A DNA stretch of 64,000 bases from Parabacteroides johnsonii DSM 18315 (GTDB lineage Bacteria > Bacteroidota > Bacteroidia > Bacteroidales > Tannerellaceae): positions 4,526,001 to 4,590,000 of the forward strand of contig NZ_CP102285.1 of the NCBI RefSeq assembly GCF_025151045.1, read 5' to 3'. The translations under genes and the position numbers were made by a program. The notes beneath the pieces are model-generated. The model had not been told where the DNA came from. It ran no database searches and worked only from the letters and a program-made list of their open reading frames with translations. Position 1 is the stretch's first letter; every line of letters begins with the position of its first letter. Positions 1-64,000 of the stretch are shown piece after piece.

Positions 1-818
1 TTACTACCGTCGAAGGAAAGAGCGGATACGGTCTCGATCTTGCCACAGAGCTGATCCAGCTCCGTGTAATGAAAGAACTTAATGATGACCATCCGTTGGA
101 TGTGGTATCCACCTTCCTGGGGGCTCATGCCGTTCCTCCTGAATTTGCCGGGCGTACGGATGCGTATGTCGACTACATAATAGAAGAGGTGTTGCCGCAC
201 GTCCGCGCGGAACGTTCCGTGACTTTCTGCGATGTCTTTTGCGAACAAGGCGTTTTCTCAGTCGAACAAAGCGAACGTTTGTTGAAAGCAGCCCGCAGCC
301 AGCGTTTTAAACTGAAACTCCATGCCGACGAGATCGTGCCTTTCGGCGGTGCTGAGTTAGCCGTACGCTTGAAAGCCGTGAGTGCCGATCATCTGTTGCA
401 TGTGTCCGATACCGGTATCAAGCGGTTAGCTCGTTCCGGGACGATTGCGACCTTGTTGCCTCTTACTGCCTTCTCACTGGGGGAACCGTATGCTCCGGGA
501 CGCCGGATGATAGACGCCGGTTGTGCCGTGGCGTTAGCTTCCGATTTGAATCCCGGAAGTTGTTTCTCATGCTCAATCCCGCTGTTGTTCGCCCTCGCCT
601 GTATCCAGATGAAGATGACTCCCGAAGAAGCTTTGACCGCCCTTACGATCAATGGTGCGGCAGCTTTGGGACGGGAGAAAGTGATCGGCAGCATCGATGT
701 CGGAAAGAAGGCGGACTTGATCTTGTTGAAGTTCCCTTCCTATAAGTTCCTTCCTTATCATGTAGGAATGAATATCGTGGACACGGTTATCAAAGATGGC
801 GTACTTTATATTATTTGA
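1..818 (+). CDS. hutI: Imidazolonepropionase, C-terminal part (5' truncated by window edge)
   Basis: Amidohydrolase-superfamily enzyme of histidine degradation; the family hydrolyses 4-imidazolone-5-propanoate to N-formimino-L-glutamate in the cytoplasm. The reading frame is open from base 3, so the gene starts before the window; the first internal Met, at base 69, is not the start. Visible family marks are the HADE segment (metal-binding His and nearby Glu), the TLLPLTAFSL strand and the SDLNPGS loop carrying the conserved Asp. The tail has the usual GKKADLILL composite-domain motif. It is followed on the same strand by a cyclodeaminase/cyclohydrolase and hutH, which together identify a hut operon. 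The family assignment is secure; only the N-terminal third is missing. Confidence 0.93.
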   Translation, partial: TTVEGKSGYGLDLATELIQLRVMKELNDDHPLDVVSTFLGAHAVPPEFAGRTDAYVDYIIEEVLPHVRAERSVTFCDVFCEQGVFSVEQSERLLKAARSQRFKLKLHADEIVPFGGAELAVRLKAVSADHLLHVSDTGIKRLARSGTIATLLPLTAFSLGEPYAPGRRMIDAGCAVALASDLNPGSCFSCSIPLLFALACIQMKMTPEEALTALTINGAAALGREKVIGSIDVGKKADLILLKFPSYKFLPYHVGMNIVDTVIKDGVLYII

Positions 819-883
819 CAGGATAAAAAATTAAATAGTATGAGTAAATGATGATTCACCGGTGCGAATTGATAAGGCGGCTC

Positions 884-966
884 GTAGGGGCGGGGGCTAC
901 TCCGCCCAATGAAAATAACGTCCGCCTTGTCCAGATCCAATGGGCAGAGCAGGGTCCTGCTCCTAC
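884..966. repeat. REP-like imperfect palindrome in the hut operon
   Basis: The 254-bp gap between hutI and the next gene holds no convincing gene. It contains a GC-rich imperfect inverted repeat. The left arm (884-907) begins GTAGGGGCGGGGG and the right arm (942-966) ends GGGTCCTGCTCCTAC; the arms match over most of about 24 bases. A smaller match, AAGGCGG (874-880) with CCGCCTT (922-928), sits around it. Its composition differs from the flanking AT-rich spacer, which suggests a dispersed REP/BIME-type element. Copy number cannot be judged from this window. Confidence 0.5.
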
Positions 967-1072
967 AAGACGACAATTATTTTGTATGGCTTTGCCATCC
1001 AGGTTCCACATCCGTAAATCATTTGTTTACAATGAAACTGAATAAAATGTTTAATCTTAAATAATAGACACT

Positions 1073-1708
1073 ATGCTTGTAGATTTGACAATTAAAGGAT
1101 TTCTTGCCGAAACGGCAGGTAGTGCCCCTGTTCCGGGGGGCGGAAGTATCTCGGCCTTGAACGGAGCTATTGCGACAGCGCTAACCGAGATGGTGGCAAA
1201 CCTGACGATCGGGAAAAAGAAATATGCCGATGTGGAAGGCCAGATGAGGACTATCGCGACCGAAGCTGCTCTCATTCGTGAACGCCTGATCCGCGATATA
1301 GACCGCGATAGCGAAGCATATGACCGTGTGTTTGCCGCCTTCAAACTTCCGAAGGATACGGAAGAGGAAAAGGCTGAACGCAGTCGGGTGATCCAAGATG
1401 CTACGAAAGAGGCGGCAATGGTGCCGATGCAAGTGGCCGAAGAGATTGCTTCGGTGATGGAGACGATTATCTATGTGGCGCACAAAGGAAACCGGAATGC
1501 CGTAACTGATGCTTGTGTGGCTATGATGGCGGCTCGTACCTGTGTGTTAGGGGCTTTGCTGAATGTCCGTATCAATCTTACATCCATAAAGGATGAAGTC
1601 TTTGTCCGGCGGATGTCGGAGAAGGCCGATTACCTCGAGTCGGAAGCCATCCGGATAGAGAAGAAGTTGCTGGATTGGGCGAAGGGGCAATTGACAATTG
1701 ATAATTGA
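1073..1708 (+). CDS. Cyclodeaminase/cyclohydrolase family protein (FTCD C-terminal-domain type)
   Basis: A stand-alone homologue of the C-terminal domain of formiminotransferase-cyclodeaminase, 211 residues, matching the usual size. The family converts 5-formimino-THF to 5,10-methenyl-THF plus ammonia, or acts as methenyl-THF cyclohydrolase. The N-terminal block with APVPGGGSISALNGAIATAL is the family signature; the rest is the expected helical bundle with no signal peptide. It lies between hutI and hutH, fitting release of the formimino group of histidine into the folate pool. The last few residues (QLTIDN) are encoded within a short CAATTGA-type tandem repeat, so the natural C-terminus may have been altered by repeat growth. 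Cyclodeaminase and cyclohydrolase activity cannot be separated by eye. Confidence 0.88.
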   Translation: MLVDLTIKGFLAETAGSAPVPGGGSISALNGAIATALTEMVANLTIGKKKYADVEGQMRTIATEAALIRERLIRDIDRDSEAYDRVFAAFKLPKDTEEEKAERSRVIQDATKEAAMVPMQVAEEIASVMETIIYVAHKGNRNAVTDACVAMMAARTCVLGALLNVRINLTSIKDEVFVRRMSEKADYLESEAIRIEKKLLDWAKGQLTIDN

Positions 1709-1711
1709 CAA
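1689..1711. repeat. Short tandem AATTGA-type repeat at gene end
   Basis: Three near-copies of the heptamer-like unit CAATTGA/TAATTGA run through the stop codon of the preceding gene into the 27-bp spacer before hutH, and a fourth CAATT follows at about 1716. They look like slippage-prone simple repeats. Confidence 0.5.
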
Positions 1712-1735
1712 CGGGCAATTAAAAAAACGAGAGTT

Positions 1736-3226
1736 ATGGGAAATGTACATTATGTGGGGGCGGAACCGCTGACGTTCGAACGTATCGAAGAGATACTGAC
1801 CGGAAATATGAAGTTGGAACTGACTCCGGAAGTGAAGGAACGCATCCAGCGTTGCCGCGATTATCTGGACCGGAAGATCGAGACGCAGGATGAGCCGCTT
1901 TATGGCATCACGACAGGTTTTGGTTCCTTGTGCAATAAGAATATCTCTCCGGATGAACTCAGCACCTTGCAGGAGAACCTGGTGAAGAGCCATGCTTGTA
2001 GCGTGGGCGATGAGGTAAGCCCGGTGATTGTCCGCTTGATGATGCTGTTGAAAGCGCATGCTTTGTCTTTGGGGCATAGTGGCGTGCAGGTGATAACGGT
2101 GCAGCGTATCCTTGATTTTTTTAATAATGACGTACTCCCGATCGTCTATGACCGGGGATCGCTTGGGGCTTCAGGTGATCTGGCTCCTTTGGCGAATCTT
2201 TTCCTCCCTCTTATCGGAGTGGGGGACGTATATTATAAAGGAAAAAAGAGGGAGGCTATCAGTGTCCTGGATGAGTTTGCCTGGAAACCGGTACGCCTGA
2301 TGAGCAAAGAAGGGCTGGCGTTGCTGAACGGTACGCAGTTTATGAGTGCCAACGGTGTGTTTGCCTTGATGCGTGCTTTTGCCGTGTCGAAGCGGGCGGA
2401 CTTGATTGCTGCCCTGTCGCTCGAAGCCTTTGACGGGCGGATCGATCCTTTTATGGATTGTATCCAACAGATGCGTCCACATCCCGGACAGATCGAGACG
2501 GGGGATGCTTTCCGCCGTATCTTGGAGGGGAGCGAACTGATCAGTCGGAAGAAAGAACATGTGCAGGATCCGTATTCGTTCCGTTGCATCCCGCAGGTAC
2601 ACGGGGCGACAAAAGATGCAATCCGATATGTCTCCGGTGTACTGCTGACTGAGATCAATTCAGTGACGGACAACCCGACAATTTTTCCCGACGAGGACAA
2701 GATTATCTCCGGTGGCAATTTTCACGGTCAGCCGTTGGCGATCTCCTATGATTTCCTCGCTATTGCTTTGGCTGAATTAGGTAATATTTCCGAACGGCGT
2801 GTGGCACAATTGATTATGGGACTCCGGGGTTTACCGGAATTCCTGGTAGCCAACCCCGGACTGAACTCCGGTTTTATGATCCCGCAGTATGCGGCAGCCA
2901 GCATGGTCAGCCAGAACAAAATGTATTGTTATGCAGCCAGCAGCGATTCGATCGTGTCCAGCAATGGTCAGGAAGATCATGTGAGTATGGGGGCTAATGC
3001 AGCGACGAAGCTTTTTAAGATTATGGACAACCTGGATCATATCCTGGCGATCGAGCTGATGAACGCGGCGCAAGGCATCGAATTTCGCCGTCCGGCGCGC
3101 ACTTCTCCTGTCTTAGAGAAATTCCTGAAAGCGTATCGTAAAGAAGTTCCTTTTATAGATGAAGACATCATCATGTATCCCGAAATTCATCGGACGGTCG
3201 CTTTCCTAAGGCGGTATGCTTTATAA
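1736..3226 (+). CDS. hutH: Histidine ammonia-lyase
   Basis: First enzyme of histidine catabolism: the family deaminates L-histidine to trans-urocanate in the cytoplasm as a homotetramer. The 496 residues are close to the usual 500. The Ala-Ser-Gly triad that cyclises to the MIO electrophile is at residues 145-147 inside GSLGASGDLAPL. The YGITTGFGS loop carrying the catalytic Tyr is at about 57-65, and NGQEDHVSMG lies near residue 415. The start ATG follows an A-rich stretch with a GAG-containing weak Shine-Dalgarno site, 27 bp after the previous stop, so it is probably co-transcribed with hutI and the cyclodeaminase. hutU and the formiminotransferase are not in the window and presumably lie upstream. 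Confidence 0.95.
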   Translation: MGNVHYVGAEPLTFERIEEILTGNMKLELTPEVKERIQRCRDYLDRKIETQDEPLYGITTGFGSLCNKNISPDELSTLQENLVKSHACSVGDEVSPVIVRLMMLLKAHALSLGHSGVQVITVQRILDFFNNDVLPIVYDRGSLGASGDLAPLANLFLPLIGVGDVYYKGKKREAISVLDEFAWKPVRLMSKEGLALLNGTQFMSANGVFALMRAFAVSKRADLIAALSLEAFDGRIDPFMDCIQQMRPHPGQIETGDAFRRILEGSELISRKKEHVQDPYSFRCIPQVHGATKDAIRYVSGVLLTEINSVTDNPTIFPDEDKIISGGNFHGQPLAISYDFLAIALAELGNISERRVAQLIMGLRGLPEFLVANPGLNSGFMIPQYAAASMVSQNKMYCYAASSDSIVSSNGQEDHVSMGANAATKLFKIMDNLDHILAIELMNAAQGIEFRRPARTSPVLEKFLKAYRKEVPFIDEDIIMYPEIHRTVAFLRRYAL

Positions 3227-3230
3227 TAAG

Positions 3231-3307
3231 TCAGGCACGGATTACACGGACTTACATGGTAATATTGTATTAATAAAAACCGTGAAATCCGTGAAAACCG
3301 TGCCTGA
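3231..3307. terminator. Bidirectional hairpin between hutH and mrp
   Basis: Convergent gene ends flank an inverted repeat: TCAGGCACGG (3231-3240) pairs perfectly with CCGTGCCTGA (3298-3307), and CACGGA (3245-3250) pairs with TCCGTG (3288-3293). The position between two convergent stops fits a shared terminator, although the loop is long and the T-tract weak. Confidence 0.55.
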
Positions 3308-3311
3308 AATA

Positions 3312-4421
3312 TTATTTATGCGTAACTTGTACCCGTCTTGTCGGATCTAAATGCTCGTTACGGTAGTCGATTTGTTTCACTACATTCTCTGCTAACTTCT
3401 GGAAAGCCTGTCCGGTGATGCTGTCCGGATTGAGGGCGACTGGCTTTCCGTTGTCTCCACCTTCGCAGATGCTTTGTACGATGGGGATTTGTCCTAACAG
3501 CGGGATATTCAGTTCTTCTGCCAGGCGTTTGCCCCCTTCTTTGCCGAACAGATAGTATTTGTTTTCCGGTAGCTCGGCAGGCGTGAACCAGGACATATTC
3601 TCGACCAGTCCCAATACAGGCACGTTGATCTTCTCACCCATAAACATACTGATACCTTTGCGGGCGTCTGCCAGTGCCACTTCCTGCGGTGTGCTGACAA
3701 CGATGGCGCCGGTGATAGCCAATGTCTGCACCATCGTCAGATGGATATCGCTTGTTCCCGGTGGCAGGTCGATCAGGAAATAGTCCAGGTCTCCCCAGTT
3801 GGCGTCGCCGATCAACTGTTTCAGGGCATTGCTTGCCATAGCACCGCGCCAGAGGACGGCATCTTCCTTGTTGACAAAGAAACCGATGGACAGCAACTTC
3901 ACTCCGTAGTTGGCAGCCGGCTCGATCAGTTCGCGGTTACCCACTTCCACCATATAAGGACGGGCTTCTTCGACATTGAACATCTTGGGCTGAGAAGGGC
4001 CGAAGATGTCTGCATCCAGCAAACCGACCTTGTAGCCTTGCAGAGCCAGCGCCACCGCCAAGTTGGCAGCTACCGTACTTTTGCCTACACCTCCCTTGCC
4101 GGAAGATACGGCGATGATATTTTTTACCTCCGGCAATAGCTTGTCCGGTTCGGGACGGGCTGCTTGCTTGGCTTCCACAGTGATGTTACCTTTGATTTCC
4201 ACCTCTTCGCCTATGTATGTAAGGATGGCTGTCTCGGCGGCTTTTACCACCGATTTGATAAACGGGTCGTTCGGCTTTTCGAAAAGAAGCGAGAAGCTTA
4301 CTTTGTTGCCGTCGATCCGGATGTTATCTTCTACCATGCCCATCGTCACAAGGTCTTTCCCTGTTCCCGGGTAGCGCACTTTGGCCAGTGCGTCCATGAT
4401 TAGCTTTGGATAGAGTGTCAT
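3312..4421 (-). CDS. mrp: Mrp/NBP35-family iron-sulfur carrier ATPase
   Basis: P-loop ATPase of the Mrp/ApbC family, which binds and transfers Fe-S clusters in the cytoplasm. Domains in order: an N-terminal MIP18/DUF59-type domain (about residues 5-85), a linker, then the ParA-like ATPase with Walker A GKGGVGKS at 108-115, the switch region DADIFGPSQP and the DLPPGTSD motif. The CxxC cluster-binding pair seen in many proteobacterial Mrp proteins is replaced after ENMSWF by TPAELPENKYYLFG, so cluster binding must rely on other ligands, or the protein works differently. It lies 24 bp downstream of trmB on the same strand, probably in one transcript. Confidence 0.9.
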   Translation of the reverse strand: MTLYPKLIMDALAKVRYPGTGKDLVTMGMVEDNIRIDGNKVSFSLLFEKPNDPFIKSVVKAAETAILTYIGEEVEIKGNITVEAKQAARPEPDKLLPEVKNIIAVSSGKGGVGKSTVAANLAVALALQGYKVGLLDADIFGPSQPKMFNVEEARPYMVEVGNRELIEPAANYGVKLLSIGFFVNKEDAVLWRGAMASNALKQLIGDANWGDLDYFLIDLPPGTSDIHLTMVQTLAITGAIVVSTPQEVALADARKGISMFMGEKINVPVLGLVENMSWFTPAELPENKYYLFGKEGGKRLAEELNIPLLGQIPIVQSICEGGDNGKPVALNPDSITGQAFQKLAENVVKQIDYRNEHLDPTRRVQVTHK

Positions 4422-4446
4422 GATTTATGATTTATGATTTATGAAT
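4422..4446. repeat. Tandem GATTTAT repeat between trmB and mrp
   Basis: Three tandem copies of GATTTAT, with a fourth partial copy, fill the spacer between the trmB stop and the mrp start. The unit occupies the place where a ribosome-binding site would be. It is a simple repeat of a kind also seen after the cyclodeaminase gene at 1689-1711. Confidence 0.5.
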
Positions 4447-5204
4447 TATTTTCCTGAGGCCAACGCGCTCCGTTTGCTGCGGTTGAAACTGCGATACGGG
4501 TCGTATTCGATTTCCACCTCCGGTTCGACCAGTTCTTCCCGTTCTTCACAAACAAACTTGATGTATTTGATGGTCAGTCCGCGGTCCAACCACTGCTGTT
4601 CATAATAGGTCTTGATAGAAAGGATGTCATCTGTCAAACCTGAATGATACAAGTCGTCGTTGCTGAACAATACGGGATAGCGGTTGGCTTTTACCATCTC
4701 TGAGGTGTAAGTGTACATAAAGTTACTGTCTGTTTTCAAATGTACGATGCCGTCTCCTGCCAATATCTCGCGGTACATCTTCATGAAGCGGGTCGAGGTA
4801 AGGCGTTTGTTCACCTTCTTCATCTGCGGATCGGGGAAGGTGAGCCAGATCTCAGCCACCTCTCCGGCAGCGAAGAAATGGGCGATCAGTTCGATACTGG
4901 TCCGGAGGAACGCAACGTTCGTCATGCCTGCCTCAAGCGATTCTTTCGCCCCTGTCCACATACGGGCTCCCTTGATATCGACCCCTATAAAGTTCTTGTT
5001 GGGAAACAGTTTTCCCAAACCTACCGTATATTCTCCTTTTCCGCAACCTAATTCAAGCACGATCGGATTGTCGTTCTTAAAAAAACGTTCGTGCCAGTGC
5101 CCCTTCAGCTCGAATCCTTTCTCCTGAAGCGTCGCAAACGGATATTGGAACACATGGGGATAACCCGCCATGTCGTCAAACTTTGCTAATTTATTCTTTC
5201 CCAT
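4446..5204 (-). CDS. trmB: tRNA (guanine-N7-)-methyltransferase
   Basis: SAM-dependent methyltransferase that makes m7G46 in the variable loop of tRNAs. The Rossmann motif [14 protein letters not shown] (about residues 49-62) binds [16 protein letters not shown] (about 118-130) is the TrmB signature, followed by KTDSNFMY. At 252 residues it is slightly longer than E. coli TrmB, with a basic, charged C-terminal tail ([10 protein letters not shown]). The ATG is only 4 bp from a consensus -7 box (TACCTTTG, 5209-5216), so the transcript would be leaderless or nearly so; the next Met (residue 12) would lose part of the conserved N-terminus. mrp follows on the same strand. Confidence 0.93.
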
Positions 5205-5208
5205 GATG

Positions 5209-5216
5209 CAAAGGTA
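5209..5216 (-). promoter_or_regulatory. -7 box of trmB (TACCTTTG)
   Basis: Read on the minus strand, TACCTTTG matches the Bacteroidetes -7 consensus TANNTTTG exactly. It ends 4 bp before the trmB ATG, so transcription would begin at or next to the start codon. No clear -33 TTG is seen about 20 bp upstream. Confidence 0.5.
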
Positions 5217-5239
5217 ATATAATTACGCGTAAAAAAGAC

Positions 5240-5309
5240 TATAACCTGCGAGGCAAAAGGGTATAGCTTTTTGCCGGAAAGCCTATAGCTTTTCTGTTGG
5301 CAGGTTATA
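5240..5309 (-). other. Nested inverted repeat with three-way-junction shape, possible small RNA or terminator
   Basis: A 10-bp perfect outer stem, TATAACCTGC (5240-5249) with GCAGGTTATA (5300-5309), encloses two inner hairpins: GGCAAAA (5252-5258) with TTTTGCC (5269-5275), and AAAGC (5278-5282) with GCTTT (5288-5292). Read on the minus strand the structure is followed by GTCTTTTTTACG, a T-tract typical of intrinsic terminators, which favours an RNA made from the minus strand. No consensus -7 box is seen for it. It could be a small structured RNA, a terminator or a DNA repeat. Confidence 0.4.
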
Positions 5310-5500
5310 ACTTGGGGAGCTTTGAAATGTGCTTTTGAAGTGTCGGAATATAGAAAAGGACAAAAGGGGGCAAAAAAGGCACCGCCAAAATTTTGGGGTG
5401 AAAACAAGAAAGTGTTTTATTAATTTATTGATAAATAATGATTTATAATGAAGTTGTTTTGCCTTATCAGCATTTGGGGCTGATCCTTATGGTAAGGAGA

Positions 5501-6068
5501 TGTCTGTTACTTTTGGCTTGATCCAAAAGTAACCAAAAGATCAAGGCTTAACCGTCTGGGCTACTCCGGTCAAAGACTCCGCTGTCGCCTGCGAAACTCG
5601 CTGCGCTCAGACAGCGCAGTCTCCTGCCGCTCCGTCTTTGCCCTCCGCTTGACGCCCATCCGCTTAGGCCTTTCATAGAAAGCTCCGCTTTCTCTTGGGA
5701 TGGTCGATACCGACCGTTCTTCTGAGGCCCTGTGTCAAGCACGGGGACAAGATATAAGGGCAAGAACAACCCCGTTCCCGCACTTGATGCGGGATCGCAA
5801 AGAAACAAGCAGTATCGGCCATCCTCAAAGAGCCGTCAGGCTCTATTTCCGGCCTAAGCTGGTGAGCGTTAAGCGCAGAGACCGGAGTGAGCGTCCGGAG
5901 CGTCTGCTGTTTGAGCGAAGCGAGTTTCAGACGCGACAGCGAACGAAGGGAACGGAGTAGTGAAGTAGCTTAAGCCTTGAACTTTTGGTTACTTTTCTTT
6001 CAAGAGAAAAGTAATAGAATAATCTTGACTTTTTGGTTACTTTTGGGTCAAGCCAAAAGTAACAGACA
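5501..6068. repeat. 568-bp palindromic MITE-like element with 40-bp terminal inverted repeats
   Basis: The outer 40 bases (5501-5540 and 6029-6068) are inverted copies with only about two differences; the shared core is TACTTTTGGCTTGA followed by a AAAAGTAACC block. A second inverted pair lies inside: AAAAGATCAAGGCTTAA (5534-5550) matches the complement of 5970-5986 with one difference, and the right side has an extra copy of the TTTTGGTTACTTTT unit. The interior is also imperfectly palindromic: ACTCGCTGCGCTCA near 5593 mirrors the complement of TTTGAGCGAAGCGAGT near 5910, and GCTTAGGCC near 5662 mirrors GGCCTAAGC near 5852. The reading frames inside show no protein family and are by-products of the symmetry. 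No transposase is encoded and no target duplication is obvious. Confidence 0.65.
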
Positions 6069-6244
6069 AGACCCCTTATCTGAAAATGTGTCGGGTGCCT
6101 CTTTTGTCCTTCTTGTCCTCTTTATTGTTATGTAGTTAATATATAACATATTAGTGTATTTTTCTGCTTGTAAGGAGAAAACACTTTTGATGCCGATCCA
6201 TTCCATTATTCGCCCCGATTATCGTCCTGATCAGGCATAAAAAA

Positions 6245-6275
6245 AGAGATACTCTTGTGAAGTATCTCTCTTTTT
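6245..6275 (-). terminator. Intrinsic terminator of the tRNA-Asn cluster
   Basis: The stem AGAGATACT (6245-6253) with AGTATCTCT (6261-6269) has a 7-nt loop and is flanked by A- and T-runs, so it can work on both strands. It lies directly after the 3' end of the last tRNA on the minus strand. Confidence 0.75.
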
Positions 6276-6277
6276 AG

Positions 6278-6351
6278 CTCTTCCTCTTGGACTTGAACCA
6301 AGGACCCTCTGATTAACAGTCAGATGCTCTAACCAACTGAGCTAAGGAAGA
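6278..6351 (-). tRNA. tRNA-Asn (GTT), copy 3 of the transcript
   Basis: Cloverleaf read on the minus strand: acceptor stem TCTTCCT with AGGAAGA, D arm AGCTCAGTTGGTTAGAGC, anticodon loop CTGTTAA giving GUU, T arm with GGTTCAAGTCC, and discriminator G as usual for tRNA-Asn. CCA is not encoded. It is 74 nt long and is the last of three copies before the terminator. Confidence 0.96.
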
Positions 6352-6360
6352 ATATGTTTG

Positions 6361-6434
6361 CTCTTCTTCTTGGACTTGAACCAAGGACCCTCTGATTAAC
6401 AGTCAGATGCTCTAACCAACTGAGCTAAAGAAGA
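6361..6434 (-). tRNA. tRNA-Asn (GTT), copy 2 (acceptor-stem variant)
   Basis: The same tRNA body as its neighbours, but the acceptor stem reads TCTTCTT with AAGAAGA: one C-G pair has become T-A with both strands changed together, so the fold is kept. Discriminator G, anticodon GUU, no encoded CCA. It is separated from copy 3 by 9 bp. Confidence 0.96.
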
Positions 6435-6443
6435 ATATATTTG

Positions 6444-6517
6444 CTCTTCCTCTTGGACTTGAACCAAGGACCCTCTGATTAACAGTCAGATGCTCTAACC
6501 AACTGAGCTAAGGAAGA
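6444..6517 (-). tRNA. tRNA-Asn (GTT), copy 1 of the transcript
   Basis: First gene of the cluster on the minus strand and identical in the visible body to copy 3 (acceptor TCTTCCT with AGGAAGA, anticodon loop CTGTTAA, discriminator G). A consensus -7 box lies about 55 bp upstream at 6571-6578. Confidence 0.96.
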
Positions 6518-6570
6518 ATTTCTTTCTTTCAGTATCGGTACTTGTCGTACCCCTTTCTGAAATTGCACTG

Positions 6571-6578
6571 CAAAAGTA
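6571..6578 (-). promoter_or_regulatory. Promoter of the tRNA-Asn cluster (TACTTTTG)
   Basis: TACTTTTG on the minus strand matches TANNTTTG. A TTG at 6601-6599 lies 20 bp upstream, a normal -33 spacing for Bacteroidetes sigma-ABfr promoters. It overlaps the divergent promoter region of the PfkB kinase gene. Confidence 0.6.
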
Positions 6579-6601
6579 GAGGTTCTTTTTGAAATATGCA
6601 A

Positions 6602-6609
6602 TATCTTTG
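6602..6609 (+). promoter_or_regulatory. Promoter -7 box of the PfkB kinase gene (TATCTTTG)
   Basis: TATCTTTG is an exact -7 consensus match 18 bp before the ATG at 6628. It lies inside the longer open frame that begins at 6589, which argues that the downstream ATG is the real start. Confidence 0.6.
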
Positions 6610-6627
6610 CGAAAAAAAATAGAAAAA

Positions 6628-7605
6628 ATGAATACGATTGGATTAGGAAACGCTTTGGTAGACGTTCTGCTGAGGCTTGAGAACGACGATGTACTGGCGG
6701 AAGTAGGCATACAGAAAGGCGCAATGGATATGATTAACCAAGAACAGATGATTAAAATCCGAAAGTCGCAAGAAGGCCTTGAGCGCAGTCAGGCACCGGG
6801 AGGTTCGGTATGCAATACCATGCGTGCGATGGCTATTTTAGGAGCAAACGCTGGATTTATAGGTAAGATCGGTTCCGATTGCGTAGGCGAATATTATGAA
6901 GAGGCCTTGAGAAAGGCGAATGTCTCTCCCTATTTTGTCAAGACAGACGGTATTTCCGGCAGCTGTACGGTTTTGATTTCACCGGATGGCGAGCGTACGA
7001 TGGGTACCTTCCTTGGGCCGGCCCCGACGATTACACCGGATGAAATTACGGAAGAGATGCTTTCCTCCTACCAATGTATTTATATCGAAGGCTACCTGTT
7101 GGTGAACGAAGAATTGGTACGCACCACTATGCAGAAAGCGAAGAAGTTGGGATTGAAGGTGGCTCTCGATCTTTCTAATTTCAATATCGTGAATGCTTTC
7201 CGAGGCCTGTTGGACGATATTATCCCTCAATATGTCGATATTCTTTTCTCTAATGAAAGCGAAGCGGAAGCCTTTACCGGGTTGAAAGCACACGAAGCGG
7301 TGAAAGCTCTTTCGGAGCAGGTGGAGATTTCTTTGGTCACTTTAGGAAAAGAGGGTGCCCTGGTGGGAAGCAAAGGGCAGGTTGTCGCAGTCCCGGCAGA
7401 AGGAGGTAAACCGGTCGACACGACGGGGGCTGGCGATCACTTTGCTGCCGGATTCCTTTACGGGCAGTCGGTCGGTGCAACATTGGAGCAGTCGGCCCGT
7501 ATCGGCTCGCTTTTGGCCGGTTACATCATTGATGTGATCGGAGCGCAGATACCGGATGATAAATGGGAACAAATAAAGTTAAAAGTAAATGGTATATTGG
7601 CCTGA
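6628..7605 (+). CDS. PfkB-family carbohydrate/adenosine kinase
   Basis: Ribokinase-like sugar or nucleoside kinase of 325 residues that transfers ATP phosphate to a hydroxyl group. N-terminal GLGNALVDVLLRL and the glycine-rich SQAPGGSVCNTMRAMAILG (substrate binding) fit PfkB family signature 1. Near the C-terminus DTTGAGDHFAAGFLYG is signature 2, with the catalytic Asp in GAGD. Homologues in Bacteroidetes are often labelled adenosine kinase, but the substrate cannot be fixed from sequence. The start at 6628 is preferred because a consensus -7 box sits just upstream; the leader is A-rich without Shine-Dalgarno. It is followed after 47 bp by an S41 protease gene on the same strand. Confidence 0.88.
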   Translation: MNTIGLGNALVDVLLRLENDDVLAEVGIQKGAMDMINQEQMIKIRKSQEGLERSQAPGGSVCNTMRAMAILGANAGFIGKIGSDCVGEYYEEALRKANVSPYFVKTDGISGSCTVLISPDGERTMGTFLGPAPTITPDEITEEMLSSYQCIYIEGYLLVNEELVRTTMQKAKKLGLKVALDLSNFNIVNAFRGLLDDIIPQYVDILFSNESEAEAFTGLKAHEAVKALSEQVEISLVTLGKEGALVGSKGQVVAVPAEGGKPVDTTGAGDHFAAGFLYGQSVGATLEQSARIGSLLAGYIIDVIGAQIPDDKWEQIKLKVNGILA

Positions 7606-7652
7606 CAAGCGTTTATTATATACATTTACGTCGTTAATTAACTAAATATTCT

Positions 7653-9344
7653 ATGTATAAACAGCGAAAGAAAATAATAGCTCTTTTTAGTTGGCTGCTC
7701 CTGCTGGGAAGTGTGGTCCCCGGACAGGCACAGAAAGACAACCGTTTTGAGGTCAGTAAAAACCTGGATATCTTTAATGCTCTGGTAAAAGAGGTGGAAA
7801 TGTTTTATGTGGATTCGGTCGACGTCGAGAAAACGGTGAGACGAGGGATCGATGCCATGTTAGGGGGCTTGGACCCTTATACCGAATACTATCCGGAGCA
7901 GGAAATGGATAAACTGAAATTCATGACGACCGGCGAATATGGCGGTATCGGTTCTTATATCCGTGAACGGAAAGAGGGCGGTGTCTATATTATCGAACCG
8001 TTCGAAGGGATGCCGGCGGCTTTGGCCGGTCTGAAAGCAGGCGACCGTATTTTGGCGATCGACACGGTGGATGTGACCGACAAGCCCTCGGATGAGGTTA
8101 GTGCCTTGTTGAAAGGTGTTCCCAATACGAAAATGGTATTGAAGATACAGAGTCCGTATGACAAGAAACCACGTGAAGTGGAACTGGTGCGTAAGCAGAT
8201 CATGGAAAACCAGGTTACTTACTATGGCGTCCGTGGTGATGGCGTAGGTTATATCTATTTGAAGGGTTTTACGGATAAGAGTGCGCAGGAAGTGAAAAAT
8301 GCGTTCGAGGATCTGAAAAAGAACTATCATATCAAATCATTGATTCTGGACTTGCGTAACAATGGCGGCGGTTTGCTGGAAAGCGCTACGCAGATTGTCG
8401 GCATGTTCGTCCCGAAGGGAAAAGAGGTGGTTTCGACAAAAGGGAAGATCAGCCAGTGGGACCGTACCTATCGTACGCCGGGTGAACCACTCGATACGGT
8501 GATCCCGATGGCTGTCCTTATTAACGGAGCCTCTGCTTCTGCTGCCGAGATCGTTTCGGGTTCTTTACAGGATATGGACCGTGCCGTGTTGGTCGGACAG
8601 CGTTCTTTCGGAAAGGGACTCGTGCAGTCTCCTCGTGAACTTCCTTATAACGGAAGTGTGAAAGTGACGATGAGCAAGTATTACATCCCCAGCGGACGTT
8701 GTATCCAGCAGATGGACTATTCGCACCGGAAAGCTGATGGGAGTGTCGGGGCTATTCCGGATAGCCTGACATCTGTCTTTTATACATCCAAAGGGCGTCC
8801 CGTACGGGATGGAGGCGGTATTACCCCTGACTTCAAAATAGAAGAACCGGAAACGCCGACCATGATGTTCTATTTGATGACGGATTTTATTCTGACGGAT
8901 TTTGTTGCCGATTGGTCCCAGAAACATAAGAAAATAGCTTCGCCTGAAGAGTTCGAGGTGACGGATGAAGACTTTGAAGCTTTCAAGCAATATGCCAAAG
9001 AAAAGAACTTCACCTATGACCGGCAGAGTGAAAAGCTGTTGAAGAACCTGAAGGAGGTGGCTAAGTTCGAGGGGTATATGGACAATGACTCTACCCTCTT
9101 CAACTCTTTGGAAGCCAAACTGACTCCGGACTTGGAACGGGATTTCGACCGCAACAAGGATCAGATCAAGAAATTGTTGACTTCCGAGATTATGAAACGT
9201 TATTATTTCCAGAAAGGTGAGTTGATAAACAGCTTGAAGGATGATGATGTTTTGGATAAGGCGCTGGAAGTGTTGGGTGATCCTGCATTATACCAGAGGA
9301 CATTGGAAGCGCCGGAAAAGGCAGAGAAAACGGCTACATTATAA
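7653..9344 (+). CDS. S41-family C-terminal processing peptidase (CtpA/Tsp-like)
   Basis: Periplasmic serine protease of 563 residues with an N-terminal signal segment (about 7-26, ending GQAQ). Domains: an N-terminal helical part, a PDZ domain (about 95-175; YGGIGSYIRE to LRxVELV region), and the S41 catalytic domain. The nucleophile Ser lies in NGASASAAEIVSG (residues 291-303) and the general-base Lys is K321 in FGKGLVQSP. The family has a Ser-Lys dyad and cleaves proteins at disordered C-termini. The ~150-residue charged C-terminal extension is common in Bacteroidetes homologues. An M50 membrane protease gene follows 25 bp later, and the two may form an operon. Confidence 0.9.
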   Translation: MYKQRKKIIALFSWLLLLGSVVPGQAQKDNRFEVSKNLDIFNALVKEVEMFYVDSVDVEKTVRRGIDAMLGGLDPYTEYYPEQEMDKLKFMTTGEYGGIGSYIRERKEGGVYIIEPFEGMPAALAGLKAGDRILAIDTVDVTDKPSDEVSALLKGVPNTKMVLKIQSPYDKKPREVELVRKQIMENQVTYYGVRGDGVGYIYLKGFTDKSAQEVKNAFEDLKKNYHIKSLILDLRNNGGGLLESATQIVGMFVPKGKEVVSTKGKISQWDRTYRTPGEPLDTVIPMAVLINGASASAAEIVSGSLQDMDRAVLVGQRSFGKGLVQSPRELPYNGSVKVTMSKYYIPSGRCIQQMDYSHRKADGSVGAIPDSLTSVFYTSKGRPVRDGGGITPDFKIEEPETPTMMFYLMTDFILTDFVADWSQKHKKIASPEEFEVTDEDFEAFKQYAKEKNFTYDRQSEKLLKNLKEVAKFEGYMDNDSTLFNSLEAKLTPDLERDFDRNKDQIKKLLTSEIMKRYYFQKGELINSLKDDDVLDKALEVLGDPALYQRTLEAPEKAEKTATL

Positions 9345-9369
9345 TTGGTAGTAAGGTAAGAGACCGGCT

Positions 9370-10509
9370 ATGAAGAGTGCTTTGAAGTTGCTTGTGACTT
9401 TTGGTGTCGGATGTTTGATCGGCATTGTTTTGGTGTGTGCCGGTATCGTGTCGTTTACGGATATGACATGGAATGAACTGGTGCAGAAGCTGGCCAAGAT
9501 AGAGGCACTTGAGATGGTGGGGATATTTGCCGGGAGTATCGTTTGTACGTTGGTCGCCTTTGTCTTGCAAATTGTTTTGCATGAAGGAGGCCACTTGCTT
9601 TTCGGGCTGCTCTCCGGCTATCGTTTCGTCTCTTTCCGTATTTTCAATTGGACGCTGATCCGTCAAGAAGGGAAATTCCGTTTGAAGCGTTTCGGCATCG
9701 CGGGGACAGGCGGGCAATGTCTGATGTTCCCGCCTGACAAGCCTTTGGAAGAGATTCCTGTTGCGCTTTATCATTGGGGAGGTGTTATTGTTAATATGTC
9801 GATGGCACTTTTGGCTTTTGTGGTTTGGTATGTGGTAGAAGATCCTTCTCCTCTGCTGGCGCAATTCCTGGTCATGATGTGTTTTGCCGGCGTGTCGTTG
9901 GGATTGCTCAATGGCATCCCGTTCAAGCGGGGGATTACCAATGATGCAGCCAATGTACGTTTGATGAGGAAGTACCCGAAGAGTAAAAAGGCGATGATGG
10001 TCCAGTTGCGCGTCAATGCCTATATACAAGAAGGTATCCGGATAAAGGATATGCCGGAAGAGTGGTTGGCTTGGAAGGGTGATATTGATTACGGGGAACC
10101 GATGCAACTGAATGTCCGTTTGCTACAAGTAGGACGCTTGATGGATTTGGGGCAAATGGAAGAGGCCTATGTCGCATTGGAAGAGATAGCAAGACACAGG
10201 GGGGAGATGATCGGGCTTTTGGCGAAAGAGGTAGTTTGCGAACTTATCTATTTGGATCTGGTGACCGGCCATAACCAGTGGGCAGATACGTTATACACGA
10301 AAGAAATAGAACTTTACGTCCGACAATACAGTGCTTTGATGTCCTCAAAACAGCGTTTTCTCTGTGCTTGGGCACTTTATAAGGAGCAAGATCGGGAGAA
10401 AGCATTGGCAATCTATGAAAATGTAGTCCAAAAACAAACTCAATATCTGTTGCAGGGGGAAGTGAAGATGGATATCGCCATGATGGAGGCGATGTTCCAC
10501 CTTGTTTAA
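9370..10509 (+). CDS. M50-family membrane zinc metallopeptidase-like protein
   Basis: Integral membrane protein of 379 residues with the zinc motif HEGGH at residues 71-75 within a hydrophobic segment, as in site-2 proteases. Further membrane segments are around 5-28, 50-70, 135-150 and 160-180. The soluble C-terminal 200 residues are helical and repeat-like (AYVALEEIA..., ALAIYENVV...), resembling tetratricopeptide-type packing. Many Bacteroidetes members of this group are annotated only as M50 family; the substrate is unknown. A clear PDZ domain is absent, unlike RseP. Its stop overlaps by 4 bp the stop of the convergent metallophosphoesterase gene. Confidence 0.75.
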   Translation: MKSALKLLVTFGVGCLIGIVLVCAGIVSFTDMTWNELVQKLAKIEALEMVGIFAGSIVCTLVAFVLQIVLHEGGHLLFGLLSGYRFVSFRIFNWTLIRQEGKFRLKRFGIAGTGGQCLMFPPDKPLEEIPVALYHWGGVIVNMSMALLAFVVWYVVEDPSPLLAQFLVMMCFAGVSLGLLNGIPFKRGITNDAANVRLMRKYPKSKKAMMVQLRVNAYIQEGIRIKDMPEEWLAWKGDIDYGEPMQLNVRLLQVGRLMDLGQMEEAYVALEEIARHRGEMIGLLAKEVVCELIYLDLVTGHNQWADTLYTKEIELYVRQYSALMSSKQRFLCAWALYKEQDREKALAIYENVVQKQTQYLLQGEVKMDIAMMEAMFHLV

Positions 10510-11633
10510 TCGGCAAACCGGATGTGCAATACGACCATTTCCGAAACAGTCCCGACCCGGTAGGGAGGTCCGGCTATCCCGATGCCGGAAGATACATAGA
10601 ACTGGGTCGGCCCTTTCTGATGGTAGCCGTATGGACATTCGTAAATCAGTTTCATTACGAGGGGGTAGGGCCATAACTGTCCGTTATGGGTATGCCCGTG
10701 GAGTCCGAGGTCCACACCGTTCATTGTCATTTCGGCGAACGACCAAGGTTGATGATCCAATACGATGATCGGTTTAGTCGTGTCTATACCTGCCATAAGT
10801 GCATGTAACGGCTTTCTTTTCTTGTTGATATGGTCGTCCCGTCCGATCAGGTAGAATGAAGAGTCCGGACGTGTAACAGAATCGATCAGGAGTGTCGCCC
10901 CTGTTTTCTTCAGCCAGCGGTATTTGGCTATGCGGTTGGCACGATACTCATGGTTGCCATATACCACATATACGCCTAACGGGGCTTTCAGTTGTTTCAA
11001 ATCCTCTTCGATATGGGCTTTTTCGGCAAAGCGTGATTCATAATCCATGATATCGCCTACCAGGACAACCATGTCGGGATGTTGTTCGTTGCTCATTTTC
11101 ACGTATCGCTGTACCAGTTCCTTACCGATCATTTCTCCGATATGAAGATCGCTCATCATGACGATCGTCATGCTGTCACGCTCGCTGCTTCCTTTGGGAA
11201 GGGTGACATATACATCTTTGACAATCGGATAGGCGACAACATGGTAAGCATGGAACATCAGGCCCGTAACGATTGCTATGATCAAGAAGAACAGTGTCAG
11301 TTTCGTTTGTTTCCAATGTCCCGTCATCCATCCGGGGAACCAATGGAAGAAGCGGTTGCTGAGCCGGAGCACTTCCGGGACCAATAGGGAAAGTGTGATA
11401 TAAATAGATGCGATATACCAAGTGTTGCAAATATATTGGATGGCAATCATGACGGAGTCCGGCAGGACATTGCGGAATGTAAAGCCGAAGAAGAAGAGAG
11501 ATAATTCAAGGATAAAAAACAAGACATAGGGAATCCTCCAACTTTTTTGGGGAGGAATTGCCTGATACCCTCGCCAGAAGATATAAGGATTCAGCAATAT
11601 CTGTGCTACTATCGATTGAATGAAAACTTTCAT
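10506..11633 (-). CDS. Membrane-anchored metallophosphoesterase (paralogue 1)
   Basis: Calcineurin-like phosphoesterase with three or four N-terminal membrane segments (about residues 30-150) and a C-terminal catalytic domain. Metal-binding motifs are all present: SDLHIG, GDIMD, GNHE, and GHTHNGQ near the C-terminus. It resembles the YkuE/YaeI-type membrane phosphodiesterases, some of which act on lipid-linked substrates; the substrate here is not known. It starts 9 bp after the stop of a second, clearly related gene on the same strand, so the two are probably a tandem duplication expressed together. Confidence 0.85.
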   Translation of the reverse strand: MKVFIQSIVAQILLNPYIFWRGYQAIPPQKSWRIPYVLFFILELSLFFFGFTFRNVLPDSVMIAIQYICNTWYIASIYITLSLLVPEVLRLSNRFFHWFPGWMTGHWKQTKLTLFFLIIAIVTGLMFHAYHVVAYPIVKDVYVTLPKGSSERDSMTIVMMSDLHIGEMIGKELVQRYVKMSNEQHPDMVVLVGDIMDYESRFAEKAHIEEDLKQLKAPLGVYVVYGNHEYRANRIAKYRWLKKTGATLLIDSVTRPDSSFYLIGRDDHINKKRKPLHALMAGIDTTKPIIVLDHQPWSFAEMTMNGVDLGLHGHTHNGQLWPYPLVMKLIYECPYGYHQKGPTQFYVSSGIGIAGPPYRVGTVSEMVVLHIRFAD

Positions 11634-11642
11634 GTCTGCAAA

Positions 11643-12734
11643 CTATTTACAGGTAATGTTGAATACGACAAGTTCGCTGTCGGTTCCGATCCTGAAAGGC
11701 GGCCCCCAGAGCGACAGGCCGGAGGAAACGTATATGTGGCTGTTTCCCCACTTGCGGTAGCCGTAACTTTGATCGAATAGATGGTCGGTAATGAGGCTGA
11801 TCGGCCATACCTGGCCGCGGTGTGTATGTCCGCTGAACTGAAGGTCGATACCCGCATTTTCCGTATCCGACAAGTTGTACGGTTGATGATCCAAAAGGAT
11901 AACAGGTTTTGCCGGATCAATGTTTTTCACCAGTTCTTGCAGGGATAATCGGGATTTATTGCTGCGGTCATCCCGTCCGATTATTTGTATGCCGCCTGGC
12001 AACGTCACGACTTCGTCCCTCAACAGGTGGATCGGTGTTTCTTTTATGAATTGCATGCTCTTCCGTATGCCACTGATGTATTCGTGATTTCCCGGAACCA
12101 TATAGATTCCTAAAGGGGCTTTCAATTCAGTCAGTTCCTCCATCATCTTTTCTGCGTAAAGAGGGACTACGCTGTTGTCGATCAGGTCGCCGCCTATCAG
12201 GATCAGATCCGGTTTCTGTGCGTTGATCATCTCGACATATTGTTTAAGTTCTTCCTTGTCTGTCCCGTACCCTAAATGGATATCGCTGACGGAAACGACT
12301 TTCAACGGCTGTTCATTATGAACCGTCTGCTTGTTGATAACTATGTTGAAAACTTCTGTTTTCGGATGTTGATAATTATAGTAACCGTAGCTTAATAGAC
12401 TAAGTGTCAGGAATAAGGAAATATAGAACCCATATTTGCATGGGAAGTTGAAAAGTCGGAACAAATCGAATACGATCAAGCATAATACCATATAAAGCGT
12501 GAAGACCAACCAGCCGGTTCCTATTTCATGAGCCGTATGAGCCAGCACAACCGGCAATTGGGTGTTTCGAGCTAAAAAACTACCGATAAACGACAAAGCA
12601 CCGCTCCAAAACAGTACGGCTAATAAAACTTTAACACCGAAAGGCTGAGCAACCAAAGCCTGTGCCCCTCTCTTGAATATATAGATGTTTCCCGCAAAAT
12701 AAATACTGATGAGGACAACAAAAAATGTCGGCAT
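11643..12734 (-). CDS. Membrane-anchored metallophosphoesterase (paralogue 2)
   Basis: Same architecture as its downstream neighbour: hydrophobic N-terminal half with several membrane segments, then SDIHLG, GDLID, GNHEY and GHTHRGQ. An open frame extends upstream to 12788, but a consensus -7 box (12751-12758) lies in that extension, so the ATG at 12734 (MPTFFVVLIS) is chosen; it also gives a clean membrane-segment start. Substrate unknown. Confidence 0.85.
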   Translation of the reverse strand: MPTFFVVLISIYFAGNIYIFKRGAQALVAQPFGVKVLLAVLFWSGALSFIGSFLARNTQLPVVLAHTAHEIGTGWLVFTLYMVLCLIVFDLFRLFNFPCKYGFYISLFLTLSLLSYGYYNYQHPKTEVFNIVINKQTVHNEQPLKVVSVSDIHLGYGTDKEELKQYVEMINAQKPDLILIGGDLIDNSVVPLYAEKMMEELTELKAPLGIYMVPGNHEYISGIRKSMQFIKETPIHLLRDEVVTLPGGIQIIGRDDRSNKSRLSLQELVKNIDPAKPVILLDHQPYNLSDTENAGIDLQFSGHTHRGQVWPISLITDHLFDQSYGYRKWGNSHIYVSSGLSLWGPPFRIGTDSELVVFNITCK

Positions 12735-12750
12735 AGTTGTAAATTTTCGG

Positions 12751-12758
12751 CAAAAGTA
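12751..12758 (-). promoter_or_regulatory. -7 box of the metallophosphoesterase pair (TACTTTTG)
   Basis: TACTTTTG on the minus strand is an exact TANNTTTG match, 16 bp before the chosen ATG at 12734. No convincing -33 box. Confidence 0.5.
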
Positions 12759-12810
12759 CGGAAACAATTCAAGTAATGGAACAGGCAAGGTTTTTAAAAT
12801 TACTTAATGA

Positions 12811-14433
12811 TTATTCCTGCCAATCGGGTTTGGGAAAATCTCTGGTTGGACTGTAGCGGACGTAAGTATCAAAAATTTCTTTCTCTGGACCTGTGACTCT
12901 TGGATCAGCAGACTTTTTTAGTTCTTTCATGAGTTCTGTTTTCATTTCATGTTCTATTTCTTTATATTCTGGTTTGCCTGACAGATTATTCAGGCAATAG
13001 GGATCAGAGTTTACATTGTAGAGTTCGAACTCTGGCCTTTTGGTATAGGCCAACTTGAAAAAAGGATGTATTTCCGGATTGTTGTAGTTTTCTATTAAAT
13101 AGGATTTGGATGGCGCTGCATCCACATCTGTAAATGCCCATTCAGGATGATGTACTCCTTTCTGGTCTAAACCATACATCGGATAGATTTCTCCTGTTTT
13201 TTTATTCATGGCTTGCGGGGCGCCGGCTGGCCATCGTTCCGGTTTGATATTCCATATTAACAGATATTCTGTTCCACGGATTGCCCGCTGAGGATAACCA
13301 AGGTTGTTCCATCTGGAAGATGAATGTCTTTCGCGTCCAGCGAAAACGTATTTCTTGCTCTTGTCTATGAGTCCACTTTTTTCCGATTTTAGAATATTTA
13401 CAATACTTTTTCCCGAGAGAGGTTGCATACCTTCAGGCTTTATTCCGGCCAATTCCAGGATCGTAGGTGCCAAATCGATAAAACTTATAAGGTCGTCTAC
13501 CCGGCGTCCCGCAGGAAATCCATTGGGATAGCTGATAGCCATTGGTATATGTATACCATATTCAAAGCAGTTGGCTTTGGCTCTTGGAAATGGCATACCG
13601 TTGTCTGCCGTTACAATGATGATTGTGTTGTTGAGTTCCCCGATAGAGTCCAAATGATTTATCATCTGGCATAAATGGCTGTCGGCCCATTCGATTTCTA
13701 CGGCATAATCAAGCATATCACCCCGGATCTCTTCTGAGTCTGGGATGAATCCGGGAATGTCTACCTGATCTAACTTTTTCCCATTACGCTTCCAAGAACC
13801 TTTTTCATATGCCCGGTGGGGCTCTGAAGAACCATACCAGAAATAGAAAGGTTGGTGGTCTTTCCGTTGTTGCATGAAATCCCGAAAATTTTCGGAATAA
13901 TTGATCCGGCTGATACCGTTAGCCGTTCTTGAGTCATGGGGAGTATCCTTTTCGTATTTATGTTTGTTATAAGCTTTACCCGCTGCATTCTGGGTTCTCC
14001 ATAACGAGTCTGCTTCATTTCGGGCATATTGAAAAGGATCGACTCCTTTGCCTGTATATCCTGTATAGTATCCGTTGGCTTTTAGGAGATCGACAAATGG
14101 TATGTATTTTTTTATCCATGACGAAGCATGTTGTCCAGCTTGTTCATTTTGCCAATGATGGCGTCCTGTTACTAAAGAACTTCTGGAGGGAGCACTGCCG
14201 GGAGAACCTGCATAACAATTTGTGAAATAGATTCCATTAGTCGCAACTTTATCGAAACCGGGTGTATTGACGAAATGTGATCCCGCAAAACTTGTGTGTA
14301 TATGCGATTGATCATCGTTTATAACGAATAGAATGTTTGGGCGTCTTGTGTTTGTCGTTTTTCTATCATTACTTTTGGCAATGACGACGGTGGAGCTTAG
14401 TGAAAGTAATAATATTTTGGATAGGAGGTTCAT
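12811..14433 (-). CDS. S1 sulfatase, Ser-type, resembling heparan N-sulfatase group
   Basis: Secreted sulfatase of 540 residues with a signal peptide (about 1-20). The formylglycine site is Ser80 in S80-A-P-S-R84, followed by SSLVTG. The metal Asp pair is NDDQ at 39-42. The ser-type site needs an anSME-type maturase, not encoded in this window. The stretches GRHHWQNEQAGQH and GYTGKGVDPFQYARN resemble the N-sulfoglucosamine sulfohydrolase group (S1_8); this subfamily call is by eye and moderate. It is the last gene of PUL1, 99 bp after the GH2 gene with a hairpin between. It probably removes sulfate from host-glycan or GAG fragments in the periplasm. Confidence 0.85.
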   Translation of the reverse strand: MNLLSKILLLSLSSTVVIAKSNDRKTTNTRRPNILFVINDDQSHIHTSFAGSHFVNTPGFDKVATNGIYFTNCYAGSPGSAPSRSSLVTGRHHWQNEQAGQHASSWIKKYIPFVDLLKANGYYTGYTGKGVDPFQYARNEADSLWRTQNAAGKAYNKHKYEKDTPHDSRTANGISRINYSENFRDFMQQRKDHQPFYFWYGSSEPHRAYEKGSWKRNGKKLDQVDIPGFIPDSEEIRGDMLDYAVEIEWADSHLCQMINHLDSIGELNNTIIIVTADNGMPFPRAKANCFEYGIHIPMAISYPNGFPAGRRVDDLISFIDLAPTILELAGIKPEGMQPLSGKSIVNILKSEKSGLIDKSKKYVFAGRERHSSSRWNNLGYPQRAIRGTEYLLIWNIKPERWPAGAPQAMNKKTGEIYPMYGLDQKGVHHPEWAFTDVDAAPSKSYLIENYNNPEIHPFFKLAYTKRPEFELYNVNSDPYCLNNLSGKPEYKEIEHEMKTELMKELKKSADPRVTGPEKEIFDTYVRYSPTRDFPKPDWQE

Positions 14434-14465
14434 ACTATTATAGTATTAAGAATTAATTACATAAT

Positions 14466-14505
14466 ATCCGGTTATATTCGGAAATGCTTCCAAATATAAC
14501 CGGAT
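14466..14505 (-). terminator. Hairpin between GH2 and sulfatase genes of PUL1
   Basis: A 13-bp perfect stem, ATCCGGTTATATT (14466-14478) with AATATAACCGGAT (14493-14505). The loop contains a further GGAA...TTCC pairing. No strong T-tract follows on the minus strand, so it may be an mRNA-processing or stability hairpin rather than a full terminator. Confidence 0.5.
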
Positions 14506-14532
14506 TATTTAAGAAATACCAGTTGTCAATAT

Positions 14533-17223
14533 TTACAATTTGAAATTGTTTGATTTGATATTCCAGCCTTTCACAACAAATGTCGGTTCGGATGGCATAT
14601 CGCTTGTGGCCGTTTCTATGATGACGGTTTTACTTTCTCCTGGTAAAAGCGAGAAGAAGTTGTCTGTGTAGAAGCTGGGGCGTACTGGTTTTTTGTCCTG
14701 ATCAAGCAATTGAAGTTGGGTAAAGAATGCTACGGTTGAAGATGGGTTCTTTATTTCGGCTTTAATGAAATGGCGGTCACCTTCTTGATAAGCTTTGTAG
14801 CGAGTCTTTAGTTGTACCTGTTTCAATTTCGACAGATCTTCGAAGCCGGATGAAGTCGGGCCTGTTAGGGTCTTGCGACCTTCATATTTATCGTTAGAGC
14901 GCCAGTAGAATGTATTGGCGACTTCTTTCCCTTTCGTATCGAACAGACGTAGTTTTATAAAATGAACTTGCGTGATATTCTGAGGAAAATCGATTGTGAA
15001 GACATCGTTCACAACACCGTCTTCCGGGATATCGATCTTCTGGCTTTTGCTCCACACCTTCTTGCTGTTCAAATCGTATACTTCGGCAGCTACCTTATAG
15101 TCTTTGAATGCCTGATAGTAGTCATTATAAACGGAAACCGTATTTTTCAAATAATCAAACTGTGCATGAAGTGGTTCCAATGCGTTCTGAGTATGATATA
15201 AAGAGGCTGTCGGTTCCAAAGAATAATCCCACATACGGGCGCAAACCTGACTTACGGGGCAGTTGTGATACCAGAACAATAACCCTGATGCATAGCGGTC
15301 TCCATAACCGAATTTGTTATAGTTCCAGACTTCCCAGATCGATTTGGAGTTCATGGCACCGACTGCCTGACCTTTGGTGGCAAACTCTTCGATGGAGGAG
15401 GAAGGACCATAATGGTTGGTAAGGTCTGTGTACATGGTTGACATGAGATGGAATCCTCCGCCATCATGATAATCCCATACCTCTTTATTGATCGGCCAGA
15501 GGTCTTTCTCGTCCATTACTTCGCGGAGCGTTTCGACTGTCGGGATAGTGGGCGAACCATATTCCGGGTTGAAGCCATCGACACGGCTACCGCGTTCGGA
15601 GGCCGTATTCTCGTAGTGTTGCATCGGGTTCACCTGTTTGTAGGGGCTGCCGTCGTGTACGCCGTCACATTCCGACTGCATCTGGTAACCACGTGTCCCA
15701 TCCAGTTTCATGATCAGGTCTTTTGCTCCCGGCATTTCTGTGCTCTCGTTAGAAGAGACATAATAGGCCAGTGAAGGATGGTTGCGCAGACGTTTTACGG
15801 TTGCTTCGACATTACTCAGATATAAATCTTTATCCTGCGGATGTTTGGTGTCGCCGGTCATCCAGAATTCTTGCCAGACAAGGAGTCCCATTTCGTCGCA
15901 GAGCTGGAAGAAATAGTCTGATTCGGCAATTCCACCTCCCCACATACGGACCAGGTTGATACCGGATTGTTTTGTATAACGCAATTCTGCATAAGTACGT
16001 TCGTCGGAGGTACGGAGCATTCCTTCCGGAATCCAGTTAGTTCCCCGGATGAAGAGCTTCTTGCCGTTCACATAGAATTGGCGGGATTTGTCCGGTGTAT
16101 TCTGGTCGGATGTAATTTCCCGGATACCGAAACGGGTTTTCGTCTCATCGGACACTTTACCGTCTACGCTTACAGTAAGTTTCAGTTCGTACAGCTCCGG
16201 TTTCCCTTTGAAGATCGGCCACCACAGACGCGGGTTCTTGATTGTCAGTTGCGGAAATTCTTCCGGAGTGAAGCAAACCTCCCGCGTTTCTCCCCTGAAC
16301 AGGCTCAACTCTTTGCTGAATGTGATGTTCTCACCGACGATTTCTCCTTTGACTGTACATTTTACGCCACGTTGTGTCGGGTTTGTCACCTCTACACTGA
16401 CAGTCTCTTTTGCTAAATCGTAGCTTGGTTTGGAGAGTTCGGATTTGATGAATGGATGGCGGATGACCGCTTTGTCCGTAGCATAGAGGCTGATGTTTTT
16501 CCAGATACCGGTATTACGGTCGCGGATACCGTCGTTGAAGGTGAAATCCCAACCGACACTCATCAGCATGGTTGTATTTAGTCCGATGTTACCGTCTCCG
16601 CCATTGTGAAACTCACCGGCGGCTCCCCACTGTTTCGGCTTGATGGTCCCCGGCATATCGACTGGATAAATCTTGATTGCCAGAGCGTTCTTCTGGCCGA
16701 TACGGGCGAAATCAGTGATATTGATATACTCCGGTTTGAACATGCCGGACATATTGCCAAGCAGATAACCGTTTACCCATATTTCGGCGCGGTAATTGAT
16801 ACCGTCTACCTGAAGCCAGACGATTTTGTCTTTATAATTTTCTGGTACGTCAAATTCCGTACGGAACCAATAGGTGTAGAACTCGCGTCCTGTTTTGGCA
16901 AGATCCGGGATGATATTCCGGTCTAACTTGTTATTCATGCCATAATAAGGTTCCGGATATACCTTGTTGTGGACGAGGGAGTTCAGGACTGTTCCCGGAA
17001 CGATTGCCGGCATCCATTGTCCGGTCTGATAGCCTGGTTGTGAGATTTTTTCAGCTGGATCTTTCGTCTCGTCGGCCTTATGCATCTGCCAGGTGAAACT
17101 TCCGTTATGTCCTTCTTTCGAATCCAGATATATTTTATCCGGGTTCCGGTAATAATTGGGTGTCTGAGCTTGCATGAAGCAGGCAGACACAAGTAAAAAT
17201 ATTCCTGCAAAAATGTTTTTCAT
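14533..17223 (-). CDS. GH2 exo-beta-glycosidase (beta-mannosidase / exo-beta-glucosaminidase-like)
   Basis: Secreted enzyme of 896 residues with a signal peptide (1-20, ending MQAQ). The jelly-roll sugar-binding domain includes WLQVDGINYRAEIWVNG (about 136-152); Ig-like domains follow, then the TIM barrel. The acid/base Glu is E493 in SSNESTEMPG and the nucleophile is E554 in NPEYGSPTIP. The MVRMWGGG-type segment and CDEMGLLVWQEF are typical of the mannosidase/exo-glucosaminidase branch of GH2 rather than beta-galactosidases. It is transcribed 11 bp after the GH130 gene, and that pairing suggests attack on mannose/GlcNAc-containing host glycans. The exact linkage is uncertain. Confidence 0.85.
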   Translation of the reverse strand: MKNIFAGIFLLVSACFMQAQTPNYYRNPDKIYLDSKEGHNGSFTWQMHKADETKDPAEKISQPGYQTGQWMPAIVPGTVLNSLVHNKVYPEPYYGMNNKLDRNIIPDLAKTGREFYTYWFRTEFDVPENYKDKIVWLQVDGINYRAEIWVNGYLLGNMSGMFKPEYINITDFARIGQKNALAIKIYPVDMPGTIKPKQWGAAGEFHNGGDGNIGLNTTMLMSVGWDFTFNDGIRDRNTGIWKNISLYATDKAVIRHPFIKSELSKPSYDLAKETVSVEVTNPTQRGVKCTVKGEIVGENITFSKELSLFRGETREVCFTPEEFPQLTIKNPRLWWPIFKGKPELYELKLTVSVDGKVSDETKTRFGIREITSDQNTPDKSRQFYVNGKKLFIRGTNWIPEGMLRTSDERTYAELRYTKQSGINLVRMWGGGIAESDYFFQLCDEMGLLVWQEFWMTGDTKHPQDKDLYLSNVEATVKRLRNHPSLAYYVSSNESTEMPGAKDLIMKLDGTRGYQMQSECDGVHDGSPYKQVNPMQHYENTASERGSRVDGFNPEYGSPTIPTVETLREVMDEKDLWPINKEVWDYHDGGGFHLMSTMYTDLTNHYGPSSSIEEFATKGQAVGAMNSKSIWEVWNYNKFGYGDRYASGLLFWYHNCPVSQVCARMWDYSLEPTASLYHTQNALEPLHAQFDYLKNTVSVYNDYYQAFKDYKVAAEVYDLNSKKVWSKSQKIDIPEDGVVNDVFTIDFPQNITQVHFIKLRLFDTKGKEVANTFYWRSNDKYEGRKTLTGPTSSGFEDLSKLKQVQLKTRYKAYQEGDRHFIKAEIKNPSSTVAFFTQLQLLDQDKKPVRPSFYTDNFFSLLPGESKTVIIETATSDMPSEPTFVVKGWNIKSNNFKL

Positions 17224-17234
17224 AAATTATTCTT

Positions 17235-18374
17235 TTAATTCGGGATCTGATCGCCAGGAGTTTTCTTGGCCGGATCGTAAATGGCTACGCTGACCTGAGA
17301 ATCTGCACATCCGTAATAGAGATACCATTTGTTTTTGAAAAAGACCAAACCTTCGATAAAGACGGTTCCATCGACATACTGTCCGCTCTTTTCAAATGAA
17401 GCCATCGGGCGGAAGAAGGGAACGTCCAGGCGTTGCAGAACTTTCATCGGTTCCTTCGGGTCGGTCAGAAGTTGTCCGGCGCAGTAGGCTCCGGCAGTGA
17501 AACGCTTGTCTCGTTTGCTGTCGTTTGTCTGGTTCTTGCCGTTATAAAGCAAGACGATGCCTTTGTCTGTCAGGATAGCGGGAGGTCCGCACTCTGTCAA
17601 TGCACTGTCGAAGTATTGAGGACGGGGTTTGATGACAGTCGCCAGTTCGTTTTTCTCGTCCAATATCGGAGTCCAGTTGACCAAATCGTCGGAGGTGGCA
17701 GCGTAGACCGCGTGTTCTCCCCAATACATGAAGTATTTTCCATCGATTTTCGTCAGCACTTGTTTTCCATTTTTGATCTCTGTTACCATAGAACCGGATT
17801 TGCAGAAAATGTCTTTGAAACGCCCGTTGTAGGCTTTAGCAAAAGCAGGGCCATGTTTTTCCCATTTGACCAGGTCACGTGAGGTGGCGATGCAGAGGCG
17901 TGCCACTTTCCGGTTCCAGGAAGTGTAGGCCATGACATACAGACCGTCCTCCGTCATTGTCACACGTGGGTCTTCGCAACCGCCTTCCCATTCGTATTCC
18001 TTCATATTATCTTTGTCCGGGTACATGACGGGGGTCTTCCGGCGTTTCATGTGGATACCGTCTTCGGATTCTGCTAATCCGATACGCGAAGTACGTTTGC
18101 CGATTCCCGTTGCAGAATTGTCCTCAGCCCGGTAAAGGACATATATTTTACCGTCTTTTACGGTTGCTGCGGGATTGAACACATCGCTCTCTTCCCATCC
18201 TATTTTTTTGTCCTGCATGGGACAGTCGAATTGATTGGAAGGATTGGGGGTAATGATCGGATTGGCTTTTTCCGGTCTGACAAAGCCGCCTAAAGCCCAG
18301 TCCGGTAATACATTTTGGCTATACCCGAATAGGGGTAGAACTGCCAGACTGATGAGTAAGATACTTTTTTTCAT
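17235..18374 (-). CDS. GH130-family beta-mannoside hydrolase/phosphorylase, secreted
   Basis: Five-bladed propeller enzyme of 379 residues with a signal peptide (1-19, ending GYSQ). The family hallmark WEGGCEDPR is at 129-137, with the conserved Asp in the SDVFNPAA segment. GH130 enzymes cleave beta-mannosides by phosphorolysis or hydrolysis. A signal peptide points to a periplasmic or surface enzyme, where phosphate use is less likely, so a hydrolase (GH130 mannosidase-like) is inferred. It lies between the DUF3823 lipoprotein gene and GH2 in PUL1, after an internal terminator-like hairpin. Confidence 0.82.
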   Translation of the reverse strand: MKKSILLISLAVLPLFGYSQNVLPDWALGGFVRPEKANPIITPNPSNQFDCPMQDKKIGWEESDVFNPAATVKDGKIYVLYRAEDNSATGIGKRTSRIGLAESEDGIHMKRRKTPVMYPDKDNMKEYEWEGGCEDPRVTMTEDGLYVMAYTSWNRKVARLCIATSRDLVKWEKHGPAFAKAYNGRFKDIFCKSGSMVTEIKNGKQVLTKIDGKYFMYWGEHAVYAATSDDLVNWTPILDEKNELATVIKPRPQYFDSALTECGPPAILTDKGIVLLYNGKNQTNDSKRDKRFTAGAYCAGQLLTDPKEPMKVLQRLDVPFFRPMASFEKSGQYVDGTVFIEGLVFFKNKWYLYYGCADSQVSVAIYDPAKKTPGDQIPN

Positions 18375-18392
18375 GCTCTAAAGAATAAAAAA

Positions 18393-18427
18393 GGCACAGA
18401 GATCCAAACAAAAAGGATCTCTGTGCC
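18393..18427 (-). terminator. Intrinsic terminator/attenuator inside the PUL1 operon
   Basis: A 13-bp perfect stem, GGCACAGAGATCC (18393-18405) with GGATCTCTGTGCC (18415-18427), has a 9-nt loop and, on the minus strand, is followed by TTTTTTATTC. This is a textbook intrinsic terminator placed between the surface-binding genes and the enzyme genes, so the enzymes are probably expressed by read-through at a lower level. Confidence 0.75.
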
Positions 18428-18436
18428 AAAGGTTAT

Positions 18437-19132
18437 TTATTGTACAATCGTTTCTATAATGGTACTGTAGTTGACTGCGCCTTCTGTTTTAGCACCGACA
18501 CGTACATATATTTTATTGCCATTTGCTTGTATTTTGTACAGATTGTCTTGATAGGTTTTATCGTTTTCCAGATCGAAAACGATTGTCCCTTCCTGCTCCT
18601 TAACGGTCTGCTTTCCTGCTTGGTTGGCATTTCCATTATCGACGCCCGGAGCAAAATTCCAGTAACCGTACACTTCGGATACCTTGAAATTGCTATTTGT
18701 CGGGTTCACCTTGTATGTAATCGTGATTTTTTTACCCGTAACTTGAGCCGAAGCGTTGATTCTTGCATAAGGAGTTGCTTTCAGATCCAATGTTGTCTGT
18801 CCTTTTACGGTTACAAATTCTTCGCAAGGAGAAACAAACGGGCCGTTAACCACAATTTTATAATCACAGTTGAACAACTTCGCATTTTCGTATGAACCGT
18901 CCATCTTTGCATAAAAATCGACCGATTGTGTTGCATCTGTGTTTTGTTCGAACATATTGATAATAACACCTGTGGATCCCTGAACAGGCAGTGGAATCGG
19001 TTCATTCGTTTCTGCATCCAGAATTTGTCCTTTGATACCTCCGTTGGGAGATTCATAATTATCCAGATCGCTCAAACAGCTTGTGAAGCATAACGAGCAA
19101 ACGGCCATCAGTAATAAACTTATCTTTTTCAT
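18437..19132 (-). CDS. DUF3823-type surface lipoprotein of PUL1
   Basis: Lipoprotein of 231 residues with signal peptide and lipobox FTSC (Cys19). The remainder fits DUF3823: a beta-sandwich beginning GGIKGQILDAETNEPIPLP, then a second Ig-like half. Such proteins commonly lie after SusD in Bacteroidetes loci and are thought to help bind the glycan at the cell surface; no enzymatic residues are visible. Located 22 bp after susD. Family call by eye. Confidence 0.75.
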   Translation of the reverse strand: MKKISLLLMAVCSLCFTSCLSDLDNYESPNGGIKGQILDAETNEPIPLPVQGSTGVIINMFEQNTDATQSVDFYAKMDGSYENAKLFNCDYKIVVNGPFVSPCEEFVTVKGQTTLDLKATPYARINASAQVTGKKITITYKVNPTNSNFKVSEVYGYWNFAPGVDNGNANQAGKQTVKEQEGTIVFDLENDKTYQDNLYKIQANGNKIYVRVGAKTEGAVNYSTIIETIVQ

Positions 19133-19154
19133 ATCAAATTTCTAAATTAGATGA

Positions 19155-21002
19155 TTAATTGGTATAACCCGGGTTCTGAATGAGATTCGGATTTGAATTC
19201 ATATCTGTCTGGTTGATCTTTGTATAATAGTTCTTTTCCAAGAAAATACGTTTCTGTTTCGGAGTGTTGGCTCCTCTTTCGAATACATATTTACCATCAC
19301 GAATATCATACCAAGGATACAATGCCGTTCCTCTGAATCCATTCAAACCGCCTTGTGCTACATCCAAGTGAGCAATTCTCCAACGTTTCATATCCCAGAA
19401 GCGATGACCTTCGAATGCCAGTTCCACTCTACGTTCGTGACGGATCTTTTCCATATTGATGTTTGACAATAAGGCGATTCCGGCACGTTCACGAATCTTG
19501 TTGACTGCATCCAATGCTTCAGATGATTTGTTCAACTCCATTGCAGCTTCCGCCAAATTTAGATAAATTTCTCCTAAACGGAAAACCGGCCATGGAGTTT
19601 CTGACTTACCCATATTCATATCGGTCAATGTTTCGTCCCAGAATTTCTTCTGATAGAAACCTGTCTTGGAGGCATCTCCGGCATCGGATCCACCATCTTT
19701 ACCTGATGTGCTATAGGTGACTCCGTTGATTTCAACCGTATTACCACCATCTGGTTGGCTGGTTGCTACATGTCTCTTATCGTCGTTTTCGATGACACCT
19801 CTTTTCCATTCGATCTTTGTGCTTTGGCAAGGAGAGCCGGGCAGATAGACGGAAGCGAATAAACGCGGGTCTTTATTTGCAAATACTTCGTATGGATCGT
19901 CGAAACGAAGAGGTTTGCCGTTTTCTTCCAACTTCAAAGTCCCTTTGGAGCCGTCTACATATTCGTATGCTTCCACCAATTCAAGTGTCGGGGCGATACC
20001 GCATCCCCAACCACCAGCACGATAAGAGAACGGTGCGTTACGTTTGTCCCAGTCGTGGCCTTTGCCTCCTGCAACGTTATATTGTTTCTGGAAGATATAT
20101 TCTCCGTTATCACCATTACCTTTCAGGAACATGTCACAAAAATTCTGTGCTTTGTTGTCTGGTTTATTGTTATACAAGGCATATTTGCCAGAAGTAATGA
20201 TCGCTTTAGAAGCCTCGTAAGATGTTTGGAAAAAGCGATCGGCTTCGGAAGCAGGGATACCTACAAGTCCTTCTTGCTGGACCGTTCCGTAGCGGGCGAT
20301 AGAGCCTGCATACAAAGCTGCTCGTGAACATAAAGATAATGCGACATATTTGCTTGCCCGGTATTTAGCTTCTGCCTCTCTTGTGTCGGGAAGGTCTTGT
20401 GCTGCTTCCTGGCATTCTTTTATAATGAAATCATAAATTTCGATTTCTTTATTACGAGGAACCATCAGTGCTTCCAAATTGTTAGGATCATATTCCTGTG
20501 ATTTGTCAATCAAAGGTACTCCACCATAGCGTTTCACTAATGTGAAATAATGCATGGCACGTAAGAAGCGGGATTCGGCCAACAGTAATTTCTTTTCAGA
20601 ATCCGACAAGGCTGTTGCATCCTGCAACTGGCTGATAAAGTCGTTGCAGTTCCTGATGTTTTTGTAGCGATCGGAGAATTTCTGCTCGAATAACGCGTCT
20701 TCGTACGTGTATGTGGCATTTCCGTTATCGAAAAGAGGATCTTTTTGGAAAGAACCTTGTGCTTCGTCAGACATGGAAGAGGCATTTTGCAAACGCCATG
20801 CGTCACGATACCAGTAATTGAAATCTTCCAGGTTCAGGCCGTCATATAAATTAACCATTACGCCATTGATCAATTTAGGGTCCTGCCAAACCTGTTCGGG
20901 AGTGATGATGTCGAAAGATTCTTTTTCAAGGTAGTCGGCACATGCTGTCGTACCTAACAAAAGTAATCCACATCCGATATTTTTTATAATTGTTGTCTTC
21001 AT
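19155..21002 (-). CDS. SusD-family starch-binding-like outer-membrane lipoprotein (PUL1)
   Basis: Lipoprotein of 615 residues, lipobox TTAC (Cys21), with the RagB/SusD fold: TPR-rich N-terminal half (FLRAMHYFTLVKRYGGVPL) and the typical C-terminal KIRHERRVELAFEGHRFWDMKRWR. SusD proteins cap the SusC barrel and deliver glycans. It starts 11 bp after the susC stop, so both are in one transcript. Ligand unknown. Confidence 0.93.
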   Translation of the reverse strand: MKTTIIKNIGCGLLLLGTTACADYLEKESFDIITPEQVWQDPKLINGVMVNLYDGLNLEDFNYWYRDAWRLQNASSMSDEAQGSFQKDPLFDNGNATYTYEDALFEQKFSDRYKNIRNCNDFISQLQDATALSDSEKKLLLAESRFLRAMHYFTLVKRYGGVPLIDKSQEYDPNNLEALMVPRNKEIEIYDFIIKECQEAAQDLPDTREAEAKYRASKYVALSLCSRAALYAGSIARYGTVQQEGLVGIPASEADRFFQTSYEASKAIITSGKYALYNNKPDNKAQNFCDMFLKGNGDNGEYIFQKQYNVAGGKGHDWDKRNAPFSYRAGGWGCGIAPTLELVEAYEYVDGSKGTLKLEENGKPLRFDDPYEVFANKDPRLFASVYLPGSPCQSTKIEWKRGVIENDDKRHVATSQPDGGNTVEINGVTYSTSGKDGGSDAGDASKTGFYQKKFWDETLTDMNMGKSETPWPVFRLGEIYLNLAEAAMELNKSSEALDAVNKIRERAGIALLSNINMEKIRHERRVELAFEGHRFWDMKRWRIAHLDVAQGGLNGFRGTALYPWYDIRDGKYVFERGANTPKQKRIFLEKNYYTKINQTDMNSNPNLIQNPGYTN

Positions 21003-21013
21003 CGTTTCTTATT

Positions 21014-24000
21014 TTAGAATGTTAGATTAACACCGAAGTTGAATGTTTTCATTTGTGGATAATAGCGGAACATACCGTCTTTGTTTTCTGGGTCCATATA
21101 TTTCATGATACCTTCGCGGCTTGTTATTGTTGCAGTATTGAAACTGTTTACATAAATACGCAAGTTTTCGATTCCGGCTCTTTGCATCCATTTCTTAGGG
21201 AATGTGTATCCTAATTCGATGGTTTTCAGGCGTAAGTAGTTAGCCTTTTGTCTTGTCCAAGTATTTGTACCTGAATTGGCAGAGAAACCAGTCGGACGGA
21301 GTGCCGGCATATATCCGGGAATCCATTCGCTACTCATATCTGAAGGATCTTCACGATGCCAGCGATCCAAGTTTAGTGTGATACCATTACCAAGACCTTG
21401 CTGGATGAATGGAGCCATAAAGTCTCCAGTCGTGAATACTTCATGACCGGCAGCCCCTTGGAAGAAGAGAGTCAAATCGAAACCTTTGTATTCTCCGTAA
21501 AGGTTCAATCCATAATACAGGCGCGGTGTATTTCCATGTCCGATCGGCTGGTCGTCCTTTCCGTCGATGATACCATCATTGTTCCAGTCCTGAAATTTCA
21601 AGTCGCCCGGCATCAATGATTTGTTACCGTTGTTATCCTGGATCGGTGAATTGAGGATTTCTTCGTAGCTTTGGAACTGTCCGATGCAGACTTTACCCCA
21701 CTGGATATCTTTATAACGATCATTGTTGTTGTTTCTCCAGTCATCGTACATATTGGCTGAAGCTGCACGTTCAACATGCTCATTGTAGATACGGGTAGTA
21801 GAGAAGTTTCCTTTTACATCGTAGGTGAAATCTCCGATTTTATGACGGTGTCCGAGAACGATTTCAAATCCCTGGTTTCTGTCGGAGTTCAGGTTTTCTA
21901 CCGGAAGTTCCTGGCCGAATGTCGTCGGTAATGTAAGCTGGCGCTTTGTCAGCAAACCACTTCTTTTACGAACGAAATAATCGAATTCGACATTGATTAA
22001 ACCGGATAATACGGATGCTTCGAATCCGACATTGGTTGTTTTAGATTCATACCAAGTCAGAGCTAAGTTGGGCATACCTCTGTCCTTTGCTCCGTTCGTC
22101 AGACCGCCTGTTCCTAAAACATAGTTTCCTGAGGGATACCGATATCCCATTAAATACTGATAAGCTCTGTATTTGCCATCCTCTTCGTCTTTATCGGTAT
22201 AACCGGTTACCCCTTCATCTCCCACTTTTCCGAAGGAGCCTCTGATCTTGAAGTTGTCGACCATCGGTAATGCTTCTTTGAAGAATGCTTCTTCAGAGAC
22301 ACGCCAACCCAAAGATACGGCAGGAAAGAATCCCCAACGATTGTCCGGGGCAAACTTGTAGGAACCGTCATAACGGAAGCTAAGCTCTGCCAAATATTTG
22401 TTGTCGTAGGCATAATTGAGACGTCCGACCAAACCGGCATGAGCGGAAACACGAGCTGTTCCACCATTGTCCATGTTTGTTTTGTCACCTGCGTCTATCT
22501 GATCGAGTGCTCCGACTGTAAACTGGCGGTAGGCTTTCAAGATGTCGGTACGGTCGTTGTAGAATTCCCACAACACCAACGCTCCGATATCATGCTTGCC
22601 GAATGTATTCTTATAATTCAGCGAGATTTGTCCGTTCGGTCTGAAATAGTTGTCATTCTGAGTTGTCAGCTCTGAAATGGTGTGGCTGCCGGAAGCATTA
22701 TAAACATCATTGACCGCGTCGTAGGTATATTCATAATATTCTTTATACCATTTTCTGCTGTATTTGTTGTTGTAGTCGTAAGAGAACAACGCTTTTGCGG
22801 ATAAACCTTTCACCCAGGGCACTTCCCAGTTCAGACCGATTGATCCGTTAAATTCACGGCGATCTCTTCTGTCGTAGCCGACATTGTCGATATCGGACAG
22901 ATGTACAGGGTTCCCTTTATCACCCGGATTGGACCAATAATCCGGATTGTTGTTAGCGTAAATCGGGAATACGGGTTTTGCCATTTGGATGCTACGGCTT
23001 AACGGCTCTGCTTCGTATGGTTTCATTCGAGTATCCAGACGACCGCTTAACTGTAAGTCTACGGTAAAGCCTTTGACGATTTCTGCACTGATATTGGAAC
23101 GTACATTATATTTTTTGTAATTGAACGCTTTGGATTTGTAGATACCTTCCTGATCTGTCAAACCAAGTGAAAAGAAGTATTTTACTTTTTCTGCACCTCC
23201 CGATACGCTTAGATTATGATAAGTGGCAGGAGCTGTTTTGCGAATGACTTCATCATACCAGTCTGTCGTTCCGATTCCTTGTTTGAAACGTTCTAGATCT
23301 TCAGCTGAATAGGGGGCTGTAACTCCGATATTCTGCTGGGCTTCGTTGTACAAAGTCGCATACTCGTATCCGTTGTAATATTCTGGATAACGGGTAATGT
23401 TCTGTATTCCGACGTATCCGTTATAATTGATTTTCGGTTTGCCAACCTGTCCTTTTTTAGTTGTAACGAGGATGACACCATTTGCTCCTTTAAAACCGTA
23501 AACGGCAGCAGATGCATCTTTTAATATACTGATTGATTCGATATCGTTAGCATCGATTTGCTTGAAATCACGTTCTACGCCATCGACAATGACTAAGGCA
23601 TCCCCATAACCACGAATATCGATGCTTGCATCATCGTCACCCGGAGCACCGCTTCTTTGTACGGCACGTAAACCAGGTAACTTACCTGCTAACGCATTAC
23701 TAACATTCGGAGTTTTGACTGTGGCAATATCCTTGGCTTGAAGTGAAGCGACCGATCCTGTTACGGATGCACGTTTCTGGACACCGTAACCGACAACGAC
23801 TACTTCATCCAATGCTTGTGAGTCCTCGGCCAATTTAACTTGGATGTTTGTCTTGTTGTTTACCGGCATTTCCTGATCTTTGTAACCGATATACGAAATA
23901 ACCAGTACGGCGTTCGGGGATACATTTAATGTGAAATTACCATCCATATCGGTAATCGTACCGTTGGTAGTGCCTTTTTCTACAACATTGGCACCGGCGA

Positions 24001-24397
24001 TAGGACCTAATGCATCTTCTACCACACCTTTAACTGTGTGTTTTGCTTGTTGTGGGCTGCCTGTTGCTCCTGCTGGTGAGAGAACGATGTAAGAACCTTC
24101 GATTTTGAAGGATACATTGTTGTCGAACAGGTTTTGCAATACTTCCTGCAAAGAAGTATTTTCGGCGTTTACTGAGACTTTTCGGTTAACATTTACGTTC
24201 TTATTGTAAATGAACAGTAAATTGGTCTGGCTTTCAATGTCGTTTAAGATATTTTCCAGCCGGACATTGTTTTTGTTAAGTGTGATGCGTATGCTCTGTG
24301 AACTTTCCGTTTCTGCTTGTGCGAACATGGCACAAGAAAGGAAGAACAGAGATGTCATCTTTAAAATACGAGATACACAAATTTTTCTTTTCTTCAT
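21014..24397 (-). CDS. SusC-family TonB-dependent receptor with STN signalling domain (PUL1)
   Basis: Outer-membrane glycan importer, 1127 residues from the chosen start. Order: signal peptide (about 1-28), STN domain (about 33-108, IRITLNKNNVRLENIL...), carboxypeptidase-regulatory-like beta-sandwich (about 119-190), TonB-box-like DEVVVVGYG (197-205), plug, then a 22-strand barrel ending in Phe. The STN domain contacts FecR anti-sigma factors, matching the FecR gene next door. The open frame extends to 24454, but a hairpin (24450-24464) overlaps that Met; the ATG at 24397 (MKKRKICVSR) gives a normal signal peptide, and 24439 is also possible. The regulatory-like domain is nearly identical to that of the SusC at 38391-41627. 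Confidence 0.92.
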   Translation of the reverse strand: MKKRKICVSRILKMTSLFFLSCAMFAQAETESSQSIRITLNKNNVRLENILNDIESQTNLLFIYNKNVNVNRKVSVNAENTSLQEVLQNLFDNNVSFKIEGSYIVLSPAGATGSPQQAKHTVKGVVEDALGPIAGANVVEKGTTNGTITDMDGNFTLNVSPNAVLVISYIGYKDQEMPVNNKTNIQVKLAEDSQALDEVVVVGYGVQKRASVTGSVASLQAKDIATVKTPNVSNALAGKLPGLRAVQRSGAPGDDDASIDIRGYGDALVIVDGVERDFKQIDANDIESISILKDASAAVYGFKGANGVILVTTKKGQVGKPKINYNGYVGIQNITRYPEYYNGYEYATLYNEAQQNIGVTAPYSAEDLERFKQGIGTTDWYDEVIRKTAPATYHNLSVSGGAEKVKYFFSLGLTDQEGIYKSKAFNYKKYNVRSNISAEIVKGFTVDLQLSGRLDTRMKPYEAEPLSRSIQMAKPVFPIYANNNPDYWSNPGDKGNPVHLSDIDNVGYDRRDRREFNGSIGLNWEVPWVKGLSAKALFSYDYNNKYSRKWYKEYYEYTYDAVNDVYNASGSHTISELTTQNDNYFRPNGQISLNYKNTFGKHDIGALVLWEFYNDRTDILKAYRQFTVGALDQIDAGDKTNMDNGGTARVSAHAGLVGRLNYAYDNKYLAELSFRYDGSYKFAPDNRWGFFPAVSLGWRVSEEAFFKEALPMVDNFKIRGSFGKVGDEGVTGYTDKDEEDGKYRAYQYLMGYRYPSGNYVLGTGGLTNGAKDRGMPNLALTWYESKTTNVGFEASVLSGLINVEFDYFVRKRSGLLTKRQLTLPTTFGQELPVENLNSDRNQGFEIVLGHRHKIGDFTYDVKGNFSTTRIYNEHVERAASANMYDDWRNNNNDRYKDIQWGKVCIGQFQSYEEILNSPIQDNNGNKSLMPGDLKFQDWNNDGIIDGKDDQPIGHGNTPRLYYGLNLYGEYKGFDLTLFFQGAAGHEVFTTGDFMAPFIQQGLGNGITLNLDRWHREDPSDMSSEWIPGYMPALRPTGFSANSGTNTWTRQKANYLRLKTIELGYTFPKKWMQRAGIENLRIYVNSFNTATITSREGIMKYMDPENKDGMFRYYPQMKTFNFGVNLTF

Positions 24398-24449
24398 CTT
24401 TGTGATAGTTAAATAAATGATATTAGATTGAAACTTCATTTTTACATTG

Positions 24450-24464
24450 GACATAGTTTGTCCT
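24450..24464 (-). other. Small hairpin upstream of PUL1 susC
   Basis: GGACA (24450-24454) and TGTCC (24460-24464) form a short hairpin with loop TAGTT. It includes the sequence CATAGTT, which also occurs in the leader repeats of other regulators and susC genes here, but the match is too short to assign it to the same family. Confidence 0.3.
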
Positions 24465-24507
24465 TCATTCTAATTATCTCCTCTTCATAGGCTATATATT
24501 TAATTGT

Positions 24508-25434
24508 TTATTGAATACGAATTTCAGTTCCGCTCTCTCGCTCGAAGGTGAAGTGAGCGTCTTGTTGTAAAGCTCTCAGCACCTGTTCAATCCCGTCGGA
24601 GGTACGGAACTTTCCACTACATGCGTAATTATCGAGCGTATGATTGTCGACAATTATCCGGATACCGAAATTTTTCTCAAGCTTCTTCATCAAATCCTTG
24701 AAATTGATATCTTTAAAAGTGATAAGTCCATCTTTCCAACTGTATGGATTGAAATCGGTGATGGGAGTGACTGTCAGCTTTCCGTTGTTGAGGCTGACAG
24801 TATTATTGGGTTCTAACACAACTGATTCGTCTGGCTGTGACTTGTCGGTAACTTTTACGCTGCCCCGTATGAGGGCTGTGGAAAATTCATTTTCGTTATA
24901 GGCCTCCACATTAAACTGTGTCCCTAAAACTTCCACTTCACAGCGGCCTGTATTGACAATAAACTTTTTATTTTTATTCTTGGCTACATCGAAAAATGCT
25001 TCTCCTTTTAAAAGGACTTCTCTTGTGTCTCCGTTAAACGAAACCGGATAAGAAAATTCTGACCGGGCATTCAGCCAGATATGAGTCCCGTCTGAAAGCG
25101 TTACTTCAACTCGCTGTCCGGCAGGAACCTTAATTGTGTTGAGCGCTATTTCAGGCTGGATATTTTTTGTGGTAAATACCGGAATGTTATATAATAGGAA
25201 TAAGGCGATGACAGCAGCGGCAGCACTTCCAATCCATTTCCAGAGTGGCATGGACTGCTTGCGAACATGATTTTCTTTTTGAAAAGCATTTAATTGGAGT
25301 GCGTCGAACAGGGCACGTTCATGATAGAAAGTATCTCTGTTCGCTTTATCGGCATTTACCCATTGACGGATTTGAGTCACTTCGCTATCTGTGGCTTCTC
25401 CGTTAAACATTTTATATAGTAGCTTCTGTTCCAT
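24508..25434 (-). CDS. FecR-family anti-sigma factor (PUL1)
   Basis: Inner-membrane anti-sigma regulator of 308 residues. An N-terminal cytoplasmic sigma-binding segment precedes one membrane helix (about 67-85, WIGSAAAAVIALFLLYNI). The periplasmic FecR domain follows (VPAGQRVEVTLSDGTHIWLNARS), then a DUF4974-type C-terminus (LMKKLEKNFGIRIIVDN). It would hold the ECF sigma factor until the STN domain of the neighbouring SusC reports bound glycan. Normally the sigma gene lies directly upstream; here the likely partner is 2.8 kb away at 28211-28786, with a toxin-antitoxin-like pair in between. Confidence 0.92.
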   Translation of the reverse strand: MEQKLLYKMFNGEATDSEVTQIRQWVNADKANRDTFYHERALFDALQLNAFQKENHVRKQSMPLWKWIGSAAAAVIALFLLYNIPVFTTKNIQPEIALNTIKVPAGQRVEVTLSDGTHIWLNARSEFSYPVSFNGDTREVLLKGEAFFDVAKNKNKKFIVNTGRCEVEVLGTQFNVEAYNENEFSTALIRGSVKVTDKSQPDESVVLEPNNTVSLNNGKLTVTPITDFNPYSWKDGLITFKDINFKDLMKKLEKNFGIRIIVDNHTLDNYACSGKFRTSDGIEQVLRALQQDAHFTFERESGTEIRIQ

Positions 25435-25685
25435 TTTTCCTGTTTCTATTATTAAGGGCGAACAAGAGGAAAAATACCCTAAAGGAAAAATGAAATATTT
25501 TTTGTTTTTTTCGGTGTCGGATATTGCTTGACTAACGAGATCGGTTTTTAAGCATCTTGTCTACCTCTTTCAAAGAGGGCATGATTTTAAGGTTCTTATA
25601 TTTCATTTTTGTATCTTGATTTTGGAATAAGCTATCTGTAATTTGTAAAGTAGTTTCTAAGTTTAAACAAGAATTTCCACCTGGT

Positions 25686-26247
25686 TTGTTTATGATATTA
25701 GGTGAGAAGTTTGACGATGCGATACAAAAGCTTAATGAATTAGAGGAAAGTTTAACTGTTCGGGATTTCCAAACAGTTCGGCCGGAGGGTAAACGGCAAG
25801 TGATACGAAACTTGACTTATTATAATCTGGATGCAATTATATCCATTGGATTTCGTGTCAATAGTGAAAGAGGTATTTTATTTCGCCGATGGGCGTAAGG
25901 TCTTAAAGGACTATTTATTAAAGGGCTATTCGATTAATCAGCGCTTGAATGATATTGAACAAAGAATGGATAACAGATTTTTTCAGATTGAGAGAACCAT
26001 TGCGGAACATGATAAGAAAATTGGCTTCTTCGTGCGTACTTCCCTACCCCCGATTGAAGGTATTTTTTACAACGGCCAGTACGTACCTATTGACATCCGA
26101 ACATATCGGGACAGTCACGATCGTTTTCTGGTTGTTGATGAAATGGACGTGTATCATATTGGAGCTTCGTTAAAGGATTTAGGAAAAAAAATGTTCGCTT
26201 GCTCAAAACTGAATATTCCTGTAACAGCGATTACTAACCTGCTCTAA
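25686..26247 (+). pseudogene. Broken RhuM-family gene remnant
   Basis: Two overlapping frames together give a degraded RhuM-like protein. Frame one (25686-25898) has RNLTYYNLDAIISIGFRVNS...FRRWA and then stops. The second frame continues at once with KVLKDYLLKGYSINQRL and HDKKIGFFVRTSLPPIEGI. In intact RhuM proteins these parts are continuous (FRxWATxVLKDYL), so about two bases have been lost near 25893. After EGIFYNGQ the segment usually found before SHDRFLVVDE is mostly missing, giving an internal deletion. The N-terminal DNA-binding part is also incomplete. It is opposite in direction to the surrounding PUL genes and part of inserted DNA. Confidence 0.75.
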
Positions 26248-26249
26248 AT

Positions 26250-26374
26250 ATGAATTTGGGAACGGAAGAATGGGACGGTTCATTTTGAACGTCATGCTTG
26301 CGTCCGGAGGCTATAACTGGACGATTATTCCTATGGAACGTAGAGAATATATGTTTTTGGTGCCCAAGAAATGA
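26250..26374 (+). pseudogene. Fragment of a Fic-family gene
   Basis: One frame from about 26249 reads FGNGRMGRFILNVMLASGG, then YNWTIIPMERREYM, matching the HPFxDGNGRxGR catalytic motif and following helix of Fic AMPylase-type proteins. The His of the motif and everything before it are gone, and the frame ends at 26374. It directly follows the RhuM remnant, so at least two accessory genes have decayed here. Confidence 0.65.
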
Positions 26375-26405
26375 CAGCAAATTCGGTTTATTCCATATTT
26401 ATTGA

Positions 26406-26423
26406 TATTTTTGTATCAAAAAT
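26406..26423 (+). promoter_or_regulatory. hipB promoter -7 box with overlapping palindromic operator
   Basis: TATTTTTG (26406-26413) matches the -7 consensus 31 bp before the hipB ATG. It overlaps a perfect dyad, ATTTTTG-TAT-CAAAAAT (26407-26423). HipB-type antitoxins bind such palindromes to repress their own operon, so this is a plausible autoregulatory operator. Confidence 0.55.
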
Positions 26424-26444
26424 GATTCTTTATATTGTTCTTCT

Positions 26445-26783
26445 ATGAAAAAGTTATATGATAAATATACAATATATGAATATTCAGATAAAGGTATTGT
26501 AGAGGAAATCTGCAAGAGAGTTAGGTCTTTACGGCTTAGCTGTTGTTTTTCTCAGCAAGAATTTGCAGACAAAGCCGGGGTATCCCTTGTTACTATTAAG
26601 AGAATAGAGTCCTGCAAGGTAAATGATATTGCCCTGAGTACGCTGCTTAAGATCCTGCGTATAAGTGGGACCCTTGAAGGGGTTGCCGATTTGGTACCGG
26701 AACTTCCTGATTCTCCTTTCCTTATCAATGAAAAAACAGGTAAGAGAGTACAACGATTTAGCAGTAAACGCAAGACGGTATGA
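26445..26783 (+). CDS. HipB-like XRE-family antitoxin/regulator
   Basis: Helix-turn-helix protein of 112 residues; the XRE domain (about 20-80) includes FSQQEFADKAGVSLVTIKRI. Short C-terminal tail (FSSKRKTV). Its stop overlaps the hipA start by 4 bp (ATGA), the coupling typical of hipBA. In characterised systems HipB binds HipA and the operator to neutralise and repress. A dyad over the promoter at 26407-26423 supports autoregulation. AT-rich, with frequent AGA/AGG and ATA codons unlike the PUL genes, suggesting horizontal acquisition. Confidence 0.82.
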   Translation: MKKLYDKYTIYEYSDKGIVEEICKRVRSLRLSCCFSQQEFADKAGVSLVTIKRIESCKVNDIALSTLLKILRISGTLEGVADLVPELPDSPFLINEKTGKRVQRFSSKRKTV

Positions 26784-28063
26784 AGAAAGAGCCAATCATA
26801 GTGAATGTATATCTATGGGGAACCTGCATAGGTAAATTGAGCTGGAACTTTGAAAAGCATTGTTCCGTATTCCAATTTACGGATGAATATAGGAAGCAAG
26901 ATTATGATATATGCCCTTCCACACATCCTAAGAGAACCCCTTTGACTGCTTCTTTTTATGGGAATACGGATAAATTGTATCAAGGACTTCCGGAATTCCT
27001 TGCAGACGCACTTCCTGACCAATGGGGAGCTTCTTTGTTTGACAAGTGGCTCACGGATAGTAATATAAAGGTTACGGAGTCATTGCCGCTGTTGAAGCTC
27101 TCTTATATAGGCAAGAGGGCTATGGGGGCTTTGGAATTTGAACCGGAGGTTAGGGATGATGATCCTCGTGGGCTGGTGGATATGTCATCATTGGCAACGT
27201 TGGCTTCCAAAGTATATAATGATCGGGATGCGGCTGTCATATCACCGGAGGATAACCTTACGATGAAAAAGTTGATATATCTTGGAACTTCCGCAGGTGG
27301 TATGCGCCCCAAGGCAGTGATTGCCTATGATCTTGAAACGGAGGAGTTTCGCTCCGGCCAGGTGGATTTGCCTAAAGATTTTAAACAGTATATTATAAAA
27401 TTCAAAGAGGAGGAGAACTCTCCTACCACAGAGATAGAAATGGTATATTACGAGATGGCAAAGGAAGCAGGGATTAACATGATGCCATGCTTCCTAAAAG
27501 AAATTGATGGAAGGAACCATTTCGTAACAGAAAGGTTTGACCGCAAGAATGGTGACAAGATTTTTAGCCAAACGCTCGCCGCCATTATGCCGGGTGCGGA
27601 TGATTATCTAAAGCTATGTTGGATAGCAGAGACTCTGAATCTTCCCCAGGAAGACAAAGACCAGATATTCATTAGGATGGTATTTAATTATGTGGCAGGT
27701 GTATCAGATGATCATAATAAGAATATATCGTTTATCATGGACAAGACAGGAGTGTGGCGGTTATCACCTGCATACGATGTCATGTTCACTGCAAATACAT
27801 GGGAGAATTCTTCTGCTCACATTCATTCAATGGGGGTGATGGGTAAAAGGTCAGCCTTGACCACAAGTGACTTCGTTAATTTTGCAGAGGATTTTGTGGA
27901 AGATCCTGAAAAAAAGATATTACAAGTATTTGATGCAGTAGGCAAGTTTCAATCATTATGTGATAAGTTTGGCATAGATAGGGCTATATCAGATAAAATC
28001 CGGCAGGTGTTGGATGGATTGGTTACTGATGATTTGAACTTATTGCATGCAAAGAAGCAATAA
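26780..28063 (+). CDS. HipA-family serine/threonine kinase toxin
   Basis: HipA-type kinase of 427 residues, near the family's usual 420-440. The N-terminal HipA_N-like domain spans about 8-120. Kinase motifs are complete: the nucleotide-binding SAGGMRPKA (171-179), the catalytic DDHNKN (310-315) and the metal-binding LSPAYD (328-333). In E. coli HipA phosphorylates GltX and causes growth arrest and persistence; the target of this homologue is unknown. Intact and coupled to hipB. It lies, on the opposite strand, between the ECF sigma and FecR genes of PUL1. AGG and ATA codons are common, pointing to a foreign origin. Confidence 0.88.
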   Translation: MKKEPIIVNVYLWGTCIGKLSWNFEKHCSVFQFTDEYRKQDYDICPSTHPKRTPLTASFYGNTDKLYQGLPEFLADALPDQWGASLFDKWLTDSNIKVTESLPLLKLSYIGKRAMGALEFEPEVRDDDPRGLVDMSSLATLASKVYNDRDAAVISPEDNLTMKKLIYLGTSAGGMRPKAVIAYDLETEEFRSGQVDLPKDFKQYIIKFKEEENSPTTEIEMVYYEMAKEAGINMMPCFLKEIDGRNHFVTERFDRKNGDKIFSQTLAAIMPGADDYLKLCWIAETLNLPQEDKDQIFIRMVFNYVAGVSDDHNKNISFIMDKTGVWRLSPAYDVMFTANTWENSSAHIHSMGVMGKRSALTTSDFVNFAEDFVEDPEKKILQVFDAVGKFQSLCDKFGIDRAISDKIRQVLDGLVTDDLNLLHAKKQ

Positions 28064-28127
28064 TATGAACAACACATCTATTTTGGAGACAGTGCTGGCA
28101 ATTTTATCCACACTCTACCTCTTCGGT

Positions 28128-28185
28128 GAAAATAAATTTTCTCCCGCGGGAAAATAAATTTTCATGCAGGAGAAAATTTATTTTC
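28128..28185. repeat. Triple 14-bp AT-rich repeat after hipA
   Basis: GAAAATAAATTTTC occurs at 28128-28141 and 28150-28163, and its complement GAAAATTTATTTTC at 28172-28185. A fourth partial GAAAAT follows near 28202. The first two are direct, the third is inverted, so hairpins can form. It sits in the 147-bp gap between the convergent hipA and ECF sigma gene ends and may act as a two-way terminator or mark the edge of the inserted segment. Confidence 0.6.
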
Positions 28186-28210
28186 ACTTCGATCGGACAA
28201 GTGAAAATAT

Positions 28211-28786
28211 TTAGGGGACGTAAAAGAAATCCAGTAAAAATAGCAGGCAAGGAAGGTAGTCTTTTAACTCTTTGCGTAATAAATTCAGCGCTTTACTGAT
28301 ATGAAACTCGATACTCTTCACTGAAAGGTTGGTTTCCTTGGCTATTGTTTGGTAATTTTTCCCTTCGTACCGGCTCATGATAAAGATATGTCTGGACTTT
28401 TCCGGTAGTTTTGCCAGAGCTTGGTTAACAAGCTCCTGTACTTCATTGCTGAACAATGTTTCCGGCTCACATGCTTCCAGGCTGGAGATACGCATTTGCA
28501 GTTCCCACTCTTTGTTGGATAGCAAATTTTCAGCGATATTATTCCAAGTACGTTCACGCTGAAGGTAATCCAGGCATTTGTTTTTTAGGGTGACTAGTAT
28601 ATATAAAGGTATGTCTTTGACTTCTTCTAACCGATGCCGGTTTTCCCAATAATACATCAGACTTTCCGTCACCAGGTCTTCTGCTGCTTCTTGATTATAT
28701 GTATAAGAATAGGCGAACCGAATGTATCGGTCCCGATGGGTGACGAAAATATTATTGAATCGTTTTATGTCCGTTTTCTCATCCAT
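28211..28786 (-). CDS. ECF RNA polymerase sigma factor (Bacteroidetes expansion type)
   Basis: Sigma-70 family ECF factor of 191 residues. Region 2 spans about 18-75 (YIRFAYSYTYNQEAAEDLVTE) and region 4 about 130-175 (LPEKSRHIFIMSRYEGKNYQ and the HTH with LSVKSIEFHISKALNLLRK). In this family the sigma factor is released from FecR when the matching SusC binds its glycan, and it then transcribes the susCD operon. The last residues (LLFLLDFFYVP) are unusually hydrophobic. The likely partner FecR lies beyond the hipBA insertion. A consensus -7 box (28833-28840) and an inverted-repeat element sit just upstream. Confidence 0.92.
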   Translation of the reverse strand: MDEKTDIKRFNNIFVTHRDRYIRFAYSYTYNQEAAEDLVTESLMYYWENRHRLEEVKDIPLYILVTLKNKCLDYLQRERTWNNIAENLLSNKEWELQMRISSLEACEPETLFSNEVQELVNQALAKLPEKSRHIFIMSRYEGKNYQTIAKETNLSVKSIEFHISKALNLLRKELKDYLPCLLFLLDFFYVP

Positions 28787-28808
28787 GATGTGTTGTTCGA
28801 ATGGGATT

Positions 28809-29051
28809 TAGTCCTAAGGGAACTATGGCCTTCAAAATTATAAATTTATTTCCAAATTGTTGAAATATGTTGTGAAGAATTAATCTTATTGCGCATTTTA
28901 ACTATTTTAGGCTAAATAATTGCACTTGATATAAAGTAAGGGCCATTAGGTAAGAAAGCATCCCTACAACATAATAGGCTGGACTATAAAGTTCTAAACA
29001 TTCTCTTCCTTTTATTGATGAAAAGATATGGCCATAGTTCCCTTAGAACTA
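28809..29051. repeat. Inverted repeat pair flanking the sigma-gene promoter region (candidate invertible segment)
   Basis: The sequence at 28809-28830 and the complement of 29030-29051 agree at 21 of 22 bases; the shared part is GGCCATAGTTCCCTTAG followed by RACTA. They enclose 199 bp (28831-29029) with no gene, which fills most of the 325-bp gap before the nitroreductase gene. The putative sigma-gene -7 box lies just inside the left copy. Inverted repeats of about 20 bp around a ~200-bp promoter segment are the usual layout of invertible promoters in Bacteroides, but the right copy is also a perfect hairpin that could simply be a terminator. Confidence 0.45.
28833..28840 (-). promoter_or_regulatory. 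-7 box of the ECF sigma gene (TAATTTTG)
   Basis: TAATTTTG on the minus strand fits TANNTTTG, about 47 bp before the ATG at 28786. The leader would begin with the short hairpin AGTTC-CCTTA-GGACT. It lies inside the inverted-repeat segment, next to its left arm. Confidence 0.45.
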
Positions 29052-29056
29052 TGGCC
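29030..29056 (-). terminator. Hairpin downstream of the nitroreductase-like gene
   Basis: GGCCATAGTTC (29030-29040) and GAACTATGGCC (29046-29056) form a perfect 11-bp stem with a 5-nt loop, 55 bp after the stop codon on the minus strand. The tract that follows (ATATCTTTTC) is moderately T-rich. It doubles as the right arm of the inverted repeat described at 28809-29051. Confidence 0.5.
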
Positions 29057-29111
29057 TTCATTATAATTGTTAAAATATTGTATTACAGTTGAATGCTTTT
29101 ACCACTTCTGT

Positions 29112-29747
29112 TTATTTCCGTGGATATCCTACCGGATTGTTCATGATTGGTAATTGATTGTCCGTTAATTTCAAAATTCGTTTTAAAGCAGCCTGATCCA
29201 TAGTGGCACGGGGAACGGTTGCCAGACCGGTGGATGCACAGAAAATATTGATGTTTTGGCAAACGATGCCGGCATCGACAGCAGCCATCAGTTTGGTATG
29301 ATCGGCAATGTTTCCGAAGCGTGAAAGATCGGAGACGAGTACCAGACTGACTGGAGCCGATTTGACAAAATCCTGACCGCCGGCAACAGCAGCCCGGTGA
29401 TCTCCTTTAGCAAGAGGTTGCAGGCTGTTTGTTTTGGCATCATACAGGTAAGCACCCTCTTTCATAATGACATAAATATCGATATCCTGTTTGTTCAGCG
29501 CTGAAGGAGCCGTTCGTTTTCCGTCTGGGCGGTTAATCCCGTTCGCAGCCCATAACAAATCCGATAAATCCTGTAAACTGAGTTCCTTGTCTGCATATTC
29601 CCGATCGGAGTGGCGGCCGGATAACGCTTTCATAACGGAACATCCTCTGTTTTTGTCCGGAGAGTTTAATTTGATTACTTTCAGATCCTGTGCATGCATG
29701 GTGACGACGAGTAATAGCGTTGCAAAAATGAATGATAATTTTCTCAT
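29112..29747 (-). CDS. Secreted nitroreductase-like (SagB/ThcOx-type) FMN protein
   Basis: Nitroreductase-fold protein of 211 residues with a signal peptide (MRKLSFIFATLLLVVTMHAQ). Family marks are the N-terminal SGRHSDREYADKELSLQDLSDLLWAANGINR, typical of FMN binding, and the later DAGIVCQNINIFCASTGLATVPRA. The open frame extends to 29819, but the ATG at 29747 is preferred: it begins a clean signal peptide and has an AAGGATAAG Shine-Dalgarno-like stretch before it. The function is unknown; homologues are common in Bacteroidetes as stand-alone exported proteins. Confidence 0.82.
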   Translation of the reverse strand: MRKLSFIFATLLLVVTMHAQDLKVIKLNSPDKNRGCSVMKALSGRHSDREYADKELSLQDLSDLLWAANGINRPDGKRTAPSALNKQDIDIYVIMKEGAYLYDAKTNSLQPLAKGDHRAAVAGGQDFVKSAPVSLVLVSDLSRFGNIADHTKLMAAVDAGIVCQNINIFCASTGLATVPRATMDQAALKRILKLTDNQLPIMNNPVGYPRK

Positions 29748-29776
29748 AAACTTATCCTTTTTATGATTGGTTTCTA

Positions 29777-29784
29777 CAAAAATA
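29777..29784 (-). promoter_or_regulatory. -7 box of the nitroreductase-like gene (TATTTTTG)
   Basis: TATTTTTG on the minus strand matches the consensus, 29 bp before the chosen ATG at 29747, and lies inside the longer open frame, supporting the later start. Confidence 0.45.
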
Positions 29785-29869
29785 GGTGAAATCTGCAAAA
29801 ATCGAACACCAAAATACAACTTTTACAATTCTTTAAACTGTAAAGTTACGAATAGCTCGTAGATAGAGT

Positions 29870-29877
29870 TACATTTG
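29870..29877 (+). promoter_or_regulatory. -7 box of the outer-membrane beta-barrel gene (TACATTTG)
   Basis: TACATTTG matches TANNTTTG, 52 bp before the ATG at 29930. A GTTACG sequence 21 bp upstream is only a weak -33 candidate. Confidence 0.5.
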
Positions 29878-29929
29878 CAACTGTTTTTATGTGAATGTAT
29901 AATCGATAATATCTAAATTCTCAAATTTA

Positions 29930-32482
29930 ATGAAAGAAAAACTACTCTACTTAATGCTGATACTATTTGTGTCTGCGTCAGTGTTTGCGCAAACCGGAGG
30001 TGGATCGGCTGCCTTTACAATTAAGGGCCAAGTAGTCGACTCTTTATCCAATGAGTCCGTACCTTATGCCACGTTGAGGATAGCTTTGGCTTCCGCACCA
30101 CAGAATCCTGTGAAATTGTTGGCTTGCGATGATGATGGCAAGTTCACGGCAACGATGAACAAGCCGGGTAAATATGTGATGACAATGGAATCTTTAGGGA
30201 AGGTCCCTGCCAAGAAAACATTTACATTGTCGGAAAACAAAAAGCTCCTGGATTTTGGAAAACTGTTCATGAACGATGATACTCAGCAACTGAAGGAAGT
30301 CACTGTCGTTGCCCAGAAACCATTGGTTAAAGTCGAGGTCGACAAGCTGACGTACAATCTGGAAGACGATCCGGAAGCAAAGACGAACAATGCGTTGGAA
30401 ATGTTTCGCAAGGTTCCGATGGTCACTGTGGATGGCGAGGATAAAATCCAGTTGAAAGGATCTTCCAATTATAAAATTTATATGAATGGCAAACCTTCCA
30501 ATTTATTGAGTGGTGACAATGCATCCGATGTATTGAAAAGTATGCCAGCCAGCTCGATCAAAAACATCGAGGTCATTACCGACCCAGGTTCCAAATATGA
30601 TGCTGAAGGTGTTGGAGGTATTATCAATATTATTACGACCAAGAACGCATTGCAAGGATATACGGGAACCGTTCGTGCCAATGCCAGCACACTGGGCAGT
30701 TTCGGTGGGGGCGGCTATGTCTCGATGAAGGCTGGAAAATTCGGTATTACAGCTAATTATGGTTATAACTATCGTAATTCCCCCTGGAACGATTCATATA
30801 GTGAACGTTTTACAGATGAGGATATGTTGGCAGACGGTAATCCGACGCGTTTGGAAGAAAAGGGACGCAGCAAAAACAAAGGACCGTTCCAGTATGGGTA
30901 TCTGGAAGGTAGCTATGAGATCGACACGCTGAATTTGTTGAGTGTCGGTGTGAACCTTTTCAGAGGAAAGAACAAGAGCCTTTCCGAATTGGATGCCGTT
31001 TTGGACCCGTTGGATGGGATTGACAACCGTTTGCGTTCTTACGATCCTGTCTACAGGTATAACCGTAACTCTGTTTCGGAGGGTACGTTCGGTTCTACGG
31101 ATATCAATGTCGATTTCCAGCATTCGACCAGCAAAAAAGATGAATTGCTGACGTTGTCTTATCGCTTTAGCCAGTCTCCGAATGACAATGAGGGACGTAC
31201 GGAGGTCGATGTGCAAGAAGGTTATTACTATTTGTCCGGAGAATATCCGAAATGGAATATCAATGATGCCTCTACCGTAGAACACACCGGGCAGGTCGAT
31301 TATACGACACCTCTGTTTGAGAAACAGACATTGGAAGTCGGTGTGAAATATATCAACCGGCAAAATAAAAGTAATACGCTGGAACAGATTTATAACGATT
31401 CTACTAAGATCTGGGAAGATCGTTCGAGAGACAACAGCCAGTTTAAACATACGCAACATATTTATTCGGCTTATTTAGGATATCTGGTACGACTGAATAA
31501 GTTCGGCATCAAAGCAGGGGTGCGCGCCGAGGGAACAAGCCTGAAGGCTTCTTTTGCCCGTAAGCCGGATTTGAATTTCAGTACGGATTATTTCGACGTC
31601 GTGCCGAATGCCACATTGACTTATCAAATGGATATGTCTTCCCAAATCCGTTTAGGATATAATATGCGTATCCAACGTCCGGGTATTTGGTTCTTGAATC
31701 CATATATCAATGATGTGAACCCGCAGAATATCTCCCAAGGTAATCCGAACCTGGATTCGGAAAAAAGTAATAATGTGAATTTGAACTTCAGTAAGTTCAC
31801 TCAGAAGTTCAGTATTAATGCCAGTTTAAGTTATACGTTTGTCAATAATGCGATCGAACGCTATACGACGACGGCCGATTTCCCATCGACCGATCCCCGT
31901 TCCCAATATAATGGTGCTCTGTGGAATACATACGATAATATCGGTAAAAAACAACAGGTCGGTATTTTCCTGTATGGGAACTGGTCTCCGACAACTTGGT
32001 TCCGTATTTATATGAATGGTGGCGCGGATTATACGGATATGAAGGCCTCCGATTTGGGCATGAGCAACAAAGGCTGGAGCGGTCGTGTGTTTGCCGGTTC
32101 CCAATTCACGTTACCGAAAGACTTCCGCATCAATCTGCATGGAGGTTATTTTAGCCCCTGGATTCAGTTGCAAAGCAAGCAATCTCCTTTCTATTTTGCC
32201 GGATTGAACATTAGCAAGGATTTCTTGAAGAAGAAACTCTCTGTCTCTCTCGGGGCGCAGAACCCGTTCTGGAAAACAATGAAGATGGAGATGACGACTA
32301 CCGGCGAAGGTTTCCGGGATGTCTCGACCAACTGGCGCCACTCGCGTGAGTTCCGTCTGAGCGTCTCTTACCGTTTCGGTACAATGAAAGGCCAGATCAA
32401 GAAAGTACGCCGCGGTATCAGTAATGATGACTCCAAAGGCGGAGGAGAAGGCAATTCAGGTGGTGGAGAACAAGGAATGTAA
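29930..32482 (+). CDS. Outer-membrane beta-barrel protein of the TonB-receptor-like OMP family
   Basis: Large exported barrel of 850 residues: signal peptide (1-20, ending VFAQ), carboxypeptidase-regulatory-like domain (about 28-115, FTIKGQVVDSLSNESVPYA), plug-like domain with EVTVVAQKPLVKVEVDKLTYNLEDD and GKPSNLLSGDNASDVLKSMPASSIKNIEVITDPGSKYDAEG in several motif blocks, then an OMP_b-brl_3-type barrel. The tail is a Gly-rich, Lys/Arg stretch (GGGEGNSGGGEQGM), not the usual terminal Phe. Members lack a clear SusD partner and their cargo is unknown. A strong terminator follows. Confidence 0.85.
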   Translation: MKEKLLYLMLILFVSASVFAQTGGGSAAFTIKGQVVDSLSNESVPYATLRIALASAPQNPVKLLACDDDGKFTATMNKPGKYVMTMESLGKVPAKKTFTLSENKKLLDFGKLFMNDDTQQLKEVTVVAQKPLVKVEVDKLTYNLEDDPEAKTNNALEMFRKVPMVTVDGEDKIQLKGSSNYKIYMNGKPSNLLSGDNASDVLKSMPASSIKNIEVITDPGSKYDAEGVGGIINIITTKNALQGYTGTVRANASTLGSFGGGGYVSMKAGKFGITANYGYNYRNSPWNDSYSERFTDEDMLADGNPTRLEEKGRSKNKGPFQYGYLEGSYEIDTLNLLSVGVNLFRGKNKSLSELDAVLDPLDGIDNRLRSYDPVYRYNRNSVSEGTFGSTDINVDFQHSTSKKDELLTLSYRFSQSPNDNEGRTEVDVQEGYYYLSGEYPKWNINDASTVEHTGQVDYTTPLFEKQTLEVGVKYINRQNKSNTLEQIYNDSTKIWEDRSRDNSQFKHTQHIYSAYLGYLVRLNKFGIKAGVRAEGTSLKASFARKPDLNFSTDYFDVVPNATLTYQMDMSSQIRLGYNMRIQRPGIWFLNPYINDVNPQNISQGNPNLDSEKSNNVNLNFSKFTQKFSINASLSYTFVNNAIERYTTTADFPSTDPRSQYNGALWNTYDNIGKKQQVGIFLYGNWSPTTWFRIYMNGGADYTDMKASDLGMSNKGWSGRVFAGSQFTLPKDFRINLHGGYFSPWIQLQSKQSPFYFAGLNISKDFLKKKLSVSLGAQNPFWKTMKMEMTTTGEGFRDVSTNWRHSREFRLSVSYRFGTMKGQIKKVRRGISNDDSKGGGEGNSGGGEQGM

Positions 32483-32513
32483 GCAGTTGTCCTATATTTA
32501 CGAAATTAGTAAC

Positions 32514-32549
32514 AAAGAGGTCGTGTCGTGATGTAGACATGACCTCTTT
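32514..32549 (+). terminator. Intrinsic terminator after the beta-barrel gene
   Basis: AAAGAGGTCGTGTC (32514-32527) pairs with GACATGACCTCTTT (32536-32549) with one G-T pair and an 8-nt loop, followed by TGTTT. Confidence 0.75.
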
Positions 32550-32660
32550 TGTTTAAAATAGCGCTCTTGGACAAATCTATCCATCCAATTAGACAAATTG
32601 TGCCTGTCCCTTTACCGTCAATCACCTAATTTTGAGCCGTAAATAAAGAATTTTGTAAAC

Positions 32661-34697
32661 ATGAAACACACAATCTTTAGTCTGATACTCCTTTTTATCA
32701 GCACTTCAATCTTTGCGGCACGTAAGGAAATCCTGTTGAATGAAAACTGGATGTTCCGTTTTTCCCATCAGGTACAGTTTAAAAGTGAAGAACGGGTGAA
32801 CCTGCCTCATACCTGGAACAGTGGCGATGCCCTTTCCGGCAAACAGGATTACTATCGTGGAATGGGCAACTATACCAAAACGCTGTTTGTAAAGCCTGAA
32901 TGGAAAGGCAAACGTCTTTTCCTGCGTTTCGAAGGAGTCAATACAATTGCGAATGTTTTTATTAACGATGTTCATATTGGTGAACATCGTGGCGGATATG
33001 GAGCGTTTGTATTCGAGATTACAGATAAGGTGAAATATGATGCCGACAATCGGATTTTAGTGAAGGTCAACAACGCTTTGCAGCAGGATGTTATGCCGTT
33101 GGTCGGTGATTTTAATTTCTATGGAGGGATCTACCGGGATGTGAATCTGATCATAACGGACCCGGTTAATATCTCGTTGACCGACTATGCATCTCCCGGT
33201 GTCTATCTGATTCAGAATAAAGTGACGAAAGAGCAGGCCGATGTAAAGGCGAAAGTGCTCGTCTCTAACGGAAGTGCGACGGCGCAACCCGTAAAAGTGG
33301 ACATCAAGATCTGGGAAGACGATAAACTTGTCCAGCAGCAGGATATAAAGGTTACGGTGGATGCCAATGACTGGGCTACAACCGGAATGGATTTGACAAT
33401 CCGAAATCCCCGTCTTTGGAATGGCCGTAAAGATCCGTTCATGTATAAGGCCGAAATATCTCTTCTTTCCGAAGGTCAAATAATAGATCGGATTGTACAG
33501 CCATTAGGCTTGCGCTATTATCATGTGGATGCCGAAGAAGGCTTTTTCTTGAATGGTGAACATCTGAAGCTGAAAGGAGTATGCCGCCATCAGGATCGGG
33601 AGGAAAGGGGAAATGCTCTTTATAAAATGCACCACGATGAAGATGCAGCCATTATGGTAGAAATGGGAGCTAATGCCGTTCGTCTGGCTCATTACCCGCA
33701 AGCTACTTACTTTTATGACCTGATGGATAAATACGGTATTGTCACCTGGGCTGAAATTCCTCAGATCGGGCCGGGGGGATATCAGGATAGAGGCTATATC
33801 AACCAGCCTTCTTTTCGTGAGAACGGGAAAGAGCAGTTGAAAGAATTGATCCGCCAGCATTATAACCATCCGTCGATTTGTTTCTGGGGGCTGTTTAATG
33901 AGTTAAAGACCATCGGAGACAATCCGACCGAATATATCGAGGAATTGAACGATTTGGCCCATAAGGAGGACCCGACTCGCCTGACGACATCTGCCAGCTT
34001 CCTTTCTTACGATGATGATATAAATAAGGTAACCGACGTGATTGCTTGGAACCAGTATTTCGGTTGGTATGGCGGTTCTCCGTCCGATATGGGAAAATGG
34101 CTGGATGCCAATCATAAGGCACATCCGGAATATAAGATCGCCATCAGCGAATATGGGGCAGGAGCAAGCATCTACCACCAGCAGGATTCTGTGAAACGGG
34201 GGATCGCTTCCGGTTGGTGGCATCCGGAGAATTATCAGACCTATTATCATATCGGAAACTGGAAAGCATTGGCGGAACGTCCGTTCGTTTGGGGCTCTTT
34301 CATTTGGAACCTGTTTGACTTCGGTGCGGCCCACCGTGTGGAAGGTGACCGGCCCGGTATCAACGATAAAGGTCTGGTGACTTTCGACCGTAAGGTGAAG
34401 AAAGATGCTTTCTATTTTTATAAGGCCAACTGGAACGAAGACGAGCCGTTCGTCTATATTACGAACCGTCGCCATCGCGATCGTTCATTGGCAGTAACGG
34501 ATATTATGATTTTCTCCAATCAGCCGGAAGTCGAGTTGTTTGTAAACGGAAAAAGTATCGGCAAACAAAAGCCGGACGAATATGCGACATTCGAATGGAA
34601 AGGTGTCGCTTTGCAGGATGGGGAGAACACGATAGAGGCCCGTTCCACTCAGAAGAAAAATCCTGTAAATGATAAGGTGACCTGGACGGTGAAATAA
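32661..34697 (+). CDS. GH2 beta-galactosidase/beta-glucuronidase-like glycosidase
   Basis: Secreted GH2 enzyme of 678 residues with a signal peptide (1-19, ending IFAA). The sugar-binding jelly roll covers about 23-165, an Ig-like domain about 170-285, the TIM barrel about 290-580, and a C-terminal Ig-like domain of the DUF4982 kind about 600-678. Acid/base E414 is in FWGLFNEL and nucleophile E497 in ISEYGAG. The GVCRHQDREERGNA loop follows the beta-galactosidase pattern (GVNRHD-like). It is alone between two hairpins, near but not clearly part of the PUL2/3 genes. Galactosidase and glucuronidase cannot be separated with certainty by eye. Confidence 0.85.
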   Translation: MKHTIFSLILLFISTSIFAARKEILLNENWMFRFSHQVQFKSEERVNLPHTWNSGDALSGKQDYYRGMGNYTKTLFVKPEWKGKRLFLRFEGVNTIANVFINDVHIGEHRGGYGAFVFEITDKVKYDADNRILVKVNNALQQDVMPLVGDFNFYGGIYRDVNLIITDPVNISLTDYASPGVYLIQNKVTKEQADVKAKVLVSNGSATAQPVKVDIKIWEDDKLVQQQDIKVTVDANDWATTGMDLTIRNPRLWNGRKDPFMYKAEISLLSEGQIIDRIVQPLGLRYYHVDAEEGFFLNGEHLKLKGVCRHQDREERGNALYKMHHDEDAAIMVEMGANAVRLAHYPQATYFYDLMDKYGIVTWAEIPQIGPGGYQDRGYINQPSFRENGKEQLKELIRQHYNHPSICFWGLFNELKTIGDNPTEYIEELNDLAHKEDPTRLTTSASFLSYDDDINKVTDVIAWNQYFGWYGGSPSDMGKWLDANHKAHPEYKIAISEYGAGASIYHQQDSVKRGIASGWWHPENYQTYYHIGNWKALAERPFVWGSFIWNLFDFGAAHRVEGDRPGINDKGLVTFDRKVKKDAFYFYKANWNEDEPFVYITNRRHRDRSLAVTDIMIFSNQPEVELFVNGKSIGKQKPDEYATFEWKGVALQDGENTIEARSTQKKNPVNDKVTWTVK

Positions 34698-34734
34698 GAA
34701 TAGCCCGTACTTGCAAAGGGGGAGGCAAAAAGAG

Positions 34735-34825
34735 GACCGTCTTCATCACCATGACGACCGTCTTCATCGCGATGAAGTCAATGTTCGCTCCCTATGAACA
34801 TTGACTTCATGGCAATAAAGACGGT
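34735..34825. terminator. Large nested hairpin between convergent GH2 and sulfatase genes
   Basis: ATGAAGTCAATGTTC (34772-34786) pairs perfectly with GAACATTGACTTCAT (34796-34810). An outer pairing adds ACCGTCTT (34757-34764) with AAGACGGT (34818-34825). GACCGTCTTCATC occurs twice in direct orientation (34735-34747 and 34756-34768), giving two alternative left arms. It lies between convergent stops and probably ends both transcripts, though no long T-tract follows. Confidence 0.55.
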
Positions 34826-34869
34826 TGTCAAGATAAAGAACATCTACATCCCTTTTTGAAACCTCTTTT

Positions 34870-36453
34870 TTAGCCTTCGTAAGGAATCAGTTCTTTTAAT
34901 ATTTGTTCCTTATACCACGGATCGTCTGCCTCTTTCAGCAGAGGGACCATTTGTCTGCATAGTTCGGAAACGATTTCATGATTCTCCTGCAGGGGGAGAT
35001 TATGCATCTGGTACGGGTCTTTCAAATCATCGAATAGAAGTGCTTCTTTTAGTGTTTTCGTCTTCCGGTCGATTGTGAGTGATAGGGTGTATTGATGTGT
35101 CTTGATTCCTCTCGCTACCGGAAAATAAGAAATGACTTTTCCTTCGGCATCCTTTTCTCCGTCGATATTCTTGATGTACAAGGCTCCCTGGCGTAAAGGA
35201 ACGGAAGAGTCTTTTCCTGTAAAACGTCCTGCATAATTCCGCCCTTCCACTGCTGCTGGGATCTGCTTTTCCAAGCCGCACAGTCCGAGTATGGTCGGCA
35301 TGATATCGGGAGAAGACAACAAAAGTTCGCTGTCGATCCGAGGGGTTACTTTTCCGGGAAAACGAATCATAAACGGGACGTTCATACTTTCGGCATAAGG
35401 CGAGTTTTTGGGATCGTCCGTATTTTGGCTGCACATGGTTTCTCCATGATCGGAAGAGAAAATGACGAGGGTATTCTTATCCAATCCCTGCTTTTCGAGT
35501 TCGTCCAGTATCCGTCCGAAAGCCCGGTCGACGCCTGTCACCGATGCAAAGTAATAACGTACGGAAGCTGCTTTTTTCATCTCCCGGTTTGCGTTCGGGC
35601 GAATGAGTAGGCTGTCCAATGGAAGGTCTTTGTATAAGTCGTAATCTTCCTCCATGCAGTCTTCCAGAGAAGCATACGGGCTATGAGGCGGATTAAAGCT
35701 GACCATCATGAAGAACGGCTTTTTAGGGTCACGCACGTTCCCTTCGTTCCGCAGATAGGAGATGGCTTTATCCGCTTCATGTTCGGGAGACCACTCGTTG
35801 ATTTCATGTTTTACTCCTTCCGTATCCCAATAATGCGGATGCTTGTGCACGTCATAGGTTCCATATGAATACCAATAATCGAAGCCGTGCCGGCGATCTG
35901 CCGGAGTGTAGGCGTCCCAGGCCGGGACACGGTCTTCCACATATTTTCCGGGACGTTCCGGGTCGTTGGGAGTGGGGCAGTCGACATGCAATTTCCCGAT
36001 ATAAGCACAATTGTAGCCAGCCTGGCTGAACACGTCGCTGATGCAGGTCGCATCTTCGCGTAATGAACTGATCGGACGGTTGGCATTACAGTTTAGGGGA
36101 ACTCCGCTATGTTCCGGATACATCCCCGTCAACAATATTCCCCGGTGCGGACTGCTCAGCGGGCAGTTGCTCATAGCCGAAGTCAGTACAACGGATTCTT
36201 TCGCAAACCGGTTCAGATTAGGCGTATGCACCGGATCTCCCTCGAAATTCACCGCTTCCCGGAATCCTGCTTCTCTCCAGAAACCCATCGCATGGTTGCG
36301 CATTTGGTCCGGGAAGATGTAGATGACGTTAGGAGTGCTCGATAAACCTTGGGGGGTAACAGGCTTTTCTTTGCATCCTTGAAAGGAAAAAAGAAGGATA
36401 CCCCCTAAAAGATATGCCGCATCATGGCTGGAATGATTGAGTTGTTTATACAT
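34870..36453 (-). CDS. S1 sulfatase, Ser-type, predicted lipoprotein
   Basis: Sulfatase of 527 residues. The lipobox FQGC (Cys27) predicts membrane anchoring. The modified residue is Ser100 in S100-S-P-H-R104, followed by GILLTG; metal-binding Asp49 is in FPDQ and a second in SSDHGE. Needs an anSME-type maturase. The segment YDVHKHPHYWDTEG and the double-histidine stretch are as expected for a substrate-binding loop, but the subfamily is not assigned. On the same strand as, and downstream of, the SusC/D pair at 36661-41627, separated by a terminator, so it may have its own promoter (36593-36600). Confidence 0.87.
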   Translation of the reverse strand: MYKQLNHSSHDAAYLLGGILLFSFQGCKEKPVTPQGLSSTPNVIYIFPDQMRNHAMGFWREAGFREAVNFEGDPVHTPNLNRFAKESVVLTSAMSNCPLSSPHRGILLTGMYPEHSGVPLNCNANRPISSLREDATCISDVFSQAGYNCAYIGKLHVDCPTPNDPERPGKYVEDRVPAWDAYTPADRRHGFDYWYSYGTYDVHKHPHYWDTEGVKHEINEWSPEHEADKAISYLRNEGNVRDPKKPFFMMVSFNPPHSPYASLEDCMEEDYDLYKDLPLDSLLIRPNANREMKKAASVRYYFASVTGVDRAFGRILDELEKQGLDKNTLVIFSSDHGETMCSQNTDDPKNSPYAESMNVPFMIRFPGKVTPRIDSELLLSSPDIMPTILGLCGLEKQIPAAVEGRNYAGRFTGKDSSVPLRQGALYIKNIDGEKDAEGKVISYFPVARGIKTHQYTLSLTIDRKTKTLKEALLFDDLKDPYQMHNLPLQENHEIVSELCRQMVPLLKEADDPWYKEQILKELIPYEG

Positions 36454-36592
36454 ATTTTTGTTGATTTATAGAACGTAATGATATTTTGCAATTCATTTTT
36501 CCTAGTCCTGATAAGTTGGATATGAGATTCTATGTTCATATTGCTGCCAATATTGAAAGGAGTTCTTCTTTCAGATGGGAGCATATGGATTA

Positions 36593-36600
36593 CAAATATA
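36593..36600 (-). promoter_or_regulatory. Candidate -7 box of the lipoprotein sulfatase gene (TATATTTG)
   Basis: TATATTTG on the minus strand matches the consensus but lies 139 bp before the ATG, directly after the susD terminator. The gap 36454-36592 shows nothing else recognisable. Confidence 0.35.
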
Positions 36601-36604
36601 ATGA

Positions 36605-36634
36605 AAAAGGACAGACATAGCCGTCTGCCCTTTT
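36605..36634 (-). terminator. Intrinsic terminator after susD of the left PUL2/3 arm
   Basis: AAAAGGACAGAC (36605-36616) pairs with GTCTGCCCTTTT (36623-36634) apart from one mismatch. On the minus strand a run of five T follows. It separates susCD from the downstream sulfatase gene. Confidence 0.7.
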
Positions 36635-36660
36635 ATTTGTATTCGTTTAATGGTCAATGA

Positions 36661-38376
36661 TTACCATCCTGGGTTCTGATCCCCTTTCAGGTTCGGGTTC
36701 TTTTCCATTTCACCATTTGGAATCGGCCACAGGTAATCGCGTTCCTGAACGACACGATTATAATAGAACTGTCCGGTGAAACCTTTAACTTGTCCATCCA
36801 GGGATTCGAGCAGTTTCCAACGTTTCATGTCACTGAAGCTATGGCCTTCACCTGCTAATTCGACAGCACGTTCATGTCTGATACGTTTGAAGACTTCGTC
36901 CTTGGTAGTTGCCTTCAAATACTCCGGACCACTGTTGAGGCCTGGCATACCGACACGTTCACGAACCTGATTGATCTTTTCTACAGCTTTGGTTTGCTGA
37001 TCTGTTTGGTTGTAGCATTCAGCCAGCATCAACAGTACGTCTGCATAGCGGATCAATGGGAAATTGATTGGCGTATCTTCACGGTTGTTGATGGCTCCGT
37101 CCATGTCGTATTCGGCAACAAACTTGCGCCATAAATACATTTCGTAATTACCATTGACGCGGATAAAACCATTCTTTTCGTTCGTTTGTCCGGATTTTGC
37201 GGTAATGACATATTCCGTATTCATCGGAGCATTGGAATACCAACCTTTATAAGTTGTATATGGCAGGATGATAGAAGCAGCCATACGCGGGTCGCGTTTG
37301 CCGTACATTTCTAACAATTTATCTTTGGCAGCCGGGTAAGTTACCACTTTATCAAAATCGTCGTTCAATGTGGCGTAGAATGTCTCTTTTTTCACATCGT
37401 CGCTTGCGTTGAATCCCGGGATCACTTCGTCCCAGTTGAACGGACGGCCATCAGACCATTCATAAGAGTCGACGAAGTCGGTAGCTGCCATTACATTGTT
37501 CCAGCAGCTTCCGTAAGAAGCACGGTTCCCCATGTAGAAGGTTGTCGGCATACCAAAGTCTGTACCTACACCACCGATGTTCTGGATGGCGAAAATCATT
37601 TCGGAACTTTCGTCTCCACCCGGCTTGAACAGGTTGGCATAGTCCGAATATAAAGCATATTCACCACTGTTGACTACGCTTTCGAAGCAAGTAGCGGCTT
37701 CTTGGTACTGATTGTTGAAAAGAAGTACTTTTCCTTTCAGAGCCATTGCGGCGCCGGATGTGGCACGGCCTTTGTTCGAGTCGTCCCATTTTGCCGGCAG
37801 GTGAGCGATAGCATCGTCCAAGTCCTGGATGATAAACTTACGCACATCTTCAGCCGAGCTTCTCGGATTCAACATATTGGAGAAATCTTCAGCTACGATT
37901 GTCTTTTCATCATAGAGAGGAATGCCGCCCCAGAAATCGAGCAAAGTGAAATAGTAGAGACCGCGCATGAAGCGGGCTTCCGCTTTGTAACGGCTCTTCA
38001 AATCGTCCGACATATCGCAATTGTCAACATTCTGCAAGATGATGTTCGCACGTGTGACACCTTCATATAATTGTTTGAACTTATTACCGACAGCACCTTC
38101 TGTTGTCGTATAGGTTCCTCTTCCGATATTCGGGTAGGAAGGAGCGTCATATCCGGATGCTATGCCACCCAAACAGTCGAAACCGAACTGGCGGCCAAAC
38201 ACGTCATCATGTGTCATTTGGCTGTAAACGCCCATCATTGCCTGGTCGGCATGGTCTTGTGTCTGGAAGAAGGTTCCGGCACTCAGTTGGTCTTCCGGAA
38301 AACGATCCAGGTCATAGCAACTGCTCATGAATAAAAGTGAAGCAGCGCAAGTGAAGAATAATTTATACTTGTTCAT
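36661..38376 (-). CDS. SusD-family outer-membrane lipoprotein (left arm of PUL2/3)
   Basis: Lipoprotein of 571 residues, lipobox MSSC (Cys20) followed by YDLDRFPEDQLS. The SusD fold is shown by FMRGLYYFTLLDFWGGIPLYDE and the C-terminal RIRHERAVELAGEGHSFSDMKRWK. It is closely similar in plan to the SusD at 45843-47561 (same CYDLDR start, same NPGW end), so the two SusCD pairs are paralogues. It begins 14 bp after the susC stop on the same transcript. Ligand unknown. Confidence 0.93.
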   Translation of the reverse strand: MNKYKLFFTCAASLLFMSSCYDLDRFPEDQLSAGTFFQTQDHADQAMMGVYSQMTHDDVFGRQFGFDCLGGIASGYDAPSYPNIGRGTYTTTEGAVGNKFKQLYEGVTRANIILQNVDNCDMSDDLKSRYKAEARFMRGLYYFTLLDFWGGIPLYDEKTIVAEDFSNMLNPRSSAEDVRKFIIQDLDDAIAHLPAKWDDSNKGRATSGAAMALKGKVLLFNNQYQEAATCFESVVNSGEYALYSDYANLFKPGGDESSEMIFAIQNIGGVGTDFGMPTTFYMGNRASYGSCWNNVMAATDFVDSYEWSDGRPFNWDEVIPGFNASDDVKKETFYATLNDDFDKVVTYPAAKDKLLEMYGKRDPRMAASIILPYTTYKGWYSNAPMNTEYVITAKSGQTNEKNGFIRVNGNYEMYLWRKFVAEYDMDGAINNREDTPINFPLIRYADVLLMLAECYNQTDQQTKAVEKINQVRERVGMPGLNSGPEYLKATTKDEVFKRIRHERAVELAGEGHSFSDMKRWKLLESLDGQVKGFTGQFYYNRVVQERDYLWPIPNGEMEKNPNLKGDQNPGW

Positions 38377-38390
38377 GATGTTTAATTCAA

Positions 38391-41300
38391 TTAAAAGGTG
38401 ACATTAATACCTAATACAGCCGACTTCATAGCCGGATAACCTAAACCGCTGATTTCCGGATCAAGACCTCTGTAAGAGGTGAAAGTGAAGAAGTTCTCCA
38501 AACTGCCGTAGAAGCGAAGTCTTTCCAGTTGCATTTTTTCCGTAACGGATTTAGGCAGAGTATAACCCAATTGGATGTTACGGATTTTCAAGAATGCTTT
38601 GTTCGACAGGTAGAAGTCGCTCATTTGCTTGTTGATCGTATTTTGAGATTGCAGCAGACGCGGATAAGTTGCATCTGTCCGGCCTTCTGTCCAACGGCCT
38701 TCAGCCACTTCTTTATTCAACTGGTAACCGAAACGAACGGATGAGGTGTTCGCCAAGTCATGTTGCCAGTAGGCTTTCACACCTGCTTGTCCCTGGAAGA
38801 GAATGGAAAAGTCAAAACCTTTATAGGCGGCATTCAGGTTCAAACCGAATTGGAATTTCGGGTTCGGGCCATCGCTGACGATTTCGCGGTCATTCATGTC
38901 GATAATACCGTCTCCATTGCTATCGATATAAAGCAAATCACCTTTCTGAGGAGTACCGAATGCAGCAAACGGATTGACTTTTTTACCTGTTTTTTCGTCT
39001 ATCGGTGCGTTGTCGATCATTTTTTGTACTAAAGCCAAGTCTTCATCTGTCTGGATGATACGATCTACACGCAGCAAATATTGAGAGTTGATCGAGTGTC
39101 CTTCCCAAATCAAGTTGGCTCCGTCAATGGACTGACCGCCTTTTTCTTTCCCTTTGAACTTGTTGACCTTGTTTCTGACGAATGTGAAGTTTCCGTTCAC
39201 GCCATAAGAGAAGTCTCCGATATGGTCTTGCCAACCAAGTGTCATTTCAATACCCTGGTTTGTAACAGTAGCACTGTTCTGCTTAGGTATGGAAGCTGTA
39301 CCGTGTACGTCAGGAGCAGGCAGGTTGATCAGGATGTCTTTTGTCTTTTTGTTGAAATAGTCGATCGTACCGGTAAGTTTGTTGTTAACCAATCCGAAAT
39401 CGACACCGACGTTGGTCATGTAGGTGGATTCCCAAGTCAAGTTAGGATTAGCCAATTGAGCTTGGGCAAGTCCCAGTACTAAGGCATTGTTCAAGGTATA
39501 GTTGAAAGCACTTCCGCTGCTTGGTTTGTTGGCATAAGTAGCGATGGCATCATAATTGCCGACGGAGTTATTACCTAAAGAACCATAAGAAAGACGGAGT
39601 TTCAAGTTGCTCAATCCTTTTTCTACCCAATTTTCCATGAATGCTTCCTGGTCCATACGCCAAGCTACGGAAGCAGAGGGGAAATAACCGGTACGTTTAT
39701 TGGAAAGGAATCGGGATGATTGGTCTGCACGAAGGTTCACTTCCAACAGATATTTATTTTCCCAGTCTAAATTGACGCGCCCGAAGAAAGAACGCATAGC
39801 CCATTCCGTACTTGAACCGGATGCTGTCGCATCACCGATGGCGGCATTGATCACATTCAAGCTCAAATCGATCATGTCATATTTCGTTGCAGAAAAATTA
39901 CGGCTACGATACATTTCCTGGCTGGCTCCGACCATTGCATTTAAGCCTAACCGGTCATTTGCCAAACGTTTTTCATAGCGTAGGACGACATCACCGAAGA
40001 ACCGTTCGACTTTGCCGTCATAATTCATGATATTCGTTTTACCACGGTTTGTCCAAGTAACAGTTTCGTTGTAGAAGTTCCATTGATCAATGAAGACCGG
40101 TTTCTTTTCACGCAACTCATCTACAAACTCATATGAATAAGAAGCTGTAGCTGAGAAGCCTTCAAAAGGTTTGATGGTTCCGACAAATCTTGAACGCAGG
40201 TTTGTTTTACGAATGTTTCCTGCTACACGGTTCAAGCGTGCCAGCGGGTTGTTATTGGCTGATTGAGCATCGTCTTCTCCATTGTTCATAGCTCCGTATC
40301 GTCCGTCCGGTGCACGGAACACCATACCGGGAGTTGTTGCTGAAGCATATGTGAACACATCATCGACAGATGTGTCTTTTTTATCACTCTCCGTATATTT
40401 GGCAGACGGATCCATATTGGATACATAGCCACTGACTTGAGCCCCTAAATTCAACCAGGGTTTTATATCGGCGGAGATATTGACACGTCCGTTATACTTC
40501 TCGAATCCGGTATTTTCCATAACACCCGGATTTTTTTGATAACCGAATGAAGAGTAGAAACGGATTTTATCGCTACCGCCGCTCATTGAGATTACATGGT
40601 TGTGGGATGTCGAATTTTTGAATGTCTCATCCAACCAGTTGGTATTCGGATATTTCAACGGATTCTGTCCGCCGTCTTTCCGCCATTCGTCGATAATTTC
40701 TTGTGAGAATTGTGCCTTTAAACCTGAATTGAGATATCCTTCGTTGATTAATTCCATGTAGGTGGCATAGTCTGATACCGGATCCATGGAACTTGGGATT
40801 TCAGGAGAGGTGAATGAAACATAACCGTTATAATCCAATTTGATAGAGCCGGCTTTACCTTGCTTGGTCGTGATTAATATGACACCATTGGCAGCACGGG
40901 AACCGTAGATAGCTGACGAGGCAGCATCTTTCAATACGGTCATTGATTCGATATCCTGGGGATTGACGGTGTTAATACCTGCTTCGACGCCATCGATAAT
41001 AACCAACGGAGCGGAGTCATTCAGCGTACCCTGTCCACGCACTTTGATGGAGGCATTGTCATTACCCGGCTGATTGGTTGAACCTTGTACGTTTACACCA
41101 GCTGCCAAACCTGCCAGTGCATGGGAAACGTTGGTGATAGGGCGGCTTTCTGTCAGTTCTGCAACATTAATGGTCGAAACAGATCCGGACAAGTTAACCT
41201 TTTTCTGTGTGCCGTAACCTACAACTACAACTTCTTCCAAAGCTTGTGAGTCTTCGGCTAGTTTAATGTTGAACGAAGTCTGATTGTTTACGGGGATTTC

Positions 41301-41627
41301 TTGGTCCTTATATCCGATATAAGAAACAACAAGGATGGAATTAGGAGATACTTCTAAAGAGAAATTACCGTCCATGTCGGTAATTGTACCGTTAGTAGTT
41401 CCTTTTTCTACGACATTAGCTCCAGCGATAGGACCCAGAGCATCTTCTACTACACCTTTGATACTGTGTTTTGCCTGTTGAGGAGAAGCTACAACAGGAG
41501 TAGGTTCATTTGAACCAAACGTATCGGTAGAAGGATTAGCTGAGGCCATTCCGATTGATGCCAGGAACATGGAAGCTCCCAGGAACATCGCTCTCGATAC
41601 ATAAAAGCGTTTAAAATCTTTTGTCAT
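38391..41627 (-). CDS. SusC-family TonB-dependent receptor (left arm of PUL2/3)
   Basis: Outer-membrane importer of 1078 residues: signal peptide (about 1-30), regulatory-like beta-sandwich (about 55-125), TonB-box-like EEVVVVGYG (131-139), plug (SSAIYGSRAANGVILITTK), barrel ending GINVTF. There is no STN domain, so regulation is not through FecR. The first 44 bases of the coding sequence, and 7 bases before it, are identical to the divergent susC at 42582. A consensus -7 box 134 bp upstream lies inside the inverted-repeat-bounded region. Confidence 0.94.
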   Translation of the reverse strand: MTKDFKRFYVSRAMFLGASMFLASIGMASANPSTDTFGSNEPTPVVASPQQAKHSIKGVVEDALGPIAGANVVEKGTTNGTITDMDGNFSLEVSPNSILVVSYIGYKDQEIPVNNQTSFNIKLAEDSQALEEVVVVGYGTQKKVNLSGSVSTINVAELTESRPITNVSHALAGLAAGVNVQGSTNQPGNDNASIKVRGQGTLNDSAPLVIIDGVEAGINTVNPQDIESMTVLKDAASSAIYGSRAANGVILITTKQGKAGSIKLDYNGYVSFTSPEIPSSMDPVSDYATYMELINEGYLNSGLKAQFSQEIIDEWRKDGGQNPLKYPNTNWLDETFKNSTSHNHVISMSGGSDKIRFYSSFGYQKNPGVMENTGFEKYNGRVNISADIKPWLNLGAQVSGYVSNMDPSAKYTESDKKDTSVDDVFTYASATTPGMVFRAPDGRYGAMNNGEDDAQSANNNPLARLNRVAGNIRKTNLRSRFVGTIKPFEGFSATASYSYEFVDELREKKPVFIDQWNFYNETVTWTNRGKTNIMNYDGKVERFFGDVVLRYEKRLANDRLGLNAMVGASQEMYRSRNFSATKYDMIDLSLNVINAAIGDATASGSSTEWAMRSFFGRVNLDWENKYLLEVNLRADQSSRFLSNKRTGYFPSASVAWRMDQEAFMENWVEKGLSNLKLRLSYGSLGNNSVGNYDAIATYANKPSSGSAFNYTLNNALVLGLAQAQLANPNLTWESTYMTNVGVDFGLVNNKLTGTIDYFNKKTKDILINLPAPDVHGTASIPKQNSATVTNQGIEMTLGWQDHIGDFSYGVNGNFTFVRNKVNKFKGKEKGGQSIDGANLIWEGHSINSQYLLRVDRIIQTDEDLALVQKMIDNAPIDEKTGKKVNPFAAFGTPQKGDLLYIDSNGDGIIDMNDREIVSDGPNPKFQFGLNLNAAYKGFDFSILFQGQAGVKAYWQHDLANTSSVRFGYQLNKEVAEGRWTEGRTDATYPRLLQSQNTINKQMSDFYLSNKAFLKIRNIQLGYTLPKSVTEKMQLERLRFYGSLENFFTFTSYRGLDPEISGLGYPAMKSAVLGINVTF

Positions 41628-41725
41628 AATAACACCAGATTGATTAATAAATTGATAATAATTCTCGTTTCTCTAAATAGGCACTTTGTGTTTTTCCATT
41701 GTGTTTTTCACAAAAGTGTGTTTTG

Positions 41726-41748
41726 ATCTAAGTTCTTCAAGAACTATG
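41726..41748. repeat. Left arm of 23-bp inverted repeat between divergent susC genes
   Basis: Contains the dyad AGTTCTTCAAGAACT and ends CTATG. It matches the complement of 42479-42501 at 21 of 23 positions. It sits 12 bp from the -7 box of the left susC, at the very beginning of that gene's predicted leader. Confidence 0.7.
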
Positions 41749-41760
41749 ACCAAAACGCTG

Positions 41761-41768
41761 CAAATTTA
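41761..41768 (-). promoter_or_regulatory. -7 box of the left susC (TAAATTTG)
   Basis: TAAATTTG on the minus strand matches TANNTTTG, giving a leader of about 130 nt. There is no clear -33 element, as is common for activator-dependent PUL promoters. It lies inside the segment bounded by the inverted repeats. Confidence 0.5.
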
Positions 41769-42478
41769 GATGTTAATAATGTGCATGGATGTATAATTTT
41801 ATCCATTTGATATGCACTAATCTTCCAACGGTGAGTTTTTAGCAATATGTTAAGTGTTTATATATTAGCATATTGTGATGTATGTGTTTTATATAACATA
41901 TAAATTAGGCTTAATGAGCAATATATTTATTTAGCATTCATGTTTGAATATTTACATGGATACACATCGAAACGTAAAAACGATACAACTAAGGCGAATT
42001 CTCATAATTTGGCAGATATGAACCATAAATGGAGATTTGTCACCATGTTGTTTAAGCATGTATTACACGAAATTCCAATTCGGCTTCTCTCCGTCCTATA
42101 AACCAATTGATTATCATGCTATACAAGGATGAAGGCAAGCGTCCGGACAGGCTTCATCTCAAAAATTTACCTTCACCCTGTCTCGTCCTGATTTAGGTTG
42201 ACCATGCCACTCTGCTTCATCTTCACCACTATATATTTAAGTGAAAATGGGACTTTCCGAGGCCGACTTACCTCAGATGAAGGCAAACATAAGCGGAGAA
42301 GCCACTTCTATTACTTATATTCACCTTCAAGATGTTTATAATCAAATTATTACATGTGTAGGTGATGGCAATTTGCGGATTATGGCGAAAAAATAAAAAA
42401 ACGGATTGAATAAACTCTATCTCTCCATAGTCGTATGCAGTAATTATCAATATTGAATCGTAAATGATGACGAAGCAC

Positions 42479-42501
42479 CATAGTTCTTGAAGGACTCAGA
42501 T
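42479..42501. repeat. Right arm of 23-bp inverted repeat between divergent susC genes
   Basis: Contains CATAGTTCTTGAAGGACT, an almost perfect dyad, about 80 bp before the right susC start. It matches the complement of 41726-41748 at 21 of 23 positions. The sequence just inside this arm has TAAATGAT (42461-42468) where the left side has TAAATTTG. Confidence 0.7.
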
Positions 42502-42581
42502 ATATTTTGAGCATGTAAAAACACAAACGATAATTAATTGAGATATGAATTATAAATCTAATTTACTAATCCAATGTTATT

Positions 42582-45500
42582 ATGACAAAAGATTTTAAAC
42601 GCTTTTATGTATCGAGAGCGATGTTTTTGGGGACTTCCATGTTCTTAGCATCGATCGGGATAGCTTCTGCTAATCCTTCTACCGGTACACTGAGTTCTGC
42701 AGAACTCAGTCCTGTTGTCGCTTCGCCACAACAGGCTAAATACACTATTAAAGGTATAGTTGAAGACGAATTTGGTCCGGTCGCTGGAGCAAATGTCGTA
42801 GAAAAAGGAACGACTAATGGGACGATTACAGACATGGATGGAAACTTTGCACTTGAAGTGAATCCGAATTCGACTTTAGTTGTTTCATTTATCGGTTATA
42901 AAGAGCAGGAGATTCAAGTTAACGGGCAAACTTCGTTTACAATTAAATTGAAAGAAGATTCTCAGGCACTTGAAGAGGTTGTTGTTGTCGGTTATGGAAC
43001 GCAGAAAAAAGTGAATCTTTCCGGTTCTATTACGTCTGTTAATGTAGGGGAAATGACCGAAAGTCGTCCGTTAACAAGTATTTCTACTGCACTTGCAGGT
43101 ACTGCGCCAGGTGTTCATATAGCGTCAACTAACAACTTGCCGTCGAATAATGGAGATGCAGAAATCACAGTTCGCGGTCAAGGAACATTGAACAATTCTT
43201 CGCCCTTGGTTATCATTGACGGTGTGGAAGGGAGTATGAGTTCCGTTAATCCCCAAGATGTGGAAACCATGACTGTTTTGAAAGATGCAGCCTCGTCAGC
43301 TATCTATGGATCACGTGCTGCAAACGGTGTTATACTTATTACAACAAAGTCGGGTAAATCTGGCAAAATGAAATTGGAGTATAACGGTTATGTCTCATTC
43401 GAAACTTTAAAGCAGCCTTACGAAGTGATAAGCGATTATGCGACCTATATGGAGCTAATGAATGAAGGGATGCTTAACAGCAACAAAGATGCTCCTTTCT
43501 CACAGGCAACCATTGATCTTTGGCGTGAAAAATCGAAAGATCCAAATGGCTTGACAAACGGAGTCCCTAATTACTTGGCTTATCCTAATAGTAATCTTTT
43601 TGATGTATATCAAACAGGAGTTTCTCATCAACACAATATTTCGGCCTCGGGAGGAAGTGAAAAATTGACTTATTATACTTCTTTCAATTATTTAAATAAT
43701 CCAGGTATTCTGGAAAACATGGGGTACGAAAAATTTAGTCTCCGTGCAAATATTGATTCACAGCTGAAAGATTGGTTGAAAGTAGGTGTGAATATGAGTG
43801 GTTATGTCGCCAACACGACTCCTGTTACAGAAAATCTGGATGACATCTACACGTATGGATTGACAGGTGGTAACCCTGGAGTTGCTTATTTGGATGATCA
43901 AAATCGATTGGGTATCAATGCTAATCCGGAAGACGACCCGCAAAATGCAACGAATAACCCGTACAATCGTTTGCGGAATGTGACAGGAAATATTGATATG
44001 AACAGTATGAAGACACGTTTATATGCAATTTTGACACCGTTGAAAGGATTGACAATTCAAGGCTCTTATACATACGATTACTACGATAAGAAGAAGGTGT
44101 CCAAGCCGAACTTCGTGCCATTATATAATTTCCAGACTGGTGCACTGTATTCTGACGGAGTCGGACAGACAAGTATTACAAATTACAGTGAAAAGACCAT
44201 TCGTAACTTTATGGATGCGACAGCTCGCTACGAACGGAATTTCTTTGATGATCGTTTAAGTGCAACTTTGATGGTTGGTGCCAGCCAAGAACAATACAAG
44301 TATTCGGATTTTGGTGTAACACGCAAAGATTTAATTGACCCGTCGTTAGGGGTTGTCGAAGGAGCCTATGGAGATTATTCGGGAGAAGGTAATACCTATG
44401 AATGGGCAATGCGTTCATTCTTCGGACGTTTAAATTTAGGGTGGGATGACCGTTATTTGCTTGAAGTAAACCTTCGTGCCGATGGTTCCTCTCGCTTCAA
44501 CAAGAACAACCGATGGGGGTATTTCCCGTCTTTCTCAGGAGCTTGGCGTTTGTCTGAAGAGGCATTTATGGAGGATACCAGAAGCTGGTTGGATAATTTG
44601 AAACTTCGTGCATCCTACGGATCGTTAGGTAATAATACACTGGGGGATAATCGTGATAAGGATGGAAACTATATGTCTCAGTCAATGTTTGCACAAACTA
44701 ATTACGTTTTGGGGCGTACTGTCGTAAATGGATTGTCACAGACTGCGATAGCAAATGCTGATTTAACATGGGAAACGACTTATATCACGAACATCGGTGT
44801 TGATTACGGCCTGTTGGGAAACCGTCTTTCTGGAAGTATTGAATATTTCGACAAACGTACGAAAGGTATTTTGATTGACTTGCCGGCGCCGATGGTACAT
44901 GGTAATGCAACAGTACCTAAACAAAACTCAGCCAAGGTTTCAAACCGAGGTATCGAATTCACGACCAGTTGGAATGATAAGATAGGAAAAGACTTTTCTT
45001 ATAATGTTGGTTTTAATTTCACCTACATTAAAAATAATGTTGATAAGTTTAAAGGAGGTGATGCTTCTTATGATGGAGCCCGTATGTTGAAAGAAGGATT
45101 ACCAATCTGGTCTTTATATGTATTGGAGGCTGACCGTATCATCCAGACTGACGAAGATTTGGCGATTGTCGAACAAATGGTCGCCAATAACCCGGATGCA
45201 TTCACTGCATTCGGAACACCTCAGAAAGGTGATCTCCTGTATAAAGACGTTAACGGAAGAGATGAAAACGGGGAACTGACAGGTAAGCCTGATGGAAAAA
45301 TTGATAATGATGACCGTGTGGTAGTAGGTAACGGACAGAATCCTAATTTTACGTTTGGTATGAACTTAGGTTTCGAGTGGAAAGGTATCGATTTCTCAAT
45401 GTTATTTCAGGGACAGGCTGGCTTGAAAGATATTTTCCACAGTAATTTGTTCCGTAGTGTGGTTCGTCAAGGATATCAAATCAATGCGGATGTTGCCGAT

Positions 45501-45809
45501 GGGCGTTGGTATGAAGGACGGACAGATGCAACTTATCCTCGTTTCTTGGACTATAGTGATACACGGAATGAACAGAATTCTACGTTCTGGGTAGCCAATA
45601 AAAACTATCTGAAGATTCGTAATATCACGTTGGGATATACATTGCCAGCTCATTGGACTCAGAAAGCCTATTTGGAACGTGTTCGCATTTACGGAAGTTT
45701 GGAAAATTTCTTTACGTTTACTTCATGGAAAGGATATGATCCGGAAGTAAGTGGTGTTACTTACCCGACTATGAGACAAGCTGTAGTTGGTGTGAACGTC
45801 TCGTTTTAA
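42582..45809 (+). CDS. SusC-family TonB-dependent receptor (right arm of PUL2/3)
   Basis: Importer of 1075 residues, same plan as the left-arm SusC: signal peptide, regulatory-like domain, EEVVVVGYG box, plug with SSAIYGSRAANGVILITTK, barrel ending GVNVSF. The N-terminus MTKDFKRFYVSRAMFLG is identical to the left-arm paralogue, then the sequences diverge in the barrel, suggesting different cargo. No STN domain. The coding sequence is more AT-rich than the lyase and GH88 genes downstream. susD follows after 33 bp. Confidence 0.94.
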   Translation: MTKDFKRFYVSRAMFLGTSMFLASIGIASANPSTGTLSSAELSPVVASPQQAKYTIKGIVEDEFGPVAGANVVEKGTTNGTITDMDGNFALEVNPNSTLVVSFIGYKEQEIQVNGQTSFTIKLKEDSQALEEVVVVGYGTQKKVNLSGSITSVNVGEMTESRPLTSISTALAGTAPGVHIASTNNLPSNNGDAEITVRGQGTLNNSSPLVIIDGVEGSMSSVNPQDVETMTVLKDAASSAIYGSRAANGVILITTKSGKSGKMKLEYNGYVSFETLKQPYEVISDYATYMELMNEGMLNSNKDAPFSQATIDLWREKSKDPNGLTNGVPNYLAYPNSNLFDVYQTGVSHQHNISASGGSEKLTYYTSFNYLNNPGILENMGYEKFSLRANIDSQLKDWLKVGVNMSGYVANTTPVTENLDDIYTYGLTGGNPGVAYLDDQNRLGINANPEDDPQNATNNPYNRLRNVTGNIDMNSMKTRLYAILTPLKGLTIQGSYTYDYYDKKKVSKPNFVPLYNFQTGALYSDGVGQTSITNYSEKTIRNFMDATARYERNFFDDRLSATLMVGASQEQYKYSDFGVTRKDLIDPSLGVVEGAYGDYSGEGNTYEWAMRSFFGRLNLGWDDRYLLEVNLRADGSSRFNKNNRWGYFPSFSGAWRLSEEAFMEDTRSWLDNLKLRASYGSLGNNTLGDNRDKDGNYMSQSMFAQTNYVLGRTVVNGLSQTAIANADLTWETTYITNIGVDYGLLGNRLSGSIEYFDKRTKGILIDLPAPMVHGNATVPKQNSAKVSNRGIEFTTSWNDKIGKDFSYNVGFNFTYIKNNVDKFKGGDASYDGARMLKEGLPIWSLYVLEADRIIQTDEDLAIVEQMVANNPDAFTAFGTPQKGDLLYKDVNGRDENGELTGKPDGKIDNDDRVVVGNGQNPNFTFGMNLGFEWKGIDFSMLFQGQAGLKDIFHSNLFRSVVRQGYQINADVADGRWYEGRTDATYPRFLDYSDTRNEQNSTFWVANKNYLKIRNITLGYTLPAHWTQKAYLERVRIYGSLENFFTFTSWKGYDPEVSGVTYPTMRQAVVGVNVSF

Positions 45810-45842
45810 CAATAAAGTCAAATCATTAAAAAGAAAAATAAA

Positions 45843-47561
45843 ATGAAAAAACATATATTGTCTTTGATGGCAGCTGTATCTCTACTCACAGGTTGCTACG
45901 ATTTAGACAGGACTCCTTATGACCAAGTGAGCTCGGAGGCAATGTGGCAAACGGCAGACCAATGCAAGCAAGGATTGATGGGAGTTTATGCCTCCTTGAA
46001 AGAGGATGACTTGTTCGGTAAAATGTTTTTGATCGATGTCAACTCTGATGTGGCTGCCGGTTATGATCAATACGAAGTACTACAGCTGGGGACCGCTACT
46101 TCAAAAACTGGTTTTATGAATAGCAAATGGCAGGATGGGTACAACAGTATCCAACGTGCAAATTTAGTTATCCGAAATGTAGCAGATGCTCCAATTGAAG
46201 AAGGTACAAAGAATCAGATATTGGGAGAAGCACATTTCTTACGGGCTTTAGTCTATTTCCATCTAATGGATTATTTCGGAGGTCTCCCTCTTTACGATGA
46301 ATCAGTCGATTTGGAAAAAGATTTTAATAATCTGATGAATCCGAGAAGTTCGGTTGAAGATACACGTGCTTTTATTGTCAAGGATTTAGAGAAGGCATTG
46401 GAGTGCGGTCTGCCAGAGGCATGGGATAGTGAAAACTATGGACGTGTGACTTTAACTGCCGTTCAAGCATTGCTGGGAAAAGTCTATTTATACGCGAAAG
46501 AATATGACAAAGCTGTCGAATGGTTGGAAAAATCTACGAGTGGACATGAATTATATAGTGATTATGCGGGTTTGTTTAATTTAGATGGTGGTCACACCAG
46601 TTCGGAGATGATCTTTTCGATCGTTAATCTTGGTGGTACCGGTAACAGCTATGGTATGCCACTCTGTTTTTATGCAGGAACACGTGCTTCTTATGGCAGT
46701 TGTTGGAATAATACGGTTCCTTCATCTACATTGATTGAAATGTATGAATACAAAGATGGGCGTCCTTTTGATTGGGATGAACTTTTCCCTGGATTTACAA
46801 CAAGTAATGATGTGAAGGAAAGTGTGTTCAGATGTACAGCTAATTCAAGTGCAACGGAGATCATAAGTATGCCTGAGGAAAACAGAGCTAAGATTTTACA
46901 GATGTATGAAGATCGTGATCCTCGTATGCAAGCGACTGTTATTTTGCCTTATACGACATATCAAGGTTGGTATAGCAACAAAAAAACAGAGATGCTCTTT
47001 GTTGTCGCTAAAAATGAAAAAGGAACTATAACGTTGTCTTCTGCTAATGGTTTTGTTTATAATAATAGAGGTGGTTGGGAAACTTATTTCTGGCGTAAAT
47101 ATGTTCCGGAAGGAGACTGGGATGGTGCAATTACAGATCGTTCACATACACCAGTAAACTTCCCTATTATCCGTTTGGCTGATGTTTATTTGATGTTGGC
47201 GGAGGCTTATAATGAACAAGGTAATTCAACGAAAGCAGTTGAATATATTAATAAAGTTCGCGAGCGTGCTGGTATCGCCTTGCTAAATAGTGGCCCTGAT
47301 TATCTGAAAGCGGTGACAAAAGATGAAATATTCCAACGCATATTTAAGGAAAGGGCTGTCGAATTTGCAAATGAAGGACTTCGTGATAGTGATTTACGTC
47401 GTTGGCAACTATCCCATACGATGTTAAACAGAGAAGAGTATGGGTTTACTGGTAAACGTATGTTTACCCGTGTATTCCGGGAAAATCGTGATTATCTGTG
47501 GCCAATACCGCAAGATGAAATAGATATGAATAGTGCTATTAAGCAAAATCCGGGATGGTAA
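45843..47561 (+). CDS. SusD-family outer-membrane lipoprotein (right arm of PUL2/3)
   Basis: Lipoprotein of 572 residues, lipobox LTGC (Cys18) then YDLDRTPYDQ. SusD fold with FLRALVYFHLMDYFGGLPLYDE and C-terminal RIFKERAVEFANEGLRDSDLRRW. Ends NPGW like its left-arm paralogue. Followed by an intrinsic terminator before the enzymes. Confidence 0.93.
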   Translation: MKKHILSLMAAVSLLTGCYDLDRTPYDQVSSEAMWQTADQCKQGLMGVYASLKEDDLFGKMFLIDVNSDVAAGYDQYEVLQLGTATSKTGFMNSKWQDGYNSIQRANLVIRNVADAPIEEGTKNQILGEAHFLRALVYFHLMDYFGGLPLYDESVDLEKDFNNLMNPRSSVEDTRAFIVKDLEKALECGLPEAWDSENYGRVTLTAVQALLGKVYLYAKEYDKAVEWLEKSTSGHELYSDYAGLFNLDGGHTSSEMIFSIVNLGGTGNSYGMPLCFYAGTRASYGSCWNNTVPSSTLIEMYEYKDGRPFDWDELFPGFTTSNDVKESVFRCTANSSATEIISMPEENRAKILQMYEDRDPRMQATVILPYTTYQGWYSNKKTEMLFVVAKNEKGTITLSSANGFVYNNRGGWETYFWRKYVPEGDWDGAITDRSHTPVNFPIIRLADVYLMLAEAYNEQGNSTKAVEYINKVRERAGIALLNSGPDYLKAVTKDEIFQRIFKERAVEFANEGLRDSDLRRWQLSHTMLNREEYGFTGKRMFTRVFRENRDYLWPIPQDEIDMNSAIKQNPGW

Positions 47562-47584
47562 CTTGTGATCCATAAATGAAAAGG

Positions 47585-47634
47585 AGGTTACTTCTGTCAA
47601 GATTTGAATTCTTGTTACGGAAGTAACCTTTTTT
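47585..47634 (+). terminator. Intrinsic terminator between susD and the sulfatase gene
   Basis: AGGTTACTTC (47585-47594) pairs with GAAGTAACCT (47620-47629), with an inner CAAGA (47598-47602) and TCTTG (47610-47614) hairpin, followed by a six-T tract that runs into the next start codon. Like the hairpin at 18393-18427 it lies between surface proteins and enzymes of a PUL. Confidence 0.72.
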
Positions 47635-49083
47635 ATGACTAAAATTTATATGAACATGCAGAATGCAAATTTGTTATTGACTGCTTGCCTTGCTATAGTT
47701 TCTGTAGCCGATGTAATGGCACAATCGAAAAAACAAAATGTATTGTTTATCATTTGTGATGACCTTCGCCCTGAGTTGGGCTGTTATGGACAGAAGCAGA
47801 TCAAGTCCCCGAATATTGATCACTGGGCAGCACAAAGTGTATTATTTAACCGGGCGTATTGCAATATTGCTGTATCCGGTGCTTCCCGTGCAAGTCTGTT
47901 GACCGGATTGCGTCCGACAAAAAATCTGTTACAGGCTTGGAATACCCGTACCGATGTTGATGTACCTGACGCAGTTACCATACAGAAATGTTTTAGAGAC
48001 GCTGGGTATATAACGATTGCAAACGGAAAGATATATCATCACCAGGATGAGGCCTCCATGAAATATTGGGATGATGTCATGCCTCCCGTACCAGGTACGG
48101 CAATGGGATACCACTCGGAGGAAAACTTGGCTTTAATGCAAAAACAGAAAGAAACCGGTAAAGGTCGGCGTGGATATTTTTATGAGCATGGAGATTTTCC
48201 CGAAAAGGACTATCTGGATTGGCAAATCGCTGATAAGAGCATACAGGATTTGAAAAAAATGAAAAAACAGGAAAAGCCTTTTTTTCTTGCCGTAGGATTC
48301 ATTCGTCCTCATTTGCCTTTTGTTGTGCCGCAGAAGTATTGGGATCTGTATGATCATTCCAAAATTGAAATTCCTGATAATTATATATTAAAACCAGGCA
48401 ACAACATTCCGGAGCGTGCTTTGACTAATTGGTCCGAGTTGAGGGCCTATAGTGGAATTCCGGAACAGGGTCCTTTGGATGAGGCGACTGCCAAATTGAT
48501 GATACATGGTTACTATGCTTCAGTCTCTTTTGTGGATGCACAGATCGGTCGTTTGTTGAAAGCGTTGAAAGAAGAAGGACTCGATAAAAATACGACTGTC
48601 ATATTGATTGGCGATCATGGCTGGAATTTGGGAGAACATGGTACTTGGTGCAAACACAGCATAATGAATACTTGTTTGCATTCGACTCTCATTATCAATT
48701 CGCCTGAAATAAAAGCACCATACCGTTGTGAACAGATTGTGGAGTTTGTCGATTTGTATCCGACTATGTGTGATGTTGCCGGGGTTAAACAACCTGTTCA
48801 GTTGGAAGGAACCAGCCTGCTTCCTCTGTTAAAATCACCAGAAGCAAAAACAAAAGGGTATGGGGTTTCCCGCTGGGCAAACGGTTTCACTTTTATACAG
48901 GATCAGTATTTCTATACGGAATGGAGGGACAAAGACGAACGGATTATAGATCGGATGTTGTTTGATCATTCGGAGGATGAAGATGAGAATTATAATGTGG
49001 CAGGAGAAAATGAGAATAAAGAGATTATAGAAGCGTTAAGCATAAAGCTTTTGGAGAATAGGGGTGCTAATTATGAAAAATAA
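47635..49083 (+). CDS. S1 sulfatase, Ser-type, iduronate-2-sulfatase-like
   Basis: Secreted sulfatase of 482 residues. Metal Asp pair CDDLRPELGCYG (41-52), modified Ser81 in S81-G-A-S-R85 followed by ASLLTGLRP. The DDLRPELGCYG plus FNRAYCN pattern and VGFIRPHLPFVVPQKYW are typical of the iduronate-2-sulfatase group (S1_7). Ser-type, needs anSME. The start is uncertain: ATGs at 47635, 47650 and 47656 are all in frame, and the first abuts the T-tract of the terminator, so 47650 (MNMQNANLLL, better signal peptide) may be real. The S1_7-like type and the neighbouring lyase and GH88 suggest removal of sulfate from uronate residues. Confidence 0.87.
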   Translation: MTKIYMNMQNANLLLTACLAIVSVADVMAQSKKQNVLFIICDDLRPELGCYGQKQIKSPNIDHWAAQSVLFNRAYCNIAVSGASRASLLTGLRPTKNLLQAWNTRTDVDVPDAVTIQKCFRDAGYITIANGKIYHHQDEASMKYWDDVMPPVPGTAMGYHSEENLALMQKQKETGKGRRGYFYEHGDFPEKDYLDWQIADKSIQDLKKMKKQEKPFFLAVGFIRPHLPFVVPQKYWDLYDHSKIEIPDNYILKPGNNIPERALTNWSELRAYSGIPEQGPLDEATAKLMIHGYYASVSFVDAQIGRLLKALKEEGLDKNTTVILIGDHGWNLGEHGTWCKHSIMNTCLHSTLIINSPEIKAPYRCEQIVEFVDLYPTMCDVAGVKQPVQLEGTSLLPLLKSPEAKTKGYGVSRWANGFTFIQDQYFYTEWRDKDERIIDRMLFDHSEDEDENYNVAGENENKEIIEALSIKLLENRGANYEK

Positions 49084-49174
49084 AAATGGGATGGAAACTC
49101 CTTAAATTTTTGCATTTGGACAATCTGTGCACATGAATTGGATGAATATGTCTCTTCCTCATTGAGGGGAGCTT

Positions 49175-49182
49175 TATTTTTG
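49175..49182 (+). promoter_or_regulatory. -7 box of the lyase-GH88 unit (TATTTTTG)
   Basis: TATTTTTG matches the consensus 21 bp before the ATG at 49204. It suggests a separate promoter for the lyase and GH88 genes. No -33 box is clear. Confidence 0.5.
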
Positions 49183-49203
49183 CGATATTGAAAAATAATA
49201 CCT

Positions 49204-51132
49204 ATGAGAACACAACGATTCATCACAATCGTGTGCCTGTTGCTTTGGACAGTTGCACACCTGCATGCGTATGAAAAACGCAACTTGTTGCAGAAGGAGG
49301 CCGATTTTGAGAAAGTCAAATCCGCGTTGATAATGGGGCAGAAGTGGGTGCCTTATCCTGATTATTCCGACCGGGCCGGTTGGGACAAATTCCTCGGTGA
49401 TTATAAGGAAGATTATATCCGGAAAGGGGAATGCTTTTTGGATTATGAATGGAAGATTGTAAAGGCAACCGATTATCTGGAATATGGACGGAGTGGCAGC
49501 CGGACGATTATGGAGAGTCCGTTTGGCAAGAATAATTCTGCACTTGGAAGCCTGTTTATGGCAGAGATGGCTGAAGGAAAGGGACGCTTTATTGACCAAA
49601 TTATCAATGGCGTTTTTGTCAGTTGTGAAATGACGAGCTGGGCATTGTCGGCTCATTTGGGATTACAGAAAATCGGAGGATGCTTTCCGAGCAATGAAGA
49701 ACATGTGATCGATTTGGGGTCGGGAAATCTGGCCTCCCAGTTGTCTTGGATTTATTATTATCTGAAACCTTCTTTTGATAAGGTAAATCCCTTGATATCA
49801 AAAAGGTTGCGATATGAACTACAGGTCCGTATCCTTGATACCTATATGAATGAAGATCATTTTTGGTGGATGGCCTTCCATTTGAAGCCCGGCGGATTGG
49901 TGAATAACTGGAATCCGTGGTGTAATTTCAATGTGCTGCAATGTTTCTTCCTGCTCGAAAATGACCGGGATAAATTGGCAAAAGCTGTTTACCGGACGAT
50001 GACTTCCGTGGACCATTTTATTAATTATACGCATGGAGACGGAGGTTGCGAGGAAGGCCCTTCTTATTGGGGGCATGCCGCCGGAAAGATGTACGATTAT
50101 CTGCAGATGCTTTCTGACGGGACAGGCGGTAAAGTTTCCATATTCGATCAGCCTATCATTAAGAATATGGGTGAATATATTGCCCGGTCCTATGTGGGGA
50201 ACGGCTGGGTAGTCAATTTTGCCGATGCTTCCGCCAAAGGAGGAGGCGATGCCGATCTTATTTTCAGATACGGGAAAGCGACGGGTAGTCCGCTAATGAT
50301 GAGCTATGCCGCTTATCTCAAGAGCCTTTCTGACAAAGACGATATTCCCTCCGGTGATCCTTTCCGTCTATTCCAAACCTTGCTCTCCCGTGAAGAGCTG
50401 GAAGGGAGGAGTGCCGATTACCAGTCTCCCAGCTATTCTTGGTATCCGGAAACCGAATTTTGCTATATGACCAACAAGAACGGCTTTTTCGTGGCAACTA
50501 AAGGTGGCTATAATAATGAAAGCCATAATCACAACGATGTAGGATCTTTCTCCCTGTACTTGAATACGATGCCTGTCTTTATCGATGCCGGAGTCGGTAC
50601 ATATACCCGCCAGACATTCAGTTCCGAACGCTATTCTATCTGGACGATGCAAAGCAACTATCACAATTTGCCTCTGATCAACGGTGTGGCGCAACGTTTT
50701 GGCTCGGAGTATAAGGCTACGGAGGTACAGTTTGATCCGAAACACATGTATTTCTCTGCCAATATTGCAACCGCTTATCCGGAAGAGGCCAATGTGAAAA
50801 AGTGGATTCGTTCGTACCGCTTGGGAAAGAACACACTGAAGATAGAAGACTCATTCTCCTTGGATAGGGCAGAGCGGCCGAACCAGATCAATTTCCTGAC
50901 ATGGGGAAAAGTGGATATCTCGGTTCCGGGAGCCGTGACGGTCGAAGTGAACGGCGAGAAGGTACGTCTGACGTATGACAAGAACATCTTTACATCGACG
51001 GTCAAGACGATTCGTCTGGACGATCCGCGCTTGTCGAACGTCTGGGGTGAAGAGATCTACCGAGTTTCCTTGAACGCTAAAAATATGCCGTTTTCCGGCT
51101 CCTATACCTATACAATAACAACAATAAAATAA
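49204..51132 (+). CDS. Heparinase II/III-family polysaccharide lyase
   Basis: Exported lyase of 642 residues: signal peptide (1-22, ending LHAY), alpha-helical toroid (about 60-400) with WNPWCNFNVLQ and HGDGGCEEGPSYW, then the C-terminal beta-sandwich of the heparinase II/III type (GYNNESHNHNDVGSFSLYLN, about 440-460, with catalytic-type His/Asn). Lyases of this fold cleave uronate-containing glycans (heparin, alginate, ulvan, gellan and others) by beta-elimination. The exact PL family (12, 21, 33 or 37) cannot be chosen by eye. The next gene, GH88, removes the unsaturated uronate that such lyases make. Confidence 0.87.
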   Translation: MRTQRFITIVCLLLWTVAHLHAYEKRNLLQKEADFEKVKSALIMGQKWVPYPDYSDRAGWDKFLGDYKEDYIRKGECFLDYEWKIVKATDYLEYGRSGSRTIMESPFGKNNSALGSLFMAEMAEGKGRFIDQIINGVFVSCEMTSWALSAHLGLQKIGGCFPSNEEHVIDLGSGNLASQLSWIYYYLKPSFDKVNPLISKRLRYELQVRILDTYMNEDHFWWMAFHLKPGGLVNNWNPWCNFNVLQCFFLLENDRDKLAKAVYRTMTSVDHFINYTHGDGGCEEGPSYWGHAAGKMYDYLQMLSDGTGGKVSIFDQPIIKNMGEYIARSYVGNGWVVNFADASAKGGGDADLIFRYGKATGSPLMMSYAAYLKSLSDKDDIPSGDPFRLFQTLLSREELEGRSADYQSPSYSWYPETEFCYMTNKNGFFVATKGGYNNESHNHNDVGSFSLYLNTMPVFIDAGVGTYTRQTFSSERYSIWTMQSNYHNLPLINGVAQRFGSEYKATEVQFDPKHMYFSANIATAYPEEANVKKWIRSYRLGKNTLKIEDSFSLDRAERPNQINFLTWGKVDISVPGAVTVEVNGEKVRLTYDKNIFTSTVKTIRLDDPRLSNVWGEEIYRVSLNAKNMPFSGSYTYTITTIK

Positions 51133-51139
51133 TTGAATC

Positions 51140-52351
51140 ATGATGAAAAATTTGATTGCATTTGCTTTTTCGGCATTTCTGCTATCTTGTGCAGGTGCCC
51201 CTAAAACAGAAGAAAAAAGTTTTATCGACGAGAACATCGATTTTGCCCGTGCACAAATAGGGAATGAGATCGGTGTGATCGAAGCGAGTGGAAAATGCTT
51301 GAACCCGGTGACGCTTAAAACGGACAGTTCTGTCTATTATTGCGGTTATGCGGATTGGCGGAGCGGCTTTTTCCCCGGATCAGTCTGGTATTTGTATGAA
51401 TTAACGGGTGATAGTACGTTGCTGCCGTTAGCCACCAAATATACGGAGGCCATAGAGGAAGCCAAGAATCTGACCTGGCATCATGATATCGGATTTATTG
51501 TGAATTGCAGTTTCGGGAATGGCTTGCGTCTGACCGGAACGCCTTCTTATAAGGATGTGATGGTACAAGCAGCCAAATCGTTATCTACTCGTTTTCGTCC
51601 GGCTGCCGGGATTATCCAGTCGTGGGATGTGGAACGCGGATGGCAGTCCGAACGGGGTTGGGAATGTCCGGTTATCATTGACAATATGATGAATCTGGAA
51701 CTGATGTTCGAAGCTACGCGTTTGTCCGGTGATTCTTCTTTCTATAAGATCGCGGTGTCGCATGCCGACCGTACCATGCAGGAACATTTTCGCCCGGATG
51801 GTAGTTGCTACCATGTGATCGACTACAGTGTCAAAGATGGCAAAGTGCGTCATCGCCAGACGGCACAAGGATATGCCGACGAATCTATCTGGAGTCGCGG
51901 ACAGGCATGGGCTATCTATGGTTATGCGGTATGCTATCGTGAAACCAAAGATCGTAAATATTTGGATCAGGCCTTGAAAACGTTCAATATGATGAAGAAT
52001 CTGAAGAATATGCCGGAAGATCTGATTCCTTATTGGGATATGTCGGCTCCGAACATCCCGAACGAACCACGCGACGTTTCGACGGCTTCCTGTATCGCTT
52101 CCGCCCTCTATGAGATCAGCACGATGGATGTGCCGGATGCAGCCGGCTATAAAACGTATGCCGACAGTATCATGGTTTCTCTTTCTTCTCCGGCTTACCG
52201 GGCTGCATTGGGTACGAACGGAAACTTCCTGCTGATGCATTCCGTAGGAAGCATCCCTCACAATTCAGAAATAGATGTTCCGCTGAACTATGCCGATTAT
52301 TATTATCTGGAGGCATTGAAACGTAAACGGGATATCGAGAAAGGTATTTAA
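51140..52351 (+). CDS. GH88 unsaturated glucuronyl hydrolase, lipoprotein
   Basis: Enzyme of 403 residues with a lipobox LLSC (Cys18). The (alpha/alpha)6 barrel has the two catalytic Asp residues expected for GH88, in TWHHDIGF (Asp116) and VIIDNMMNLEL (Asp182), plus YADESIWSRGQAWAIYG. The family hydrates and cleaves terminal 4,5-unsaturated uronate from oligosaccharides produced by lyases. It begins 7 bp after the lyase stop (translational coupling likely); the start may be either of two adjacent ATGs (51140 or 51143). It complements the lyase and the 2-O-sulfatase-like enzyme of this locus. Confidence 0.92.
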   Translation: MMKNLIAFAFSAFLLSCAGAPKTEEKSFIDENIDFARAQIGNEIGVIEASGKCLNPVTLKTDSSVYYCGYADWRSGFFPGSVWYLYELTGDSTLLPLATKYTEAIEEAKNLTWHHDIGFIVNCSFGNGLRLTGTPSYKDVMVQAAKSLSTRFRPAAGIIQSWDVERGWQSERGWECPVIIDNMMNLELMFEATRLSGDSSFYKIAVSHADRTMQEHFRPDGSCYHVIDYSVKDGKVRHRQTAQGYADESIWSRGQAWAIYGYAVCYRETKDRKYLDQALKTFNMMKNLKNMPEDLIPYWDMSAPNIPNEPRDVSTASCIASALYEISTMDVPDAAGYKTYADSIMVSLSSPAYRAALGTNGNFLLMHSVGSIPHNSEIDVPLNYADYYYLEALKRKRDIEKGI

Positions 52352-52398
52352 TCGGGATTCGAACCATCCGATGATGACTAAATATCATACCTATAAAC

Positions 52399-52406
52399 TA
52401 TCTTTG
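52399..52406 (+). promoter_or_regulatory. -7 box of the alkaline-phosphatase-fold gene (TATCTTTG)
   Basis: Exact consensus TATCTTTG, 19 bp before the ATG at 52426. No -33 element is clear. Confidence 0.5.
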
Positions 52407-52425
52407 CATTGTTAATTAGAATAAC

Positions 52426-53325
52426 ATGAAAATAGGAAAATTGATTTTTGCATTGGCATTTCTACTGTTGTTTGCCGATGCTTCGATGGCTGCCAAGTGG
52501 AAAGCCAAACATGTAGTTTTGATCGGGCTGGATGGCTGGGGCGCTTATAGCGTGGACAAGGCCGATATGCCGAATGTGAAGAAGTTGATGGCAGAAGGGT
52601 CTTATACGTTGAAAAAACGCTCCGTCCTTCCGTCTTCCAGTGCCGTGAACTGGGCTTCCATGTATATGGGAGCGGGGCCGGAACTTCATGGTTATACGGA
52701 ATGGGGATCGCAGACTCCGGATCTGCCTTCCCGTGTGGTGAATAAGAACGGTATTTTCCCGACTATATTCAGTTTGCTGCGCGAATCTGATCCGAAAGCC
52801 GAAATCGGCTGTATTTGTGAATGGGCGGGAATCCGGTATGTATGCGATACGTTGGCACTGAGCTACGATAAAAACATTACGGATAAACCTCAGAATCCGG
52901 CAACAGCCAAATGTGCAGTCGAATATATCAAGCGGGCACATCCGGCATTGGTGAATATCGTTTTCGACGAACCTGACCATGTCGGCCATGCAGAAGGCCA
53001 TGATACGCCAGCCTATTATGAAAAGCTGAAAGAGCTTGACGGATATATCGGCCAGATCATTCAGGCGGTTAAGGATGCGGGCCTATTGGATGAGACGATC
53101 TTTATCGTTACGGCTGATCATGGCGGTATCAAAAAGGGACATGGCGGCAAGACAATGGAAGAAATGGAGACTGCCTTTATTATTGCCGGCAAGGGAATCA
53201 AGAAAGGTTATGAATTCCAGGAAAGCATGATGCAGTTCGACTGTGCTTCGACAATCGCTTATATCTTCGGGTTGAAACAACCGCAGGTCTGGATCGGTCG
53301 TCCGATGGTTCAGGTGTTTAAGTGA
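52426..53325 (+). CDS. Alkaline-phosphatase-superfamily phosphodiesterase-like protein
   Basis: Secreted protein of 299 residues with a signal peptide (about 1-22, ending SMAA). Metal-binding motifs of the nucleotide pyrophosphatase/phosphodiesterase group: GLDGWGAYS (Asp36 region), SSSAVNWASM with the nucleophile Ser/Thr position, FDEPDHVGHAEGHD, and TADHGGIKKGHGG. The fold is shared with sulfatases but the formylglycine motif is absent. Substrate unknown: a phosphodiester or phosphorylated sugar on host glycans is one possibility. Being part of a PUL with lyase and sulfatases is unusual; it has its own promoter box and is followed by the convergent HTCS gene. Confidence 0.82.
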   Translation: MKIGKLIFALAFLLLFADASMAAKWKAKHVVLIGLDGWGAYSVDKADMPNVKKLMAEGSYTLKKRSVLPSSSAVNWASMYMGAGPELHGYTEWGSQTPDLPSRVVNKNGIFPTIFSLLRESDPKAEIGCICEWAGIRYVCDTLALSYDKNITDKPQNPATAKCAVEYIKRAHPALVNIVFDEPDHVGHAEGHDTPAYYEKLKELDGYIGQIIQAVKDAGLLDETIFIVTADHGGIKKGHGGKTMEEMETAFIIAGKGIKKGYEFQESMMQFDCASTIAYIFGLKQPQVWIGRPMVQVFK

Positions 53326-53343
53326 TGGATTGAATCGTTTCGG

Positions 53344-53362
53344 GACCACTGTCGCAGTGGTC
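53344..53362. terminator. Hairpin between the convergent phosphodiesterase and HTCS genes
   Basis: GACCACTG (53344-53351) pairs with CAGTGGTC (53355-53362) with a 3-nt loop, 19 bp after one stop and 21 bp before the other. No T-tract; possible bidirectional terminator. Confidence 0.4.
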
Positions 53363-53383
53363 GGAGGAGGACTTCCGCAGTCG

Positions 53384-56300
53384 TTAGTCAGCGTCTGTGG
53401 AAGTCTTTTTTTCTGCCCTTTTCCTGTATTCAGCCGGGGTAATTTCAAACTGAGCTTTGAAACAGCGGGTGAAATAACGTGGCGAGCCGAAGCCCAGCCG
53501 GTCGGAAATGTCGGCGATCTGCAAATCCGGTTGAGCCGTCAACATGGTTGCGGCTCGCTTTAGTTTACAGCTGAGGACAAAGTCGTTTGGTGTCATACCG
53601 GTCAGTGCCTTGAATTTGGCGTACAACGAACTCCGGCTGAGTCCCAGTTCGCGGGCCATCATGTTCATGTCGAAGTCGATGTTATCGAGGTTCTTTTCAA
53701 TGATCGAGTTGACCGTGTCCAGAAATTTTTGGTCTATCGGATTGCTTGCCAGCGATTGCGCATCGAAATCTTTCTGCTGGCTGAATTTCTTTTGCAGGAT
53801 AATACGGTTGCGGACCAGGTTATTACAGCGTGCCAGCAGTACCTTTGCATTGAACGGTTTATTGATATAGTCGTCGGCGCCCCGTTGCAATCCTTCGATG
53901 TTTTGCTCGGCGGAAGTAAGTGCCGTAAGCAAGACGACCGGGATATGGCACACGTCGAAATCGTTTTTGATTTTCAGACACATCTCCGTACCGGACATTT
54001 CCGGCATCATGACATCGCTAACGATGATGTCTGGCCGTTCCTCGCGTGCCTTTTCCAATCCCTCTTTACCGTTTCGTGCCAGTAGGACGCGGTAGATAGG
54101 CGAGAAAAGAGAACCCAGTATCTGGAGCAATTCTTCGTTGTCTTCGACCAACAGGATCGTACGGGGGGAATCGTCTCCTTCTATCAGTACCTCTCTTTGT
54201 TCAGCATCGGAGAATTCCTCCATATGATCGGTGAAGGCGACCGTGTCGGGAATCAGGCTCTCCGTTTGCTTTTCCTGCTGATCCCGTGCCAATTCTTCCT
54301 CGGTAAAATGTGTGCAGCCTTTCAGGAGACGGACAATGAAAATGCTGCCGTAGCCCGGCGTGCTTTCCACTTGTATCGTTCCGTGGTGCAACTCGATGAT
54401 ATTTTTCGTCAATGAAAGCCCGATCCCCGTGCTGGGAGTCTTGGTGATATTCGAGATACCGTTTTCAGCCTGATAGAAGCGGTCGAATATCTTATCTATA
54501 TCATCTTTGCTGATACCGATACCATTGTCGATTACCTTAATGATCACTTCATTTTCCTTGTTTTCCAAAATCATTTCAATGGTCGCGTTCGGCTTGGTGT
54601 ATTTGAAAGCGTTAGAAAGCAGGTTATAGAAAACCTTTTGCATTTGTTTCGGATCGAAACTGCACAAAACACGCCCTTCTGGAGCCGTGAAGTTGTAGGT
54701 GATGGAGTGACCGGATGCGTATTCGTAAAAAGACAGGTAAATCTCCTTCAGGAAGGAAACGATATCTTGCTCATACACTTTCAGTTTCATATGTCCTTGT
54801 TCCAGCTTACGGAAATCCAGCAGTTCGCTGATCAGGTTCCGCATATGGTAGGTATTCTTATACACTTTCAGCAGTTTGTTGTATATGGAAGGAGACAATG
54901 AGCTGCTTTGCAACAAGAGTTCGATCTGGGAAATGATCAGCGTCAACGGTGTTCTGAATTCATGCGAGATATTGGAGAAGAATTGTAGTTTTGCCTGGTT
55001 CAGTTCCTCGATAGCCTCTTTTTCTTTCCGTTCCATCTCCAGGGAGGTTTGCAGCATATACTGGGATTTTTTGAAACGATAGATACTGTAAAGGATGCTT
55101 AGGATCAGCACCAGGTAAATGAAATAAGCCAAACCGGATGCATACCAGGGAGAATGGATGTGGATGTCCATCTTAATAGTACGGGGCTGTTCCAGGTTCG
55201 GGTCGTATTGTATTTCTCGGACGATGAGGGTGTATTTTCCGGGGTTCAAGTTCGTATAGAAAATGTTGTTATCTTTGCTGGGAATCCATTTCTTGTCGAA
55301 ACCTTCCAACATATATTCGTAAGACGCCTTTTTCAGCGTATTGACATAGTTGTTCGATGTAAAAGTGAAAATCAGGTTATTCTGATTATAGGCCAGCTCT
55401 ATCTTCCGGGTGAAGGGTAGAGCGGCGGTCAGCACCTTGTCGGGATCGCCGGGGGAAACCTGTTCGTTGTTGATGAACAGATCGGAAAAATACAGTTGGT
55501 AATCTTTGGTGGAGTTGAACAACTGCTGTTCGAAGAAAGTTGCCATGCCATTGCTGCCGCCGACGAATATTTCCCCGTTTTTGCAGACCAGGATTCCGCA
55601 ACCGATGTTTATGCCTGACAGAGGCAGGGCTGTCCCCAGTTCTACGACTTTGAACAGGTTTTGGTCCGGATCGAAAAAGGTAATGCCTTTGTCGCCTGTT
55701 ATCACCAGTTGATCCAGAGTCGACAATGTCAGTTCATAGCAGTAGTTACTGGCGATGAAGCTGTTTTCGGTTGTATATCCAATAAACTGTCTGTTCTTCT
55801 CATCGTAGCGGAACAGGCCGGAACCACGGGTTCCGAGGAAGATTCGTCCCTCTTTGTCTTCGATTATTTGGGAGATGGGAAATGTTCCCAATCCGTTTTC
55901 ACCGGAACGGAATTGTACCTGGTCTTCTTCATTCTCAAGGTTGATTTTCCAGACGCCTTTACCGTAGGCCAGCCACATGTATCCTTTCGAGTCGATAAGA
56001 AAGCAGGTGTTCCCGTAATACTTGCCGCTTTTGAACAACGGAGATGCTTTTTCCGTCTCTAAATTCATTTTGAAAATTCCTTTCGGTCCGGTGCAAATCA
56101 GTTCGTCCTTGTAGATTCTCATCTGGTTGATCCTGTCACCGGCTATTACGGCGTACGACGGATCTTCGAAATAGGGGTTCTTGAACCGTTTGTTTTTGAT
56201 GTCGTAGATGGACAGGCCTCCGGTATGTGTTCCGATATACAGTTTGTTGCGTTCCGGGCTGTAAGCGATTGCCTTCAGGTTGTTGTGGGCGATGGAGTTG

Positions 56301-57436
56301 CGGTTTTCATCGGCCATGAAGTAGGTGAACTTCTTCGTTTTCCGGTCGAAGAAATTCAATCCGCCTCCTTCTGTACAGATCCAGATGTTGTTGTCCTTGT
56401 CTTCCACCATCTTGCCGACGAAAGGATAATCCAGGCAATCGTTCCGGGTGTTGTTGGCGGCATAAACCGTGAATATATCTGTCTCCGGGTTGAAATAATT
56501 GACGCCGCCGTAATAGGTCCCCAGCCAGATCGTACCTTGCCTGTCTTTGTAAACAGGAAATACGGATGAATGGGTCATGCTGCCGGGCAGAGGATTACGG
56601 GCATACACCTCGAACCGGTTGCTGATCGGATTGTATTTGTTCAGTCCGGTGAAAGTGCCGAACCAGATGTTCCCGAAGTTATCTTCCACAAAATCCCGGA
56701 CTTGGTTGCTCGATATGTTGTTGGGATGGGAAGGATCGTAGCGGTAGCGGGTGAAATTGCCGTGCACATCCCTCTTGTACATGCCGTTCATGCGGATGGA
56801 TATCCAGAGGTTATATTTGGAGTCTTCATACAGGCCGTAAATGTCTTCACCCATGATCATACAGGTAAGAGATTTGTCGTCATTCATCCTGAAGAGTCCG
56901 TCTGTAGTGCCGATCCAGTGCCGGCCGCCGGAATCTTCCTGGAAGCAAGTCGCATGTTGGTTCCGGCTTTCCAGCTTCGTGACAAAATCGAATTCGTTCT
57001 TGTCCGGATTCCAGGTGAATACGGAGTCGGCTATTCCTACCCATATCGTTCCTTTGATAGAAGCGACGGCATATACGTTTGATTTGCGCAAGCAGGAGAA
57101 TTTCTGTGTCCGGATGTCATAACGGATCAGGGAATTATCGGAATCGAAGAAAACGTTTCCATCTTTGTCTCCGGCAATGAAGTGTGTCTGGTTACCTATC
57201 GGATTAGTATTTTGGCGATGAAATTCGGACGGTTTGTACACTTTGGTCTGGACTCCGTCGTATATGTTGATCCCCTCTTCCGTCCCGAACCACATTCTAC
57301 CCAAATTGTCCTGGTAGATGGCCATGACGGAAAGCTGCGACAGGCCTTCCTGCATGCCTATATGCTTGAAATAGATCGGATATATGCCGGAACAGAATCC
57401 TAAAAGCAGTATGAGTGATAAGATGATTCTTCGCAT
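53384..57436 (-). CDS. Hybrid two-component system sensor/regulator (HTCS)
   Basis: One protein of 1350 residues joins sensor, kinase, receiver and regulator. Order: signal peptide or N-terminal anchor (1-20), Reg_prop beta-propeller repeats (about 25-650, WFGTEEGINIY, IWVGI, GTRGSGLFRYD), Y_Y_Y domain (about 690-760), one membrane helix (about 765-790), HisKA with phosphorylated His825 in SNISHEFRTPLT, HATPase (DNGIGISKDDI, GIGLSL), receiver with phospho-acceptor Asp1141 in SDVMMPEMSG, and an AraC-type DNA-binding domain at the C-terminus (LGLSRSSLYAKF, GFGSPRYFTRCF). HTCS proteins sense a periplasmic oligosaccharide and activate the neighbouring PUL. It faces the lyase/GH88 operon, so it is the expected regulator of the right arm of PUL2/3. 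Confidence 0.95.
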   Translation of the reverse strand: MRRIILSLILLLGFCSGIYPIYFKHIGMQEGLSQLSVMAIYQDNLGRMWFGTEEGINIYDGVQTKVYKPSEFHRQNTNPIGNQTHFIAGDKDGNVFFDSDNSLIRYDIRTQKFSCLRKSNVYAVASIKGTIWVGIADSVFTWNPDKNEFDFVTKLESRNQHATCFQEDSGGRHWIGTTDGLFRMNDDKSLTCMIMGEDIYGLYEDSKYNLWISIRMNGMYKRDVHGNFTRYRYDPSHPNNISSNQVRDFVEDNFGNIWFGTFTGLNKYNPISNRFEVYARNPLPGSMTHSSVFPVYKDRQGTIWLGTYYGGVNYFNPETDIFTVYAANNTRNDCLDYPFVGKMVEDKDNNIWICTEGGGLNFFDRKTKKFTYFMADENRNSIAHNNLKAIAYSPERNKLYIGTHTGGLSIYDIKNKRFKNPYFEDPSYAVIAGDRINQMRIYKDELICTGPKGIFKMNLETEKASPLFKSGKYYGNTCFLIDSKGYMWLAYGKGVWKINLENEEDQVQFRSGENGLGTFPISQIIEDKEGRIFLGTRGSGLFRYDEKNRQFIGYTTENSFIASNYCYELTLSTLDQLVITGDKGITFFDPDQNLFKVVELGTALPLSGINIGCGILVCKNGEIFVGGSNGMATFFEQQLFNSTKDYQLYFSDLFINNEQVSPGDPDKVLTAALPFTRKIELAYNQNNLIFTFTSNNYVNTLKKASYEYMLEGFDKKWIPSKDNNIFYTNLNPGKYTLIVREIQYDPNLEQPRTIKMDIHIHSPWYASGLAYFIYLVLILSILYSIYRFKKSQYMLQTSLEMERKEKEAIEELNQAKLQFFSNISHEFRTPLTLIISQIELLLQSSSLSPSIYNKLLKVYKNTYHMRNLISELLDFRKLEQGHMKLKVYEQDIVSFLKEIYLSFYEYASGHSITYNFTAPEGRVLCSFDPKQMQKVFYNLLSNAFKYTKPNATIEMILENKENEVIIKVIDNGIGISKDDIDKIFDRFYQAENGISNITKTPSTGIGLSLTKNIIELHHGTIQVESTPGYGSIFIVRLLKGCTHFTEEELARDQQEKQTESLIPDTVAFTDHMEEFSDAEQREVLIEGDDSPRTILLVEDNEELLQILGSLFSPIYRVLLARNGKEGLEKAREERPDIIVSDVMMPEMSGTEMCLKIKNDFDVCHIPVVLLTALTSAEQNIEGLQRGADDYINKPFNAKVLLARCNNLVRNRIILQKKFSQQKDFDAQSLASNPIDQKFLDTVNSIIEKNLDNIDFDMNMMARELGLSRSSLYAKFKALTGMTPNDFVLSCKLKRAATMLTAQPDLQIADISDRLGFGSPRYFTRCFKAQFEITPAEYRKRAEKKTSTDAD

Positions 57437-57633
57437 AGTATATGATATTATCAGCTATTTGTTCGAGGGGCTAAGGTAAAGAAATTTTTCTAACCGTTAA
57501 AGGATGTTGTACTAAATGTTCTGTCCGGTATTTGTAATTGAACGCTATTTGTTTCATTGTTGGAGAGGTTTTGTGAAAATGTTTTTATCTTTACCGATAC
57601 TTTGATGACAATATGATATAAACAAATACGATT

Positions 57634-59064
57634 ATGAGTGTTTTTGGAAAATTTCCCCGTACGTTTTGGGTGGCCAATGTAATAGAACTGTTCGAACGAT
57701 GGGCTTGGTATGGATTCTTTATGTTGTTTGCGAACTACCTTACCGGCTCGTCTGATGCCGGAGGTTTGGAGTTTACTCAAGAGCAGAAAGGCTGGTTGAT
57801 GGGAGTTGGGACAGGGATTCTCTACTTTCTTCCGGTCTTGACCGGTGCGATCGCCGACCGGTACGGATACCGGAAAGTGCTGTTCCTCGCTTTTCTGATC
57901 TATGTATCGGCTTTCCTGTTATTACCTCAGTTTTCTACTTTTACGGGCGTTTTCCTTATGTATTTGTATCTGGCGGTGGGAGCTGCGTTGTTCAAGCCGG
58001 TCATATCGGCGACGATTGCTAAAACGACCACAGATGCGACAGCCTCCATCGGTTTCGGCATTTTTTATATGATGGTGAATATCGGGGCTTTCTTCGGGCC
58101 TCTTGTCACTTTGCTTTTTAAAGACACGTCGTCTTTGATCTTTTATGTATCGGCCGGGATTATTTCATTGAATTTTATCTTGTTGCTGTTCTATAAGGAG
58201 CCGGGACGTATAGAAAATACAAAAAGTACGGAACGTTTGTTCGAGACGTTTGCCGGCATATTCCGGAATATGGGTAGCATCCTGAAAGATGTGAAGTTCA
58301 TTGTTTTCCTGCTGATTGTGGCTGGTTTCTGGACGATGTATAACCAGTTGTTTTTTACTCTGCCTGTGTTTATCTCACAATGGGTCGATACGAGTGTCTT
58401 GTATGATTTCTTCCAGGCTCATTTCCCTTTTATCAGCCATAACTACAGTCCGGCTTCCGGTGTTATGGACCCGGAGTTCGTGACAAACATAGATGCGCTT
58501 TACATCATTTTGTTTCAAGTGATGGTTTCGAGCGTTGTTATGAAAATGAAGCCTTTACGTTCCATGATGTCCGGTTTTTTGGTCTGTGCGGTCGGGATGT
58601 CGTTGACGCTTGCCTTCCAGAATGTGCTGTTTACGATGATTGCCATTCTGGTTTTCTCTTTAGGTGAAATGGCGGGATCGCCCAAAATTACGGAATATAT
58701 CGGGCGGATCGCTCCGGTTGACAAGAAGGCTTTGTATATGGGATATTCCTTTATTCCTGTCTTTTTAGGAAATGTTTTGGCTGGTATTATCTCCGGATCG
58801 GTCTATCAGCAGATGTCGGATAAGGTGATGATCGTCCGGAAGTATGTGGAGGAAAAAGGCCTTTCGATCCCGGAAGGATTGTCGAATAATGCTTATTTTG
58901 ATGAGGCTGCCAGGCAGTCCGGCATGAGCCCGCACGAATTGACCGATTTCTTGTGGAACACTTATCATCCTTCGCAAATCTGGATGGTCTTGATGGTGGT
59001 TGGTGTCGGAGCGGCTTTTGCTTTATTTGTGTATGACAGGGTGACTTCCCGTTCCGAAAGCTAA
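57634..59064 (+). CDS. POT/PTR-type MFS transporter
   Basis: Major facilitator protein of 476 residues with about 12 membrane segments. The start IELFERWAWYGFFML (residues 13-27) carries the ERxxYG-like motif of proton-coupled peptide transporters, and GAIADRYGYRKVLF is the MFS loop motif. Cargo cannot be set; peptides are the family's usual substrate. It follows, divergently, the HTCS gene; in 57437-57633 there is only a near-consensus TATCTTTA box (57586-57593). Confidence 0.82.
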   Translation: MSVFGKFPRTFWVANVIELFERWAWYGFFMLFANYLTGSSDAGGLEFTQEQKGWLMGVGTGILYFLPVLTGAIADRYGYRKVLFLAFLIYVSAFLLLPQFSTFTGVFLMYLYLAVGAALFKPVISATIAKTTTDATASIGFGIFYMMVNIGAFFGPLVTLLFKDTSSLIFYVSAGIISLNFILLLFYKEPGRIENTKSTERLFETFAGIFRNMGSILKDVKFIVFLLIVAGFWTMYNQLFFTLPVFISQWVDTSVLYDFFQAHFPFISHNYSPASGVMDPEFVTNIDALYIILFQVMVSSVVMKMKPLRSMMSGFLVCAVGMSLTLAFQNVLFTMIAILVFSLGEMAGSPKITEYIGRIAPVDKKALYMGYSFIPVFLGNVLAGIISGSVYQQMSDKVMIVRKYVEEKGLSIPEGLSNNAYFDEAARQSGMSPHELTDFLWNTYHPSQIWMVLMVVGVGAAFALFVYDRVTSRSES

Positions 59065-59071
59065 AAAGCAT

Positions 59072-59079
59072 TATCTTTG
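59072..59079 (+). promoter_or_regulatory. -7 box next to the FecCD-like permease start (TATCTTTG)
   Basis: Exact consensus TATCTTTG ending 5 bp before the ATG at 59085, after the MFS stop at 59064. The transcript would start at or beside the ATG, as seen for trmB. Confidence 0.5.
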
Positions 59080-59084
59080 CAGGC

Positions 59085-60119
59085 ATGAAAAAGCAAGCCT
59101 TTATTTTTTATCCGCTTTTGTTGGTTCTCCTGTTCATGCTGTTTGCCGGCGGGTTGGTCTATGGTGCTGTCTCGATACCGGTCGAAAGTGTGGTAAATAT
59201 ATTGCTGGGAGAAGGAACGGAGCGGCTTGCCTGGCAGAATATTGTGTTGCAGAGCCGTTTTCCCCAGGCTGTGACGGCATTGCTGGCGGGCGCTTCGCTG
59301 GCTGTCAGCGGATTGTTGCTACAGACATTGTTCCGAAACCCGCTTGCCGGTCCTTCTATCTTGGGGATCAGTGACGGGGCCAATCTGGGAGTCGCTGCGA
59401 TCATGCTCTATTTCGGCGGTTCGCTGAGCATGGTGACCGATTTGCCTATCAGCGGCTATCTGGCGGTAATCATGGCTGCGTTTAGTGGCGCGGCCTGTAT
59501 TTTAGGATTGATCATTTATTTTTCGGCGAAGGTGAAGAATAACGTCATGTTGCTGATTATCGGTATTATGATCGGTTATCTCGCCTCCTCATTGATTTCA
59601 GTTCTGAATTATTATGCTTCGACTGACAAGGTACATGCGTTTGTCATGTGGGGATTGGGAAATTTCTCCGGGGTCTCCTTGCAACAGTTGCCCTATTTCG
59701 CATGTTTTACATGTATAGGATTGTTGTTGGCGATTCTGTTGATCAAGCCATTGAATGCACTGCTACTGGGAGAAATGTATGCCGCCAATTTAGGAATCAA
59801 GATCAAGCGGACGCGCATTCTGATCCTGCTGTGTACGGGGTTGTTGACTGCGACTACGACAGCTTTTTGCGGTCCTATTTCCTTTATCGGGTTGGCTGTT
59901 CCGCATGTCGCACGTTTGATGTTGGGATCATCCAACCACAAGATGCTGGTTCCCGTTACGTTGCTGACCGGTTCTTGCATCGCGTTGCTTTGTAATCTGC
60001 TGATGGTACTGCCGGGCACTCATAGTATTTTGCCGCTGAATGCCGTGACTCCGATGCTTGGTGCGCCTGTGATTATTTATGTAATTGTGAACCGGAAGAA
60101 CATTCAATATTTTGACTGA
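59085..60119 (+). CDS. FecCD/BtuC-family ABC transporter permease
   Basis: Inner-membrane permease of 344 residues with about nine or ten helices; family marks include LLAGASLAVSGLLLQTLFRNPLAGPSILGISDGANLG and PHVARLMLGSSNH. The family imports iron-siderophores, heme or cobalamin with a periplasmic binding protein. The ATPase gene follows after 7 bp. No binding-protein gene or TonB receptor is adjacent, so those may be elsewhere. Substrate unresolved. Confidence 0.9.
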   Translation: MKKQAFIFYPLLLVLLFMLFAGGLVYGAVSIPVESVVNILLGEGTERLAWQNIVLQSRFPQAVTALLAGASLAVSGLLLQTLFRNPLAGPSILGISDGANLGVAAIMLYFGGSLSMVTDLPISGYLAVIMAAFSGAACILGLIIYFSAKVKNNVMLLIIGIMIGYLASSLISVLNYYASTDKVHAFVMWGLGNFSGVSLQQLPYFACFTCIGLLLAILLIKPLNALLLGEMYAANLGIKIKRTRILILLCTGLLTATTTAFCGPISFIGLAVPHVARLMLGSSNHKMLVPVTLLTGSCIALLCNLLMVLPGTHSILPLNAVTPMLGAPVIIYVIVNRKNIQYFD

Positions 60120-60126
60120 TCGGTGT

Positions 60127-61170
60127 ATGACAAACATAGCTGCAATAGAAACAAAAGGACTCAGCATCGGTTACCAGCTGAAAGGTGGAAAACGGAAAGT
60201 GGTCCATGACGATCTGAACCTGCGACTCGTCTCCGGCGAAGTCACCTGTTTGTTAGGTCTGAACGGAGCCGGCAAATCGACACTGCTCCGTACACTTTGC
60301 GGTTTCCAGCCTCCGCTTGGCGGGGAGATACGCTTGATGGAGAAACCGCTCTCCGGCTATTCGCAGGCGAACTTTTCCCTGACTGTCGGTGTTGTACTGA
60401 CGGAAAAAACGAATGCAGGGGGAATCACCGTATATGAACTGGTCTCGCTGGGAAGGCATCCTTATACCGGTTTTTTCGGACAGTTGAAAAAACAGGACCG
60501 GGAGATTATCGAACAGTCGCTTGAAGCGGCCGGAATCGCTCATAAAGCCAATAACTATGTCTCGGAACTGAGCGACGGGGAACGGCAGAAAGCGATGATA
60601 GCCAAAGCGCTCGCCCAGCAGTGCCCGATTATCTTGTTGGATGAGCCGACGGCATTCTTGGATGTGACCAGCCGTATCGAGACAATGGTCTTGTTGCATC
60701 GCCTGGCTGCCGACGGGCGGAAAGCCATCCTGCTTTCCACCCATGACTTGGACTTGGCCATCCAAATGGGCGATTGTCTTTGGTTGCAGGAGAAAGGGCG
60801 CCCGATGGCTTGCGGGGCTCCCGAAGACCTGATTATGAGCGGAGCTTTCGAATCCTTTTTCGGAAAGGAAGGAATCGTCTTCGATCCGGCAACCGGAAAG
60901 CTGAATACGGAAGCCCCCACGTCACCCATTGGTGTGGAAGGTGACTTTCTAACTTCTTATTGGGTCGGAAATGCCCTGATCCGTAATGGCTACCGTCCTT
61001 CTTCCGTAAAAGAAGGGCAGTTGAATATCACTTGCAAGAGTCCGCATGAACTGGTGGTGGCTTTCCCTGAGGGAGGTAGGGAAGAGCTTCGGACAGTGGC
61101 GGAGCTTGTCTCTCTTATCAGCATGAGAAAAAGTTTTTATGGACATGGAAACAACGTTTCTCGCTTATGA
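60127..61170 (+). CDS. FecE/BtuD-family ABC transporter ATPase with C-terminal extension
   Basis: ATPase of 347 residues partnering the upstream permease. Walker A GLNGAGKS (44-51), signature LSDGERQK, Walker B LLDEPTAFLD, and a switch His in LLSTHDLDLA. The start ATG at 60127 is used; the frame also runs from a TTG at 60112, which would overlap the permease stop. After the ABC domain (about residue 260) there are roughly 85 additional residues with no obvious motif (GVEGDFLTSYWVG to SMRKSFYGHG), more than in typical FecE/BtuD proteins (about 250-260 residues). Confidence 0.9.
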   Translation: MTNIAAIETKGLSIGYQLKGGKRKVVHDDLNLRLVSGEVTCLLGLNGAGKSTLLRTLCGFQPPLGGEIRLMEKPLSGYSQANFSLTVGVVLTEKTNAGGITVYELVSLGRHPYTGFFGQLKKQDREIIEQSLEAAGIAHKANNYVSELSDGERQKAMIAKALAQQCPIILLDEPTAFLDVTSRIETMVLLHRLAADGRKAILLSTHDLDLAIQMGDCLWLQEKGRPMACGAPEDLIMSGAFESFFGKEGIVFDPATGKLNTEAPTSPIGVEGDFLTSYWVGNALIRNGYRPSSVKEGQLNITCKSPHELVVAFPEGGREELRTVAELVSLISMRKSFYGHGNNVSRL

Positions 61171-61227
61171 CAATAAATTTTTCCCGGTAGGAAATAAAAG
61201 TTTTGTTTAAGATTAAAAGGAATAAAT

Positions 61228-62580
61228 ATGGCAAACGAAATAACATGGCGGCTGGAGCATGAGAAGATCGGCCGGTTGTTGTTGCATTATGCGATACCGG
61301 CAGTGATCGGTACAATGGTGAATGCTCTTTATAATATTGTCGACCGTATCTTTATCGGTCAGGGAGTCGGTCCGCTGGCAATGGCCGGATTGACGCTGAC
61401 ATTCCCTATTCTGTTGTTCCTCCAGGCGTTCGGAATGCTCATCGGGGCGGGGGCTGCGACACGTGTCTCCATCTATCTGGGACGAAGGGAGAATGAGATG
61501 GCGGAAAAGGTATTGGGGAATGCTTTCACCTTGACATTCATCATAACGCTTGCGACAGTAGTTCCCTGCATGATCTGGATGAAAGATTTATTACTGGCTT
61601 TCGGGGGAAGCGAACAGACCATCCCGTATGCACAGGACTATCTGAATATCGTGGTTCCGGGGACACTACTGACTTCCCTCAGCTTTGGCTTCAACGCTGT
61701 CATGCGTGCTTCCGGCTATCCGAAGAAAGCGATGTTTACCATGCTGATCGGGGCGATAACCAACGTGATACTCGATCCTATTTTCATTTTCTGGCTGGAT
61801 ATGGGGATCAAGGGGGCTGCCATCGCGACGATCATCTCGATGCTGCTCTGCACTCTTTTTGTCATGAACCATTTTGTCCAGAAAGACAGTATCGTCCGTT
61901 TTCATAAAGGGACGTTCAAGCTGGAAAAGCATGTGGTCTGGAATATCCTGACGATCGGCGTTTCGCCTTTTGCCATGCAGTTGGCGGGAAGTTTGGTGGT
62001 GGTGATCCAGAACTATGCGCTCAAGCAATACGGGGGCGACTTGGCACTGGGGGCAAACGGCATTATCACCAGCGTTGGGATGCTTTTGGTGATGCTGATT
62101 ATCGGGATCGCGCAGGGGATGCAGCCGATTGTCGGCTTCAATTTCGGGGCAAAGAAATACGAGCGTGTCCAGGAAACGCTACGTCTGGTCATTATAACCG
62201 CTACCATTATCATGGGAGTCGGCTGCTTTTGTAGCGTGGCGTTTCCGAAACTGATCGCCCGTGCCTTTACGAACGATCCTGATTTGTTGGATGTGACGGC
62301 AAATGGCTTGCGGATCAGCTTGCTGGTGTTTGTGGTTGTCGGTTCGCAGATCTCGATCAGCCAGTTTTTCCAAAGTATCGGGATTGCCTGGAAAGCTATG
62401 TTTTTGAGTTTGAGCCGCCAAGTATTGTTCCTGATACCGGCGATGTTGCTGTTCTCCCGCTTTTGGGGGTTGGATGGTGTCTGGTATGCCGCTCCCTTCT
62501 CTGATTTTGTTGCGGCTGTAACTGCCTGGCTCTTTTTGTGGTATCATGTTAAAAACATGAAAAGTAAGAATTCGGATTGA
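61228..62580 (+). CDS. MATE-family efflux transporter
   Basis: Multidrug and toxin extrusion-type exporter of 450 residues with 12 predicted helices; HYAIPAVIGTMVNALYNIVDRIFIGQ is the typical N-terminal segment, and MQPIVGFNFGAKKYERV (about 293-309) mirrors the second half. Drug/cation export driven by Na+ or H+ is inferred from family. Start ATG at 61228 has an A-rich, AGGAATAAAT leader. Alone in its own unit. Confidence 0.92.
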   Translation: MANEITWRLEHEKIGRLLLHYAIPAVIGTMVNALYNIVDRIFIGQGVGPLAMAGLTLTFPILLFLQAFGMLIGAGAATRVSIYLGRRENEMAEKVLGNAFTLTFIITLATVVPCMIWMKDLLLAFGGSEQTIPYAQDYLNIVVPGTLLTSLSFGFNAVMRASGYPKKAMFTMLIGAITNVILDPIFIFWLDMGIKGAAIATIISMLLCTLFVMNHFVQKDSIVRFHKGTFKLEKHVVWNILTIGVSPFAMQLAGSLVVVIQNYALKQYGGDLALGANGIITSVGMLLVMLIIGIAQGMQPIVGFNFGAKKYERVQETLRLVIITATIIMGVGCFCSVAFPKLIARAFTNDPDLLDVTANGLRISLLVFVVVGSQISISQFFQSIGIAWKAMFLSLSRQVLFLIPAMLLFSRFWGLDGVWYAAPFSDFVAAVTAWLFLWYHVKNMKSKNSD

Positions 62581-62642
62581 ACTTTTTAGTATCTTGTTTG
62601 TCTACTATATGAAAGTAGATTGATTAGGTTTCAACTAAAAGA

Positions 62643-63224
62643 ATGAGAAGTATGAAAAGAGTATTATTATTACTGGCTGTCCTGCTCTTTAGCGCAGGGA
62701 CAATGATGGCCCAGCAGGATAAAGCTGCCGAGAAGGCCGCAAAAAAAGCAGAAAAAGAAGCAAAGAAAGCTGCCGAAGCAGCCGAGCAGATGGCTTTGTT
62801 CGAGCAAGGTGTACAAGCACTGAAAGAGAAAGATTTTGTATTGGAAGCTGAACGTGTCGAGTTCAAGCGTGGGCAATTCGTCTATGTGACTCCGAGCACG
62901 AACTTTGTTTCCATGAAAGGTGACCGAGCGACTATCCAACTGGCGTTTAACGGTCCTGTCTCCGGTCCGAACGGGATCGGAGGTATTACGGTTGACGGCA
63001 GTGCTTCGAATATAGAGATGAAAACAGACAAAAAAGGAAATGTTACATTCAGTATGATGGTACAAGGTGTTGCAGTCTCCGCCAATGTGACAATCCGTAT
63101 GGTGAAAGGTACGAACAAATGTACGGCAACTGTGAGTCCGAACTTCAACAGCAATCGTATTTCGTTTAGTGGTTATCTGTATCCTTCGGATCAGTCCAAT
63201 GTGTTTAAGGGACGTGCTATCTGA
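62643..63224 (+). CDS. DUF4251-family exported protein
   Basis: Protein of 193 residues with signal peptide (about 1-22, ending MMAQ), followed by a Lys/Ala/Glu-rich helix (AEKAAKKAEKEAKKAAEAAE, about 28-47) and a beta-rich domain of the DUF4251 kind (FVYVTPSTNFVSMKGDRATIQL, GGITVDGSASN). Function unknown. The alternating K/A/E helix looks coiled-coil- or cell-wall-binding-like. A second in-frame Met at residue 4 may be the start (62652). A strong terminator follows. Confidence 0.8.
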   Translation: MRSMKRVLLLLAVLLFSAGTMMAQQDKAAEKAAKKAEKEAKKAAEAAEQMALFEQGVQALKEKDFVLEAERVEFKRGQFVYVTPSTNFVSMKGDRATIQLAFNGPVSGPNGIGGITVDGSASNIEMKTDKKGNVTFSMMVQGVAVSANVTIRMVKGTNKCTATVSPNFNSNRISFSGYLYPSDQSNVFKGRAI

Positions 63225-63246
63225 CGTGTAGATTCTTTTGTTCAGG

Positions 63247-63281
63247 AAAAGCTGCTTTCGGAAAGGGAAGCAGCTTTTTTT
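63247..63281 (+). terminator. Intrinsic terminator after the DUF4251 gene
   Basis: AAAAGCTGCTT (63247-63257) pairs with AAGCAGCTTTT (63268-63278), followed by an unbroken run of T to 63281. Confidence 0.85.
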
Positions 63282-63296
63282 ATGCAACGTATTTTA

Positions 63297-63304
63297 TATC
63301 TTTG
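63297..63304 (+). promoter_or_regulatory. -7 box of the GroES-like gene (TATCTTTG)
   Basis: Exact consensus TATCTTTG 29 bp before the ATG at 63334. Confidence 0.55.
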
Positions 63305-63333
63305 TTCTCTAAAATATCATAAACATAAAAGTC

Positions 63334-63717
63334 ATGCAATTAGCAATAGATCAGAAAGACATAGATAAGTTCCTGATGGTGGGTGACAAGGTGCTTATCA
63401 AGCCGAAGAACCCGCAGAGTCAGACAAAATCCGGATTGTACCTGCCGCCTACCGTCCAGCAGGAGAAGATCCAGAGCGGCTATATCATCAAGGTTGGTCC
63501 CGGCTTCCCGCTTCCTTCCCAGAGCGAGGAACATGAAGTATGGGAAAAGAAGAAAGAGGGAGAGGTGCATTACCTCCCTTTACAGGCACATGAAGGCGAT
63601 TTGGCTGTCTTTCTGCAGAATGCGGCCTACGAGATTAATTTTAATGAAGAGAAGTTCCTGATTGTTCCCCATTCGGCTATTTTGATGTTGGTTCGTGACG
63701 AAGGTTTGTTCGAATAA
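63334..63717 (+). CDS. GroES-fold co-chaperone-like protein
   Basis: Protein of 127 residues with the GroES beta-barrel pattern: VGDKVLIKPKNPQSQTKSGLYLPP (about 17-40) and DLAVFLQNAAYEINFNEEKFLIVP. It differs from canonical GroES in having an insertion (LPSQSEEHEVWEKKKEGEVHY) where the mobile loop or middle segment would be, and there is no groEL gene next door. Probably a divergent GroES-like protein; direct work with GroEL is not shown. Confidence 0.72.
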   Translation: MQLAIDQKDIDKFLMVGDKVLIKPKNPQSQTKSGLYLPPTVQQEKIQSGYIIKVGPGFPLPSQSEEHEVWEKKKEGEVHYLPLQAHEGDLAVFLQNAAYEINFNEEKFLIVPHSAILMLVRDEGLFE

Positions 63718-63762
63718 CTCCTTTTTATTTGGCAAAATACTGTGCTATCCAGTTTTTTGATG

Positions 63763-63770
63763 TATTTTTG
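63763..63770 (+). promoter_or_regulatory. -7 box of the last gene (TATTTTTG)
   Basis: TATTTTTG matches the consensus 42 bp before the ATG at 63813. Confidence 0.5.
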
Positions 63771-63812
63771 CAACCAAATCAACAAGACTAACTATCAATA
63801 GTAGCGATTATA

Positions 63813-64000
63813 ATGAATAAAATTGTAAGTAAAGAACATTTCTCTGCCAACGTAGTGAAACTGGAAGTGGAAGCACCTTTGATTGCCCGCTCCCGTAAGG
63901 CAGGCCACTTTGTTATCGTGAAGGTGGGTGAGAAGGGCGAACGTATTCCCCTGACCATTGCCGGAGCTGATACCACGAAAGGAACTATCACACTTGTGAT
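63813..64000 (+). CDS. Sulfide/dihydroorotate dehydrogenase-like FAD/NAD-binding protein, N-terminal part
   Basis: Cut by the window end after 62 residues. The beginning MNKIVSKEHFSANVVKLEV, then APLIARSRKAGHFVIVKVG and ERIPLTIAGAD, is the FAD-binding barrel of the PyrK/NfnA-like family (ferredoxin-NADP reductase or sulfide dehydrogenase subunit). Usually followed by a glutamate-synthase-like NfnB/GltA partner, which would lie outside the window. The ATG at 63813 is preceded by an AT-rich leader. Confidence 0.8.
   Translation, partial: MNKIVSKEHFSANVVKLEVEAPLIARSRKAGHFVIVKVGEKGERIPLTIAGADTTKGTITLV

Follow-up and report, generated by a model that had tools for sequence, protein, structure and literature searches.

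Promoters that invert between repeats are well known in the Bacteroidales, and the closest described systems come from Bacteroides fragilis. The targets of the master DNA invertase Tsr0667 in this organism are three SusC/SusD clusters plus nine further regions (PMC4747536, PMC11852207). The capsule promoters are bounded by inverted repeats and switched by one global enzyme, Mpi (PMC4747536, PMC12632263). PMC4747536 further describes Tsr19 (BF2766), a tyrosine recombinase that inverts a local and a distant promoter, and reports that transcription at a Tsr19 locus falls as the repeats between promoter and gene increase in number. SusCD orthologs are also listed among inverted loci in a review (PMC12632263). 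The locus presented here resembles the Tsr0667 system in its many distant sites and its susC/D targets, with 9 of 14 loci directly upstream of susC-like genes, but it belongs to another genus and places one promoter between two divergent susC operons. With the Mpi system it shares promoters between inverted repeats and a presumed single global enzyme; however, Mpi is a serine recombinase that turns one operon ON or OFF, whereas here the choice would be between two. Tsr19 differs in its targets, which are EPS and outer-membrane/vesicle genes rather than divergent susC/D. In the sections available of PMC4747536, PMC3090145, PMC10939037, PMC11852207, PMC8748976, and PMC12632263, we found no description of an invertible promoter between divergent susC operons, and one may exist in print. 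Two points are of interest here: the predicted choice is made between two divergent importers, and a single enzyme probably serves 10 to 14 site pairs.

The locus lies in a 64,000-nucleotide stretch of the Parabacteroides johnsonii DSM 18315 chromosome, analyzed whole and referred to here as the window. The 730-bp stretch that separates the two operons is very probably a promoter inverton, one of 14 pair loci in this genome, flipped by a site-specific recombinase. This reading is built on sequence comparisons within the genome and across the genus, and the features concerned are collected in Table 1.

Table 1. Features of the predicted inverton, its flanking operons, and the candidate recombinase; positions are those of the window unless a genome position is given.
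Feature	Position	Strand	Remarks
Sulfatase after susC/D-A	34870..36453	-	Pfam
susD-A	36661..38376	-	Pfam
susC-A (TonB-dependent receptor)	38391..41627	-	Pfam; predicted on in present orientation
Left recombination site (predicted)	41726..41748	-	17-bp core 41730-41746, 5-bp spacer 41736-41740
Invertible segment (predicted), 730 bp	41749..42478	.	No ORF of at least 100 aa
-7 box TAAATTTG of predicted promoter	41761..41768	-	Faces left into susC-A
Degenerate -7-like TAAATGAT	42461..42468	+	Other (right) segment end
Right recombination site (predicted)	42479..42501	+	17-bp core 42481-42497, 5-bp spacer 42487-42491
susC-B	42582..45809	+	57% identical to susC-A; predicted on when segment inverted
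susD-B	45843..47561	+	48% identical to susD-A; Pfam
Sulfatase of B operon	47635..49083	+	Pfam
Heparinase II/III-like lyase	49204..51132	+	Pfam
Glycoside hydrolase family 88	51140..52351	+	Pfam
Hybrid two-component regulator adjoining locus	53384..57436	-	Pfam
Candidate 402-aa tyrosine recombinase	G000:C1:2439291-2440496 (genome)		Arm-binding, SAM-like, and catalytic domains

The initial annotation had described two 23-bp inverted repeats matching at 21 of 23 positions, and a repeat search of the window recovers the same coordinates, with arms of 23 nt that are 91% complementary and 730 nt between them. A 22-bp repeat query allowing up to three mismatches finds two places in the window, on opposite strands, which are the arms; none are found in 100 shuffles. 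Each arm holds the site TAGTYC-N5-GRACTA with one mismatch, its core is itself nearly palindromic (AGTTC-N5-GAACT), and the spacer of the right site equals that of the left when both are read outward. The interior had been taken to contain only regulatory DNA. It does lack any ORF of at least 100 aa, but it is not purely regulatory, since the stretches 42002-42247 and 42263-42400 resemble dispersed intergenic repeats, and similar stretches occur at no fewer than seven further positions of this genome and at additional ones in a relative (G014). Similarity was likewise said to stop sharply outside the 23 bp, which is true at the arm edges but not farther out, as it resumes in the flanks with short leader matches (41685-41708 and 42513-42533) and with 75% identity over 554 nt across the susC 5' ends (41095-41648 and 42561-43114). 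Rfam at gathering scores returns three tRNAs in the whole window and no match of any kind at the inverted-repeat segment.

As proposed from the sequence, the minus strand carries an exact -7 box (TAAATTTG) that begins 12 bp inward from the left arm. Its degenerate counterpart TAAATGAT is present on the right, but 10 bp inside the arm rather than at the mirrored 12, and no outward copy of TAnnTTTG, the Bacteroides -7 consensus as given in PMC4747536, occurs within 60 bp of that end. The segment thus holds a predicted promoter that reads out of one end, a layout repeated in five relatives, with 14 bp from the TAnnTTTG box to the 17-bp site core in the window and in all five. The flanking genes prove to be two divergent paralogous SusC/D operons, as had been stated, with susC/susD pairs assigned by Pfam and identities of 57% between the SusC and 48% between the SusD proteins (Table 1). 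Because sulfatase, lyase, and GH88 genes are neighbors, the imported glycan is probably sulfated and contains uronic acid.

A scan of the complete, single-contig genome (4.75 Mb) that tolerated up to one mismatch places TAGTYCNNNNNGRACTA (TAGTYC-N5-GRACTA) at 38 positions. Among these are 12 pairs no more than 1 kb apart, 11 of them inverted with identical spacers and one direct, the latter involving a third site copy at the 2.40-Mb locus. When the 38 sites were scattered at random 20,000 times, the mean number of inverted matched pairs was 0.0056 and the maximum 1. A control pattern, the site read backwards, is commoner than the site itself (95 versus 38 places), and it is therefore the pairing and not the count of single matches that carries the signal. 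When the partner is allowed two mismatches, 14 pair loci emerge that take in 25 of the 38 places and have members 121 to 792 bp apart, in a scan of 23 stretches (488,016 bases) picked mainly for holding sites or recombinases; at 10 of these loci each member has at most one mismatch. The remaining 13 places were all inspected and have no partner within the stretches read. Eleven of them fall inside reading frames of at least 100 aa, as would be expected of chance matches.

The spacer is equal within pairs and varies by locus; it reads TTGAA in the present pair, for instance, but TTGTA in the pair at 2.40 Mb and TAAAA in that at 1.84 Mb. The crossover region of a recombinase requires such agreement, and a protein-binding site or a leader hairpin does not. 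A susC-like gene begins 84 to 178 bp outside a site in the nine susC loci, on both sides in three of them, the present locus included, and on one side only in the other six. In two loci an ECF sigma gene begins 23 to 36 bp outside a site, and in three the neighboring target gene is not clear-cut. Outward TAnnTTTG boxes within 60 bp inside a site occur at 9 of 28 ends, belonging to 9 of the 14 pairs and never to both ends of one pair, against 0.92 of 28 ends expected from shuffles; the controls give 2 inward inside, 1 outward outside, and 3 inward outside. At five pairs an exact outward box is missing from these 60 bp. One pair (4448081/4448408) extends into a FecR gene and may be spurious. A Tsr0667 repeat consensus of AGTYYYN4GDACT was reportedly given by Nakayama-Imaohji et al. 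in 2009, and we take both arms of the present segment to fit it. The repeat sequence of Mpi sites differs from the present repeats.

Among 38 Parabacteroides genomes, our own included, a DNA search returned matches in seven. In six genomes the promoter end could be recognized by TAnnTTTGCA followed by 14 bp to the site core. It faces the susC side in the window, in P. massiliensis (L094, G013), and in RGIG9024 (L083, G020). In G014, P. faecis (L085), and P. goldsteinii (L088, G012) it points toward the lyase instead. The left flank of G014 aligns as far as window 41748, where the left repeat ends, and from there on the interior is reversed (window 42247 to 41655 at 81%); G020 has the same flanking genes as G014 (susC-B and lyase) but the opposite segment orientation. 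In G014, G020, and G012 the gene nearest the segment on the lyase side is the ortholog of this lyase. Both sites of a pair share their spacer in all six genomes, among which three spacers occur: TTGAA in the window, G014, G013, and G020, and others in P. faecis and P. goldsteinii. Both orientations occur among species, although such differences could stem from inversions that are old and fixed. Four of 20 named lyase loci have a site pair and one, in P. acidifaciens, has a lone site at a contig end; the 15 without a site belong to other genera or further relatives, some on short contigs, and to Parabacteroides sp. 52.

The draft genome of P. acidifaciens 426-9 (G001) breaks at these sites. Contigs C125, on the susC-A side, and C100, on the susC-C side, stop 2 bases past the 17-bp core, both with CG, and the segment is absent from the P. 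acidifaciens matches among the best 12 of 28 candidates scored. At a second divergent susC locus of this strain, whose genes resemble those at genome 2402832-2403909, the site core marks precisely the end of C66 and the start of C98. A third pair (C125:894/1106) lies within a contig; hence not every pair breaks the assembly. A short-read assembler would be expected to halt at the last shared base if both orientations were present, where a 20-bp repeat alone normally would not stop it, and contig ends at both sites of two loci suggest a mixed population, though an assembly may break at a palindromic repeat for some other reason. The initial reading of an invertible promoter segment is supported by these contig ends together with the matched-spacer pairs, the species orientations, and the one-ended TAnnTTTG.

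The susC/D sets that adjoin the segment differ between species. The window has sets A and B, P. massiliensis has B and C, and P. acidifaciens has A and C; set B also adjoins the segment in G014, G020, and G012, and in G012 it is followed by a third set. In addition, the first 200 bp of the G014 susC-B are 92% identical to window susC-A and 80% to window susC-B. The differing sets and this susC-A-like start suggest that recombination at or near the sites may also have shuffled whole importers.

A conserved site-specific recombinase was sought elsewhere in the genome, and the 402-aa tyrosine recombinase of Table 1 emerged as the best candidate. Our own genome has 31 PF00589 and 5 PF00239 matches, and a scan of about 1.5 kb to either side of each uncovered no site pair; a lone one-mismatch site near L124 has no partner, and five 19-kb stretches of the same genome are also without a recombinase beside a site pair. 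We compared the tyrosine recombinases, leaving out five short or weak rows, with G013, G014, and G020 (a 90%-complete draft), which share the site family. Matches of at least 90% in all three were obtained for XerD, XerC, and the 402-aa gene. The gene assigned as XerD scores above the NCBIfam cut-off of its model, whereas the one assigned as XerC has XerC as its best model but falls below that cut-off; both were set aside as housekeeping enzymes and stay possible candidates. L114 and L115 recur as well (96-98% in G013 and G020, 82% in G014) and look like mobile-element integrases.

The 402-aa gene has a SusC-like gene at a distance of no more than about 6 kb in our genome and in all 12 relatives compared, with a SusC that differs by species, and an AAA ATPase gene of the MgsA/RarA type, presumably RarA, is nearby in our genome and in eight of the 12. 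In four of these relatives (G002, G003, G004, and G005) a site pair sits between divergent susC-like genes 4.8 to 5.4 kb from the recombinase. A full-length match is present in 18 of 38 genus genomes. Stop codons interrupt the match in G002, G003, G006, and G018; G002 and G003 nevertheless show recombinase frames of 393 and 395 aa. Genomes with the candidate average 8.4 exact sites (n = 18) and those without it 1.35 (n = 20; Mann-Whitney p 1.1e-5). The backwards control pattern follows the same trend more weakly (4.1 versus 2.0, p 3e-4), and genome size and relatedness therefore confound this association. Exceptions without the candidate are G021 (13 sites) and G008, G010, and G032 (3-4 sites), and those with it but only 1-2 sites are G017, G019, and G023. 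Order-wide, 3 of 149 genomes match at E 1e-80 with at most 12 candidates per genome scored, one of them outside the genus (53%). On this evidence we put the chance that the 402-aa protein is the enzyme for the sites at about even.

The arrangement can also be read without any inversion, each repeat being a conserved 5'-leader element, an RNA hairpin or operator, that was copied with the duplicated susC operon. The left site sits just downstream of the predicted promoter in the present orientation and folds (z -2.5 with DNA parameters), and the two susC genes are paralogous in their leaders and 5' ends, as this would have it. However, a leader has no need of a 5-bp spacer that is equal within pairs and varies by locus, nor would it explain why pairs also adjoin two ECF sigma genes, why six of the 14 loci have an adjacent susC on one side only, why 11 of the 13 unpaired places lie within reading frames rather than leaders, or why the G014 interior is inverted relative to its flank. 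A conserved susC leader would be expected as single copies with one core sequence before susC genes generally, whereas the sites observed are paired and vary in their spacer by locus. The leader reading is weakened but not void, and we regard it as highly improbable. A less distant departure from the promoter inverton accepts recombination but confines it to evolutionary time, with fixed inversions and exchange of susC cassettes and no present phase variation. The different susC/D sets at the locus fit this well, as does the G014 susC-B start that is nearer to window susC-A, whereas the paired contig ends in a single draft genome suggest a mixed population, and at many loci the spacers still match and the promoters are intact, which points to upkeep. 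We consider past-only recombination unlikely, though the most credible of these alternatives.

The class of the enzyme can be questioned as well. The genome does carry five PF00239 genes and the sites are nearly palindromic, both of which would suit a serine invertase of the Hin/Mpi type, but the variable stretch spans 5 bp and not 2 bp and is identical within pairs, and the conserved candidate, which in relatives is linked to site pairs, belongs to PF00589. A 5-bp stretch that varies between loci and is equal within pairs fits the overlap region of tyrosine recombinases. A serine invertase is accordingly a poor prospect, slightly poorer than recombination confined to the past.

Under the favored reading, the two TAGTYC-N5-GRACTA sites would be joined by a site-specific enzyme, most likely a tyrosine recombinase, that flips the interior, which carries a single recognizable Bacteroidales promoter at one end. 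In the orientation of the assembly this promoter would drive susC-A/susD-A leftward; after inversion it would drive susC-B/susD-B and probably also the sulfatase, lyase, and GH88 genes behind them. The assembly holds one orientation, and we infer that the segment flips in this strain and that only one of the two operons is expressed at any given time. All pair loci (10 to 14) are probably served by one enzyme. Whichever orientation is taken, a site would lie in the leader, where its hairpin may have a side effect, given that the number of repeats between promoter and gene inversely tracks transcription at a Tsr19 locus of B. fragilis.

More broadly, and only tentatively, since we judge it somewhat less likely to hold than to fail, a Parabacteroides master tyrosine recombinase may run about a dozen promoter switches, three of them two-way susC/susD selectors that set one importer per cell per locus, and the same sites may have driven cassette exchange between species. 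If true, glycan import and SusC surface exposure would vary within a clonal gut population by choice of importer and not by simple ON/OFF switching. SusC epitopes are reported to elicit T-cell responses (PMC10939037). With a common site sequence and one conserved candidate enzyme, a phase-variable set of Parabacteroides importers would be testable by a single gene deletion.

Several further arrangements were seen near the candidate recombinase and at other site pairs. In G005 (L262 2999-6201) the susC-like gene beside the recombinase-linked site pair is split into two frames. Between G013 and G014 the susC/susD block by the candidate recombinase is inverted (L269 8116-15047 versus L268 3941-10121), and no site pair was found at that block. 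The window itself contains a second inverted site pair with a matched spacer (28809-28825 and 29035-29051), where an outward TAATTTTG 7 bp from the 28809-28825 site faces an ECF sigma gene (28211-28786, minus strand); the pair on C125 of P. acidifaciens (894, 1106) is similar to it. Another divergent susC pair with inverted sites lies at genome 2402832-2403909, with TACATTTG at one end only and the third site copy in direct orientation 73 bp from one paired site. At genome 1835736-1836362 a third divergent susC pair encloses inverted sites 362 bp apart, again with the box, here TATCTTTG, at one end only.
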